Assembly (NCBI RefSeq): GCF_016097555.1
Contig: NC_054702.1
Span: 71,997,856 to 72,061,855, forward strand
Length of the DNA stretch: 64,000 bases
Source of the DNA: Gigantopelta aegis
Taxonomy: Eukaryota > Mollusca > Gastropoda > Neomphalida > Peltospiridae
Reading direction: 5' to 3'
This document shows positions 1-64,000 of the stretch, in pieces. A program made the position numbers and the translations under genes. The notes beneath the pieces were generated by a model, which did no database searches, had not been told where the DNA came from, and saw only the letters and a program-made list of their open reading frames with translations. Numbering within the stretch: position 1 is the first letter of the stretch; each line of letters opens with the position of its first letter.

Positions 1-167
1 AAGACAAAACAGAGATAATATATGCAAGAAAAAGTTATCTTTTAAACATACCTTCTGATGTCATTATTGTATTGACAAGTGTTTCACAGATTGCTTTTAG
101 CATAACAAATGTGAAGCATACATGTATTATAGTGTCCATTTTTAACATATGCATCCTTTTCTTTCAG

Positions 168-3100
168 TTTGGTAAAAGCAGTACCAGTACTACTCCACAA
201 CAAACCAGTCAGCTTCCACAGGTCACATCCCCAACCAGTCAAACTGCAGCATCTGCCGAAACATCAAAAACATATGACCAGTGCAAACTTCAGGTACTTT
301 TACAACACTCGACTGGTATGTCAAAGGCTGTGGTATGTGCTATCCTGTCTGTGGGATGGTGCATATAAAAGATCCCTTGCTATTAATGGAAAAAAATGTA
401 GAGGGTTTCCCCTTTAAGAATAAACATCGAAAATACCAAATGTTTAACATCCAATAGCCGATAGACGCCATATAGCCATAAATAAAATGTGTTAGAGTGC
501 ATCGTTAAATAAAACATTTCTTTCTTTCTTTCCAATAGCCAATAATAAATAAATAAATGTGCTCTAGTGGTGTCATTAAACAAAACAAACTTTAACTTTG
601 ACAACACTTTTCAAAATACACATTTACTTTTCAAAATGCATATATTAGTATCTCGTACATAACGTGAGGTAAATTTCAGTAATAACTGACCTCGATGAAT
701 GTTCCCAAAAATAGCCAACTCTTGGAGCTTTTGACAAGTTATTTTATTATTTAAAGTATAAAATGTATACATATCAGGGCTAGCTCTGGCATTTACCAAA
801 TACACCAATTGTAGATTTTATGAACAATTATCGAATTTTATTTTAATTTTGTGAAGAAATGTCATGTAATACTAGTAATTCGTATTTTATTGCAAAATAA
901 CTGGTTTTGCATTTTTTAAAGATAATTTTGTGAAATGTTTTGCTCATCCAGAGCTAGCCCAAACATGATGATGTCTATAATTAAATCTGGAGTTTTTGGT
1001 AATCATTGCTTGGATATTGTTTCAGATTCGCCTTACCAATGGGCAGGCTCTAACCCACCCATTCCAACCCAAGGAATGTTTGGCAGCTGTTAGATTGTAT
1101 GTAGAGATGAACAGAACAGATGACCACACACCATTCTCGCTTATGACTTCGTTTCCAAGGAAGGTTTTTACAGACGAAGATATGGAAAAACCTTTAGATC
1201 AACTAGGTAAATTAACTGCTTTTTGTTGTTGGTAGTTCTTCTATTAAAGTCACAGACCCTAGTTTTAACCCATGAAAATGGACACTAATTTGGTTTAATA
1301 TACAAACCTGTAACACATTTGAATAAAATAAAAATAAAGTGAAACAAGAGTTATTGGCGTTGAAATGGGGAAATATCTTTTAAAAGAGACTAGAACTCAT
1401 TACCGTTACTTCTCAGAGGTACATACATTTTAATAAATATAAAAAATTCATTTTGTGGTATTAGAAACACCAGGATGACCAGAAGAACTTTGTATGTACA
1501 AAAATGGATAATCTATACAATAAAATCTTAAGTAATGTCTGCTTTCAATCATCAAAAATGGCTCTAGTAAAGTAAAATATATTGTAGTGTTTAAAACTAC
1601 ATTCCCTGGAATATTTTTATTATTTAAGCATATAGAACAGAAAATCCAATTACGTTTGGTGCATATATTTAGCCGCATTCCGCATTGGTTTCACTACGCT
1701 GGCTTATCCAGGTCAAAAACAAAGCCATGATTTTGAAAGTGGAACACTTTTGACGGGCTCGTACCGATCTCGGTTTTCATTGGCTTATCACAAGTATAGA
1801 ATTCCCCAATAAGAGATCACGTGAGATTTCGCATGTAAGGGAGTGTTACTAATTACGTAACGCTCTAGGGGTAGAGGAAGAGGGTACTGTGTTCTATTTA
1901 CGTAACATTTTTCAAGACTATATGTTATTTTTATTCATTACTTAGACCTAAAAAGGTGTTTTTTTTAAATGTGCGGTCAAGTCTAGGATCGATCCCCATC
2001 GGCAGGTATACAAAACGATCATGGTATGTGATATCCTGTCTGTAGGATGGTACATATAAACAATCCCTTGCTAAAAAAAAATGTAGCGGGTTTTCAAGGC
2101 GCATGTGCAGGGATTTCAGCGGGGTTGGGGTTATAGACTGTGTTAAGTGAAGTTTATATGGGGCCATGCTCCCCCAAAAAATACATTGCACCCGATTCCT
2201 CTCTAAGATTATATGTCAAAATTACCAAATGTTAGACATCCAACAGCAGATGGAAGGAAGGATAGGATATGTTTTATTTAACAATGCATTCAACACATTT
2301 TATTTACAGTTGTATGGGGTCGGATGATTATTAAATCAATATACTTTATCTTTGATGTCGTTAAACAACCCAACCCCCCCCCCCCCCCCCAACTTGACCC
2401 TTTCCAAACGAAATAATATTTATTTGAATTTGTCGATTTTAACACATAAAATTAAGAAGTGAAAACGTTCATTGTCTACTTTAGTATATTTTATTTTAAA
2501 AATATATACATGATTAATGTGTTACTAGTATACAAACTAAACTTTGAAAGTTCTACTAACACTTTATAAAATATCAATTCTGAAATAGGAAAGTACGACT
2601 GTCGATAATACATTGTCAAGATCAAACCGGTTTTAACTACAGCGCAAGATTTCTCTTTTAATTTTTTGAGACGAACCCTACAATTTGAAATCGGCAAACG
2701 CACGTGTTAACTGAAACTGACAACAGGCTGTCGTTTGTGCTTGGCCGAGCTATGGCGGCACGGGCGACGAATCAAGTGTATACGTTTGACGATATCCGTT
2801 CATAGCGAACACACACAACTTTTTTAAAAGTGCATTTGAACTTGTATTTCACATTTGTACATGATGTTATAATATGGTAACCAGATAATGTAACTTTAAA
2901 AACTATGTCACTGGAATCTGTCACTTTAAGAGAGTGGAATTTAATGTTGTACTATTGCCCTACTCACATCTGTGAATATTAATGTATTTTCCCTGTTCCA
3001 ATTCTTGTTCTACAGTAGGTGTACTAAAGGCTACTCTATGTGCTTGCTGTGAATATTAAAGGTACTTGGTTCTAAAATAAATTGAGGGATATTTCTGTAA

Positions 3101-4002
3101 AAATGCTTGCAGTTAACTTGCTTGAAATATTCTATGCCCATCTTAGGGTACATTCACACATCTTTTTGTTTGTGGAAGCTGTACAAAGGTTTTTCGTGTC
3201 TGTACGAATATGTACTATAATGTGGGAGTTGTCTTACAGTTGGAACTATATATCTTGGTCAAAATCCATTCTCTATATTCAAAGCCTCTGAAAGAGTCAT
3301 GGCTGCATACATACACTCATGACTATAGATCATAACTTCTTGTGGAATTGGTCTTGTGTAGAGATACAGTATTGCATAAGCTACAGGCAGATTCATAATC
3401 ATGTTTGTTGCAGATTCTATTACACACTTAAATTTTTGAATTACTGGATATTGTCCATTTTTGTGGGGAAAAAACAACTTTTGTTTGAGCGTAAAGTACC
3501 TTTGAAGTATAGTCTATGTGAGAGTAGTGGAGTTCTTGTTATAATTCCTTTCTCTTTTTCCCATTTATGGTCCAGTCAAGCCAGGTGTCCATTTATATTA
3601 AGTTTAAATACATCCATTTATATAAACAAGGGGCCTTTTTCTAGTGTTCTTTAGGTGATGGTTCTAAAAGTTTAACTTATAAATTAAAGCATTTAAAAGA
3701 AAATGTTTTTATATTAGATTTGAAAAGAACTGTTATTTACTTTTTTGTTGGGTTTTTTTTTTAGAAAAAGTTAAAAGTTTGTTTTATTGTTTACGGTTAG
3801 AATTTGGTATCCTGAATTGTGAAATGTCAATAGTGTAGATTTAATACAGCCTCTCCTTAGAAAACTGATGGTCTCCAAAATACTGATCTTGTTTATTTCC
3901 GTAGTTGTTGGTTTTTTGTATATTTTTAAACTTATATTTATTTTGTGTTTGCTTTCAGGTCTATGTCCTTCATCGGTGTTGATGGTAACAAAGTTAAAAT
4001 AA
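168..4002 (+). CDS. UBXN1: UBX domain-containing protein 1 (SAKS1), C-terminal three coding exons
   Basis: Three exons on the + strand: 168-293, 1026-1206 and 3959-4002 (TAA at 4000-4002). All have AG acceptors and GT donors, and the phases agree (0, then G|GT at the last junction). The first is a Ser/Thr/Gln-rich linker starting FGKSSTSTTPQQTSQ. The second and third form a UBX domain: IRLTNGQALTHPF, then AAVRLYVEMNRTD, the loop SFPRKVFTDEDMEKPL, and the end LGLCPSSVLMVTKLK. This is the classic UBX fold, with the FPR loop that docks on p97/VCP. Order and tail match UBXN1, a p97 cofactor with an N-terminal UBA that binds ubiquitin chains. The UBA and coiled coil lie upstream of the window, so the gene is partial at its 5' end. 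Family and exon structure are clear from sequence; the orthologue name is from recall. Confidence 0.9.
303..600 (+). mobile_element. SINE fragments in UBXN1 intron
   Basis: Begins inside the SINE body (GACTGGTATGTCAAAGG, GGATGGTGCATATAAAAG) and lacks the tRNA head. Two successive 3' ends are present: one ending TTAAATAAAACATTTC near 510, and a second ending TCATTAAACAAAACAAAC near 590. This suggests two overlapping or recombined copies. Confidence 0.75.
777..960. mobile_element. Short inverted-repeat element (MITE-like)
   Basis: A perfect 13-bp inverted repeat, GGGCTAGCTCTGG at 777-789 and its complement at 948-960, bounds 184 bp of AT-rich non-coding DNA in the first visible UBXN1 intron. 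No clear target duplication was found, so the superfamily is undetermined. Confidence 0.6.
1971..2385 (+). mobile_element. Degenerate tRNA-type SINE
   Basis: A recognisable B-box region (GTCTAGGATCGATCCCC) is followed by a diverged SINE body (ATCCTGTCTGTAGGATGG, AATCCCTTGCT) and a 3' end TGTCGTTAAACAACCC. That runs into a C homopolymer at about 2373-2390. The copy has unrelated inserted sequence and is old. It lies in the UBXN1 intron. Confidence 0.65.
2400..3958. other. UBXN1 intron, no feature seen
   Basis: AT-rich intron sequence leading to the acceptor at 3957-3958. A short GC-richer patch around 2730-2815 contains a 17-codon ATG frame with no support as a gene. Nothing else was recognised on either strand. 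Confidence 0.6.
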
Positions 4003-5038
4003 CAGATTATGATTTCTATTTTACAAATATTAATGTTGTAAAATTGCTTGAAACTAAATTACATTATGTCCATGTAACTTTTAGCTCTCCTGTTCAAAAC
4101 CACCGAAAATGTTATACCTCTATCCTTGTTTAGTGGTTGTGGCCATTCGCTTTTAAATAGCCATTTACAATTGTTATTTTAATTTTAATTTTAAAAAATG
4201 AGGTTTTCTTTGTATCAAAGGTACAGCCGAGAAGTCATAGGTTAAATAACCAGCAAACTCTGAGTAACTAAATAATTTCTCAAAGTATGATTCACTTAAA
4301 GTTACTAAGTAATGTTTGATTAAAAAATAATAAAAGGAGAATGTACATGTGTTTCCAATTGAGCATTAATTAAAAATATATTTATTACCCCATTGGGCAC
4401 TCAAACCGATTTGGTGCGTACAAACCAATGACTTTGTGGGTATTAAATATGATGTCATCGTGATTTAGCAGGCAGATAAATGATGTCATAAACTTTAAAG
4501 AGCATGCATTTACGCCTCTCCATTTTTAGTGATAAATTTGTTATAAAATTTTATTTTAATTAAATTAATTAGATTTTTTTTTTAATTATTTGTGAACGTG
4601 AATAAAATAGTTATAGCAGCACCCAGAACAGTATGTAACGTGGTTTACATTGTTTCTATATACATTATACATGTATGAATATAAAAAATAAAAGGTAAAA
4701 TATAGCTGATCTAAAGCTCATGAAAATTATTTCAGAGGACGTAAATTTGATAACTGGTAACTTGTTGATTATCCTCTATTTATCATATGCTATGATGGCA
4801 TATTCATAAAAATCAGTTTACACCCCTTCCAATAGTATGTACATACCTTTTAGTGCGATATTACACTGTATGTAGAAAGAATCCAGCAAGTGACTTAAGA
4901 CTTTTTATTTTTTTTATTTTGGTAGTCCAAACAGATTTCTTACATTTGTACATACAAATTTATTAATGTTCGAATAACAAATGTTTATCAATAAACTTGT
5001 TTTCATACAATATGTTGCTTTGTTTTTTGTTGTATTGC
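4003..5038 (+). other. UBXN1 3' UTR and downstream flank
   Basis: AT-rich non-coding sequence after the UBXN1 stop. The best polyadenylation candidate seen is AATAAA at about 4611 (context GTGAATAAAATAG), roughly 600 nt past the stop. No coding sequence or clear repeat was seen. Confidence 0.5.
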
Positions 5039-5219
5039 CAGAGGTGGATATAGGGGGTGGGGGCAAGGGCCTGCCCCCAAATTGTTTTTCAATAGTTATA
5101 ATTTTATTATATATTAATTTTCTTTCTTTTTTATGATACCCCCCCCCCCCCCAAGTTCCCTTGGCATTCCACCTCATGCCACTGGGGCCCCCTAAATGGA
5201 TTTTCTGGATCCGCCACTG
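5039..5219. mobile_element. CAG...CTG inverted-repeat element with 5-bp target duplication
   Basis: Left end CAGAGGTGGATATAGGGGG and right end CTGGATCCGCCACTG are imperfect inverted repeats. The element is flanked by ATTGC at 5034-5038 and 5220-5224, a perfect 5-bp duplication. The interior has G and C homopolymers. The CAG termini and 5-bp duplication fit hAT5-type non-autonomous elements, which is an inference. A larger relative lies at 31246-31698. Confidence 0.75.
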
Positions 5220-5224
5220 ATTGC

Positions 5225-6521
5225 ATTTTATTTCAGTATTGACATATTAAACATGTATTGGGTATTAAAAGGCAAACATATCAGAACTTTTAACTATAAC
5301 AATGTGCAACTTGTGTAAGTTGATATGAGCATTTAAAAGAATAGCAAAGGCAGAAAAAATTATGTTTTCATGTAATAAAATGTGTATTACATGTGGATAT
5401 ACAAATAGATTATTGAGTGGTATAGCATTAAACAGCTTAGCTTGTAATAAACTTTAAATAAAAAATAACAGCCAGCATTTTGGTTAATAAAATTTTATTG
5501 GATTTATTAGTATATTACCATGCATGAACAAATAATTCTCATTCATTTATAATACAGAAAAATGTAAATGGCAGTTTCATATTAAAATACATAAAATGAA
5601 TAAAATATAATCTTACACATTTTGAGTATATTCAGCAGTTTCCCAAGACTAACAAACATGTAGAAAATAAATACATACCGGTATATATGAATAAAAAAAG
5701 AAACTACTAGGACAATAAAAATTGATAGGGAGCAAGAGGCAATTGCTACTCTAATATATACAATATGCTTTCTGATAATCAATTTTATAAGCAGATTTTG
5801 TTTTCTATCTTAAAGCAATGAACGTGTGGTGTACTTCTGACGCAAGTGTTACGAGTGCTTTGTAATACCGGGCCCTGATTATTAAGAAATTGGTGTCGGC
5901 TATTAGTATGACCAATATTAAATTAAGATACTAGTATCATGAAAATGGAAAACAGTTAAAATGATCAAGTTTAAATGTACACAAAATTATAGTAAAGTTA
6001 TTATCAGTACGTAAGTGGTCTAGAAGTTTGAGCTGTGTGTCAATTTTTAGAATTTGCTTCCAGATTAAAATGTCAAGAGGCAGAGATTGCTTCCAAAACA
6101 TGAATTTCAAGCCTACTACTATTTCATCTCGCTCTTTAAGGAGTAAATTTCAAGTAATTTAACCCTTTATAACTAGGATCTATTTTCACAATCATACTGG
6201 TTTATATAGCAAAAGTATAGTTGTGATTCGATATTGAAGATGCCAGAAACAGGGAAGGGTATTAATTCACCTTCAGTTTGAAGGGTCAAGACAATCTTCA
6301 GTTTAAGGCAGTACCTCTGCTCCACTCCACCCCCTGGTTTCAATATACATCTCTCTCTCTTTCATTACTTTTATAACTTTAATTCATCATTTGCCAACAA
6401 TTAACACTTGCAAGCAGTATCATCAAACTACGTTGTATATTATAACCCTTTCTATCCCAGATCCATTTACACAATATACTTGTTTGCAAAGTACTTGTGC
6501 ATTTCTTTTTCTCTTTCTAAA
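5225..6521. other. Intergenic, 3' flank of the palmitoyltransferase gene
   Basis: AT-rich sequence between the convergent UBXN1 (+) and DHHC (-) genes. It probably holds the 3' UTR of the minus-strand gene. No clear AATAAA was found near its stop and no repeat was recognised. Confidence 0.45.
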
Positions 6522-7523
6522 TTAATATCCTTTGTTATTTTTGATGATATGCCATCTTAGTCCATCGTGTGGCAACTGTACTGGCACTGGTGAAAGCAGT
6601 AATAACCAACTGTACTTCAAGGGACCAAAAACGGATCGCACATTTTCCAATGTAGATGACTGGTATGCCGATATCCGTTTCCAAGCTTCATATGATGTCT
6701 GACCATTAATGATGATAACTGTCTGCCAACACAGAAAGAATACCCCTGCTCCCAAACAGAAGGCACATAGATATGCATGAGCCAAAATGATGAAAAGTCC
6801 TATCGACATGGCACCTGTGAATAGTCGCCACAGTGCTACAAAAATGACGTAATCTAGCGCATTGCTAGAAAAGATTGGCATTGCGTCATTGAGGTAAGTC
6901 AATTGAAGAAATAAAGCGAAGAGGTTTCCCCATATGAGGTACACACAAAAAACAACGAACGTTCGTTGGTTGTGCAGTCCAACGCAGGATCCCGTGAAAA
7001 AGCAATGGTGATCCCTCTTTAGAATGCACTTCCCACATAAAACACAGTGGTGAGATCTCGGGGGCGCATCCATCTGACATATGGGGCAGGTTTTCCATCC
7101 TGGGGGCGTGTCTATCGAATTTGGGAAGTGGGTATCCTTGGACGTTTTTCTAACATGGTTTTTGACGTCGTTGTAAGTGAAGTACCAGTTTCCGACCATC
7201 TCGAACAGTGTGAAGAAGACCAGTAGTTCACAGATCCGCCGGCTTGTGTCGTCGTCCTTGTACAGGGTGGGGATAAGAATCGATAGGGACTCGATGAGCA
7301 GCGATATGGTCATGAAGCCGAAGAAACACATCCCAACTTGACTCGCAATCGATGGCTTCACGGTGAAATCGCGTTTTTGATAATGATCGGCCAGTTTTTC
7401 CTTCAGTGTTGCAGTTTTTCTTCTCTCCATTTCGAATGGCGTGGTGTATAACTTCTTCGTATCCACTGTAAGACAGTACGTAGTACAACTCTCGAATGAC
7501 AGTGGTAAATCGAGTCGCAACAT
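6522..7523 (-). CDS. DHHC-type protein S-acyltransferase (ZDHHC22/24-like), single exon
   Basis: An intact 333-aa frame with no intron. Hydrophobic segments lie at about 62-88, 98-116, 187-211 and 237-272, giving the four-pass topology of the family. The cysteine-rich domain at 146-182 starts CPICQMDAPPRSHHC and contains DHHC at 171-174, whose cysteine is the palmitate carrier. The FFTGSCVG that follows resembles the ZDHHC22/24 subgroup. TSYE at 276-279 fits the TTxE position, and NVRSVFG near 294-300 is also typical. Enzymes of this type transfer palmitate to cysteines of membrane-associated proteins, usually at the ER or Golgi. A second in-frame ATG at 7430 (302 aa) could be the true start, since the extra 31 residues look unremarkable. 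Absence of introns may mean an old retrocopy, but the frame is open and all motifs are intact. Confidence 0.9.
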   Translation of the reverse strand: MLRLDLPLSFESCTTYCLTVDTKKLYTTPFEMERRKTATLKEKLADHYQKRDFTVKPSIASQVGMCFFGFMTISLLIESLSILIPTLYKDDDTSRRICELLVFFTLFEMVGNWYFTYNDVKNHVRKTSKDTHFPNSIDTPPGWKTCPICQMDAPPRSHHCVLCGKCILKRDHHCFFTGSCVGLHNQRTFVVFCVYLIWGNLFALFLQLTYLNDAMPIFSSNALDYVIFVALWRLFTGAMSIGLFIILAHAYLCAFCLGAGVFFLCWQTVIIINGQTSYEAWKRISAYQSSTLENVRSVFGPLKYSWLLLLSPVPVQLPHDGLRWHIIKNNKGY

Positions 7524-8018
7524 GTGAAAGGAAATCCCTTACCTGGTCGTCAAGGAGATGTAAACATTTGTGGCGGGAGAAGTTATTGTAGAGTTCCCTT
7601 GTGTTATTGATTAAATCGTGTATGTAATATAACGATGTGACATATATACTGTAGTACACGGAGGGGCATATGACAATAGTAACGGCATTACAAGATCAAG
7701 AAAGATAATACTGACATTATTTTTTTTAAATATTTCGACACTAACTGGTCTTTACCAAAGATACATGTAACCGTTCAAAACTGATATTTGCGACGACACA
7801 TTATTTTCACGCTTCGCCAATTTCGAACTTTCAATAGGTGTTGATCAGTAACCAGTTACAACTCGACCGAATGTGAACGGAACTACATATTATGTTAGCA
7901 GGCTGCATGATCCCAGTCATACATAATACCAATAAAAATGGCCTTATGGAATCTTTCAGTGGCAGCACATTGCAATTGTATACTATTTAATAACTTGTAG
8001 TAGTTTCTCCGACAAAAA
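7524..8018. other. Upstream region of the palmitoyltransferase gene
   Basis: Presumed promoter and 5' UTR of the minus-strand DHHC gene. No TATA box or other element could be assigned with confidence. Confidence 0.4.
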
Positions 8019-8404
8019 GTAAAGAAAAAATCGTTTTATTTAACGGCACATTAATTTATTAATCATCAGCTATTGGATGTCAAACATTTAGTAATTTTGA
8101 CATACAGTGTAAGAGAGGAAACCCGCTACATGTTTTCCATTAGTAGTAGGGGATCTTCTATACATGTACAATCTCGTAGACAGGATAGGGTATAATATCC
8201 GCCCGGTCCCCTCCATTATTATTTTTAGTTAGGGTTGAGGGTTAGGGTTGGGGTTATGGCTGGGGTTAGGGCTAGGGTTGGAGTTAAGTTAGGGTATGGG
8301 GAAGGGGGAACCGGGCGGATATTTTCCCCCACCCTTGGAGATCGATCCTAGACCGACCACGCATCAGGCGAGCACTTTCCCACTCTGGGCTACGTCCCGC
8401 CCCC
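8019..8404 (-). mobile_element. tRNA-derived SINE, minus orientation, interrupted
   Basis: Read on the minus strand, the head is GGGCGGGACGTAGCCCAGA near 8404. The B-box GGTCTAGGATCGATC follows, and the 3' end is in the ...AATAAAACGATTTT region near 8025. The central body is missing where the element at 8195-8322 lies, so a deletion accompanied the insertion. Confidence 0.8.
8195..8322. mobile_element. Short inverted-repeat element with TTAGGG-like interior inside a SINE
   Basis: ATATCCGCCCGGTCCCC at the left and its near-complement ending at 8322 form 17-bp inverted termini with one mismatch. The 128-bp element interior carries irregular GGGTTAGGG/GGGTTGGGG runs on the + strand. These resemble telomere repeats but are too degenerate and short to be a telomere. 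Confidence 0.7.
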
Positions 8405-8534
8405 CAAAAAAGAAGAATTAAAAACAACGAAATGAGACATTATAATGGACCTTTACATACAAATAAATTTGGTTACAATACTGTTGAAAAGCTTATTTTT
8501 CTTAGTCAATCATCTTTCTTTTCTAATTCACCTT

Positions 8535-9398
8535 GTCCACCTAACCCGAGTACTATATACTCTTTGACAGTAAGAGAACTAAATGTCCGCCTTACTCTCT
8601 TACCGTCGGAGTACTCGGGCTACTCGTCCACCTAACCCGAGTACTATATACTCTGACAGGAGTAATGTCGGGCTACTCGTCCACCTAACCCGAGTACCCG
8701 ATATACTCTGACAGTAAGAGAACTAAATGTCCGCCTAGCTCTCTTACCGTCGGAGTACTCGGGCTACTCGTCCGCCTAACCCGAGTACTATATACTCCGA
8801 CAGTAAGAGAACTAAATGTCCGCCTAGCTCTCTTACCGTCGGAGTACTCGGGCTACTCGTCCACCTAACCCGAGTACTATATACTCCGACAGTAAGAGAA
8901 CTAAATGTCCGCCTAGCTCTCTTACCGTCGGAGTACTCTGGCTACTCGTCCACCTAACCCGAGTACTATATACTCCGACAGTAAGAGAACTAAATGTCCG
9001 CCTAGCTCTCTTACCGTCGGAGTACTCTGGCTACTCGTCCACCTAACCCGAGTACTATATACTCCGACAGTAAGAGAACTAAATGTCCGCCTAGCTCTCT
9101 TACCGTCGGAGTACTCTGGCTACTCGTCCACCTAACCCGAGTACTATATACTCCGACAGTAAGAGAACTAAATGTCCGCCTAGCTCTCTTACCGTCGGAG
9201 TACTCTGGCTACTCGTCCACCTAACCCGAGTACTATATACTCCGACAGTAAGAGAACTAAATGTCCGCCTAGCTCTCTTACCGTCGGAGTACTCTGGCTA
9301 CTCGTCCACCTAACCCGAGTACTATATACTCCGACAGTAAGAGAACTAAATGTCCGCCTAGCTCTCTTACCGTCGGAGTACTCGGGCTACTCATCCGC
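8535..9398. repeat. 89-bp hairpin-forming satellite array
   Basis: About ten tandem units. From the fifth CCTAACCCGAG motif (8864) the spacing is exactly 89 bp (8953, 9042, 9131, 9220, 9309). The first units are irregular (91, 53 and 91 bp). Each unit contains an arm with ACTCCGACAGTAAGAGA and a facing arm TCTCTTACCGTCGGAGT, so each can fold into a stem of roughly 23 bp with a TATATAC bulge in one arm. The later units are nearly identical, indicating recent homogenisation. Confidence 0.95.
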
Positions 9399-9402
9399 CA
9401 TA

Positions 9403-9650
9403 CCGGTGAACGAAACAGGAATGTTTTCTTTAAGGACACCACAATACATTTTAAACAACAGCCATGTGGAGAAAGTGGGGAACTCTCTACCGCTATATAT
9501 GCTACTTTGCCAATAAAGCAGCAATGGATAATTTATATGAACGTTTCTCTTGAACAGATGGGGTAAGACCCAAGAGTCCACTAAGAGCTGTTGAACCAGC
9601 AACTCATCATACCTCACATTAGCACTCTTCCAGTGAGCCATATCTTGCCC
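9403..9650 (-). mobile_element. Second tRNA-headed SINE family, minus orientation
   Basis: On the minus strand the head reads ATGGCTCACTGGAAGAG, with a B-box-like GTTGCTGGTTCAACAGC. The body then runs to AACATTCCTGTTTCGTTC beside the satellite array. The body is unlike the other SINEs in the window, so this is a distinct family. It abuts the last satellite unit directly. Confidence 0.65.
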
Positions 9651-10637
9651 TTAGCGAAAGAATGAATGAAATAAAAAGTATTGTAACCACCATGGACTGT
9701 AGGTTCACTGGAAATAATATGATGCTGAGACTGAGATATATATTGGACCCGGGTACTTGAGGAATGGGGTCGAGATACCATGTCAGTTTCTTTATCAGGG
9801 GTGGGTGTGTGTGCCTGTCTCAACAAATATTACAGAAGCTCGGCTATCTGATGAACATTAGCAGAGATAAAAACAGAAAACTTGAATGTGGATTTATATA
9901 ATTTTATTATGTAGATGAAAATGAAAATGTGTGTAACAGTCTTTTACAGTAGGAAATCTGTACATATTTCAACTATGTTGTAACAAAATGTAAATGGTAT
10001 ACACCCACTTGAAATCAAAATGGTCATCTTATCATGACATGTCTGTACATATGTACAAGAATGTAGAGACATTCTAATGATAATAAATAAAATGTTGGTA
10101 GTCTCTGAGGAGTGATACAAATAATCACTTTTCATTTCAACACAATTTTAACAATTGTCTGGTTAGGGGGAAATATATGATTTTGTAGCGTTGTCATATG
10201 ATAAACAAATACATCACTGTTAAGTGAAAACCATATTCTGAACATGGAGATTATAGCTGTATGTTACAAAATGCAAAAACATGGTCTATTCTAAGCATAC
10301 AATTATTTCAAAAGTGTCATCCATTTTTACATACTGGTAGCATATAACAAATTATTTTTTGTTGTTGTGTCTTTGCTTAAAACATATCACATGCAGGCAT
10401 GCCCATATAATATAATGTACATACATAGACTAAAAAATGTCATTCATAATTACTTAATTTCAGCTGGAGAGTAATTGCTGTTTAATTACCTGCACCACTA
10501 TTTGAAAATCTTACATAAAAACAAAAAAATAAAACAAGTTATAAACATTATAGTTTTATTCCAATGACAGATTAGTCATTTTCAAAATCAACACCTTGGT
10601 AAAAAATAAATAAAATACAGGTAAAGAAATGTCTATT
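9651..10637. other. Intergenic AT-rich DNA, no gene seen
   Basis: Downstream of the minus-strand F-box gene. No coding sequence or repeat was recognised beyond short AT-rich runs. Confidence 0.4.
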
Positions 10638-10638
10638 A

Positions 10639-10908
10639 AGCCTAGATCACATTAGATTTTAGATCACATAGTGTGAATGGTTTGCTGTTCACGATGAAAC
10701 CGCCAACTTGAGTCGTGTTGTGTCGTGAACAACCACCTATTCACACATTGCGATGGCTGTCGTTTGCAATCGAACATGTTCAGTTGTGTCAAATGCCATC
10801 AGGCCGATTAAAAATCAGTCACAGACATCTGGTTTTTTACTATACACTACACAACACAATTCAATTCGACAGGTAAGTTCTGTTGCGTCATATAATGTGA
10901 TCTAGGCT
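10639..10908. mobile_element. Inverted-repeat element with TTA target duplication
   Basis: AGCCTAGATCACATTA at 10639-10654 and its exact complement at 10893-10908 bound 270 bp of non-coding DNA. TTA flanks both ends (10636-10638 and 10909-10911). A 3-bp TTA duplication is typical of PIF/Harbinger elements, so this is probably a non-autonomous member; that assignment is inference. Confidence 0.75.
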
Positions 10909-10911
10909 TTA

Positions 10912-11607
10912 TATGCCTTATCAGGCATATAATTCAATAGTGCAGTTGTTGCATAATTACAATCATATGAAAATTATAACAAAATGTATAACTATCTACA
11001 TGTATTTTGATCCCAAGAACATTCACCAATATTTAACAATTTCCAGAAAGAAATGAGAAATTCCTCTCCAGATTTTAACAAATGTCAATTCAAAACATTT
11101 CAAAATGCAGGTCATTCCCGTATCTATATTTTTTTTCTGATTCTAGCATAGCACCACCAACTAAACGATGATCACAGATAATAAACAATATATCAAGCAT
11201 ATAAAAATAAAAATATTATTTAAGGACTGTAAAAGTGTAAGAGAAACATTCCAACCAGTCATAATGCAGCTGTTATTTAAACTTTCATGAATAAATTATG
11301 TTTAACACTCCAACTGACTTCTATTAAAAAAAAAAAAGAGTATGACTGAATACCAAACTACAAAAGAAATGCAAGTCTTTTATTTTATTATTATTTATTT
11401 TCCTTATAAAATTAATTCCAAAAATAAACTTAAAATCTGAAAGGGTTACAACCCACTGATAATTTTAATGGATAAAAAATAACATGATTCATTCAAATTG
11501 AATAATTTTAAATAAATTAAACAAAACTAAATTACTACTTACATTTCTTTTGTTGTTCAGTATATAAACTCAGCTAAAAATTAACGTTCTCTTAGACATG
11601 TGGAAAT
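10912..11607. other. Intergenic AT-rich DNA, nothing recognised
   Basis: No coding potential and no clear repeat structure apart from short A and T runs. Confidence 0.35.
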
Positions 11608-11706
11608 CATGGGCCAAATTTATGAAGCCTATTTTTCTTAAGCATTGTAAATGTATTAGTTAGACATGTGTAAGACAAAAATGGGTTTCCTAAATTCGGC
11701 CCCATG
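11608..11706. mobile_element. 99-bp inverted-repeat element
   Basis: CATGGGCCAAATTTATGAAG at the left faces CTAAATTCGGCCCCATG at the right as imperfect inverted repeats. A very short MITE-like element lying immediately next to a SINE. Confidence 0.6.
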
Positions 11707-11715
11707 TTTTTAAGG

Positions 11716-12034
11716 TTAAAGTTTATTTTGTTTAACGACACCACTAGAGCACATTGATTTATTAACCATCGGCTATTGGATGTCGAACATTTTGTAATTT
11801 TTGACTCAGTCTTAGAGGAAACCCGCTACATTTTTCGATTAACAGCAAGGGATCTTTTATATGCACATTCCCACAGACAGGTCAGTACATACCACAGCCT
11901 TTGATATACCAGTCATGGGGCACTGGAAGAGGCAGAAAAAAAAGCCGTTAGAGAATGGGTCCACCAAGGTAGTTCGATCCTTTGACTAGAGCACCCCAGC
12001 CGAGCATTCTACCAACCAAGCTAGATTCCGTCCT
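11716..12034 (-). mobile_element. tRNA-type SINE, minus orientation
   Basis: A near full-length minus-strand copy. The 3' end reads on + as GTTTATTTTGTTTAACGAC, the body as GCAAGGGATCTTTTATATG, and the head as CGAGCATTCTACCAACCAAG near 12020. The head differs from the GACGTAGCCCAGTGG family although the body is shared. Confidence 0.8.
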
Positions 12035-13457
12035 TTTCATATTTTTATTACTGAAGGATAATGGACAATGCAAAAGAATAAAATTTGTGTTTATAAAGAC
12101 AAATAATAATAATAATAAAAAATTAAAGGGACTATCCATAGTATGTTTTTGATTGATCTTTTTTACCAAATTACATATTAAACACATTTTCGTCTTTAGA
12201 ATATTATATTAGTGTCTTGTATCTCCTATGTGTTTCTGGTCATCCTTTTTGTATTAGCTAAAATTTCATTTTACTAATATACATTTCTGTATACTTAAAG
12301 CTCTAAGACAACAAGAAGCATATTGTATTATACTGTCACTGACATTCTAAAGAAAATTTATTTATATATTTAATATGTAAGTATAGTTGTTAACAAGGCT
12401 CTGTTCACCAGGAAAGTATTACAGTAGCAACAAACTCAGTCTAGTCTTTTTAAAACCAATTTTATCAACCGGCAAATAAGAAAATGCAAACAGTATTTGG
12501 ATTAATTAAGCACTGAATGTTCTCATAAAATCATAGCAGGTATGTCTGGTTTCATTTAAGTAAGTTTTAGTTCAAGCTGCACAAGTGCTAAGTCTTATAT
12601 GAAGTGATTAAATCCTACAGACTATTGGTAAATACACCGAAAACAGTAAAAAAAAATTTAAAACATTAACTGTATGATCGCATATTATTTCTTATACAGG
12701 CATATCTTTAAATCAACACATCTTAATACACATCATCATAATTAATTTTTTTGTTTACATTTCATTTCATATAGTAAGATAAACTTTGCTCTTCACATAA
12801 AGTAAAAATAAAAAAATGGACACCAAAATTAATATTTGTATCTTGTATACATATATCAACAATCAAACCTTTGGAAATTCTTTAAAAACTTGTAAAAACT
12901 TTTGAAAACTATGTCTGGTCAAGAATAAAAAAATTCTGTATAACAGAAACACTTTGTATATACCAACCAGTCATAATACCCTTATCATAAAACACTGATA
13001 AACACATTTCTGTGTTAATTTAGCCACATATGAATTTATCCAGGCAATCTGTTGGTCCGAAGATAGGCCCCTTCCCAAAAGAAAGTGGCACTGAAAATTC
13101 CCAATTTCTATGCTAAAAATGCCCAAAATATATATTTAATATATATCTTGTAATAAATTAATAGTAGTGTACTGCATCATTCAGTGGCCTGAACAAATAC
13201 CACAAGTATGCTTTACTCACGCCAATTTTCCCAATTCTATCAGACAGTGGACCGTGGCAAAAAAATCCTAGATAAATCCCTGGTCTATGCATGCACTGTT
13301 ATTTTAAAATAAGTTTAAGGACTGCCAGCAATTCTTATTGGAAAATTCCATTTAAATACAGTTCCAATATCTCTTAAAATAAAATCTAAAAAGGAAAGGA
13401 AGAAGAAAGAAGAAGGATGAAAAAATAAGGCCTTGAGACACATGAACAACTGGTGTC
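12035..13457. other. Intergenic AT-rich DNA
   Basis: No gene recognised. The sequence around 13040-13270 has a repeat-like look (paired 'CCCAATTTCTATGC' and 'CCCAATTCTATCAG' type stretches) but no boundaries could be set. Confidence 0.35.
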
Positions 13458-13696
13458 CATTTCACTAAACATCATAAGTTTACATCTGCTACTAGTAGAT
13501 ATACCGGTTGTGCATTTACACGTTTGGCATCAATTTCACGCAGGAAATTACATCATTATTGAAGCTGGAGTATTTTAAAGACAAAATAAAATGAAATTGT
13601 TCTTCTAACTATATTCGTTCTACTATAATAGTAACAAGAATTGTGGTTTAGTCTAAGATTTACGTTTACATGCTTACGATGTTTTGTGAAATTGGG
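13458..13696. mobile_element. Inverted-repeat element, CATTTCAC...GTGAAATTGG
   Basis: The left end CATTTCACTAAACATCATAAG and the right end CTTACGATGTTTTGTGAAATTGG are imperfect inverted repeats about 240 bp apart. The interior is non-coding. Confidence 0.6.
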
Positions 13697-14821
13697 CCCT
13701 GGTCTGTGACGATATCGCATCGTTAAGCCCTGTCAATTTGTAGGCTCCAAGGTAGTTTGAACAAAAATTAAACCTTTGCACTTGTTTTGGGGGGGGTTTT
13801 GATGAAAGCACAGACATTCATCTTTGTGAAATTGCTCAAATAACACCACTTTGTGTTCTTCAGCTTTTTTGAAATTAAGTTTGCACAACGACTGAACAGG
13901 ACAATATTTAAGCACCGGGGAAGGGTGGGGATGTCACATGACCGCCTTTATGAGATTTTTTAAAATGGCAATCCTGTAGATGTAATTGTCTGCCATCCGA
14001 GAGACAAACTTGGGTTTAATATACGAGATAAAAGTTTATATTTGAAGGGAATTACCAGATACCATATTCTGGGTAGCGGGTGTGATTTTGAAAATCTCAA
14101 GGATGGCACGATGTCGCACCAGGTTGGAGGGGTGTCAACCTCATTATGGACATTGTGTGAAATATATCGGAATTATACCCATTTCCGTGAGTAACTTTAT
14201 GTCAATGTCAAACACAACATTTTTTAATTGTACAAAAATAATTTCTTGAAGTGTACCCTTATAACCAACATTTTACCGCACAAACATACAAAATTAACTG
14301 ACATAAGTATGTTTATACAGCTAATTGGTCTTTTCGTTGTCTTGCTGTGACATGTGATTTTAACATGCATCGTGTGTATCGCTGTCAACTCGGGAGTCTG
14401 GCAGTTCAAATTTGTCATAGTTGCATTATGTAATCCAGTGGGAAGACATTTTACTATTCAGAGGTGTTATTAGAACTAAATTGGATAGTTTTTTTTTTTT
14501 TATATGGCAACACTGAATGTCAACACACAGCCTGTTGAATTAGCGGCAACACGCTTCGTAGCCATTACGATGACAACAAACATTATAATAACACGTCATT
14601 TTATAAACTCCATGTGCTTTTTTAACAATATAAATAGGCTATCCCACAATTCTCACTTCGGCAAAGGTTAAACAGTCGGGGACAATTCGGCCTGTTACAT
14701 TCTCGGAAACCGAAAGTAGTCGACATTTTCCGAATGAGAAAAAAAGGCAGAGTTACTTCCCTTCTGTTATTTTGACAAAAGAGGATCGATTTTTTTTTAT
14801 GCTTACAAAAATGTCATTTAA

Positions 14822-14909
14822 AAGGAGAAACCGTCTCCCGCACAGGTGAAAGGAGATTTGATCAAATACCGGGAGACTCCCGCGGAATCCGGGAGGGTTG
14901 ACAGGTCTG
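14822..14909 (-). repeat. Terminal fragment of a repeat ending CAGACCTGTCAACC
   Basis: On the minus strand it begins CAGACCTGTCAACCCTCCC and runs through GGGAGTCTCCCGG. The same terminal motif opens the repeat at 61026 on the + strand, so the two are ends of one dispersed family. Confidence 0.55.
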
Positions 14910-14972
14910 CATGCAACTATGTTTTCACTAATACTGAGTAATCATTGTGGTTACCACTGTCATGGTATGGGC

Positions 14973-14978
14973 TTTATT
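14973..14978 (-). promoter_or_regulatory. Candidate polyadenylation signal of the F-box gene
   Basis: TTTATT on + is AATAAA on the minus strand, about 320 nt past the stop codon at 15295. It is the first clear canonical signal seen there; use is not demonstrated. Confidence 0.4.
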
Positions 14979-15294
14979 TAACTGGTCAATTCATGCTTCA
15001 CGAGACAAAAAAGAAAAGAAAGGGAATGTTTTGATGACACTCTACCACTGTTTAATCAGTGACCATTAGATTTTGACATAGTAAATTGCAACAATTGATA
15101 TAACGGATGATAGAAACCTGCTGCCACCATATCAGTTACTCCTACTGATAATAAGAAAATTAGTTTTTTTATATATACACTTTCTCATTTAGGAAAGCAC
15201 ATACCATAACATTTGAAGTCATGAAGCAATGGTTCTCATTAAAAAGACTCTTTACAAAAAGAAATGATGTCCAATGAGAATATAGCACTGGGTG

Positions 15295-18200
15295 CTAAGA
15301 AGATCCATTTTTGGGCGAGTGAGGCACTACCTTAGTATTGAACACTCTTATTGAAACTTGAGGCAGAAGAACGCACAGTTTTTCTGTTAACTGAATAATA
15401 CTGATTCTCTCCGACAGAAGAACCATGTCAGAATTTTCTGCCTGGTTTCCACACTGTGGTAATATTGGAATATACTCCGTCTGTTTCTCTGTCCCCGAAC
15501 TGTCCGTGGACGTTTCACTGCTCACCACTCCCCACTCGAGATGTTTCAGGTTCTTCAGTTTCGACACAGCCATCAGTGTACTCGAGTTCACTGCCGCTGC
15601 CGCCTGAAAGTAAAATAAATACTGTATAAGTAATAACTGATAGTTTTGGTGGGACATACTGATCGCTTTTTCGTAAACACAGTTATTTTATGTTTGGCAG
15701 ATATTTAAATATCTGTTTCAATCATTATTATATTGTTTTACCCACTTAAAACACACATCACTCCAGTTTGTACATTTTTGAAACAAAATAGTTATTCCAT
15801 TTTCCGTATTATGAAAGATCGCAGGATAAATGAAATAACTGGTTGCTGTCTTAAGATACCGGCTTTATCCTGCTCGGGTCGAATAGAGCATAGACGTTCA
15901 ATACGAATAAGGAATTCTACTCGGCAAGCCTCGTGGAATTCCCCATTCTTACCTTCACAGGATGAAGCTGTTAACAATATTATTAAACTGTTCTTCTCTA
16001 CATCCATGTGTATGTGTTTATATTTGCTGTAAGAGAGTAATGAATCTTAGTTTAAGACATTCTGTATATCTGCCTGTAGTTGCATAACAAAGGACCAAAA
16101 ATATTATATTCAAAAGAAACAAAAGCTCTTCTTTTTCTACCTTGTGTTGAGTTTATATGTCAAGTAATCTTGCTCTAAACTGACAACTTTCTACTTACTT
16201 CGGTCGTCGTATCTGGCCAGATAACCAAAGTGTGCAACTTCTCCAGCTGACCAAGAGAGTTTTCAAACGTATCTGCAATCTGGAACATTATCAGTTCTAG
16301 AATCTCCAGGCTGAAAAAAACACAAGAATCTTTCCTTTTTATCATGCAATTTCGTGAGAACATTTACTCATGGTAACCAATTTCTGTTTATCAACTATAT
16401 AATTCTCATTAATTATTAATTTTCACAAAGAAAGAAAGAAATGTTTTATTTAATGACGCACTCAACACATTTTATTTATGGTTATATGGCGTCAGACATA
16501 TGGTTAAGGACCACACAGATTTTGAAAGGAAACCCGCTGTCGCCACTACATGGGCTACTCTTTCCAATTAGCAGCAAGGGATCTTTTATTTGCGCTTCCC
16601 ACAGGCAGGATAGCACAAACCATGGCCTTTGTTAAACCAGTTATGGATCACTGGTCGGTGCAAGTGGTTTACACCTACCCATTGAGCCTTGCGGACCACT
16701 CACTCAAGGTTTGGAGTCGGTATCTGGATTAAAAATCCCATGCCTCGACTGGGATCCAAACCCATTACCTACCAGCCTGTAGACCGATGGCCTAACCACG
16801 ACGCTGGTTTTTCACAAACAATACATTTACAATGTTACTACAGTTTTACCTGAAAAATATAACTTTCAGTTGAATTCTAAACACATAAAATAAAATATGT
16901 GTACTAAGTGTACTCACTTTTTCAGGTTTTGTAACATGTCTGCAAGTCCAATGTCTGGAATTTCTCCACCACATTCTAACCGCAATTTTGTGAGATTTGT
17001 CAGCCCACCAAGAATAAAGTATATCTATAAAAGAACAAAAACAGATTAAATGTCTAACTTCAGTGACATAATTATGAAATCTGGAAAGAAAATTAATTTT
17101 TCATCTAACAAGCAAAAATTGATTTCAGTTGTGAACATTATTTTAATGGCAGCACATAAACTTATCAAGTTTGTTTTGTTTTGTTTAACGAGAGCACTAG
17201 AGAACATTAATCATCAGCTATTCGATGTCAAACATTTGATCATTCTAACATGTAGTCATCAGAGGAAACCCTCTAAATTTTTCCATTAACAACAAGAGAT
17301 CTTTCATGTGCACTTTCCCACAGACACAAAAGCACATACCACAGCCTTTGCCAGTTGGGGTGCACTGGTTGGAATGAGAAAAAAAACAATCAGTTAAATG
17401 TATCCACCGAGGTTGTTCAATTCTGCGATGCAAGCAGTCAACCGGTCCGAGCTAAATTCCACCGCACATAAACGTAACAAGACCAACTGAATACTGCAAT
17501 GACTTGTTATAATGTGAGCATATTGAGGAACATGCAAAAAGATTTTTGTCATAGCCTTAAGTAAATTCTATCCTTGAAGTAGTTACTGGCTTTACCTCAG
17601 ATGACCAATTTGTACAATCTCCCAGTTCCAGCTCTGTGAGTTGGTTCATTTCTCGTAAAAAGTGGAATTCGTTGTCCGATACTGATCGCAGAGTGGTTAA
17701 AGACTGGAAAATAACAGATTGTATTCTTGTCACAAATCTGAAACAATTACGGGTAACTTGATAGGAATAAAATATACTGATAGTCTATATAACAAATCCA
17801 TCTGTTTATCAATTATTATTTTTAGTGTTTATTCAAGATTTGCAATGATAATATGAATTACAAACTTAACATTTTCAATCTCGAGAGATAGTTAACGTAT
17901 CAATAGATTTAAGTACTGCAAAATGAATCGGGTAGCCTTTTCAACATAAATTGTAATAAATGGCATTATCAGGTGAAGATGAAGATGGATATTGTAATCA
18001 GTTTAAAGCTCAACTGAGCCAACTATTAACTAATGTATAATTCTGTGTTTCTGAATATGCCAAAATTTATTAATATACCCAACTAAAACATTATTTAAAT
18101 TTGAGGTTAATTTACATATATTCTTATTGTTATACACACAACAATTAAATGCTTAAAATGTCTTAGTTGGTTGACACCAAATCTAACTGTTCTTAAAATT

Positions 18201-21200
18201 AAGGTACATATAGCAATTAGTTCTTAAAAATAAGTTATCTGGTAACTACCAAACTGAACTATCATTAAAATTATGCCAGTTATTTAAATGCTATGTATAA
18301 AAAACCTTAACTATGTAAATACCACAAGATCATGTTTTAGAATATAACAACACACACATACCAAGGAGACAAGGTGCTCAAGAGAACCGAGTTCAGTCAA
18401 GCCACCACTGAAGGAAAAGGTTGGCAAGGTGAGGCCACCGATTCCTCGTAGCTTGAGTTCTTTTAGCTGTTTGAGAGCTGCAAACTTGCCCATGTATGTC
18501 TTGCAGGGGGTACTCCTGAAAGCAAGAGGGAAATCAATTACAAAAAATATAAAGGAGAAACTGTCATGAAACAAAATGGCAGGCTGCAACTTTAACAGGA
18601 TTCTGTCCTGCGTATCCCTATTTTCAGTCGGAAGTGTATGATTATGAGATAGAATCTCAAAGTATTCATATTATACAATTTCTAGGATTCTGGTGCAATC
18701 CTAAAAATAAATCCTCAAATTCATTGATTGTTTTGTTTCACATATACTGTACAACAAAGTAAGGATAAAGCACTGGTCAAATTGAGCATCATTGGCCAAC
18801 AAGCCTTAGAGAACCAAAGAAGACTTGAATCCAGACAGCAATATTTACTAAGACAACCAAGACTCCAAATATAATGTGTATTGCACTGTAGCTTGAATAC
18901 AGTAATAGTTGTAGTTTAACATATACACAATTTCATTTAGTACAATAATCAAGGCTACTTCTTCACAAGATGAAGTTACACCGAGAGTCTTATGAAAAAA
19001 AAAAAAACCCATTAATTGTGAGTAGAAAAATGATTAATTACCACATTTGGTCTCCAGAAGCATCAGAAATAAATTCGGCTCGGAAGACTTCGAGTCCAGG
19101 GAGCTTTTCACACACCATATGAAGAACTGCCGCAGGGACAAGACCAAACTCTATCGTGGTCAGACCTGCCAGGTTATGTAAGTTGGACATCAAATTATGC
19201 CAGGTTTTGTTCCGGTCATCACTATGACACATGCCCATTAGACTCTGAATGACAGGAAAATTACAGAAAAGCCAGTTATCATTGTTTCCAATACACCAAG
19301 AGATAATTATATAGATTTTAAATACAAAATATAATATTTCATACATATGATTATGTACATATATACTTAAAGTTATAGCTTAGTAACAATTCTGAATAAA
19401 CCTGCAAATAATTATAGTTTTTAAACATAAATTTAAAAACAAGAATTCTGTGGAATTAAATGTCTCGGGTACCATACACGTTTTTGATGCACTGTTACAA
19501 ACATCCATAGATGCAGCTATAAACCAAGTTTCAAAGACCCAGGACTGCGAGAAGCTGACACCGTCGCCATTGCCACCACCATCAAAAATTAATACCTGTA
19601 TCTTGTATTTTTGACTTTGTAAAGGTGAGACCTTTTTTTAAAACACCATTTCTAATAAAATTGGCAACACTTCTTCTGATTAACAAATAAGGTTGCCGTA
19701 TATTATTTTTTCTCACAGATAGCAGTCTTTGATAAAACAGTCATAGAGCACTGGCTGGAATGGGAAATAACCCACTGCATTCAACAAAGTGAATTAACCT
19801 TACTGAGAGCTCTAAACACTGACCTACATCCTACTCTAACACAAGGATATTTATGATTTTAAATACAATTTCACAAATATCGCAATTATCCCAATTATAC
19901 ACGCTTACCAAACTTTCTAGTCTGACATTCTTGAAAAATGCTGTTGCTTTGTCCCAGTTAGTTATTGTTAATCCTCGTAATGATACTGTTCGCCACTATA
20001 AAATAAAGAACAGTAATAACTTGATATAATGAAAACAACAAATAACCAATATGTAAAATATTACTGTACCAAACCTTTATTACAATACAGTGTTTCTGCC
20101 AGAAAGAAATTTTTGGGTATAGCGCTATGGAATTGAATGCAACCACAGTCAACAGGGAGTATGAGGGGCATCCCCCTGAATGAAAATGGGTTAAGTTTAG
20201 GGTTAGGGTTAAGAAAATCAGACATTAATGATGAGAGTAATTAATTTTGTGAAAAAGTTAACTTTAAAAAAATTAAATTTGGGTATGGCACCATACCCGT
20301 TTTACCCTCTGGCAGAAACCCTGCAATAATATAACAAAATAAAATCCATTACAAAACATGTACAATATAGTAATTGTCAAATGGAGATGCTATTCATCGA
20401 CTTTAATATAGTCCACAATATATTTAATTTAATTATTAAATTCAGAATCAAAATGTATTTGTTGATTTTTGAAGGAAAACAAACTTCAAATGATATGGGA
20501 ACACGTTTGGGGGTTCTGTTCCCTGCAATAATCAGAACCCATAGGGAACTAGGTTTTTGTGGTACAATAATCGTTGTAATGCTGAATTATGTGACATGAT
20601 AATGCATAATGTAATTTCAGTGTCATGATTTTACTGACACATAACAGGAAATGATTAACGATTGTTTCAATGAAATCCAGAGGCCAGATATGTTTTTAAA
20701 AATTAAAATAAATCTAAAACAGATGTGAACCTCTGTAACAAAATAAATGATAGTTAACAGGTATGGAATAGGAATAACTCACCAAACAAGATTGCTTTGA
20801 TATTTGCTGCCATGTTCGACACACACAAGAAGCCCTGTACGAAAAAGAAACAAAAAGACTTCTTATTGTTATGCACAGTTCAATCTTAATATTCGTATTC
20901 TTCTCTCAAATGTTTCTGTTACATATTACCTTCATCCATTCATGAATTTATGCACAATTGTGCATGTAGTAACAATTCTTTCTACCAATTCATTAAAATA
21001 TTTCAAAGCAAAAAACAATTTGTAAGAAAATCTACCTTAATAAATCAGCCGTCTTCAGATACTTGAATATCTCCAACATACAGTCATAACCACCATACAG
21101 ACTTTTAATAAAACATGATGCTGGGTTAATACCCTTCTTCTTTCTTTCCTTTTTTGCTGAACCGGGGAAAGGTCTTTTGTTAGTTTCACTTTTCTCAACA

Positions 21201-24200
21201 CCAGTTCGTGAAGGAGTCTGTAACAGGGGCTCAGTCAGTTTGTTCACTTCAGGGTCGGTGTTATTCGACACAGTAACACTCAGTTTTTGATTGGGATCTG
21301 TTGGTAAGGGAAAAGTATTGGGAGGGAGTAGCACTTTCAAGCCATCAGCCGAGCCAATAACACAAGATGGGGGCACAACCACCTGTATGTTATTGATTTT
21401 CAATGCCAAAGGCTGAGAAAGTTTTAACCTTTTCGTCACTGCCTTGGGTAATGTCAGTAACTGTGCATTGAGTGGTATATCAGAGTTTGAACTTTTAGAA
21501 GTGAACACATTTGAAGACTGTGACGAGGGAATGTCCGATAACATAGACACTGGTGGTATTATCCCAGGAGCCAGAGTCAGACGTGGAGGAGCTGGCATGA
21601 TCTTTGACTGCAAAGTCTTAGATGGCGATGTCATATCGGCATTATTTGCTGAAAGTACTCCTGCACTAATTAAAGTGGGCAACGCTGGGACTGCACTGGA
21701 AATACTTGTACATGCTGCTGTGGAAATCAGTGCCGTGCTGTTCAGTCCTGTAGGTTTGTACAGTGATGAGACAGGAGACTGTATTCTCTTGTCGAGAGCA
21801 GTTCGTAAAGCACTTTTTGCACTGACCGACTCTGGTAACTGCAGTGCTGGTAAGTGAATGATACCAGGACTTGAAGCATGCTGTAATGATGGAATTAAAC
21901 CGTCCGATACCAAACCATTATTGGGTGTCAGTTTTAACGTGTATAATGATGGTGCTGGTGACATTGTGGAAGACTGGCTATGATATATCATCTGTACTGC
22001 CTGTGAGGCGACGTTCTGGATATTCATGGAAACCGACGTTTTGGGTGTCGACTGGCTGGCAATTCCATACAGTGCTGGGGATTTGTATTTAACTGTGGTT
22101 GGGACAGTGGATTTCTTTCCAATCTGAACACATATCTGAAATTAAAAAGTATTATGACTGGATATAAAATAAGCTTTTTCAAATCAGAGAAAAATTTAAA
22201 TAACTGCCTTTTAATAGATTTATGTTACAAGAACTTTCAATTATTATCAGCTTTCAAATGAAAAATGACATTGAGATCAAATTCAAGCAACGTATGATTT
22301 CTTATCCAAATAACATACTGTACATTCATGTCTACATTGATTCACAATCTACAGACTGATCAACAAAACACACGACTATTTTATGAACAGCAGTGTTCAT
22401 AAATAAACACCGTAAAGGTATTCTTGTCTATGGTCACTCTTACATTATTTAACATTTATTTTTCATTCCCAATTCTGAGATGCTAATGACTATTTAAATT
22501 AGCATGCATATAATACATGTATTAAGCATCACAATATTATCTTACATAGCAATAGAATTCACCGCCTCCTTGGAAATTGACACATTGTGGATGAAACAAA
22601 CATATGCAGCTAGCGCACTGTAGAGTGGGTGGTCTCCCTTCCAAACCAGGACAGGCTAACGTGCAAAGTTGATTGCTACTCAGTCCTTCAGTTGCCTCTC
22701 CTTCACTGAAATGAAAACATTAAAAAGTTAAGTTTGTTTTGTTTAAGAACACCTCTAGAGTACATTGATTTATTAATCATCAGCTATTGGATGAGAAACA
22801 TTTGGTAATTCTGACATATAGTCTTGGAGGAAATCTGCTACATTTTCCCCATTAGTAGTAAGAGATATTTTATATGCACCATCCCATAAACAGGATAGCA
22901 CATACCACAGCCTTTGATATACCAGTCATAGTGCACTGGCTGGAATGAGAAATAGCCCAATGGGCCGACTGACAGGGATCACTGAAATGAAATGCAGGTA
23001 CCTTGATGAGGATGCATGGATTTTACAAACAATCAGCTATACACATTGGGTTTGTTACAGTGAGGCCCATCTAGTATGCAATTTTAGACTTCTGATACTT
23101 ACAAAATATGTCACTAGTTTTACATTTACCTGAAGATGTAAAGCATTATATTTGATAAACAATAACATAGATAGGATTAAATTAACACATTGTCTCAAGC
23201 AATGGGATTCAGAAGAATATTGCATAGCCGTCACTAGTACTTAACAGGACAATAACTGTACTTGATATCTTCAGTTACTGTAGCAGATTTAGTGGAGAAC
23301 GAAGTACCATTTTAAACTTTACTGACGTCCTAATAACCGGGGCCCATATTTTTGAAGCTATCTTAACAGTATAACAGGATATTGTAAAACTATCATAGGC
23401 AATGGCATGTACCGTTGTGATGTCATAACTTACAATGGTTTAACGATATCGTAGTGCTAAGAAGTTTACAAAATCTCTAGCCTGAATGATTTTAGATGTA
23501 TTCCGATGCTTGTTCATTTTCAGATATTATTACTATGCATGTTTTATAATGAAGGTACCTGTTGTTTGGTGTCTTGCTCATTGCATCTGGTTTGAACTGT
23601 TTGGGCCGCGGAGTCGTACTTTTTCTCGCCACCATCTTCTTTCTGGGCAAGTCGTCACTCTCAGTGGGACTAGATGCAGTATTACTGTTCAGTAATGTGC
23701 TAATATTAAAGTCAATGGTCTGCTCCTGTTTAATCAACACCACATTTTTATTTGACGTAGTCACAGTTTTTGTGTCTTTAACTACAGACGGAGATGATGT
23801 TGACACCACTGTCAAGACTGGTGCCGGGGGCGACGACACATTTCGGACAACATCCAGAGATGGCAACGACACTTCATCAGAATCCCGCTCAATAATTACT
23901 TCCACGTCAGAAAACTTTGTCGCTGGGCGCGTTTTTGTCTCGATTACTTTTGGACTTTTGTTTTTGGGAGGACGTCCAGGGCGTCGACGTGGGACTCCCC
24001 CTGGCGTCACTTTGGGGCTCGTCTTCGACTTGCTCACAGGACTGGGACTGCCCTTCTTGGACGGTATACCCACTCTCCCAGCCTGTCGAACAAGTTCAAA
24101 TGGGGGCTTGTGAAGAACTCTTCTGGAGAAACTGAAGTTGTTCACTGTCAGTGGCGAATTTGTTGATTCCACTGAAAAAATAAAGTTCCATAAAATAATA

Positions 24201-27200
24201 AAATTTAAAATCATTAACAGGGTTGAAGCTGGATATAAAAAAGTAATACTAATTTGGCAAATAATTTGTTTTTACGTTAAAACTAAACAAAAGATCAAAT
24301 TAATGTGCTTTAAAGTACTAAAAGTATTTTATTTGTTAAATTAGCTTTTTGACAATATCATAACAAATGTTATTCACCAAATTCAACTTTAGTTGCATTT
24401 GATGATGATTTTGCAAATGGCAGCTTAAACCTTTCATAAAAACTGGAATAATAAAAAAATCGGTTTAAAGGTTGTCTTAAATTTCAAACTTATTTTCTTT
24501 GTAATGACAAATATATTAGTTTCAACTGAAATAAGAGAGTTCCAAAACAGTTATTTGTGAATGAAATCATATTTAAATGAGAAACTATTAAAAGTTATTT
24601 TAAACAAGAACTAAACTTACAAACAACTGATACAACATTCACCTAATCGAATGATAATTCAATATCAAAAACAGGACAAGGACATAATAAAAACGTTTTG
24701 CACAAATCTGAATGCCTTAAAATATGACTAAACCTCCTGATATACACTATCCATCTCAGCCATACCAACTCAACAATACATCTGATCTTAGCTTTAAATG
24801 AATAAAATCTGCATACTACCTAAAATCCATCTTTAAGTTAGTATGCAAGACATGACTGAGTGATACAAATATATAGTTTGCAGTTACATTGACCTACAAA
24901 TTAAATTCACCCATAAAACAAAAGCATTTTACTGATATTGAAGCAATATTCTATTCTGTTACGAATCAACAACCAGTAAGTGTCTGTATGCACATATATC
25001 CTGAAACAGTTGATTTCACTTACAGAATGTATGCCAAATGCAAAGTACTTACAATAATCAGCCACTTGAACCAGAGATCTCTGCAAATAGAAAGTACAGT
25101 ATATGAGCATTAATTTTATATAATTATTTACATTTCAGTTGATAAATTTACCTAAAAATTTTTCTTCTCACAAATGATATGCAACTAAACCAATATCAGA
25201 AATTTACCCAAGCATGTATACATGTACTACCATGACAATTAGCCACGTCAATCATTGTAAGACTGACTTTAAACTCCTCTGACACATTAACTGCAAAACT
25301 TCTGAGGAAAACATATTTTTTTTGCGGTGGCCTTTTTCTTTTTAATTGCCCGAGTTACATATGTATATTCATTATTAGTAATTTAAAATATCAGAATCCC
25401 CACCCAAATTAAAAAGAGTGGGCTGCAAAATCTACCATGAAGTAGTGAACTAGAAACCAAGACATAGTATTATTAACCTGGTCTAGCTGCAAAATAAACA
25501 ATACAGTGAAACCCCTCAAGACCCGACCCCCTCTAAACCGGAATCCCCTCAAAACCGGACGTTTTCCACGGTCCTGTGATGTACACATCTTTTAACACTA
25601 TATTTTACCCCTCTAAACCGGAAACCCCTCTAAACTGAACACCGGACAAACAATTCGGTCCCAATGTGTGAACTTAGTGTAAATCCTACCCCTGAAAACC
25701 GGACGATCAAACCGATACCAATCAATATGGTGCCCACCTGTCTGTGAACACCGATGGCTAGTGCAATATGTGCATGCTCGAGATCGCTGTTATCAGTGTA
25801 ATCACTGCTGCATACAGTACAGGTACCGCTCAGCAGGCAAGATTAGCAACTTGACAATAAACAATTAAAAGGACTGATCACAAGCTTTGGTATGGAGTTA
25901 ACTACTGTAAACACATTGATTGTGTTGTAATTATGGTTAACATTAGCGGAGTTCGGGTTTGGGTTAGATGTCGTTATTAAGTTACGAGTGTGTTTTAAGG
26001 TCTTAAATGTGATCCTTCACAAACATGTCTCATGACTTGCTTCAAAGATTGACACAACTGGGAATTTAATTTGCTGCCTTCCTATTGTGTGAATGTGTTG
26101 GGTTTTTTTAAAATGTTTGTTTAGCGAAATAAAGAGTAAGCAAAAGTATATGTTGGCTTTGCGTAGTCGAATAGATGTTAGTAGTGTTTCATTTTCATGT
26201 CGATTTTCAACGTCCATCTAAACGTCGCTGTGTTGAACTCTCGCTCAATGATGAACTCAAAATAATTAAAAGTTTCGAAAGTGTACCTAAACCAACGTTA
26301 AGATCTTTGAGTGAAAAGTTTAGTATTGGCAAATCAACAGTTGGAGATATCGGTGCTTGAAGACGATGATATTCCGTTATCACGACTAGCACGCAAACTC
26401 GTCACTGCCGACGTGGACACTAACATCTTGACCAGCTTCGACGATGACATGCCGATTGAAGACTGCACAAACGAGTTGGAGAGAGAACTAGTGGCCAACT
26501 TCCGTGGGGACGAAATACCCAATGAGAATGGCCAATACACCACAAATTGAAAATTTGAGTAAAATTCAGTATCTATCTGTGATATTTGCATTTTTGGACA
26601 GTTCTTTACACTGTGTTTTTATTTAAATCTTTTTATATTGATGTTGATCATCATTTGTTTGCATTACCATAGTTTGACACCCAATAGCCGATGTATTTTT
26701 CGTGCTGGGGTGTCGTTAAACATTCATTCATTCATTGTACCTTACTGACAACACACCTTGAAGCCACCATCAAAATGTTCAACATGAACTTAAACAAATC
26801 AAGTGAAAAGGGACATATACACCGTTTATTAAATAAATTTCAGTTGGTAAATCACCAGAAACATTCATACTCAACCCAAATATGTATTATTGGCAGTACT
26901 AAGTAAAGCAGGTGTGGGTGGGACTAGACCTCTGATAGTCATAGGGTTAGTTATTGTTTTTGAGGGGTTTCAAGCAGGTATGGGTGCCAAAACAAGAACT
27001 CTAACACCACCCCACAAGAAAACATTAAAGTATCACAATGCAATTCGCTATGCATGTTTCAGAGATCACTACACAATTTGAAAAGATTAAACAGTAGTTG
27101 CTAATCAATTTTCAACTGACTAGAAATATCACTAATCAAGATTTAGAAGAAAGAAGAAGAAACAAGAAGTTTGTTTTGCTTTTAAAACTGACACCACTAG

Positions 27201-30200
27201 AGCACATTGATTTATTAATCATCAGCTATTGGATATCAAATATCTGGTAATTTTGACATGTACGAGTCTTAGAGAGGAAACCCGCTACATTTTTCCATTA
27301 GTAGCAATGGATCTTTTACATGTACCATCCCACAGACAGGATAGCACATACCACGTCCTTTGATATGCCAATCTTGGTGAACTGGCTGAAACTAGAAATA
27401 GCCCAATGGGCCTACCGACGAGGATCAATCCTAGACCGACCACACATCAGGCATGCATTTTACCACTGGGCTACATCTTGGCCTTTGAAAACAAAATGTT
27501 CCCTAACAACCCTCATGCAGGAAATCCATGCACCTTGTTTCTTACTGACAAGACTTTAAAAACCTACCAGCTTTCTCCCTTCAGGTGCAAAGTAGTAGGT
27601 ATCACATGCAGTATTGCCAGTACTTCGGTAAACAAGCTCACGCATCCAGCCTTAAGAAATTGTAAAACAGGAATATATAATGATAACAAATACATTATGC
27701 TCCAATTATGTAAGTGATACAAATTTCAATTAAAACACAATTACATCTAATCTTGGGTGGACTTGACCAATATGTTGCACTGAGACATAATTGCTTGAAA
27801 AATATATATCGCTACAAGTCTTTGAACTATTTAAAATACCTTTTATTTGTATCTCAATGTTTGAACAAATATTTTTTTTTTTGGATTTTTGCCACAGAAA
27901 AAATGTTCACTTATGGTAATATGGACTCTGCCCATTAAACCAATAACCGTTGCAATAAATGAACACAAAAATAAAAACAAAAAATTATCCCTTCAACCTA
28001 AGGCAATAATTTTTATTTAGCGGCAAAAAAATTGCCAGATGTCAGTAAAGCCCTTGACCTATGGCAATTTGTATCAGAGTTACGACAACTATACAATAGA
28101 ATGTCACGCAGGAAAAATCAAATTAATTGATAACTTTATACGAAAATTAAATTACTGGCAATTTGCCAACACCATGATATTTTCTATTAATTTTATGAAT
28201 TTGGTTAAGAAGTCAATACAACATCTTAACCAAATTCACATCTAGGGTTTCTAATATCACCAGCAAAGTGGTGTAAATATTTACCATGTTTAAATGGTTC
28301 AAGAAGAGTTTCCAAGTCTGTTGTTACTACTGTACTTGTTCTACCTGTCAAATTTAAAAGAAACCATTTTACACAACATCAATTCAAAAGATATATTTAA
28401 CTATAGTTTGCAAGTGAAATTTTATATAACGTTTCCTAAGGTAAGTCTATTACATGCAGCAGGTAATAAACGTAATTTATAAACAATAAATACTGATTGG
28501 CCCTTTACACAGTTAAGATTCATTAACACATTCCTTGTCTATGTCAAGTTTTGCACAACCCATTTTTTGTTCCTGCTTTAAATTTAGTATTTACACTGTC
28601 ATGTCAAACGCAAAAAAAAAAAAAAAATAGGTTAGTTGAAATGTTTTTTGCATAATCCATAAATGAGGTACGTCTATTTTAAATTTGTATATTTAAATAC
28701 ATTTCATTCAGTTTTTAACTCGTTTATGTTATTAAGAGTCACTAACTATACGTAGAAATTAATTTTCTTAAAATAAATATATATATTTTTAATACACATC
28801 TGAAAGCCTGGTAAAAAGCATATATGACAGCACAATACTTAACCATATTAAAAACAATTAACAGATTAATAAGTAAATCTACATTACCTCTTCGTGGTGT
28901 ATCACTGTCGCCATCCAACTTTTTCGTCCGCTTAACTTCTGCGTCAATTTCTTCATCATTAGTCAAAAATTCCCCAAATGAAGCAGGCTTTTTTCTTTTT
29001 CTTCCAACCCCTGTCGTGACCTCAGTATCTTCACCAGAGTCAGCATCCAAGTCATTCAAAGATGCCTGAACCTCCATTTCTTTACTCTCCACAGTTTTAC
29101 TCTGGTCCTTCACACTACCATTTTCATCACCACTTTCCATGGCATCGTCATCAAATTTACCTCTGGAGTCTGTGTTAACGCTGTAATCTTCCGTCGTCTC
29201 ACTGCCCGTCTCCTGCCCATCGGCCGTAACAGTCTGTTCCTTATCATCACCTTTTTTTATTTCTCCAACTGTACTCTTTGTTTCACTATCTACTGGTTTT
29301 TCTGATGACAGTTTATCTGTCAAGCAATTATTGTTAGTTTCTGGGGATTTCTGTGAACTATCTCCTTCAAGTGAAGCATCAACTGCAGATTCAGGCATCG
29401 TTTCAGCATCAGATTCCGTCTTCTCTTGCGTCACCGGGCTAAGTAACAGTATCTGTTCATCATCAGATTCATTCTCGTTATCACTGGCATCACTTTCTTC
29501 AGGTTTGGTATTGTGGTCACTGATATTCCCAATCAAATTACCTGTACTGGATTCCTCATCTTCACTAACAGGCATGCTTATCTCCCCCTTATTGGAGCTC
29601 TCACCAGCAGTGTCACTGGCACATGCAACATATTTCTTAACAAAGTCATCATCTAATTTCTTACGACTGATTTTAACATGTAGGTTTACATCACCTTTGT
29701 TTACTTCCTTACTGTTTTCAGTAACACTCATGTTTTCTTCAACCACTTCACAGCTTTTAACATTTTCATTATCCACTATTTCACCGTCTTCTTCAGTTCC
29801 ATCCATGTGAACATCTGTTTTATTTTCTAACATGGTTTCTTTTGCATCAGTGTTATCCTCACCGTCCTCATCAACCAGCAACTTGTCATCCACATCATCA
29901 TCATCATCATCATCATCATCTTCTTCTTCTTCCATAGCACTGTTGTTCATATTTAACTCAGAGTTATTCTCTCCTATTTCTTCTTCTTCTAATTTAGCTT
30001 CATCTGCATCATTAGATTCCAAATCTGTAAAGCAATAAAATATTACCAAATCAAAAGTTCATAATATGCTGTAACTGTAAAAAAAATTACAAATTCAATA
30101 TATAAATCAAACACAAAACAACATTCAACATAACTACTATATTATTAGGGTTTAAGCTGGACATGCCAAACAATTTGGCGAATTTGAACATGAAATCTGT

Positions 30201-31088
30201 TGCCAAATTAAAGTAATATTTCGCTAAACACAAGTATATTTTTTAATTAGCTATACATATACAAACAACACTTTTTTCGAAGTAGCTTTTTGGTGAATTG
30301 TTAATAATATATTCACTAAATTAAACTTTAAATCACATTTGGCGATTTTGCAAACAACAGCTTAAACCACATTGTGATCAACATCACTCATTTTTTTGAA
30401 AACCTATCTTAAACAGATTCAGTTTTAAACTATTAATTTAATGTTATTTACTGTAAACAAACATGTACTGATCAAAAATTTATATTTGATAAAAACAAAA
30501 CAAAATTTAATCACAGCTACATGAGTAAGATTTATCAAATATTTATATTTATATGTAACAAGAATTGCATGGAATTAAATGTCACACATATCATACACCT
30601 TTTTGGTGCACATCCATAGATTCAACTATAGACCACAACAACGTATAGCTTGTGGATAACTGATCTCAACACGAAACTATAATGCGAAATTTGAATGCAA
30701 TAGTTGACACTGTTGCCACCACAGCCGAAAAGTAATATTTATATCTTGCCTTTTTACTTTGTAAAGGCGAGACAAAACCAGTATCAAAGAAAAGTGCACA
30801 AGAAAACATAAAAATCAGCACCAGTTACATGTACATGTAGCAATGTTAACAACAGACTGTATATTTCATGAACAGTAAACTGAATGACAATAACTAAACC
30901 TCACCAGCATCAAATTCTTGCCGACTTGAACTAGCTGTACAGTCTTCTGAGTTGTGTTCTTCAACCTCTATTGCATAGGCATGATCAGAAACACAGTTCT
31001 CGTTGAGTTCCAGCGAAGTACTCTCTTCACCCTTTCCGACAACACTGTCCGAGTCATCAGGGCCTGCATAGTTGTGATCGGCACTCAT
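15295..31088 (-). CDS. F-box/LRR protein with AT-hook and PHD-like finger, 13 exons
   Basis: Exons, 5' to 3': 31088-30905, 30024-28888, 24171-23559, 22705-22546, 22135-21036, 20834-20783, 19995-19909, 19244-19042, 18515-18362, 17703-17596, 17024-16918, 16310-16199, 15603-15295. Every junction is GT-AG and phases are continuous: 4326 nt, 1441 aa. The ATG has an in-frame TGA 18 nt upstream. Residues 62-440 are strongly acidic, with GRKRKKP near the end. An AT-hook (RRRPGRPPK) lies at about 502-510. A C4HC3 finger is at 659-700: C659, C663, C675, C678, H683, C686, C697, C700. Ser/Pro/Thr-rich sequence follows, with a basic KKERKKKG. The F-box is at about 1042-1090 (MLEIFKYLKTADLL, then VCRTWQQISKQSCLWRTVSL), and leucine-rich repeats fill about 1090-1441. 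F-boxes bind SKP1 in SCF ubiquitin ligases; LRRs usually hold the substrate. The AT-hook and finger suggest a nuclear, chromatin-bound role (inference). It resembles KDM2/FBXL19 in order but shows no JmjC or CXXC. I cannot name an orthologue. Confidence 0.88.
16430..16808 (-). mobile_element. Full-length SINE (GCCTCGGTGG-type head) with 10-bp target duplication
   Basis: Minus-strand copy in the last part of the F-box/LRR gene, in the intron between exons 11 and 12. TTTTCACAAA flanks it at 16420-16429 and 16809-16818. The body shows GCAAGGGATCTTTTATTTGC and the head region CCAGCCTGTAGACCGATGG. Confidence 0.9.
17170..17463 (-). mobile_element. tRNA-type SINE in F-box gene intron
   Basis: Minus-oriented copy in the intron between exons 10 and 11. 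The 3' end is GTTTTGTTTTGTTTAACGAG, with body AACAAGAGATCTTTCATGTG and a diverged head near 17440. Confidence 0.75.
19438..19632 (+). repeat. Dispersed repeat, copy 1 (AACAAGAATT...TAAAGGTGAGAC)
   Basis: Shares its start (AACAAGAATT, GGAATTAAATGTC), middle (CATCCATAGAT) and end (TTTGTAAAGGTGAGAC) with 30557-30774 in the same orientation. Both lie in introns of the F-box gene, and no inverted termini are visible. A degraded interspersed repeat of unknown type. Confidence 0.6.
19723..19840 (-). mobile_element. SINE fragment
   Basis: Only the central SINE body is recognisable (CTTTGATAAAACAGTC, AGAGCACTGGCTGGAATG), followed by a diverged head region near 19810-19840. Confidence 0.5.
20088..20323. 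mobile_element. CAG...CTG inverted-repeat element with 5-bp target duplication
   Basis: CAGTGTTTCTGCCAGA and the complement of its variant CAGGGTTTCTGCCAGA bound 236 bp. CAATA is duplicated at 20083-20087 and 20324-20328. Inside is a short TTTAGGGTTAGGGTT stretch. It lies in the intron between F-box exons 6 and 7. hAT5-like by termini and duplication length (inference). Confidence 0.8.
22731..22978 (-). mobile_element. SINE, truncated at the head, in F-box gene intron
   Basis: Minus copy just upstream of exon 4. It has the 3' end GTTTGTTTTGTTTAAGAAC and body TAGTAGTAAGAGATATTTTA, and reaches CCCAATGGGCCGACTGAC, where the head is lost. Confidence 0.8.
24220..24432. mobile_element. Inverted-repeat element GGGTTnAAGCTGG, copy 1
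   Basis: Opens GGGTTGAAGCTGGATA and closes TTTGCAAATGGCAGCTTAAACC. A second copy lies at 30148-30368, and both are in F-box gene introns. The interior includes short AATTTGGC/GCCAAATT-type segments and is non-coding. Confidence 0.65.
25504..26526 (+). mobile_element. Tigger/pogo transposon remnant, internally deleted
   Basis: Begins at a TA (25502-25503) with the pogo/Tigger-type end CAGTGAAACCCCTC, followed by several subterminal CCTCTAAACCGGA motifs. At 26211-26345 one frame encodes a CENP-B/Psq-type helix-turn-helix (LSLNDELKIIKSFE, then LSEKFSIGKSTVGDI). The C-terminal acidic part follows at once in another frame (LEDDDIPLSRLARKL, then DDDMPIEDC). The DDE catalytic core is absent, and the right end is lost where a SINE tail begins. 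It lies in the 4.7-kb intron between F-box exons 2 and 3. Non-autonomous. Confidence 0.85.
26527..26736 (+). mobile_element. SINE 3' portion with (ATTC)n tail
   Basis: Shares AATGGCCAATACA, CACAAATTG, GACAGTTCTTTACACTGTG and CACCCAATAGCCGATGTA with the minus-strand copy at 51477-51735. Ends in ATTCATTCATTCATT. It truncates the Tigger remnant, so it inserted later. Confidence 0.8.
27170..27485 (-). mobile_element. Full-length tRNA-type SINE in F-box gene intron
   Basis: Minus copy running from GTTTGTTTTGCTTTTAAAAC through AGCAATGGATCTTTTACATG and CCCAATGGGCCTACCGACG to the head CACTGGGCTACATCTTGGCC. Both the A-box and B-box regions can be seen. Confidence 0.85.
27944..28250. repeat. Dispersed repeat with GGCAAT/ATTGCC motifs, copy 1
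   Basis: The reverse complement of 27970-28030 resembles 44090-44160 (TTATTGCC, GAAGGnATAATTTTT, GTTTTTA). Multiple GGCAATTT/TTGCCA motifs recur within it. Ends are not defined. Confidence 0.45.
30148..30368. mobile_element. Inverted-repeat element GGGTTnAAGCTGG, copy 2
   Basis: Opens GGGTTTAAGCTGGACAT and closes GCAAACAACAGCTTAAACC. Same family as 24220-24432, here in F-box gene intron 1. Confidence 0.65.
30557..30774 (+). repeat. Dispersed repeat, copy 2 (AACAAGAATT...TAAAGGCGAGAC)
   Basis: Same family and orientation as 19438-19632, in F-box gene intron 1. Slightly longer, with extra sequence in the middle. Confidence 0.6.
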
Positions 31089-31245
31089 TGTGACTGGTTG
31101 GCTTCAAGATTCAAGTTGTGACTGTATCCATTACTTCCCTAGTGACGTTTCTAGAATTCATCTATGTATCCTGTTCGTCTTCAAGGAACAAAGTCACAGT
31201 GATGTCTACAAGTATATATATATATACACACATGGTGTAAAAATA

Positions 31246-31698
31246 CAGGCGCGGATTTAGTGGGGGCCAAGGGGCCCGGGCCCCCCCTATTTTTGGGGTC
31301 AAGTTATTTTATTTTTTTAACTATAGCATACTGTTGATACACATTGGCCCAGTTGTTCAAAGCAATGTATATTACTGAAACAACTGTTTCGATATTTCTT
31401 CCCATTTACCAGCAGCCGCAGTCAGCGGAAAACCAGCCTAATATGGGAAGGAGAGATGACCACTTTAACTTTTAAAAAAAGAAGAGGCCAGAGTTTATGA
31501 AATTTTGAAGATAACAAAAACAGTATGACAATACCAAAAACATACGTTAATATAGCTATTTTGAAATCGCGTTTCAAGCCACTTAAATTTCAAAATTTTG
31601 CGGGGGAGCATGCCCCCGGAACCCCCTAGGAATCTCGGGCGCTTCACGCCCTCTCCCCCCCCCCCCCCCCCAATTTAAAAATCCTGGATCCGCGCCTG
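31246..31698. mobile_element. CAGGCGCGGAT...CCTG inverted-repeat element with 5-bp target duplication
   Basis: CAGGCGCGGATTTAG faces CTGGATCCGCGCCTG, bounding 453 bp. AAATA is duplicated at 31241-31245 and 31699-31703. Long G and C runs lie beside each end, as in the relative at 5039-5219. It sits about 160 bp upstream of the F-box gene start codon, so it could affect that promoter. Confidence 0.8.
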
Positions 31699-32142
31699 AA
31701 ATATGTATTTGTGAAGTTCAAACTGTGCAACGCACCGATATAAATTCAAAGACTTGTTTGTACAGTTAGTTTGCTCATAAAAATATTGCACCTCAGGTAG
31801 GGCTCAAATTTAATAGCGACCCTGCAGCAAATTATCACAGTACTCTAATCATATGCCCCAATGCCCTGAAAATTAGTCTCATGGCCAAATTGGCCGTGCA
31901 TTATTTTGCATGTTACTTTAGACTATGTGACAAATTTTGGAATGTACTTGTAAACAGCCGAAGCATTTAAAACACATTTTTAGTTTGCTGTAACCAGTCT
32001 GTTAAAGTAATCCTTACCCCCTCCAAAACTCCAAATATGCAGATAAGCATTTAATTAACAGATAAGCAAAGCAATGAAAAATGCACAACATATGTTGTCA
32101 AGTTATTGCTGTCCAAGAAATATTCACATGAAACAAAAGAAT

Positions 32143-32270
32143 GAATGAATGAATGTTTAATGACACCCCAGCACAAGAAAAATAAAAAATTAAACAAAAC
32201 TGAAAATGATGCCTGCACCACAGGTCACACAACTTAACCATAATGACATGGCAATCCCTTGTCCCATTTA
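32143..32270 (-). mobile_element. Fragment of the (ATTC)n-tailed SINE
   Basis: Starts GAATGAATGAATGTTTAATG and continues ACACCCCAGCACAAGAAAAA, matching the 3' end of the SINE at 51477 in the same orientation. It ends with diverged sequence. Confidence 0.55.
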
Positions 32271-32370
32271 ATTCACCAAAGCAAAATGAAACATGACCCC
32301 ATTATTAAACCTTTATTATAATCGTCAAGATACGTTTTAAAAAAAAAAAAAATTCTCATGTCGGTATATA

Positions 32371-33590
32371 AAAAAGAAAGAAATGTTTTATTTAACAATG
32401 CACTCAACACATTTTATTTACGGTTATATGGCGTCAGACATATGGTTACGGACCACACAGATTTTGAGAGGAAACCTGCTGTCGCCACGTCATGGGCTAC
32501 TCTTTCCGATTAGCAGCAAGGGATCTTTTATTTGCACTTCCCACAGGCAGGATAGTGCAAACCATGGCCTTTGTTGAACTAGTTATGGATCACTGGTCGG
32601 TGCAAGTGGTTTACACCTACCCATTGAGCCTTGCGGAGCACTCACTCAGGGTTTGGAGTCGGTATCTGGATTAAAAATCCCATGCCTCGACTGGGATCCG
32701 AACCCAGTACCTACCAGCCTGTAGACTGATGGCCTACCATGACGCCACCGAGGCCGGTTCATGTCGGTATATATGCTTGATGAAAAAAGTTTGTTTTATT
32801 TAACGATGCCGCTAGAGCACATTGATTTTTTATCTTATCATCGGCTATTGGACGTCAAACATATGGTCATTCTGACACTGGTTTTTTAGAGGAAACCCGC
32901 TGTCGCCACATAGGCTACTCTTTTTATGACAGGCAGCAAGGGATCTTTTATTTGCGCTTCCCACAGGCAGGATAGCACAAACCATGGCCTTTGTTGAACC
33001 AGTTATGGATCACTGGTCGGTGCAAGTGGTTTACACCTACCCATTGAGCCTTGCGGAGCACTCACTCAGGGTTTGGAGTCGGTATCTGGATTAAAAATCC
33101 CATGCCTCGACTGGGATCCGAACCCAGTACCTACCAGCCTGTAGACTGATGGCCTACCATGACGCCACCGAGGCCGGTTCATGTCGGTATATATGCTTGA
33201 TGAAAAAAGTTTGTTTTATTTAACGATGCCGCTAGAGCACATTGATTTTTTATCTTATCATCGGCTATTGGACGTCAAACATATGGTCATTCTGACACTG
33301 GTTTTTTAGAGGAAACCCGCTGTCGCCACATAGGCTACTCTTTTTACGACAGGCAGCAAGGGATCTTTTATTTGCGCTTCCCACAGGCAGGATAGCACAA
33401 ACCATGGCCTTTGTTGAACCAGTTATGGATCACTGGTCGGTGCAAGTGGTTTACACCTACCCATTGAGCCTTGCGGAGCACTCACTCAGGGTTTGGAGTC
33501 GGTATTTGGATTAAAAATCCCATGCCTCGACTGGGATCCGAACCCAGTACCTACCAGCCTGTAGACCGATGGCCTGCCACGACGCTGGTA
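32371..33590 (-). repeat. Three tandem SINEs, two of them in a 420-bp duplication
   Basis: Minus-oriented SINEs occupy about 32371-32760, 32788-33180 and 33208-33590. The block at 32761-33180 is repeated at 33181-33590 with period 420 bp and only a few differences. CATGTCGGTATAT flanks the block on the left and recurs at each junction, and TATATGCTTGATGAA closes the block on the right. This fits one insertion duplicated by unequal exchange between target duplications. The first copy has a different 3' end (ACTCAACACATTTTATTTA). Confidence 0.9.
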
Positions 33591-35068
33591 TATGCTTGAT
33601 GAAGTACAATAAATATAGGCTTTTAACCTGTCAGAATGAAAGATGGAATAATTATGGTTTAAACCATGTAAATGTTATAAGCGTATAGTAACCTCTTTTA
33701 TTTGCGCAAAATATTATTTTGTACACTTTAATAAAAGATATAAGTCCATGAAATAATATTAACAGCATCGTTAATCGAAGAAAAAAAATTAACAAATATT
33801 ATCACGACACGTGTACTATTTCGCACCATCATGATATCATAGATTTATGCTTAATTATAATTTCTATATATATATATATATCATCCCACAAGTGATCACT
33901 TCCCTTTGCAAGTATGCTGACCTTGCAGTCTATATTTAGCCTCAGCTCAGGTCATAGTTGGTGCAGACACCCAACAGCGCCACCTGGTGGTTGACATTCA
34001 GCAGGAAAGTATGGTGGCTTAACTCTTGCCAAGTCCAGAACAAAAGAATTATTTTCATCAACAATTATTTTATTAACTATATGCACAACCCACTTATAAG
34101 TACCACAAAGTGCTATAACAGTCATGTATCTCCAATAATAAACAAAAATCACCCAAAACATAACATTATTTGTAAAAGAATTACATAATCACTGATGCAT
34201 TGCAAACGAATTCACACCCACCCATTCCACTAAAAATTCCAAATAGCAAAGGCAGGCTTATAATACACAACATATCACTCAAAATTGTCATTCTATTGTT
34301 TAAAACCCTGTGTCATTTTCACTAACTTGATGTCAATCAGTCACGTACAGAAACAAAATACGTCGAGTAAAGCATGGAATAATTAAAAATAGCTTTTTTT
34401 ATTTAATGGTTCAAGGATTCGACTAACGACAATACTCTGTCAGTATGCCTTAATTAATTGGCACCGAGTTTATCATAATCGCCGCGTTGATAAAACGTGT
34501 AAAAGCGCTGATCAATGAAGCATAAATAGATAAAGAAACACCACAAACCTAACTCCACAAACCCAACATTACCCTTCTCTTCCGCGCCTGTAATGTCGGT
34601 AATATTCGGTAACTGCGTTGTACGGAAAATAAACAAAGTTTTATTTGCATATTAATTATTATTAGAGGCTTCGGTTGTCTATTTTAAAACATGTCATATA
34701 TTTTTCGGTTAATATAATTAAAAATAAAATTGCATATATTAATTTTATACGATACAAAATTGTTTACACATAAATCACGTGACAGTTAAAATGGCGGCAT
34801 CCACAAAATTCGGCATGTCCTGTTGACCATTTTAAAAGTCTTTCGTTTTTTGAAATGTTCTATCATGAAAAACATTTTGGTTTTGTGGAGTTTTTTGTCC
34901 ATTTTTCTAAATAACAAAACCACATTTGGAGATTATTCATTGACATTGCATTGATTGTAATTTGTAGTGTTAGTGGTTATAAATTGGTGTCGTGGTAACA
35001 GTGTACATTGCCAGCAATATGTTAAAATAACTAAAGTAATATTAAAGAATGTTTTATTGTCTTCAGCA
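33591..35068. other. Intergenic region and TFB2M 5' flank
   Basis: AT-rich sequence between the head-to-head F-box and TFB2M genes. A TATATATA run lies near 33865. A short upstream ATG frame (MAASTKFGMSC, 34791-34826) precedes TFB2M and would be a uORF if transcribed. An in-frame TAA at 34958-34960 closes the TFB2M frame upstream. Confidence 0.45.
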
Positions 35069-38000
35069 ATGACATCAGTCTTTAGTCTTAGCACAAAACC
35101 GTTCCATTTGTGGTGCTGTTATGCTGTATTTTGGAACAACTGCTACCGGTATACATCTAGTAGGTTGTTCATAAAGAGACAGTGCCATGATAGTAAATTA
35201 ACCGGCTTGATGCAGAATTCCGAATATCAAGATGATTCTACAAATTATCAGACAATTACATCAGCAAAAATTAGGTCAAGCCATTACATACTTGACAAAT
35301 CATTAGCAGGTAAGTTTTCAATTGCTGAACATTGTTTTATTTCCATATGATTACACACTTTATATATTCATAGCATTTAATTTAAAAACAAGACCAGGGT
35401 TCGCTGTGATTTAGCCAAATTAAATTTTAAAACTTGCAGAAACTTGGTTTTTTTTTTTAGCAAAATCAGGGCAAAAGTACCGTATTCTGGCCCCCCCCCC
35501 CCCCTCTATTTTAAAGAAATATTTCTTGGAATTAGTTTAAGGTTAGGGTTAGGGTTACTGATAGTTATATACAATATATTTTAAAACAATTTGTTCTGTA
35601 AAACCAACATGAAGTTTATATTTCGTAATCCAGTATCGCCATGTATAAAATTTCTTCCACACGGGTGCTTTTGATGGTGCTTTTGGAAGAAATATAGCAC
35701 AGAAGACAGAATGAGGCATCATGGGACTAAATCTTCGTTTTATTCCGTAGACATTTGGTTCATTCCGTCAAAATACACCCTATGAGATTTATAAGTATTA
35801 AAATGCAGTTTCACTTGTTGATCCACTGCATGGTCGAGTGAATACAGTGGTCGGCTACAGTCCCGATGGTCTGGAGTTTGAATTGAGACCTAGCACTACA
35901 TCGTTTGTAGTATTTAATGCAATACCCAGTTTATATGACCCCTCCCGCCTGCTACCGATTAAATCGGACTGCTGGTGCTCCCTTGCACCTGCCAGCGTAG
36001 GCGGTCTCTCCTTACCCCCCCCCCCTACCTTTCCTGTCATGGACGGAGGAGCCGGCCAAGGCGTGCGCTACAACAGCTTGTTCTGAATGTGCACGTAAAA
36101 CCCTATGACCTGATCTGACCAGTTCATATGGTTAATTCAATACACCAATAGGGGGGGAAATATGGTACTCTTTCCAGCAAATTTGGCGAGTGCCAGAGAT
36201 AGCCCGTAAGACTTATTAATTTCTGATAATAATAGTTATTTATAATTTTTATAAGCTAAATAAGAAACATGATTGTACATATCACACCTATTAGTCATGA
36301 CAGCAATGTAGTCATTGGTTGGAATCAGCCACAGAGTTGATTTATCTTTTAATTTGGTAATACTGCCAGTTTCAAGTGAAATGTTATTAAGAAACATTTC
36401 ACATAATCATCCCTATAAAATATTATAAAACTGTGAGAGACAGAAATGTTTAAGAAACATTGCTCTGGATACTGATATTAAAAATATGTGTTTTTTTATT
36501 AATTGCTATGTTCTATATACTGTAGATACTGAAATTAATGTGATCATAATAATTATGTAGAAAATGTGAGTTTGTGTTATTCGCATTAATAATATGACAC
36601 ATTTATTATTATGTTTTGTTTATGTGTCTAACATTATTAAAAAAAACAAAAAACAACAAAGATTAAAATTCTATTATATTTATAAAACACAACTGGAAAA
36701 CAATTCGAACCGGCCTCAGTGGCATCTTGGTTAGGCCATCGGTCTACAGGCTGGTAGGTACTGGGTTTGCATCCCAGTCGAGGCATGGGATTTTTAATCC
36801 AGATACCGACTCCAAACCCTGAGTGAGTGCTCCGCAAGGCTCAATGGGTAGGTATAAACCACTTGTACCGACCATTGATCCATAACTGGTTCAACAAAGG
36901 GCATGGTTTGTGCTATCCTGCTTGTGGGAAGCGCAAATAAAAGATTCCTTGCTGCTTGTCATAAAAGAGTAGCCTATGTGGCGACAGCAGGTTTTCTCTA
37001 AAAAAACAGTGTCAGAATGACCATATGTTTGACGTCCAATAGCCGATGATAAGATAAAAAATCAATGTGCTTTAGTGGCGTCATTAAATAAAACAAACTT
37101 TACTTTGGAAAACAATTCATTGTAGGCAAGACAGACTAATTGTCCAATAGTCCAGCAAAATGCCAACCACATGTGACGATTGTAGGGTGCTTGGCCACCC
37201 TGTCTAATGCCGACATGATTCATCGCGTGTGAATGGGTTTTAGGATGCCAATCCTAAGGTCGACCATTTCTTTGTTTTTACTGTTCAAGTTTTCTGTAAC
37301 TTGTTGGCATATTACTTTGTGAATTGTTCTTTCATTATGACTTTGAAATCGACGTTCACAGATTAGGAAGATACAGTTGTAATGGTACATGTAAATTAAT
37401 GTGTTTGCCAGATGTAGGTAACTATACACATTATGTAAATCATTGCAAAAATATGCTTTCAGTTGATCTCACCAAAAACACAAGGGACTAAACAGGTTAA
37501 CTGATGTGTACACAGACGTGTTAGTGAGTTGATCTCATTGAAGAAGCCTGTAACTCAGATTTAACTGAAAAGTACACAAATGTGTGTTATTAGGAAAGTA
37601 ATATTTCAAAGGCAGGCCACTCGCATTAATTTAGGGATGCCTTAATTTCAGGATCTCCATCCTAAAAAACAATAGTCATCATATCAACCCTTAAAAGCCT
37701 TACAGGTTAAAGGTTAATTGTTTAGTAAACTAACAAAAGTAGCTCCATACATACAAATGGAACAAATTATTAGAAATTTATTAGATGTGTTGTCTTAGGA
37801 TATTTATGGTACCTTATTTAGGCCTACATGACAAATGCTTTTGCTTCCAGTTGTCTTTGATTTATTTCAGCATCAGTTGCCAGTGTTATCATAAAGAATC
37901 GGTCAAGCCAAAATAGTTCTGTATTGGAAATAAACCCAGGTACATTATTGTAATTTTTTATGTTTTAGTAAGCATACACATTCAACCCTATTTGTATTTA

Positions 38001-41000
38001 TATCTAATGAAATATATGGTAGTAGCTTTTTTATGTCAATCCATCTATATACTTTCCATCTGTCTGTCCATCCATTGATCGATTCTTCCACCTATCTATC
38101 CACCCATCCACCTACTCAACCCTTAGTCAATCACCCAGCACTCATCCCCTTCTATCCACCCATCTACCCATCCAAAGTCCTCCTTTTATCAATAAATCCA
38201 TCCATACATCCATACATCTATCCATCAGTTTAATGAATCAATCAATCAATCATAATAATTTATTTCATGGAAGTCATGTTGCAAATTTTAATATGCTTCA
38301 TTCATAATTAACTTTTTTTTTTTTCTTTTTTTTTTCATTGTGACTGATGACAAATTAAATTTATTCAGCTTATATCTACTGTGCTATGAATGCTGTGAAT
38401 GTAATTTCTTCTTAACAGGTCCTGGCATTTTAACGAAGGAGTTGTTTAGCAAGGGTGTGCACCATATTGTGGCAACAGATACCAAAGAACAACTTCTCTC
38501 TTTACTTGAGGTTTATACAATTTTACATAATTATATATACATATACTAAAACAAAAATTCTTCAAATTTTCATGTTACTGAGATGAATTTAGCAATGTTT
38601 TTTTGGAGAATAATAATTATTTTTTTGTAATTCATGTTGTTTCAAAATTATCCTTTGATACAAAATACAAATATTGAATTTACATTTCACAGCCAGTTTT
38701 TACAATACATGTTTAAGGCAGTCACAAGATATTTATGTAGTTTTTTCTTCTTCCTTTTTTAAATAGAGTATAACATTATTTTAATATTATTCTTAGCATA
38801 TGTCTTTTTATGGTATTCATTTTGTATTTCTACAGTGTTTATTCTTTATTTTATGGTATTCATTTTGTATTTCTACAGTGTTTATTCTTTATTTTATGGA
38901 GTGGGACGTAGCCCAGTGGTAAAGCATTCGTCTGATGCTCGGTTGGTCTAGGATCGATGTCTGTCGGCGGGCCCATTGGGCTATTTCTAGTTTCAGCCAG
39001 TGCCTCACGACTGGTAAATCAAAGACCATAGTATGTTCTATCCTGTCTGTGGGATGGTGCATATAAAAGATCCCTTGCTACCAATGGAAAACTGTAGCAG
39101 ATTTCCTCTCTAAGACTATATGTGAAAATTACCAAATGTTTGACATCCAGTAGCCGATGATTAATAAATTAATGTGTTTTAGTGGTATCGGTAAAACAAA
39201 CTTTTTTTTTGTTCTTTTGTTTTAAAAATAACTTATAACATTTTAATATTATTCTTTTATAGTACCCATTTTGCATCTTTATAGTGTTTGGGGTTTTTTT
39301 GGGTTTTTTTACTTTATTTTATTTCAGGTTCAGGATTAAATTTAGAAAAAAGAAGTTACATGACCATAAAGTGTTGTTTGTGTTATTAGAGAAATCTACA
39401 AAGAGAAATATCGCAGCACAAGTTACATTGCTTTCACTGGGATTGCTTCACCCTTTGGCATCGCGACACTAACAGTTCTCAGTTCGAGAAAGATTATAGA
39501 GACAAGGAAGTGGAAATTGTTGCAGCCTTTCAGCAGAAAACACATGGAGATGGTATTTGTGATTTACTAATAACTATAAAATGAAATCATCAATATTTGT
39601 TATTTTGTGTAAATTACATAACATTTTTATTAAATTTTTAAAAATTATTATTCACCATTCCCTGTTACAAAGGCCTGCCCCTGTTCAGGGTGAAAAATGG
39701 GGCAAGTGGTCAACTAGACCAGGAGCTCAAGATAACAACCAGGAAGAGCCCTCAGAAGATAACACATACATGTATAAGTATATATATATATATGTCTAAA
39801 ACTGGGGGTGTTTTTTTATAAAAAAATAAATAGGAATTCAAAAATGGGAAAGGTGATTTTTTATTTTGTTTAGCATTCATTCATTGCTAATGTTTTTGTT
39901 TTTTTAATACACACTCACACAAAACACAGATCATTCTTAATATTACACTTCCTCAATCTCCTGTCACTAAGAGCAAACATTTGTATATAAAAGAGTAAAT
40001 AATACATGAATGATCTGTTGGAAACAAAGTCAGCCCGAAGAGACGATAATTAATTGGACATTCTATTAAAAAGTGGAAACTACAATACACATCTATATTT
40101 AAACAAATGAAGGCTATTTTTTTGTTAATAGACTGATTGTTCTATTATATATCTATATTGAATTTCTTTTTTAAAATGTGTAAAGTTAAGATTTGATTTT
40201 TGTACTTTGCATTTATAAATATGAAATTTTGCAAATAACAATAAAAAAATCAAATGGTGCATCTGTTGTTACATGTTTTTTAACGCCAAGAATAATCAGT
40301 TCTTCAGAGAGTACAATTTGCCTTAATCCACTACATAAAATTTGACCAAAATTTGTTAACAATTTTACACTTCCAAAACAGATGTGACAAAGTTTCCCTT
40401 TCCCCAGAACAAAATTTACATTTCTCATCATTTCCTATATTTATAAAAAGGTGTTGTTTGTTAATATTCTATTTAATATTCTATATTGAAACGATCAGAG
40501 CTTAGTTTCCAAAGTTCTTTTAAAAGGTTTTACAAAAATGTTAGACCATTTGAATTCAGATCCAAATTGAGTTTCCCATTTTATTTTAGCCTTATCACCA
40601 ATGATTCCAAAACATAATAAAATTATTTTGTGCCTTTCTTCACAGAAAGCAGTTTACGTAAAACTGGAGTATCATGTAAAGATATATTAGTGTGTTTAGT
40701 CTTGAAATTCAGATCCTTAAGATATTGTTTACAAGCATGAATAACTCCAAAATAATCTAAAAAGGAGACATTAATAATTTAATATCGTACACATCTTCAA
40801 AAACTTCCAGAGAAAGAAATTCCCTATTCTCGTCATACATATCACAAACTTGTGCTATACTCTTCTGTAACCTGAAAAAGACTTAAAGACAATTCTAATA
40901 TTATTATTGAAGAATATGGGTTTTGACAGGTACTCTCTAAATTCTGTCACTTGTTTTTTCCCCACAAAATTACCATAAGCTATTAAACAATTTTTCCAAA

Positions 41001-44000
41001 ACAAATTTGAAATATTTTTAACTATAATGTTAGGGTAATTACATAACATTTGACTTGGATCGGATATTATTAGTACATTTATAGAGGGTTTGTCCGATTA
41101 AAAAAAAAAATTGTGCAGTATTATCCCTTTATCATTTCTTTCTAGATGTAAATATTTTTCACTTTTTAACAACAAAACAATTATTCTTGTTATGAAAAAG
41201 ACCAGCAATAATTAAAATATTATTTTTCAGTTATAATTTTTGTTTATCCCATATTAATTCAACAATGCTTTTAAAAAAACTATTATGTTGGGAATTGATA
41301 GTGAATGCGTTATTCATCAATATTATACACAGAATTAAAACCACAGAATAACTTGAGGATTATAAAGAAGGATTTTTCTGGTTTACAAAGCTTAAATAAG
41401 TTTCAGAAATCTCCATTAATATGAAGAATCATCATTCACTTAAACGTCGCCCATTGGTAAAGTTCTTGTATGATGTGCAGTCAGTCTGTGATTGATCCCC
41501 ATCGATGGGCCCATTGGGCTATTTCTCATTCCAGCCAACCCACCATGACTGGTGTATCAAAGGCTATGGTATGTGCTATCCTGACTTTGGCATGGTGCAT
41601 ATAAAAGATCCCTTGCTACTAATGGAAAAATATAGCGAGTTTTCTCTCTAAGACTATATGTCAGAATTACCAAATATTTGACATCCAATAACTTTTTCAC
41701 TTAAATGTTTTGGGCAATAATGGTAAAATACAGTGGACTCTGTCTAAACCAGAATTTGTGTAATTTGGATTTGTGTGTGTATTGGCCGGATCACAGAGTC
41801 CCGTTCAGTAGCAATAACTGCAGAGAAACCTATCTAAACACATATTCTGGGTATAGCTGATCACAGAGTCCCGTTCAGTAGCAATAACTGCAGAGAAACC
41901 TATCTAAACACGTATTCTGGGTATAGCTGATCACAGAGTCCCGTTCAGTAGCAATAACTGCAGAGAAACCTATCTAAACACATATTCTGGGTATACCTGA
42001 TCACAGAGTCCCGTTCAGTAGCAATAACTGCAGAGAAACGTATCTAAACACATATTCTGGGTATACCTGATCACAGAGTCACGTTCAGTAGCAATAACTG
42101 CAGAGAAACGTATCTAAACACATATTCTGGGTATACCTGATCACAGAGTCCCGTTCAGTAGCAATAACTGCAGAGAAACGTATCTAAACACATATTCTGG
42201 ATATACCTGATCACAGAGTCTCGTTCAGTAGCAATAACTGCAGAGAAATGTATCTAAACACATATTCTGGATATACCTGATCACAGAGTCTCGTTCAGTA
42301 GCAATAACTGCAGAGAAATGTATCTAAACACATTCTGGGTATACCTGATCACAGAGTCCCGTTCAGTAGCAATAACTGCAGAGAAATGTATCTAAACACA
42401 TATTCTGGGTATACCTGATCACAGAGTCCCGTTCAGTAGCAATAACTGCAGAGAAATGTATCTAAACACATATTCTGGATATACCTGATCACAGAGTCCC
42501 GTTCAGTAGCAATAACTGCAGAGAAATGTATCTAAACACATATTCTGGATATACCTGATCACAGAGTCCCGTTCAGTAGCAATAACTTTAAAGAAATGTA
42601 TCTAAACACATATTCTGGGTATACCTGATCACAGAGTCCCGTTCAGTAGCAATAACTTTAAAGAAATGTATCTAAACACATATTCTGGGTATACCTGATC
42701 ACAGAGTCCCATTCAGTAGCAATAACTTTAAAGAAAACCTAAATATTCTGATTTCTAAATACATATTCTGGGTATACCAGTGCATTTCACCAGTTCCTTT
42801 TGAATTTGGTTTAGACAAAATTGACTGTATTTGATATCAAGATTCAATTTTCAAATGGTTTTTAGAGAACAACACATCATGCAAGTTAGCAAATCACTTT
42901 TAACATCATTTTAGTTCATATTACTATTACCGTATTAGATACTAACAGATTTAATATTTTATATATGTATGTATGTGTATGTAGAATTTGTTCTAATCAT
43001 GATTTTGTTTTGCTTTTTTAACAGAGATTCCTATTACAGCCTTTGGGGTGGTTAGTTATTTGAAGGAAAGGCCATTTCTCAACTACATATTACATAACTT
43101 TGGTTTACTTGAAGGAATATTTTCACTTGGCAGGCTGGAATGGTTTCTGTTTGTCTCAGCTAAAATATACAAGGTAAGTTGTACATTTGTGAGGTCAGAC
43201 GTTTTCCAAGGCTGTTTGTCTTTAAATGTTATTGGAAAAATACTGACATTTAGTATGATGTGTTTTAATTTTAAGAAAATTACTTGAAGCTTTATAACAT
43301 TTTCATTTAAAATGGAAAGGAAAATACTGTTTGTTTAACAACACATTCACAATCGGACAGTGGTTCACAATTGAAAGAAAAAACTTGGATTGGGGAAAGT
43401 GTCAATCACATACGAGTATAGTTTTACTTTCCTCGTGTTTTAATAAAAAGCATACATGTTAGCAAATCAGAGGGTTTTTTTACTTTATATACCATACATT
43501 TTATGCATACGTTATGCCAAACCCCCACAATTAAGAAAATGTCTTTTTTGTTTCAGACAGTTTTGGCTTCCACGGATCATGACAAAAGTGTGTTAGCATA
43601 TAACACTATGTCAGTCCTGCTGCATTTATTGTTTGATATCAAGTGTCATATGGAGGTGTGTGTCCTTTTGTTCCAGTAATGGTAGTGCATATTTTGCATC
43701 TGTTACATTAGCACTGTTGGTTTTGTAAAATCGCTGCTCAAAATAGCAGTGAACAGTACCGAACCTAGGGGCTGTTGTGCCCAACTTGAAAAAAAGAAGA
43801 AAAAAGTGCACTTTTTAGTTTAATGTTCTCTCTTTGTCTAGTTAGAGAAGACCATCGTTTACTGTGCCCTGATTATTTAGTTTTTACTGACCACGCCCAC
43901 TCCCCACCCTCAATTGTTTTAGGTTAAGTACAACCCTGAATCTTTCAGTATATAGGGACATATACAAAAATTACCTTGAACTCAGGACTCGAACTTAATG

Positions 44001-47000
44001 GCAGCACTAATGGCAATTGAAATAGCTGTGATAAGAAATTATATATTTAGCAACTTAAGCAATAGCAGTTTTTTGCCATTGGATTAAAATTATTGCCATT
44101 GATTGAAGGAATAATTTTTGGTTTTTAATTTTATGTCTTATTTGTTGCAAAAGTTACTGGTTTTACATTGCTGTGGGTAGCCTCAAAATTGCCTGTTGAG
44201 AAAAAAGTTTCAAAGTAGCCATAGATGACAAATTCTTAAGTTTGAGCCGTGTGATTTTGACAGTAGTGAAAAAAGTAGATCATTTTAGAAATTCATATAT
44301 TTATTTATGCTGATTATGCTAATATGATGTTAAATAACATCCAGATTATGCTTTAGTGATATATGAGGCACTTTTGTCCAATACTTCGTGATTGAATTAA
44401 ATGATTTGGCCTCACAGATGTAATAACAACAATTTACGTGTTTGTCCAGTGATCATTTCTGTTGGACGTATAAAAAATAATTTTCTTTTGAGTAGTATTA
44501 CTATAGTCACTAACTACTGATACTTCATTCATCATAGATTTTGGTGTGTTTTTGTTGACAGATTTAAAGGTTTTGAAACAGTACTTTTGTAGTAAATGTT
44601 AGTTTTAGTTTTTTTGTTATTACTCATACAATATAAATTTATATTTTATTTTATTGTTATAGGTTTCAGGAAATGAGTTTAGTCCTCCATTTCAGAATAT
44701 TAAAAGAAAGAAAAGAGAGGTAAGTTTGTATATTAGTAGAACAAAAACTCAATATTATTGGTAATAATGTTTTAATTATTGGTAATAATTGTCAAAATAA
44801 CAATGGCTACTGGTCAAATTTTAATGTTTTAATAGTCTGAAATTTTAGTCTTGAAGTGTTTGTAGTCAGAAAAAAAAAAAAAATCACAAAAATTAATACT
44901 TGTAATAAGTTATGAAAATGAGCCATGCTGTAAAAGTTAATTTAAATTAAAAACTTGTATGCAATGCATTTATTTCTTAGATAGCCATTGGCAAGCAGCT
45001 GGTGAAGTATGACATGAAGTACTTGCTGCAGATGAAACCAAAGGAGAACTGGGACAGTGTTCTGCCTGCCTTGGAGATATTCAAGTTCTCTTTGTTCTTA
45101 AAACAACTGTTTCATAAAAAGAGGATGCGGCTAATCCCCAAAATGGAGTAAGCGAAACAGACTGTTTAAGTAATAGTTTAATACACCTTGGTTACGGGCC
45201 TCGGTGGCACAGTGGTTAAGCCATGGGACTACAGGCTGGTAGGTACAGGGTTCGCAGCCCGGTACCGGCTCCAACCCAGAGAGAGTTCTAAACGGCTCAG
45301 TGGGTGGGTGTAAGACCACCACACCTTCTTTTCACTCACTAACCAACTAACAACTAATCCACTGTCTTGAACAGACAGCCCAGATAGCTGAGGTGTGTGC
45401 CCAGGACAGCGTGCTTGAACCTTAATTGGCTATAAGCACGAAAATAAGTTGAAATGAAATGAAATAAAACTGGCAAGACATAAGTATTAATTCCTTTTAT
45501 GATGTCAATGTTTGTATATAGTACTAACATTACGTTTTTGTGTTTAGAGCCATTTCTCACAAACTGAAAGTCTATAATGAACTGCCTATTCAAATGAAAC
45601 TTGATATATAGTTGTACCTATGTTTGTTCATCTCAACGCATGTTTTCTTTTAATTTTAAAATTTTAATTTTAATTGAAATACTTTAACATTTATCTCAAT
45701 GTTACGTTTTGGTGTTTAGGTCTTAATTCTCACAAACTAGGAGTCCTAGATCAATGAAACTTGGTTTATAGTTGCATTTCTGGATGTAAATCTAAATGCA
45801 TGTACCCAGTAGTCATAGGATAGTGATTGCATATATTAAAACAACCCATTGTATTTAAATAAAAAGCATTAATTTTTTTTGTTTAATTCAAACTAATCAC
45901 TAAAAAAAATTTATATTCTATATTTATCAGTAATTAAAGTCAAGCTAATTTCAAAAAATTATTATGGTTTATCTTTTTATTTTATTTATAGGCATGTGTT
46001 GAAGATATATCACTTTTATTGGGGGTTTTTTAACGATGGCACTGACGACAGTTGCTGTTGTTGTGATATAAATTGCCATAGGTCAGGGGCATCACTGGCA
46101 GCACTTTTGTGTTGCAGGATGAACATTACTGCCATTAGTAAAGCTCAATGATGGCAAAGTGTATACACCAAAGTGTATACACCATTTTGTACATTACATT
46201 TGAAAAAATTATCTCAAGGAGCCTAAAATTGTTTTTAAAATTGTCGTGGGTAAAACATTTATAAGTTTGAGTCCTGTTATATCTCTTATGAAATACCAGT
46301 ATCCTGATTTCTGATGATTCATATGCTAAGTGTTTCATTTTAATAATGTTTAAACTATTTGATTTACTTCCAGACAACTAGTACCTGGATGTGGCCTTCA
46401 CCTCATCCTGGCTGGTTACACCATGGTACAGGAGGTAGGAGAAACCAGCCCAGAACAGTTTCTTCAGATATACAACGTAAGATAAAGTTTCTCGTCTCAC
46501 AGTACACTCAACACACACGACTCAAACTGTAATTGGACAGGGACACATATATTTTATACTTGGAAAAATACAGAACATTCCATAACAAGGTGCAAGTTTA
46601 TGAGCAAGGAAACAAAATATTGTAAAGACTGGGTCACTGTTTTTAAAAACTTTTGGGTTTTTTAAATATATGTACAATATATGGACAGTTGTGGAATGGT
46701 GGAGTCAGTATCATTTTGTTATTCAGTTTTATTGATTTGGGATGGATCTTGCTAGTGCCCTTTCAGTCTCCCTTGTGTTGAAATACAATTTTAATCACAA
46801 TAATTGTCATGACATGATATTCTCCCATCCATAATATTTGACACATATTTTACTTAAAAATGTTTTGAACTTTAAATTCTTCAGTGGATGGGCTGGGACG
46901 TAACCCAGTGGTAAATGCTCACCTGAGACACGGTCAGTTTAGGATCAAGCCGCCTCAGTGGGCCCATAGGGCTGTTTCTCATTCCAACCAGTGTAACAAA

Positions 47001-47415
47001 GGCTGTGGTATGTACTATCCTACCTGTAGGATGCTGCATAGAAAATATCCCTTGCTGCTAATTGGATAAAGTGGCCCATTGTGTGGCCGTAGCAGGTTTC
47101 CTCTCTCCTTAACCATATGTCTGATGCCATATAACTGTAATTAAAAAATGTTGAGCGCATCATTAAATAAAATATTCTTCAGTGGCTAAACCCTTTTCAG
47201 TTTTACATATACATGTGTAATGGAAAGATCGTCTATGTCGTTCATACTGTAATCAATTATATATTCTTTAGGATATGCAGACCTGGCCCGAGTACCAAGA
47301 CTCTGGTCTACACTTTTACCTCATGGAGCATGCAGTGCATGGGATGGAGGAAGAAGCAGAGGGAGGCGACTCTGTCACAGAAAAGTCTTCTGTTTGGGAG
47401 GAGTCATCTTCATGA
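35069..47415 (+). CDS. TFB2M: Mitochondrial transcription factor B2 (rRNA adenine dimethyltransferase family)
   Basis: Exons: 35069-35309, 37871-37939, 38419-38510, 39390-39552, 39673-39777 (3' limit uncertain), 43025-43173, 43557-43655, 44663-44719, 44981-45147, 46374-46476, 47272-47415 (TGA 47413-47415); about 462 aa. The N-terminus is rich in basic and hydroxylated residues with no acidic residue before about 40, as in a mitochondrial presequence. Motif I is LEINPGPGILTKELF, motif II is in IVATDTKEQLLSLLE, and the IV region is HCFHWDCFTLW. IPITAFG and GRLEWFLFVSAKIY match the TFB2M core, and the C-terminus has VPGCGLHLILAGYTMVQ. TFB2M melts promoters for the mitochondrial RNA polymerase. 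The exon 5 donor is unclear: GTATAAGT at 39772 would give T|AG (a stop), while GTATAT at 39778 keeps the frame, but a missed small exon is possible. Confidence 0.88.
35477..36168. mobile_element. Composite inverted-repeat element in TFB2M intron 1
   Basis: GTACCGTATTCTGGCCCCCC faces GGGGGGGAAATATGGTAC 692 bp away. The interior has a GGTTAGGGTTAGGG stretch and, at about 35830-36110, a separate GC-richer repeat (GGACGGAGGAGCCGGCC, GCGTGCGCTACAACAGC) with its own look. Probably nested elements; no target duplication was found. Confidence 0.5.
36707..37105 (+). mobile_element. Full-length SINE with 13-bp target duplication
   Basis: Head CCGGCCTCAGTGGCATC, B-box GGGTTTGCATCCCAGTC and tail AATAAAACAAACTTTAC. 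TGGAAAACAATTC flanks it at 36694-36706 and 37106-37118. It lies in TFB2M intron 1. Confidence 0.92.
38033..38240 (+). repeat. Degenerate CCAT-type microsatellite
   Basis: An irregular run of CCATC/CCAC units in TFB2M intron 2. It gives a Pro/Ser/His-rich open frame of no coding significance. Confidence 0.8.
38811..38896 (+). repeat. 43-bp tandem duplication
   Basis: The block starting TGGTATTCATTTTGTATTTC at 38811 repeats exactly at 38854. A diverged third version resumes after the SINE at about 39260, so the SINE landed in the repeat. Confidence 0.85.
38898..39215 (+). mobile_element. Full-length tRNA-type SINE in TFB2M intron 3
   Basis: Head GTGGGACGTAGCCCAGTGG and B-box TCTAGGATCGATGTC, then CCCATTGGGCTATTTCTAG, body AAAGATCCCTTGCT and tail GGTAAAACAAACTT. 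Reference copy of the first SINE family in this window. Confidence 0.9.
40200..41420 (-). mobile_element. Decayed L1/Tx1-like LINE, ORF2 C-terminal part
   Basis: Minus-strand fragments in several frames resemble the region after the reverse transcriptase: ...NLFWKNCLIAYGNFV, then FREYLSKPIFFNNNIR, then a CKFC/HLFW-type zinc knuckle trace and SEELIILGVKKH. Frames change and stops intervene. It lies in TFB2M intron 5, antisense to the gene. Confidence 0.6.
41445..41695 (+). mobile_element. tRNA-type SINE, 3'-truncated, in TFB2M intron 5
   Basis: Head diverged (CGTCGCCCATTGGTAAAG), then GATTGATCCCCATCGATGG and the body GATCCCTTGCTACTAATGG. It stops after TTGACATCCAATAAC without the usual tail. 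Confidence 0.75.
41731..42827. mobile_element. Tigger-like non-autonomous element filled with a 70-bp tandem array
   Basis: Ends CAGTGGACTCTGTCTAAACC at the left and, on the opposite strand, CAGTCAATTTTGTCTAAACC at the right. The element is flanked by TA at 41729-41730 and 42828-42829, as expected for the pogo/Tigger group. Almost the whole 1097-bp interior is a tandem repeat. Inside TFB2M intron 5. Confidence 0.8.
41791..42740 (+). repeat. 70-bp tandem repeat, about 13-14 copies
   Basis: TCACAGAGTCCCGTTCAGTA recurs at 41791, 41861, 41931, 42001 and on at 70-bp spacing, with one unit 2 bp shorter. Variants cluster: AAACC early, AAACG and AAATG later, and AACTTTAAAG in the last three units. 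This gradient fits stepwise local duplication. Confidence 0.95.
43985..44230. repeat. Dispersed repeat with GGCAAT/ATTGCC motifs, copy 2
   Basis: Inverted relative to 27944-28250. Contains TTTTTTGCCATTGG, AATTATTGCCATTGATTG and AAGGAATAATTTTTGG. Lies in TFB2M intron 7. Confidence 0.45.
45192..45475 (+). mobile_element. Third SINE type, GAAAT-tailed, in TFB2M intron 9
   Basis: tRNA-like head GGGCCTCGGTGGCACAGTGG with B-box GGGTTCGCAGCCCGG. The body is different (TCAGTGGGTGGGTGTAAG, GTGTGTGCCCAGGACAG), and the tail is TTGAAATGAAATGAAAT. Confidence 0.8.
46888..47173 (+). mobile_element. tRNA-type SINE with 12-bp target duplication, TFB2M intron 10
   Basis: Head GGCTGGGACGTAACCCAGTG, 3' end ATTAAATAAAAT. 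ATTCTTCAGTGG occurs at 46876-46887 and 47174-47185. The insertion is about 90 bp upstream of the last coding exon. Confidence 0.92.
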
Positions 47416-47729
47416 TCCATCTTTCAGCCAACTGCTTTTCACTAAATGTTTGCAAATTATTTTGACTGATTTCCGACGTGATCATTTGATTTACTGTGAG
47501 CGTATCACACAAAAAAAACTATCTAGCAAATGTTAGTGATGAACAGCTGGCTGACCTTGCCCTTTAATGATGCATAATTTATTACTGTAGTTTTTGTCAC
47601 TCACAGACCTTTTTTTCCCCCCCTTTTGAACAATTGAGACGTTTTCACGTAAAACATTTAATTATTTGTAAGAAAGACTGCCATGTATAAACTACATTTA
47701 TGGGTCATTTATACATGTATATACTACAT

Positions 47730-47940
47730 TTATGGGTCGTGTAGGATCGTCCCCATCCATGGGCCTATTGGGCTATTTCTCCTTCTGCCCAGTGCTTCAC
47801 AACTGGTGTAACAAAGGCAATGGTATGTACTATCCTGTCTGTGGGATAAGGTATAAAAAAAATTGCTTGCTGCTAATTAATCGAAAAGTGTAGCCCATGG
47901 TGTGTAGGCAACAGGTTTCCTGTCTAATTATCTCTATACT
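47730..47940 (+). mobile_element. SINE without head, downstream of TFB2M
   Basis: Begins at the B-box-proximal region (GTAGGATCGTCCCCATCC) and runs through CCTATTGGGCTATTTCTCC and AACAGGTTTCCTGTC. Its 3' end feeds the tandem repeat that follows. Confidence 0.8.
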
Positions 47941-48371
47941 TCTTAACCATCTGTCTGACACCATACAACCGTAATTATTACAATGTCTTGAGTGCATTGT
48001 TAAATAAAATACTTCTTAACCATATGTCTGACACCATACAACCGTAATTATTACAATGTCTTGAGTGCATTGTTAAATAAAATACTTCTTATCCATATGT
48101 CTGACACCATACAACCGTAATTATTACAATGTCTTGAGTGCATTGTTAAATAAAATACTTCTTATCCATATGTCTGACACCATACAACCGTAATTATTAC
48201 AATGTCTTGAGTGCATTGTTAAATAAAATACTTCTTAACCATATGTCTGACACCATACAACCGTAATTATTACAATGTCTTGAGTGCATTGTTAAATAAA
48301 ATACTTCTTATCCATATGTCTGACACCATACAACCGTAATTATTATAATGTCTTAAATAAAATACTTCTTT
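47936..48371 (+). repeat. 73-bp tandem repeat grown from a SINE 3' end
   Basis: About six copies of a unit that starts ACTTCTTAACCATATGTCTG and ends GCATTGTTAAATAAAAT, i.e. the SINE tail. Two sub-variants, TTAACCAT and TTATCCAT, alternate among the copies. Confidence 0.93.
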
Positions 48372-48670
48372 TTTTAACTAAATTTAAGGTTGCAAATCAT
48401 CTGTCCCTCGTGAATGAATTGTAAAACCACCAATTTGTAGAACTGGAAAATGCATAGGTTCAGTAATTGGTCCTTTTGTCCATTCAGTGCATAGATTTTC
48501 CTTCTCTTCCCTATGCACATGGAACTTTTTCTTTCTTTTTCTTTTAGCCTGTAGCTTTATGAAGATTTGAAATCCAGACATAAAAGATAGATCAAACTTT
48601 ATTGTATATATACAATCCACATATGAAACCGGATACAAAACGTTACTACTTACATATTATCAGTTACATG

Positions 48671-48783
48671 TTTTTTTGACAGGCGTACTGGAATCTGGAA
48701 TCAAAATCTGTATTTCCTGAGGCGCAGCCGAAGGAAATACAGATTTTGGAGGGGCGTACAATCTCATACGCCTGTCAAAAAAA
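48671..48783. mobile_element. 113-bp nested-palindrome element
   Basis: Perfect outer inverted repeat TTTTTTTGACAGGCGTA (48671-48687 and 48767-48783). An inner perfect hairpin has arms AAAATCTGTATTTCCT at 48703-48718 and 48732-48747 around a 13-nt loop. The interior is too short for any protein. Confidence 0.8.
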
Positions 48784-48789
48784 TGCGTA

Positions 48790-50944
48790 ACAAATTTATT
48801 AGATCTTTGTTTTACAATTAAACTAAAATTACACTAACAGTCAAACTTTTAAATAAAGAACACAAACATTTTGAGTTTGAGTTTAATAAAATAATATAAC
48901 ATCAGATTCCTCAAAATATATTGGATTTTTTTTGTTAACAAATAACTATGCAAGGTATTACAGCTTTTTTCTTTCTTTTTTAGCTATTTGGGTATTAAGA
49001 GTGTCAACAAGGATTCCGGGTGGTTTTACCCAGAAATCATTTCGAACACACTGTTTCACAAAGGGAGACAACTCTTAGCACCTTATTATCTTGCATGTTT
49101 TAAATGTTTATGATTATATTGTAATCATATCAGGAAAACAAAATTGAACACCTGCAGCCAAACAAAAATATTTGTCGTGTTGTACTAACTTGTAGAACCT
49201 GTAAAAATGCATGTCAAGTAGTTACTTAAAATATGTTTGTGATAATTAGTCCAAGTTCTAACACGGTAACTGATTACGCAATGCTATATTCTAGCATTAG
49301 CTTTTAATATGTGAAAAACTACCATCTAGCAAATTTTTTGGCCAAACATTCTCGAGAAATCTTCAAATAAACAGTAAAACTAAAATTTACCGAAATCAAG
49401 ACTTTTAACAAATTTAATCAGTGAGGCGTGTTGGAGAAAGTTTTTCGGTCTCATCCACAGTTTGTATTTTCGTCGAGAAAGTCACGTGACATTTCGTACA
49501 CCCTGGCAAATTCTGTTAATTCCTGCAAATGACATGATGTACTTGTGGTATGCATTGGCTATTGACCAATCAAAATGCATGAAATTTATTTAAATGGTAA
49601 TAAAATTATGTACAAACAAAAACAATACAAACATGATATTAATCTAATGGCTAAATGAGGTTTAATTATTGATAATACATCTCAAATCATGAACAACTTT
49701 GCACACTGCATCTGCACAGGTTGGATTTTGGTTTTGCATAATAAATTGTTTAAATTGTTGCGTGTACATACTTGTAAATAGATAATTATGGAAAGTTAGA
49801 TTAAATAAATAAAATATTATATTCTGATATTCACCTTCATTAAACTACAGTGGTCACATAAATGGTCTTCCACTGGAGTAAAGGGACCCAGTCTTTATTT
49901 TGAGTTTGTGGTAAACTCTTTGCAGTGTTCTTGATGTATACAACGTAATAAGTATGGTTCTAGTTGAATATTCTGTTTGTATTATTTGTAACTTCACATC
50001 TTTTTACTAGATGCATCTCATGGTTGGGACTACAAGATTTTTTTCTAAAATATTATGATACTATTTAATTACATTTTTTAGATGAACTGGATAATTGACT
50101 ATCTTTGTTTTTTATTTAACTTATTAGTATAGCAAGAGAGTTTATGGAGCTAATAATTTAAAAAAAATACATTGCCAAGATTTTTTTTTTAAAAAGGTGG
50201 CATTCTCTTTACTACAGATAATAAGAGTAGGTATAAATCAAGCTCAGTTCTAGAGGCCCATTTGTGGTTTTTGTTCTTAATCCGTAGAGTTCATTTACAA
50301 AAGTTTCTCTAAAGTTTTTAATGATATGAATTGGGCACCCAAGACGTCACTGGCATACTAAAGGACTGGCTCAATAATAGAATAAAATAATTTTACATGA
50401 AATGTCTTGTGGTAAGTTATTATTCAAGCATTCTTTCTGCATTGCTGTTTGCAAGTGTTGACCAATAAAATGAAGAATCATATCACCTGAGGAAAATTAA
50501 TGTCACTTCATCATTGATGTACGTGTTGCAAGTTGGGGGTGCTGATTGCCTAACCTTCTCATGTTTACTTTCGGTTTGGAGTTTGCTGTTTTGAATGGTC
50601 TTGAATTTGGCCATTTCTTTTTTAACTGAATAAATTTCCTTTTTCTTGTTCAGTATTTAGCTTCTTATCTATCTTGACCGGTGGATATAATTGTTTCATT
50701 TATACCCAGACCAGTTCTGTAATCGGTTGAAGTCTATTGCACATGTGATCTGTCATGTGGTTTGTATTTTGTTAATTTCTTTGAGCTTCTTCACCCTTGA
50801 TTTCTGTGAAGTTTGGAGGAACTCAACAATTGTTAATTTATTTGTAGACTGGCAAATAAGGCTTTCTTTTTCTTTTCAAGTTCATTTCCTTTTTGGTAAT
50901 GTTTCACTGACCTTTCTTATTTGCATATTGTAGGTTTCCCACTA
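48790..50944. other. Intergenic AT-rich DNA, nothing recognised
   Basis: No coding potential and no clear repeat over about 2.1 kb downstream of TFB2M. Long AT-rich stretches only. Confidence 0.4.
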
Positions 50945-51030
50945 ATCTAATAATTTTAATAATAATAATTATAATTGAGGGTAACACAATTAACTAATGC
51001 TAATCTTTCCTGAGGCTTCGGGTGCTAAAT
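50945..51030 (-). mobile_element. Possible LINE 3' end fragment
   Basis: AATAATAATTATAATTGAGGG, then GCTAATCTTTCCTGAGGC, resembles the LINE 3' end at 55140-55210 (TTTAATGAGGGTGACAGG, then GCTAATCTTCCACTAGGC). Diverged. Confidence 0.4.
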
Positions 51031-51089
51031 TGAAAAGTAATATTAATAATGTATACAAACATACATAATTATATAACAAACATATATAT

Positions 51090-52688
51090 ATGTGACAGTC
51101 AATCTGTGAAACCAGTCATTACGCGTAATGCCTGAACAAATCAGTCATTTCACGAAGTGCCTGTGACCACCAGGCAATGCGCAAAATGACTGAAAATTCC
51201 AGGCATTTCACGAAATGACTGAAAATTATGGCCAGCCATTACGCAAAATGACTAAAGTGCTATCTATAATACCACACCACTTAAGTCCTAATGTAACGCT
51301 TTATTTAAACTCGAATCAAATCACTTCAGAAGTTGTACATGAAGATGAAGTTGAATGTTACCAAGTAGTCCGTGTCAAATCATTAAAGTAACACATTGGT
51401 ATAGAAAGTTCACTTTGATAGCAGATAGTATCCATGTCTGCTCTTTGTTCCACTATCAGCTGCTGCTGTTTTAAGATGAATGAATGAATGAATGAATGAA
51501 TGAATGAATGAACGAATGTTTAACAACACCCCAGCACGAAAAATACATCGGCTATTGGGTGTCGAACTATGGTAATGCAAACAAAGTGATGATCAACATC
51601 AATATAAAAATTCAAGATTTAAACAAAAACACAGTGTAAAGAACTGTACAAAAATACAAATATCACAAATAGATACTGACTTTTACTCAAAATTTCAATT
51701 TTGTGCTGTATTGGCCATTCTCAAAGAGAATGTTACACCCCTGCACCACGGTGAGGTTACAACACGCATAGGGGTGTTTTAAGATCTCCTAGCATTGTGA
51801 AATATGCATCTTTTGGAATTAACACTTTTCTACAAACTTCATACTTTTTGTAAGGCTCAGTTTTAAATTTATCTTCACAGGACTCGGCCATCATGTACTG
51901 GTTGCAACAGAAAAACTTTTGTGGAATTGTGGAACTGTTTTCGCATGCCCCTCTCCAAAAAGGTTTAGGCACACCCACCATGGATCCATGTTCTGGCTTC
52001 GCCAGCCTATGGTTCCATGGCGGGATAAAAAAAAACTTTTGAGTAAACCCCAGAAACATGTATAGTTTTATAGACATGAAAGTCAGATGGTGCTGTAATC
52101 ACAGATTTGTACTAAAGGATTAGAAGAAGCCACTGAAAGTAGCCATGTCTTAATCCATTTGCTTATATAAAAACAAAGCAAGGAATAAACCAGCGAACCA
52201 TTACAACTAATCAGGGATGAAAAGAAGCTCCTAGATAATAAGACATCAATAATATAGCAGATTCTGTGTTATTTGTTTAAGAATAAACCAGAGAAACATT
52301 AATTACCAGAACCTTTTGTTACTAATATTCAAGTGGTATTAAGCATATTTTCTATAAGATTCTTTAATCTGAAACTATAGCAAAAGTTGAATAATAATTA
52401 ATATTAAGTAGTATTTTAAATCGTATAATCAATATACTTATCCTTGTTTGTTCTTAAAATGTGATTTATCAATTTGGACCAAAAGCCTGTATACGAGTGT
52501 CAACAATAAGACTTGAATCACTTTAGTCATTTTGCGTAATGGCTGGCCATGATTTTCAGTCATTTCGTGAAATGCCTGGAATTTTCAGTCATTTCGTGTA
52601 TTGCCTGGTGGTCACAGACACTTCTCGAAATGACTGATTTGTTTAGGCATTACGCGTAATGACTGGTTTCACAGATTGACTGTAACAT
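51090..52688. mobile_element. 1.6-kb foldback element with 170-bp terminal inverted repeats
   Basis: 51090-51259 and 52519-52688 are inverted copies over about 170 bp. The outer ends read ACAGTCAATCTGTGAAACC. Each arm holds a series of 14-bp near-palindromes spaced by CAGTC/GCCTG words: CATTACGCGTAATG (perfect), CATTTCACGAAGTG, CAATGCGCAAAATG, CATTTCACGAAATG, CATTACGCAAAATG. No transposase was recognised inside. A 106-aa minus-strand open frame (51757-52077) has several cysteines but no family I know. A SINE lies within. Confidence 0.88.
51477..51735 (-). mobile_element. (ATTC)n-tailed SINE inside the foldback element
   Basis: A run of TGAATGAATGAATGAATG marks its 3' end on the minus strand. 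The body matches 26527-26736 (CACCCAATAGCCGATGTA, CTTTACACTGTG). The upstream part continues GTGTAACATTCTC. Confidence 0.85.
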
Positions 52689-53489
52689 ATATAGTATTAT
52701 GTATAAAAACGTACATATATAACACAAACACATATATTAATAATATATAATAAAATTTTCTTTGCGTCTTTACACTTTACGGCAAACTGATTGGTCCAGA
52801 GGTGCTTACTTTTTTTCGTTCATATCTTGATGCACTGAAAAAAATTAAGCCATGCCTACTACCCCCCCCCCCCCCCCCCCGCACTACTTTTGTGCAACAA
52901 GCTGGATTATTTAGGCAACCATATTTAGATATTTGAAGAAAATACATGCAAAAGCAATAATAAAAAAACCATGTATAGAATAAATTGATGGAAAATGCTA
53001 TGGCAGAGTAGACACGTAGATCTATACGCATTGATTTAAAAAAAAAAAAACCCGACCCCAACAAAACAAACCTCTTCACTAATCATGACATGAGACTCGG
53101 TCAGTGGCCAAAGAAATCATGTAGGAAACATCACGCCTGTAACTTACTTGTAAGTGATGTTCTACAGCTGTTGGTGAAAATTAAACGGTTAAACTGCATA
53201 AATGTTAGACACGTTCCCTTCATTCACTTTCATAAAATATAAACTAAACACGAATAGGACAATTCCTTCCAATATAACGAAATGATCCATAAAAATGCAC
53301 AGCAGCTAGATGAAATGTCATTTAAAAAAATCACCTGATTCAAATAATAGTGAATGAACGTTTGTATTCTTACGCTACATAAGTATCAATGAATTTTACA
53401 CAAACAATACTACAGGCATATTTAAAGCTAAACAAAATAAATTCAGTTATGTATTGTTAAAGTATGCATATAAATTAATTATAAGATTT
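52689..53489. other. Intergenic AT-rich DNA with a C homopolymer
   Basis: A run of about 20 C lies at 52861-52880 and an A run at 53038-53050. No gene or defined element was seen. Confidence 0.4.
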
Positions 53490-53543
53490 GACCGCAATTA
53501 TTTTTTGGTTCATGCAAGTAAGAACCGAAAAATAATTGCGGTC
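53490..53543. repeat. 22-bp inverted repeat with 10-nt loop
   Basis: GACCGCAATTATTTTTTGGT begins the left arm (53490-53511). The right arm (53522-53543) is its complement with one mismatch, and the loop is ATGCAAGTAA. A stem this long and exact is unlikely by chance. It could be a mini-MITE or a small hairpin RNA; no flanking duplication was found. Confidence 0.75.
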
Positions 53544-54014
53544 ATTTCTTAAATAAAAACGTACATTTTTAACACACACATGCATTCAAAAATATATATC
53601 ATATTAATGTTAAGATCACTATTCGTCAACAAACGATGGAAGCAATTTGATGAATGGTAGTCGTATCGCAAAAACCCTGTAAAACAATAACAATAATCTT
53701 TAAAAACACATAAAATGACACATCGGTATAAAACGGTACTCAAGTTGTACAAATGTACTCTCAATTATACAAATATACAAATACAGTCTAAAGTTATACA
53801 AATGTACTCTGCAGTATATTTAGCAAAAAATTTAATACTCTTGAATATTAACAGAGAAAAAAACAATTGGATATACTAATTGAATCGGCGCTACTTCCAG
53901 CATATAATCAAATATTTATTAATGTAACATTAATAAATAATATAATCTAAGGTAACATATTCTTAATGCATATAACAAAACTGAGTAGCTGAAAGACTTT
54001 TTATCTTCCATATG

Positions 54015-54240
54015 AGGCCTTGCCAGTTGAACTTTGCCTTTCTTAGAGGACCTTAGGTTATAATTACAGGTTTGGGATATGTGTTAGCAAGGATGTGAAG
54101 AAATATCAAATAGTGCTGTATTAACCATGAAGCTAATATGGTACATGTATTTTATTTTGTAGCCCTGGAAAGGTAAAATAGTTACTTTCCTTAGATGGTG
54201 TTAACCACAGTTCAACAAATCCTCTAACCCAATTCCTAAG
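54015..54240 (-). mobile_element. Diverged LINE ORF2 3' fragment
   Basis: Resembles 55530-55760 throughout: TGAGGCCTTGCCAGTTGAA against TGAGGCCTTGGTAGCTGAA, then AGAGG...GGTTATAATTACAGG, then the ...GGAAAGGTAAAATA block. Older than that copy and interrupted by stops. Confidence 0.6.
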
Positions 54241-54399
54241 GCAAGTGCTCCTGTTGTACCTCTCCTGTTGAAAATGTGGCTTGTTACTTGTTGTTGTTGG
54301 GGGTGTACACCAGCCTCTTGACAGGTATTACAATCACAACTCTTTACCTATTAGGGTGAATATGATTCTTAAACAAATTGTTGTTTACACTGTCTTGTT

Positions 54400-54520
54400 T
54401 CAGGAAGAAAATCCCGAGTCAGGCCACCGATCTTATCGGAGGTCGGACTCGGGATGGGCATGTTCGAAACCCTAGTGGTATATGGGCATGTTAAACTAGT
54501 TATCATCATCATCAGGAAGA
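54400..54520 (+). repeat. 3' part of a SINE-like repeat with an ATC tail
   Basis: CCCGAGTCAGGCC, GGTCGGACTCGGGATGGGC, TTCGAAACCCTAGTGG, then AGTTATCATCATCATCAGG. CCCGAGTC and GACTCGGG face each other. From memory this ending is common in mollusc repeats, a recollection I cannot check here. Confidence 0.5.
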
Positions 54521-54624
54521 AAAGCTTGGTGTTGTTAATGAAGACTACATCTAATGACTTTGATCATTCATTTAGTTCTTCATTTATCAACATTATTTTT
54601 TGTCAGTGGCTCATTATTTGGCCA

Positions 54625-54940
54625 GGGGTGGGACATGTCCCAGTGGTAAAGCACATGCTTGATGTGAGGTCGTTTTGGGATCGATCCCCATCGATTGGCC
54701 GATTGGGCTATTTCTCATTCCAGCCAGTGCGCCACGACTAGTATATCAAAGGCTGTGGTATGTGCTATTCTGTATGTGGGGTGGTGCATATAAAAGATCC
54801 CTTGCTGCATTGGGAAAAATGTAGCAGGTTTCCTCTGATGACTATGTCTCAGAATTACCAAGTGTTTGACATCCAATAGCCAATGATTAATGAATCAATG
54901 TGCTCCAGTGGTGTCGTTAAACAAAACAAAATTTCACTAT
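54625..54940 (+). mobile_element. Full-length tRNA-type SINE
   Basis: Head GGTGGGACATGTCCCAGTGG, B-box GTTTTGGGATCGATCC, body AAAGATCCCTTGCT, tail GTTAAACAAAACAAAATT. TATTTGGCC occurs on both sides (near 54614 and 54938) as a target duplication. It interrupts the LINE ORF1 remnant at 54945. Confidence 0.88.
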
Positions 54941-54944
54941 TTGG

Positions 54945-56650
54945 CCTGGGCAGCAATGAACACAAAAATAAATTTCCTCTAACTTTTAACATTTCAGAAG
55001 AAGTGTTTATACGGTCTGTATATTGATCAATTATGGTATCAATATTATTTTCTGACACATTATTAGTCCCCACATGGAGAGTAATAGCATCCATCTTTTC
55101 TTTGAAATTGTCTTCATATACATCCAGGTGTATGACAATAATAATAACAATAATAACTTTATTTAATGAGGGTGACAGGTTTAGCACAAGCTAATCTTCC
55201 ACTAGGCCCTCAGCAATACATTGAAACACTAGAAAAGAAAATACATATATACTAAGTACTATACTATTATAATAAATGCATACATACATATTGACTAGAG
55301 AAATCTTATATTTAACAGACATCTGTTAGTTGTGTAATATTGATACTAAAGTCTCAAAACATAATTATTATATAGAATTAAAACTAATCAGCCAAATAAA
55401 CGTTTATGAGATATTGGTTCAGGCTGCATTTAAAGTTTGCAACTGACATCTGGTGTCTAATATCAGGGGGTATTGTATTCCATATCAGAACACCTGAGTA
55501 ACTGAAGTCTGTTTTTTATATAGTTCAGTGTGAGGCCTTGGTAGCTGAAGTTTGCTTTTGTTAGAGGTTATAATTGCAGGTTTCAGATATTGGGATAAGG
55601 AGAGATGTAATGTATTCTGGGGAGATGCCATTTAGTGCTTTATACACCATTATGCCGATGTGGTATTTTATTCTGTCAGGGAAAGGTAAAATATTTAGTT
55701 CCCTGAACATGTCTTTAGATGGAGTTATTAATGGTTTGTTTAAAATTATTCTCATTGCACATTTTTGCATTTGGGTCAACTCTATCACCCGAAACCCTGA
55801 CCCTCTCAGATTTTAATGAAACTTAATACACTAGTAGGGGCCCAGGAAATAACCTTTGAGCCAAAAATGTAGACCCATCGGTATTCCTCTGAGGTACTTG
55901 GGTTTTTGAGGCATAGCGCTCTGGGGTTTCTCTGCTTCCTTTCCAGCTTGCTACATCTGTCTTTAAGAGTTGTTACTTGAGACCTAAGGACACTATTTTC
56001 ACCTTTCAAATGTTGTGAAATCAGATTTGTGGTTTCTGATCTGATTTGCTATTTGTTGCTTGTAGTCAAGCATATCTGATCTTAGTTTGTCTGTTTCTTT
56101 TGCAATGTCTTCTTTAAGTTTGTTGTAATTCATATGAGATTGGCTGAATTCAGCTCTAAGTTTATTGATTTCTTTTTTCATTTTATGTTTTAGTGTGTCT
56201 GCCTGCACTGTGTTAAACTGCTTTATTTCCTCTATGTTTGTTTCAATCTTATGTAACCTTGTTTCAATTACATGTACTGCTAGCAATACAGTTGGGTCAG
56301 GTATACCTTTCTTCTGAAGTGTATTGTTAGTACTTGATCTATATGTGCTCAATTTTCTTGGCACGTTTTACGTTTTGATTTTGGTGTATGGAGTTTGACT
56401 CAATGGTATATTCCAGGGGTGGAATGTAGAGAAGGCTCACACTCTACAATGAGTGTGTTACATGGAGTGTCATTGCCATTGTCAGATACATTTATTTTTT
56501 CTGGCACACTGCTTGCACTGGGATTGTCATCACTGATAATGCTTGTACTGCCTGAAACACACTTTGTTTTACTCATGTTAATGGTTCTGTCCTCTGTTTC
56601 CATGTAGGTTTCAGTGATAATGTTCTCATCTGCTTCATTCATGCATGTTT
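54945..56650 (-). mobile_element. CR1-like LINE ORF1 remnant (coiled coil and esterase-like part)
   Basis: Minus-strand pieces in order. An acidic N-terminal frame (56642-56400) is followed by a Lys/Glu-rich coiled coil (56364-55999: VIETRLHKIETNIEEIKQF, then KLKEDIAKETDKLRSDML). Coiled-coil residue sequence continues at 56009-55900. After an insertion, 55135-54950 encodes DAITLHVGTNNVSENN and LFLCSLLPR, which match the block III/GDSL-type esterase segment of CR1-clade ORF1 proteins. Breaks and a SINE end the copy. Confidence 0.65.
55190..55795 (-). mobile_element. LINE ORF2 C-terminus and 3' UTR, nested in the ORF1 remnant
   Basis: Minus strand: LTQMQKCAMRIILNKPLIT, then FRELNILPFPDRIKYHIG and YKALNGISPEYITSLL, the usual sequence after the RT domain in CR1/jockey-type LINEs. 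A 3' UTR follows, ending with an AATAAAGTTATTATTG-type tail near 55140-55170. It splits the ORF1 remnant, so it arrived later. Confidence 0.75.
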
Positions 56651-58778
56651 CAGTATTTCTTTGAGATACAGATACCTACACCTCTGCAATTGGTGCTAAC
56701 AGCTTGAACAGACTTTTGCACAGCTTTAACTCTCCAGGCAAATTCAAGTCTATAGCTCGAACTATTTTTAACAGTTTCTCCAACCTAACTACCAGTTGTT
56801 TTAGTTTCTCAAACTCTCCAGTAACCCATAATTTAGTTAGTGGTATGAAATATGGTGACAGTAAACAAATTGTTTACTTGAAATTGTTACCGTAAACTGA
56901 TTACTGTTTTAAACAAAGAGACTGTAATATTTGTATCCTTTTCATCACTGATAACAATGGTTGATGTTTGACTTTCGTGATCAGAACATTCAACATCTGC
57001 AGAGTGAAATGAGCCGATGTCATTGTATTATCTAAGTAAAAGTATTTTTCACCAAATATAGGTACCTTTTTCAGTTGTTTTAAAAGTAATTTGTTTGGAA
57101 TCTAATTTGTAGTCTATTGTATGTAGATAATTTTTCCATATAAAATGCTTATCCTGGTGACTGTCAGAACTGTGCAATATGTCATGAATATTGAGGGGGG
57201 GGGGGGTTGTGGCAGGATTGATAACACATGGTCAGACATTTCACCTGTTACAGATTGGTTTTTGTTCATGTGAATGCTCAGTATACCCCAAAGCCATTTA
57301 GTCTGTAGAATTTCTTCTCAGTGTTGATATTAGCTTGTCAGATCGTTAACCAATCAGCGGGGGAGGGGGGGTGGGGGGGGGGGCATGCCAGCCCTGACCA
57401 CAGTCTTGGAGCTGCAGGATTAGTGTCACATTCATGAGGTGTGATTTGGGTTTTATACCACTGCTACAAGTTCTTCATTCTTTCCTTATTGGAGAACCTA
57501 CAGGGAATGATCCCTTCGCTAAAGGGGCCTCACTGAATATCTAGTAACACATGTCCCAATGGTGAAAATTTTTCTTTAAAAGTTATAGCAGTTTTCTTCC
57601 AAAAACTCACTTTTTATCGAATAATTTTCTTGTCGATCTCCACCAAATTGTTTTCCAGGTACTGTCCTACACATATAGTCCAAAAGGTAACGTCCAGGAG
57701 TTTAATTACATGAAAAAAACTGATCAATTTGTGAGGAGCAAAATTGAAGACCTGAGTGCAAGAAATACTTAAGTTACATAATAACACTTCTGAGATAATG
57801 AGAGTCAAAAGTGTTCAACTTGGCTGCAAATCACAGTTTGTAATTGAAACATATTGTGTAGCCTTCTATTCATTACGGATACTATGCAAAAGTGGAATAT
57901 TTGGGGTTTTGAGGAAAATGTTCATGCATAATGAATTAATTGAGATAATTAGTTTTGGACTTACGTACTTTTTGCTGTTTAATGGCAAGCCTTGAAAACG
58001 TTTAACCCCAAAATCCAAACTATGTGATAACCATTCATGTGCATGTAACTGTTGCTCTGTTTGCCTGGAAACAGACAGAGATATGTGGTGTCTACAGGCA
58101 AATTAGGTCTTATTGAGATTGGCATTGTGCTGTTTGACAGGTTTTGGACCAACGTGGGCTGACGGTTGGAGGGTGGTTTTGGCCCATCACTCTTCAGGAA
58201 ATCTTTAAACCAAGTGTTCTGGCAATCTAAATAATACAGTGCAAGCATAATGCAAGTGATCACCAGTCTATTAATGTTTCACAACACGGGCTTATTTTCT
58301 CTGACCTACAAAGTGCATTACTTTATATGCAAACTTTTTTTTTTTTTTTTTTTTCTTTTTTCAATTTTACAATTGCAAATAAAAATAAAATAAAACATAT
58401 TTTAAGAAAACTAAATTTAAAATAAGTAAATAATAAAATAATAATTTTATTAATTATACCAACATGGTATTAGTAACCAATGCGGGGATTATTGTGTCCC
58501 AAACACAGCATGGTTACTATCTAGTAGAAATACAATTTAGAAATCTCCAAACAGAATCTTCATCGCAGGTGGGCATGTCTTTCGGTATACACAGGTGAAC
58601 TGTTCTTAAACAGTTGACCATCTTAGCTGGATATGCATACCTTCGTTTCAATCCCAGCCATCGTCTCGATCATTACTGGCGCTGTATGGTTTGTTCTGCT
58701 TATTGTCCCATGTTATTTTAGTTAGATACATCTATTCGCATTTCAATACCAGCCCTCTTGACTTTTCTGATTATCCAG
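56651..58778. other. Non-coding stretch with G/C homopolymers
   Basis: Poly-G tracts at about 57195-57208 and 57358-57382, and a poly-T tract at 58327-58353. A 94-aa minus frame (57979-58263) has some coding look (QNTWFKDFLKSDGPKPP, VDTTYLCLFPGKQ) but no family or neighbours to support it. No gene is claimed. Confidence 0.4.
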
Positions 58779-60143
58779 TCAGTAGACGTATCCCTTGCTT
58801 ACCTCCTTTAGCATATGGATAAGCATGACATTGGTGCTGGTAATGACCTTCTCCTGAAATGAAGAAATAGCTTTGTACAGGTATACCCTATATTTGTCGT
58901 CATCTTCTTCTTTCTTTGAAGATATTCTGGTGCCTGAGAGAGCTAGCATGTTATATTTATCATGAAGGACTTGGCTCTGTATTTTCTTTTCAAGAGTTAA
59001 AGATACGAATTCCCACTGCAGTAATCGCCTATCTGGTGACATGTTCTTCCAATCTGTTGATGGTCAAGTGATTTTTTAAAATTTCTGGTGACATGACCAG
59101 CTGAACAGTGATATCCTTCCATTCCCTGCACGCAGGTGGCAGCAGAGGCATACACCCAAATTCCAGAAGATCTTTAGCATTATTAAAAATCGAGGTTAGG
59201 ACATTACTGGCTTCTTGATGTTCAACCGGGTGATTGGAGGTCTCAGTATGTTGCATGCTGACCTGAATGGACTTGGCTGCTGGGCTCCTGTCTGGTTGGT
59301 GTTGAGGGAACCTTTTTGTTTACTGAGTGTGTTGATCTAGACGCAAATCTTGAACGAGCACTCGATGTCTTCCCTGGCTGTTTAAGAGTTTCATTGAACC
59401 AGCACTTAATACTCTCAATAAATTCTGGGCCAATTTTAAGGAGATTACTAATGGTATGTTTCCTCAAAAGGAACACCTTTCCTTCAATCTGGCTACAACA
59501 TTTGTCTCTTCTATCCTCAAAACTGCTGAGGAGCTCATCCTTCTGGTTAGTGATGCCATGATTTGAGGACTATTTAAAATATTGATCAGTTTTCCTTCAT
59601 AGAAGACATCATCTCCTGCAAACAATGCCAGAACACATGTCCTGCTGATTGTTAGATCCACCAGTTTTAATGATTCGGTTGGTCTAAAGGGAGGATCCTC
59701 CGGATTGTACATTTCAACTCTCTTAGGTGAACACCATGAGTAATCAGGTACAAACTGAGACTCACTGATCGGTGACTCCAGTTCAGGTAACTGTTTTCTA
59801 TTTGTGGTCACGACATCATCATGGAGTGATTCCCAGCCCTCTTTCCAATCACTGATGGTTTTGGATGGTGCACTCTGCCCACTAACCCAGGTTAACACTT
59901 CCAACCTGGCTATTTCTGACAACTTCTCATCCCATGATCGCTTCTGATATATCTGGAAATAATCACGAGGGTGTATTGCCAACCAGAAACAGTTCTTTTC
60001 CGAAAAGAACTTTGGCCCAACCATTTAACATTGTCCCAGTGTTCCTCCTCACAGTGACAGTTGAGATCACTGGCCTGTTTAAAACTGTTGTACTCTTTGC
60101 AGAATACACATACTACAGACAACCTCTGGTGCCGAAGCGACAT
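58779..60143 (-). pseudogene. Uncharacterised C2H2-finger protein, frame-broken, intronless
   Basis: Five minus-strand blocks follow each other in changing frames and together cover about 1.36 kb with no stop if frames are switched: 60143-60015, 60024-59540, about 59545-59245, 59256-59040, 59042-58779. The N-terminus has a C2H2 finger (CVFCKEYNSFKQASDLNCHC, with a second His four residues further on). Later blocks read SWDEKLSEIARLEVLTWVSG, FAGDDVFYEGKLINILNSP and LEKKIQSQVLHDKYNMLAL. The shifts are -1, -1, +1, +1 and cancel. I do not recognise the family. Decay, or indel errors in the assembly, could each explain it; absence of any nonsense codon favours recent damage or error. A 29-bp tandem array starts 30 bp upstream of the ATG. 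Confidence 0.5.
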
Positions 60144-60172
60144 AAAGTGAGACTTTAGCTCCTTCCTGGCAT

Positions 60173-60753
60173 TATAGGGGTGTATGATTAAGACTGCTTC
60201 CTATATGGGTGTATGATTAAGCCTGCTTCCTATAGGGGTGTACGATTAAGACTGCTTCCTATAGGGGTGTACGATTACGCCTGCTTCCTATAGGGGTATA
60301 CGATTAAGACTGCTTCCTATAGGGGTGTACGATTAAGCCTGCTTCCTATAGGGGTGTATGATTAAGACTGCTTCCTATAGGGGTGTACGATTAAGACTGC
60401 TTCCTATAGGGGTGTACGATTAAGCCTGCTTCCTATAGGGGTGTATGATTAAGACTGCTTCCTATAGGGGTGTACGATTAAGACTGCTTCCTATAGGGGT
60501 GTACGATTAAGCCTGCTTCCTATAGGGGTGTATGATTAAGACTGCTTCCTATAGGGGTGTATGATTAAGACTGCTTCCTGTAGGGGTGTATGATTAAGAC
60601 TGCTTCCTATAGGGGTGTATGATTAAGACTGCTTCCTATAGGGGTGTATGATTAAGACTGCTTCCTGTAGGGGTGTATGATTAAGACTGCTTCCTATAGG
60701 GGTGTATGATTAAGCCTGCTTCCTATAGGGGTGTATGATTACACCTGCTTCCT
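60173..60753 (+). repeat. 29-bp tandem repeat, about 20 copies
   Basis: Unit TATAGGGGTGTATGATTAAG plus ACTGCTTCC. Two binary variants (GTATG/GTACG and AAGACTG/AAGCCTG) alternate in a patterned order. For example, the block around 60330-60420 is repeated at about 60420-60510, indicating higher-order duplication. Confidence 0.96.
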
Positions 60754-61025
60754 ATTTCTTTTTATAACTTCTAAATTTCTAGCTTTAATACATCATGCAA
60801 AGCTTCTTCAGTGATCTCAAAGATCGCACTAACCTTGCATGTCTCAAAAATTAGAGTTAGTTCTTTAACTACTAGTATATACCAGTAGGTTCTAGGTTGA
60901 TCAGGCCTAAACCTTGTTAGAAGTCAAAGCATTCCCTTAACAATTAATTAGTCATATAAATAATCACTCAATTTTCTATTGCATGTTCTACAAAACATCA
61001 GATACTATAAAGCTTCATGTGTACC

Positions 61026-61130
61026 CAGACCTGTCAACCTTGGACTCTGGCTTGACAGGAGACTGGGATAAAAAAACCCAGGAGATTTGCCAAAAAAACT
61101 GGAGATTCACAGTACTCAATAAATAAAGAC
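61026..61130 (+). repeat. Repeat opening CAGACCTGTCAACC
   Basis: Shares its terminal motif with the minus-strand fragment at 14822-14909, then continues GGCTTGACAGGAGACTGGG and CCCAGGAGATTTGCC. The right end is not defined. Confidence 0.45.
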
Positions 61131-61328
61131 GTAAAACATTGTTTCACATATAAAAACCCAATTTTATAGCAACATACAACATACAGCAATGTTTTTTACA
61201 AGTACATACTTAAAAATACATACAAAATAAATAAAAATTGACTTGTTTTTCAAAGAAATATATTTCCAACAATGTTTCATGTTTTTCTTTTTACAGCTTT
61301 ATGTACATCACTGTTCTGAGTGTCCTGT

Positions 61329-62160
61329 TTACAAATGCGTATCATTGTATTGTTTTGTAGCCGATTTAGCAGATGCTAATGTTTTTTCACTAAATGTTGA
61401 TTCATAGCAATAGCTTGTGCTGTTTACTTTACAGCTGAGAAGGCCGCACAACGTGGAATTGTCCAATTCTGAACGCCCTTCTGTCTTGATACCGGCCTCG
61501 GTGGCGTCGTGGCAGGCAATCGGTCTACAGGCTGGTAGGTACTGGGTTCGGATCGCAGTCGAGGCATGGGATTTTTAATCCAGATACCGACTCCAAACCC
61601 TGAGTGAGTGCTCCGCAAGGCTCAATGGGTAGGTGTAAACCACTTGCACCGACCAGTGATCCATAACTGGTTCAACAAAGGCCATGGTTTGTGCTATCCT
61701 GCCTGTGGGAAGCGCAAATAAAAGATCCCTTGCTGCCTGTCGTAAAAAGAGTAGCCTATGTGGCGACAGCAGGTTTCCTCTAAAAACAGTGTCAGAATGA
61801 CCATATGTTTGACGTCCAATAGCCGATGATAAGATAAAAAATCAATGTGCTCTAGCGGCGTCATTAAATAAAACAAACTTTACTTTCTGTCTTGATTTTC
61901 CTCACAGTGGAGAATATTCTCTCTGTGTCAGCATTAGAATTTGGAATAGTAGACAGCATGAGCGCCAGTGTCGAAAGTTCTTTAAATCTGAGAGATCCAT
62001 CCATCACAGTCATTTTCCCCAGACGCATCCAGTATTTGTCCAAAGAGAGACAGGTTGGTGGTAGTTCCTCAGCTGGTGTCAGGCTGAAGTCAAGGAACTC
62101 CTCGCTCAATTGATCTGTGACTGGGTAGGCTACCTCACCTGGAATTGTGTAGAGACAATA
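61329..62160 (-). pseudogene. hAT-type C-terminal (dimerisation) domain ORF split by a SINE
   Basis: 62140-61897 encodes LSLDKYWMRLGKM, RFKELSTLALMLSTIP and NSNADTERIFSTVRKI, the hAT family C-terminal dimerisation motif (IPxSNADxERxFS). The frame then runs into the SINE at 61885. Beyond the SINE, from 61478 down to TAA at 61329-61331, the same frame resumes (GRSELDNSTLCGLLSCKVN). A CCAG acceptor-like site precedes the start at about 62140, so this may be a terminal exon of a larger gene or transposase. The SINE makes the copy unlikely to encode the full domain now. Confidence 0.75.
61491..61884 (+). mobile_element. Full-length SINE with perfect 12-bp target duplication
   Basis: Head CCGGCCTCGGTGGCGTCGTG, B-box GGGTTCGGATCGCAGTC, tail TTAAATAAAACAAACTTTAC. 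TTCTGTCTTGAT is repeated at 61479-61490 and 61885-61896. Very similar to the SINEs at 32788-33590, so probably a young insertion. Confidence 0.95.
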
Positions 62161-62211
62161 CAAAATAAAACTTGGTAAATGTAAATGTCAGGTAGGTACA
62201 AGCATGTTTCC

Positions 62212-63165
62212 TTATTCACATGACTTCAGCTGTCTGCGGATCCACACAGGAAGGTTCTTCACTTTATAAAGTAGCAAGCGGTCAGCATGATGCACCTTGG
62301 CATGTTGCCTTGGAGATCTCTTCACCAGGTAGGTGACATCATTAGTTTGTTTCAGAATCAGAAAGGAGCTTTCCAACTTGCAGTTAGCTTTTGACATTCT
62401 CCAGTTTTCCTGAAAGGATGGTGGACCAACACAGCATCTCCAGCTTTGAGAGTCTTCTCTGTGGTACTGATATTGTAGTGCTGTTTTTGGCAATATTCTG
62501 GCGATTTCATTGTGCATATTCTAGCACATTCATTAACTTCTTTCAATTTATGTTGAAGATCTGAAACGTACTGGTTGATGTCTCTTTCAGGTGCCTCTTT
62601 ATGCAGCCTTTCTATTACAGCTTGCATAGGAAGAATTATTTCTTTTCCAAAACCCATCATATTGGGTGGTTTGCCTGTGGCAGCACGAACTGAAGACCTG
62701 TATGCCATGAGTAGCTGTGGCAAATAGTCATCCCAACTCATTTGATTTTTCTCACAGTACATTGACATCATTGCTTTTCAATGTACGGTTAAATCGTTAA
62801 CATTACTGTGGTTTCATACCACTTGTCCTTGTCTTGTGGATCTGCAGCAGTGAGCATACATCTTTGAACAGTTTTCACTCAAAGTTGGTCCCTTGGTCAG
62901 TATGGACCTGCAAAGGCATTCCAAAATGGCAAATAAACTTATTTACGAATGCCTTGGCCACTGTTTCTGCTTCCTGGTTAGGCAATATTACTGCCTCTGT
63001 CGATCTCGTTAAAATATATTTGTTCCCATGACCAGTTACAGGAAGTGGTGTCATAATGTGTTTGGCATCTGTTGACCATTCATTGGAATGCAGGTCTGTG
63101 TTAACAGGGTGACTGGTTGGTACAGTAATAACTTTCATTGTGATGGTGCTGGTTTCTCTCAACAT
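62212..63165 (-). mobile_element. Ty3/gypsy retrotransposon remnant: integrase and C-terminal domain
   Basis: Minus-strand fragments in two or more frames. 63165-62875 holds the integrase core start (MTPLPVTGHGNKYIL) and HTDQGTNFE with a catalytic Asp; the region around the first catalytic Asp appears deleted. 62771-62358 continues the core (WDDYLPQLLMAYRSS) and the linker. 62400-62212 carries the GPY/F-like end (DVTYLVKRSP, KVHHADRLL). Frameshifts separate the pieces. No LTR was seen in the window, so the copy is partial and inactive. Confidence 0.8.
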
Positions 63166-63167
63166 GA

Positions 63168-63440
63168 TCAGTTTGTCTGTGGGAATATCGGTTTTGTTGC
63201 AGCATTAGTTAGATGGTGGCAAGTATCATCAGAAGGCAATGAAGGGTATTCTTGCCGTGTGTACCTGTGCTCCCTGGAATGCACCTGTGGATGGATGTCG
63301 GTATCACGACTTGATCTGTCTCGGTCATATTTAATTGTAACACCCACAGACTCCAGAAATGAATTGGCGAGAACAATAGATTTGTATTTGCCAGGGTGAA
63401 CTTTGTCGTGTTGCATGTTCTTTTTTGGTACACCATTCAC
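63168..63440 (-). other. Open frame upstream of the integrase, function unknown
   Basis: A 90-aa minus-strand frame with NGVPKKNMQHDKVHPGKYK and LESVGVTIKYDRD. It lies directly before the integrase remnant and could be a worn part of the same element or unrelated host sequence. No family was recognised. Confidence 0.3.
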
Positions 63441-63587
63441 TATAACAAACAGAGCTGAGTGGTCAATTATTTCAACATTTGATGAGTGTGCTGATTTTCT
63501 TATTTTTTCATTGGTGCTATTGATGTCTTTCTGGAGTTGACCTCGAGTTATGATGATGTTATGTTATTGTTGATGATGGTTACAAGA

Positions 63588-63962
63588 CTATGATGTGGTT
63601 ATAACAGCTGTAGCCAATTTAACAAAGTGTGGTCCTATGTCATCCAATCCTATTGATTTCTTCACATCACAATACTGACATCTTGGCTGGGCCATGGACC
63701 ATACAGTCCAGTGTGAGGAGAGAAATGATTGGATGCACTGATGAGTACATGGAAACATTGCTACTGGTTGCAGTTGACTGACGGGTGTTATTTGTGGTTG
63801 ACTGACGGGTGTTATTTGTGGTTGACTGACGGGTGTTATTTGTGGTTGACTGACGGGTGTTATTTGTGGTTGACTGACAGGTGTCATTTGTGGTTGACTG
63901 ACAGGTGTCATTTGTGATTGACTGACAGGTGTTATTTGTGGTTGACTGATGGGTGGTTTCAT
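63588..63962 (-). other. Octapeptide-repeat ORF with RING-like half finger, partial
   Basis: A minus-strand frame of at least 124 aa, open toward the window edge. Eight 24-bp units at 63773-63960 encode PVSQPQIT-type octapeptides. They are followed by MFPCTHQCIQSFLSSHW and QPRCQYC, a C-x-H-x-C plus C-x2-C arrangement like the second half of a RING finger. The first-half ligands are missing or replaced by the repeat. The downstream gypsy remnant is on the same strand, but a link is not shown. Confidence 0.4.
63773..63960 (+). repeat. 24-bp tandem repeat, 8 copies
   Basis: GTTGACTGACGGGTGTTATT plus TGTG repeats at 24-bp steps from 63773. The first four copies are almost identical; later ones carry ACAGG and TCATT variants. 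The period is a multiple of three, keeping a frame open on both strands. Confidence 0.95.
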
Positions 63963-64000
63963 TAACTTTCACCTCCCATCCTGTTTAAATTATCTTGTCT

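Follow-up and report, generated by a model that had tools for sequence, protein, structure and literature searches.

A Gastropod F-box/LRR Protein with a Methyl-CpG-binding Domain: A Candidate Ubiquitin Ligase Receptor for Methylated DNA in Gigantopelta aegis

Gene Structure

The window, i.e. the complete stretch of 64,000 nucleotides from Gigantopelta aegis analyzed here, harbors a real gene on its minus strand that extends from an ATG at position 31088 to a stop codon at position 15295, with the phase kept throughout the spliced model. An in-frame stop lies five codons upstream of the ATG. In the best gene model, 16 exons encode 1498 amino acids, and GT-AG borders are present in 15 of 15 introns. 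A sequence-only reading of the same DNA had proposed 13 exons in continuous phase and about 1441 amino acids. Continuity of phase was borne out, but exon number and protein length had to be revised, as three short exons (60, 83, and 28 nucleotides) encoding most of a methyl-CpG-binding domain (MBD) had been missed. Together these exons, numbered 3-5, comprise 171 nucleotides or 57 codons, matching the difference between 1498 and 1441 residues. The features are as follows.

15295..31088, minus strand: whole coding span, 16 exons, 1498 amino acids (GT-AG introns, continuous phase)
30905..31088, minus strand: exon 1, start codon and acidic N terminus (spliced model)
28888..30024, minus strand: exon 2, long acidic low-complexity region, residues 62-440 (spliced model, composition)
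28285..28344, minus strand: exon 3, 60 nucleotides, start of the MBD; added to the earlier model (spliced model, Pfam)
27568..27650, minus strand: exon 4, 83 nucleotides, MBD core with GW, Arg469, Asp477, and Tyr479; added (Pfam, MBD2 tblastn)
25053..25080, minus strand: exon 5, 28 nucleotides, MBD with Arg489-Ser490; added (spliced model, Pfam, alignment)
23559..24171, minus strand: exon 6, end of the MBD (residues 498-517), then Ser/Pro/Lys-rich region and AT-hook-like motif
23963..23989, minus strand: AT-hook-like motif RRRPGRPPK, residues 559-567 (translation, by eye)
22546..22705, minus strand: exon 7, PHD-like C4HC3 finger from residue 716 onward (Pfam PHD below cut-off)
21036..22135, minus strand: exon 8, last finger cysteine Cys757, Ser/Pro/Thr-rich linker, basic stretch, and start of the F-box
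about 21094 downwards, minus strand: F-box, beginning inside exon 8
20783..20834, minus strand: exon 9, F-box (spliced model, Pfam)
19909..19995, minus strand: exon 10, end of the F-box and start of the LRR region
19042..19244, minus strand: exon 11, LRR region
18362..18515, minus strand: exon 12, LRR region
17596..17703, minus strand: exon 13, LRR region
16918..17024, minus strand: exon 14, LRR region
16199..16310, minus strand: exon 15, LRR region
15295..15603, minus strand: exon 16, last LRR-type motif, C-terminal tail, and stop codon
14973..14978, minus strand: AATAAA polyadenylation-type signal, about 320 nucleotides past the stop codon

From the N to the C terminus, the phase-continuous exons thus encode an acidic region, the MBD, the AT-hook-like motif, the PHD-like finger, the F-box, and the LRRs. 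All elements named in the sequence-only reading (acidic region, AT-hook, C4HC3 finger, F-box, and LRRs) were located, with the finger being only PHD-like and the AT-hook only a motif recognized by eye. The whole-protein Pfam scan listed seven families at E values up to 1. NCBIfam, a library for bacteria and archaea, gave no match for the MBD region or the F-box/LRR region, and Rfam yielded nothing at gathering thresholds.

The splice sites differ in quality. The acceptor of exon 4 is weak, as 31.0% of 870 other AGs score equally well, and so is the donor of exon 7 (18.6% of 1056 other GTs). Codon usage was evaluated for exons 1-15; for exons 2, 6, and 8, the introns offered no open stretch of the same length as a comparison. 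Exons 3, 4, and 5 were matched by 120, 108, and 151 of 1000 equal-length open intron stretches, respectively. Exons 7 and 9, which belong to the earlier 13-exon model, fared worse, with 486 and 490 of 1000 stretches scoring equally well or better. Because codon usage does not set exons 3-5 apart from intron, their assignment rests on homology and phase.

The MBD/AT-hook and the finger/F-box joins lie within exons: the MBD ends in exon 6, which also encodes the AT-hook-like motif, and the last finger cysteine shares exon 8 with the beginning of the F-box. Between the DNA-binding half and the F-box half, only the junction of exons 6 and 7 is spanned by neither a domain nor an exon. Two adjacent genes, one for MBD and AT-hook (exons 1-6) and one for finger, F-box, and LRRs (exons 7-16), might thus have been wrongly joined here, and the weak donor of exon 6 (23.2% of 1056 other GTs are equally good) and an AATAAA inside intron 6 would agree with such an arrangement. 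However, 8 of the 15 introns contain AATAAA, and its presence in intron 6 is therefore of little significance. Moreover, the open frame of exon 7 itself contains no methionine ahead of the finger, and the exon 7 acceptor is strong (equalled by 1.4% of 870 other AGs) and matches in phase. We therefore regard an erroneous fusion as very improbable.

Acidic Region, AT-hook-like Motif, and Finger

Asp and Glu make up 30% of residues 1-440. The motif RRRPGRPPK has a GRP core flanked by basic residues, which we take to define an AT-hook; Pfam reported no family for the 104-residue piece that holds it. In the finger, all eight C4HC3 ligands are present, the first pair being spaced C-x3-C. When the finger was scanned alone, Pfam PHD scored 13.2 bits against a cut-off of 24 (E = 0.092), and the family was absent from the whole-protein listing at E values up to 1. 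Matches to solved structures were weak, the best being SHPRH (E = 0.14).

The Methyl-CpG-binding Domain

Residues 453-517, encoded by exons 3-5 and the start of exon 6, matched Pfam MBD (PF01429) with 53.8 bits against a cut-off of 21 (E = 1.5e-14). Independently of any gene model, tblastn with human MBD2 against the raw window found exon 4, with E values of 8.6e-6 with and 1.7e-5 without composition correction. Missed exons had been considered a possible place for a JmjC or CXXC domain. They contain neither but carry the MBD instead, so that methyl-CpG replaces AT-rich DNA as the proposed target.

Among solved structures, BAZ2B was the best match (E = 3.7e-7), followed by MBD2 (2e-6), MBD1, MeCP2, MBD4, and others. 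BAZ2B and MBD2 are level in identity, with 25 identical residues over 68 aligned positions and 23 over 62, respectively. Six of eight compared columns are the same as in MBD2 (Arg166, Asp176, Tyr178, Arg188, Ser189, and Gln192 in its numbering). Ser168 is replaced by threonine, and the lysine/arginine position Lys174 falls into a gap, the loop being two residues shorter than in MBD2. A Biomphalaria glabrata paper counts Lys22, the spacing of which matches Lys174 of MBD2, among four residues called essential in the portion of its text consulted (PMC5433704). With six of eight MBD2 columns kept and the Lys/Arg position lost in the two-residue gap, binding of methyl-CpG by this domain is likely but not certain.

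The MBD could instead be a DNA- or protein-binding module without preference for methyl-CpG, comparable with those of BAZ2, MBD5, and MBD6, and the chromatin targets would then be unmethylated or AT-rich DNA. A review on the family states that the BAZ2B MBD cannot bind methylated oligonucleotides (PMC6579900). The rank of BAZ2B among the structures at an identity level with that of MBD2, the lost Lys174 position, and the AT-hook-like motif nearby are consistent with this explanation. On the other hand, the Arg, Asp, Tyr, Arg, and Ser positions are kept, whereas BAZ2B deviates at the equivalents of Asp176, Tyr178, and Ser189, where it has Glu, Ala, and Gln. A domain lacking methyl-CpG preference is thus unlikely.

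The ratio of observed to expected CpG was 0.53 for the window, 0.55 for the coding sequence, and 0.52 for the introns, and TG and CA were raised. This depletion fits a CpG-methylated genome without proving it.

The MBD is common to the protein and the MBD family (MeCP2, MBD1-MBD4, BAZ2A/B, SETDB1/2, and MBD5/6). None of the effector domains of that family is among the seven Pfam families listed: the MBD2/3 C-terminal domain (PF14048) was absent at E values up to 1, as were the glycosylase of MBD4, the CXXC of MBD1, the SET domain of SETDB proteins, and the DDT and bromodomain of BAZ2. The word F-box does not appear in the main text of the MBD review as far as it was available (PMC6579900). UHRF1 and UHRF2, as the protein described here is predicted to do, unite a reader of methylated DNA, a PHD or PHD-like finger, and a ubiquitin ligase part in one polypeptide. 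They recognize hemimethylated DNA through an SRA domain and have a RING of their own (PMC6579900), whereas the protein described here carries an MBD and would depend on SKP1-CUL1 through its F-box.

The F-box and the Leucine-rich Repeats

Both F-box families exceeded their cut-offs, F-box-like (PF12937) with 41.7 bits versus 24.3 (E = 1e-10) and F-box (PF00646) with 36.2 bits versus 20.5. For the C-terminal 382 residues alone, LRR_14 reached 41.5 bits (cut-off 40) and LRR_Zer-1 30.1 bits (cut-off 27); in the whole protein both stayed below cut-off, LRR_14 at 33.1 bits. The pattern LxxLx[LIVFW] occurs 10 times in residues 1147-1430, with a mean of 2.5 after shuffling, and 10 occurrences were reached in none of 5000 shuffles.

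A 409-residue query spanning F-box and LRRs matched SKP2 (E = 1.7e-4), FBXL3 (6.2e-4), and, in sixth place, KDM2B (0.0016). The KDM2B match covered 218 residues over F-box and LRRs and was longer than those to SKP2 and FBXL3. With a 222-residue query, the values were 2.1e-5 for SKP2, 2.7e-4 for FBXL3, and 0.035 for KDM2B (tenth). SKP2 and FBXL3 act in SCF ligases. Like the protein studied here, these and other FBXL proteins have an F-box followed by LRRs; to our knowledge, FBXL proteins of the SKP2/FBXL3 type carry no MBD, AT-hook, or finger.

Relation to KDM2A/B and FBXL19

PHD finger, F-box, and LRRs follow each other in KDM2A/B and FBXL19. In these proteins as in the Gigantopelta protein, a finger, an F-box, and LRRs share one polypeptide with a DNA-binding domain that is CpG-directed or, for the Gigantopelta MBD, predicted to be so, but KDM2A, KDM2B, and FBXL19 possess a CXXC domain for unmethylated CpG, in place of which the protein described here has an MBD (CXXC, PMC3685328; F-box and LRR of FBXL19, PMC5997449; selected passages of both). 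KDM2A/B also have, in their long forms, a JmjC domain, and none was detected for the new protein. The finger spacing is unlike that of KDM2/FBXL19.

As stated in the sequence-only reading, no JmjC or CXXC domain is visible, and probes gave noise-level matches in the window. The pattern C..C..C.{3,6}C..C..C did not occur in any of the six frames, although a motif split by an intron could escape it. A KDM2A CXXC-PHD probe reached a best tblastn E value of 0.19, or 0.53 with composition correction. A 16-residue match at 31927-31974 on the minus strand (E = 0.25) had three cysteines in register with a stop soon after and was no longer listed once composition was corrected. The best match of a KDM2/7-type JmjC probe (E = 0.58) contained an internal stop and was not listed at E values up to 1 with composition correction.

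The idea that the gene descends from a KDM2/FBXL19 ancestor, having lost CXXC (and JmjC) and acquired an MBD, draws on the similar order of finger, F-box, and LRRs, the long KDM2B match, and a weak match of the KDM2A PHD probe to exon 7 (E = 0.19 when composition was left uncorrected, unlisted at E values up to 1 after correction). In view of the missing CXXC pattern, the noise-level probes, and the better scores of SKP2 and FBXL3, it finds little support, and we consider such a descent highly unlikely. The earlier proposal of an F-box protein that is directed to chromatin and distinct from KDM2 holds in outline.

Proposed Function

Our preferred reading, to which we assign a probability of about one-half, is that of an F-box receptor that targets methylated DNA and would cause ubiquitylation of proteins on it. 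The MBD would bring a nuclear F-box/LRR protein to methylated CpG DNA, and the AT-hook-like motif and the PHD-like finger may assist in targeting DNA or chromatin. The F-box would bind SKP1 and, through SKP1, CUL1-RBX1, while the LRRs would hold a chromatin protein, with the result that proteins located at methylated DNA would be ubiquitylated. Homology predicts methyl-CpG binding, SKP1 binding, and a nuclear location; the substrate and outcome of the candidate ligase are conjectural.

The protein might also serve as a scaffold at methylated DNA that recruits a transcription or repression complex rather than as a ubiquitin ligase, in the way that FBXL19 recruits CDK-Mediator and KDM2B recruits PRC1 to CpG islands; both arrange a DNA reader, a finger, an F-box, and LRRs in a similar layout. 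In the parts of the FBXL19 study drawn upon here, FBXL19 binds SKP1, neither CUL1 nor RBX1/2 was detected together with FBXL19, and binding of CDK-Mediator requires its F-box (PMC5997449). KDM2B connects PRC1 with CpG islands, according to an excerpt of PMC3524939. The F-box part is, however, nearest to SKP2 and FBXL3 of SCF ligases, though KDM2B is not far behind, and a pure scaffold role is conceivable but rather doubtful.

Implications for Invertebrate DNA Methylation

Among the papers listed by full-text searches, none reports an MBD/F-box fusion in its title or the opening of its abstract, which is weak evidence of absence since few subscription papers were covered. The word F-box was absent from the main text, as far as available, of four invertebrate methylation papers including PMC11050768 and PMC5433704. 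A family of MBD/F-box proteins may have escaped surveys of the methylation toolkit because its MBD is split into exons of only 60, 83, and 28 nucleotides.

In most invertebrates, DNA methylation resides on highly transcribed genes, as stated in the portion of PMC11292947 consulted, and a review on gastropods names MBD2 and MBD2/3 as methylation readers in the text available (PMC11050768).

Few proteins that read invertebrate DNA methylation are known to us. The predicted polypeptide may be a single protein that pairs the reading of methylated DNA with recruitment of the ubiquitin machinery. We tentatively suggest that it could represent a new animal family, a methyl-CpG reader fused to an SCF substrate receptor, a counterpart of KDM2/FBXL19 by which invertebrates would convert methylation of gene bodies or transposons into local ubiquitylation. 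If true, a protein with MBD and F-box would tie methylated DNA directly, and in a testable way, to ubiquitin-dependent control of the proteins bound there and would form the counterpart to the CXXC-F-box proteins at unmethylated CpG.

Gene Structure

Translation of both strands revealed large open stretches on the minus strand, those that the sequence-only reading had assembled into 13 exons and about 1441 residues. A multi-exon minus-strand gene was confirmed, but the best model is longer: when splice sites and phase were followed from the ATG at 31088 to the stop codon at 15295, 16 exons separated by 15 introns of the GT-AG type were obtained, encoding a product of 1498 aa. Both ends of the gene look complete because a stop codon lies in frame 5 codons upstream of the ATG and an AATAAA is located ~320 nt past the stop codon. 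Exons 3, 4, and 5 (60, 83, and 28 nt) are in phase with exon 2 before them and exon 6 after them and sum to 171 nt or 57 codons, the exact gap between 1498 and 1441 aa. Exon 3 by itself and exons 4 and 5 combined are multiples of three, explaining how the shorter model kept its frame. These units can thus be omitted in frame, and isoforms lacking the methyl-CpG-binding domain (MBD) described below are possible. Splice-site scores were good for most sites of the gene. The acceptor of exon 4 was poor, with 31.0% of 870 other AGs scoring equally well, and exons 6 and 7 likewise had poor donors, for which 23.2% and 18.6% of 1056 other GTs were equally good. Exons 3, 4, and 5 gain no support from codon usage (120, 108, and 151 per 1000 open intron stretches matched their respective scores).

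Surroundings of the Gene

Intron 4 of the gene contains a tandem run with a 17-bp unit (25512-25560), followed up to 26560 by open stretches that by eye resemble a mobile-element remnant. A 420-bp unit is repeated in 2.7 copies at 32462-33585, and ARAGORN called tRNA-like structures, type unknown, at both 32683-32754 and 33103-33174, which suggests that this repeat is a tRNA-derived short interspersed element. A stretch related to it by eye occurs in intron 14 (~16440-16810). Further features of the window, with Pfam values in parentheses, are as follows.

981-1232, plus strand, exon-like open frame encoding a UBX domain (E 8.6e-18)
6525-7538, minus strand, long open frame encoding a DHHC palmitoyltransferase domain (E 9.8e-27)
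38292-38546, plus strand, open frame possibly resembling a mitochondrial rRNA dimethyladenosine transferase (sole match Herpes_HEPA, 18.6 bits, under the cut-off of 25, E 0.0027)
62361-62777, minus strand, open frame adjoining the next feature (no match)
62878-63204, minus strand, integrase-like stretch that probably belongs to a retrotransposon (rve, 22.7 bits, under the cut-off of 32.6, E 1.2e-4)

Long tandem arrays in the window (94-98% matches across the four arrays)
8671-9396, 89-bp unit
41789-42727, 70-bp unit
47936-48354, 73-bp unit
60173-60755, 29-bp unit

Identification of the MBD

The MBD (aa 453-517) is spread across exons 3, 4, and 5 and the beginning of exon 6 and scored 53.8 bits in Pfam (E 1.5e-14), where the cut-off is 21. 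Among solved structures, the region matched BAZ2B (E 3.7e-7) and MBD2 (E 2e-6) as well as MBD1, BAZ2A, MBD3, MeCP2, and MBD4. As a check free of exon choice, tblastn was run on the raw window without and with composition correction. Human MBD2 hit exon 4 with E values of 1.7e-5 and 8.6e-6, and BAZ2B hit the same exon with 0.017 and 0.021; the match of BAZ2B to the corresponding domain end in exon 6 (E 9.4, without correction) was not significant.

The domain was aligned with MBD2, MBD3, MBD1, MeCP2, and BAZ2B, using human sequences that were checked. The comparison covered eight columns that contact DNA, numbered as in MBD2; for four of them the residues are named in a snail study. The window MBD is the same as MBD2 at R166, D176, Y178, R188, S189, and Q192, carries T in place of S168, and lacks the K174 position through a two-residue gap. 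MBD3 has H at K174 and F at Y178; in BAZ2B, D176 is replaced by E, Y178 by A, and S189 by Q. The snail study, in the excerpts seen, terms R14, K22, Y26, and R36 of MBD2/3 essential (PMC5433704). These residues are spaced in the same way as R166, K174, Y178, and R188, and thus three of the four are retained here. Aligned identity is low and roughly even across all five proteins (MBD2 23/62, BAZ2B 25/68, MBD1 22/64, MBD3 21/63, MeCP2 21/65). Methyl-CpG binding by the window MBD is judged likely but uncertain.

Other Domains of the Protein

Residues 1-440 are 30% acidic, in line with the acidic region reported by the sequence-only reading. Its AT-hook is better described as AT-hook-like: the motif is present at aa 559-567 in exon 6, which also carries the end of the MBD, but Pfam does not list it. 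The proposed C4HC3 finger was found at aa 716-757, with its last cysteine in exon 8; it is termed PHD-like because the Pfam PHD score (13.2 bits) is under the cut-off of 24. The F-box is clear (41.7 bits, cut-off 24.3). The leucine-rich repeats were likewise borne out: the LxxLx[LIVFW] motif occurs ten times in this stretch, whereas shuffled versions averaged 2.5 and 0 of 5000 shuffles reached ten. LRR_14 scored 41.5 bits (cut-off 40) with the C-terminal 382 aa alone and 33.1 bits, under the cut-off, with the whole protein.

Relation to KDM2/FBXL19

According to excerpts of a review (PMC3685328), KDM2A belongs to the CXXC proteins and also carries JmjC, and FBXL19 strongly resembles KDM2A and KDM2B except that it lacks JmjC. 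The earlier remark that neither domain is visible agreed with our searches: six frames of the 64-kb window contained no CXXC-type cysteine pattern, and all matches to KDM2A CXXC-PHD and KDM2/7-type JmjC probes had E values of at least 0.19, or at least 0.53 with composition correction. One of the two matches at 0.19 joined the exon 7 finger to the KDM2A PHD and was lost upon correction. So was a 16-residue match (E 0.25) at 31927-31974 on the minus strand, upstream of exon 1, which has three cysteines in register and a stop soon after. A 409-aa F-box/LRR query matched SKP2 (E 1.7e-4), FBXL3 (6.2e-4), and KDM2B (0.0016, over 218 residues of F-box and LRRs); with a 222-aa query the values were 2.1e-5, 2.7e-4, and 0.035. 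By these comparisons, this part is closest to SKP2 and FBXL3, with KDM2B not far. Thus the protein is similar to KDM2/FBXL19 in layout but is not necessarily a member of that group, and the likeness may be convergent.

Visibility in Surveys

Scaled from 64 kb to a genome size of 916 Mb, the tblastn E value of 1.7e-5 becomes ~0.24. With the domain also split over short exons, a tBLASTn survey could overlook it. As far as the excerpts seen extend, annelid MBDs were placed in the MBD1/2/3 and MBD4 groups (PMC11292947, PMC8330077), and one MBD protein was recovered from B. glabrata by tBLASTn (PMC5433704). We infer that surveys may have missed this MBD through its short exons; the gene may also be absent from the surveyed species. 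No report of an MBD/F-box fusion was found in the part of the full-text literature covered, and databases may well already contain automatically annotated proteins with this architecture.

Proposed Mechanism

FBXL19 bound SKP1, but CUL1 and RBX1/2 did not accompany it in purification, and it acted by recruiting CDK-Mediator, according to excerpts of PMC5997449; ubiquitylation as the final outcome is therefore uncertain. The observed/expected ratio of CpG was 0.53 in the window, 0.55 in the coding sequence, and 0.52 in introns, with TG at 1.24 and CA at 1.26 in the window. These values fit a CpG-methylated genome, other causes being possible. In the proposed mechanism, the F-box would bind SKP1 and the LRRs would grip the target, the PHD-like finger might read a histone tail or a partner, and the MBD together with the AT-hook-like motif would anchor the protein on DNA, with methylated DNA preferred.
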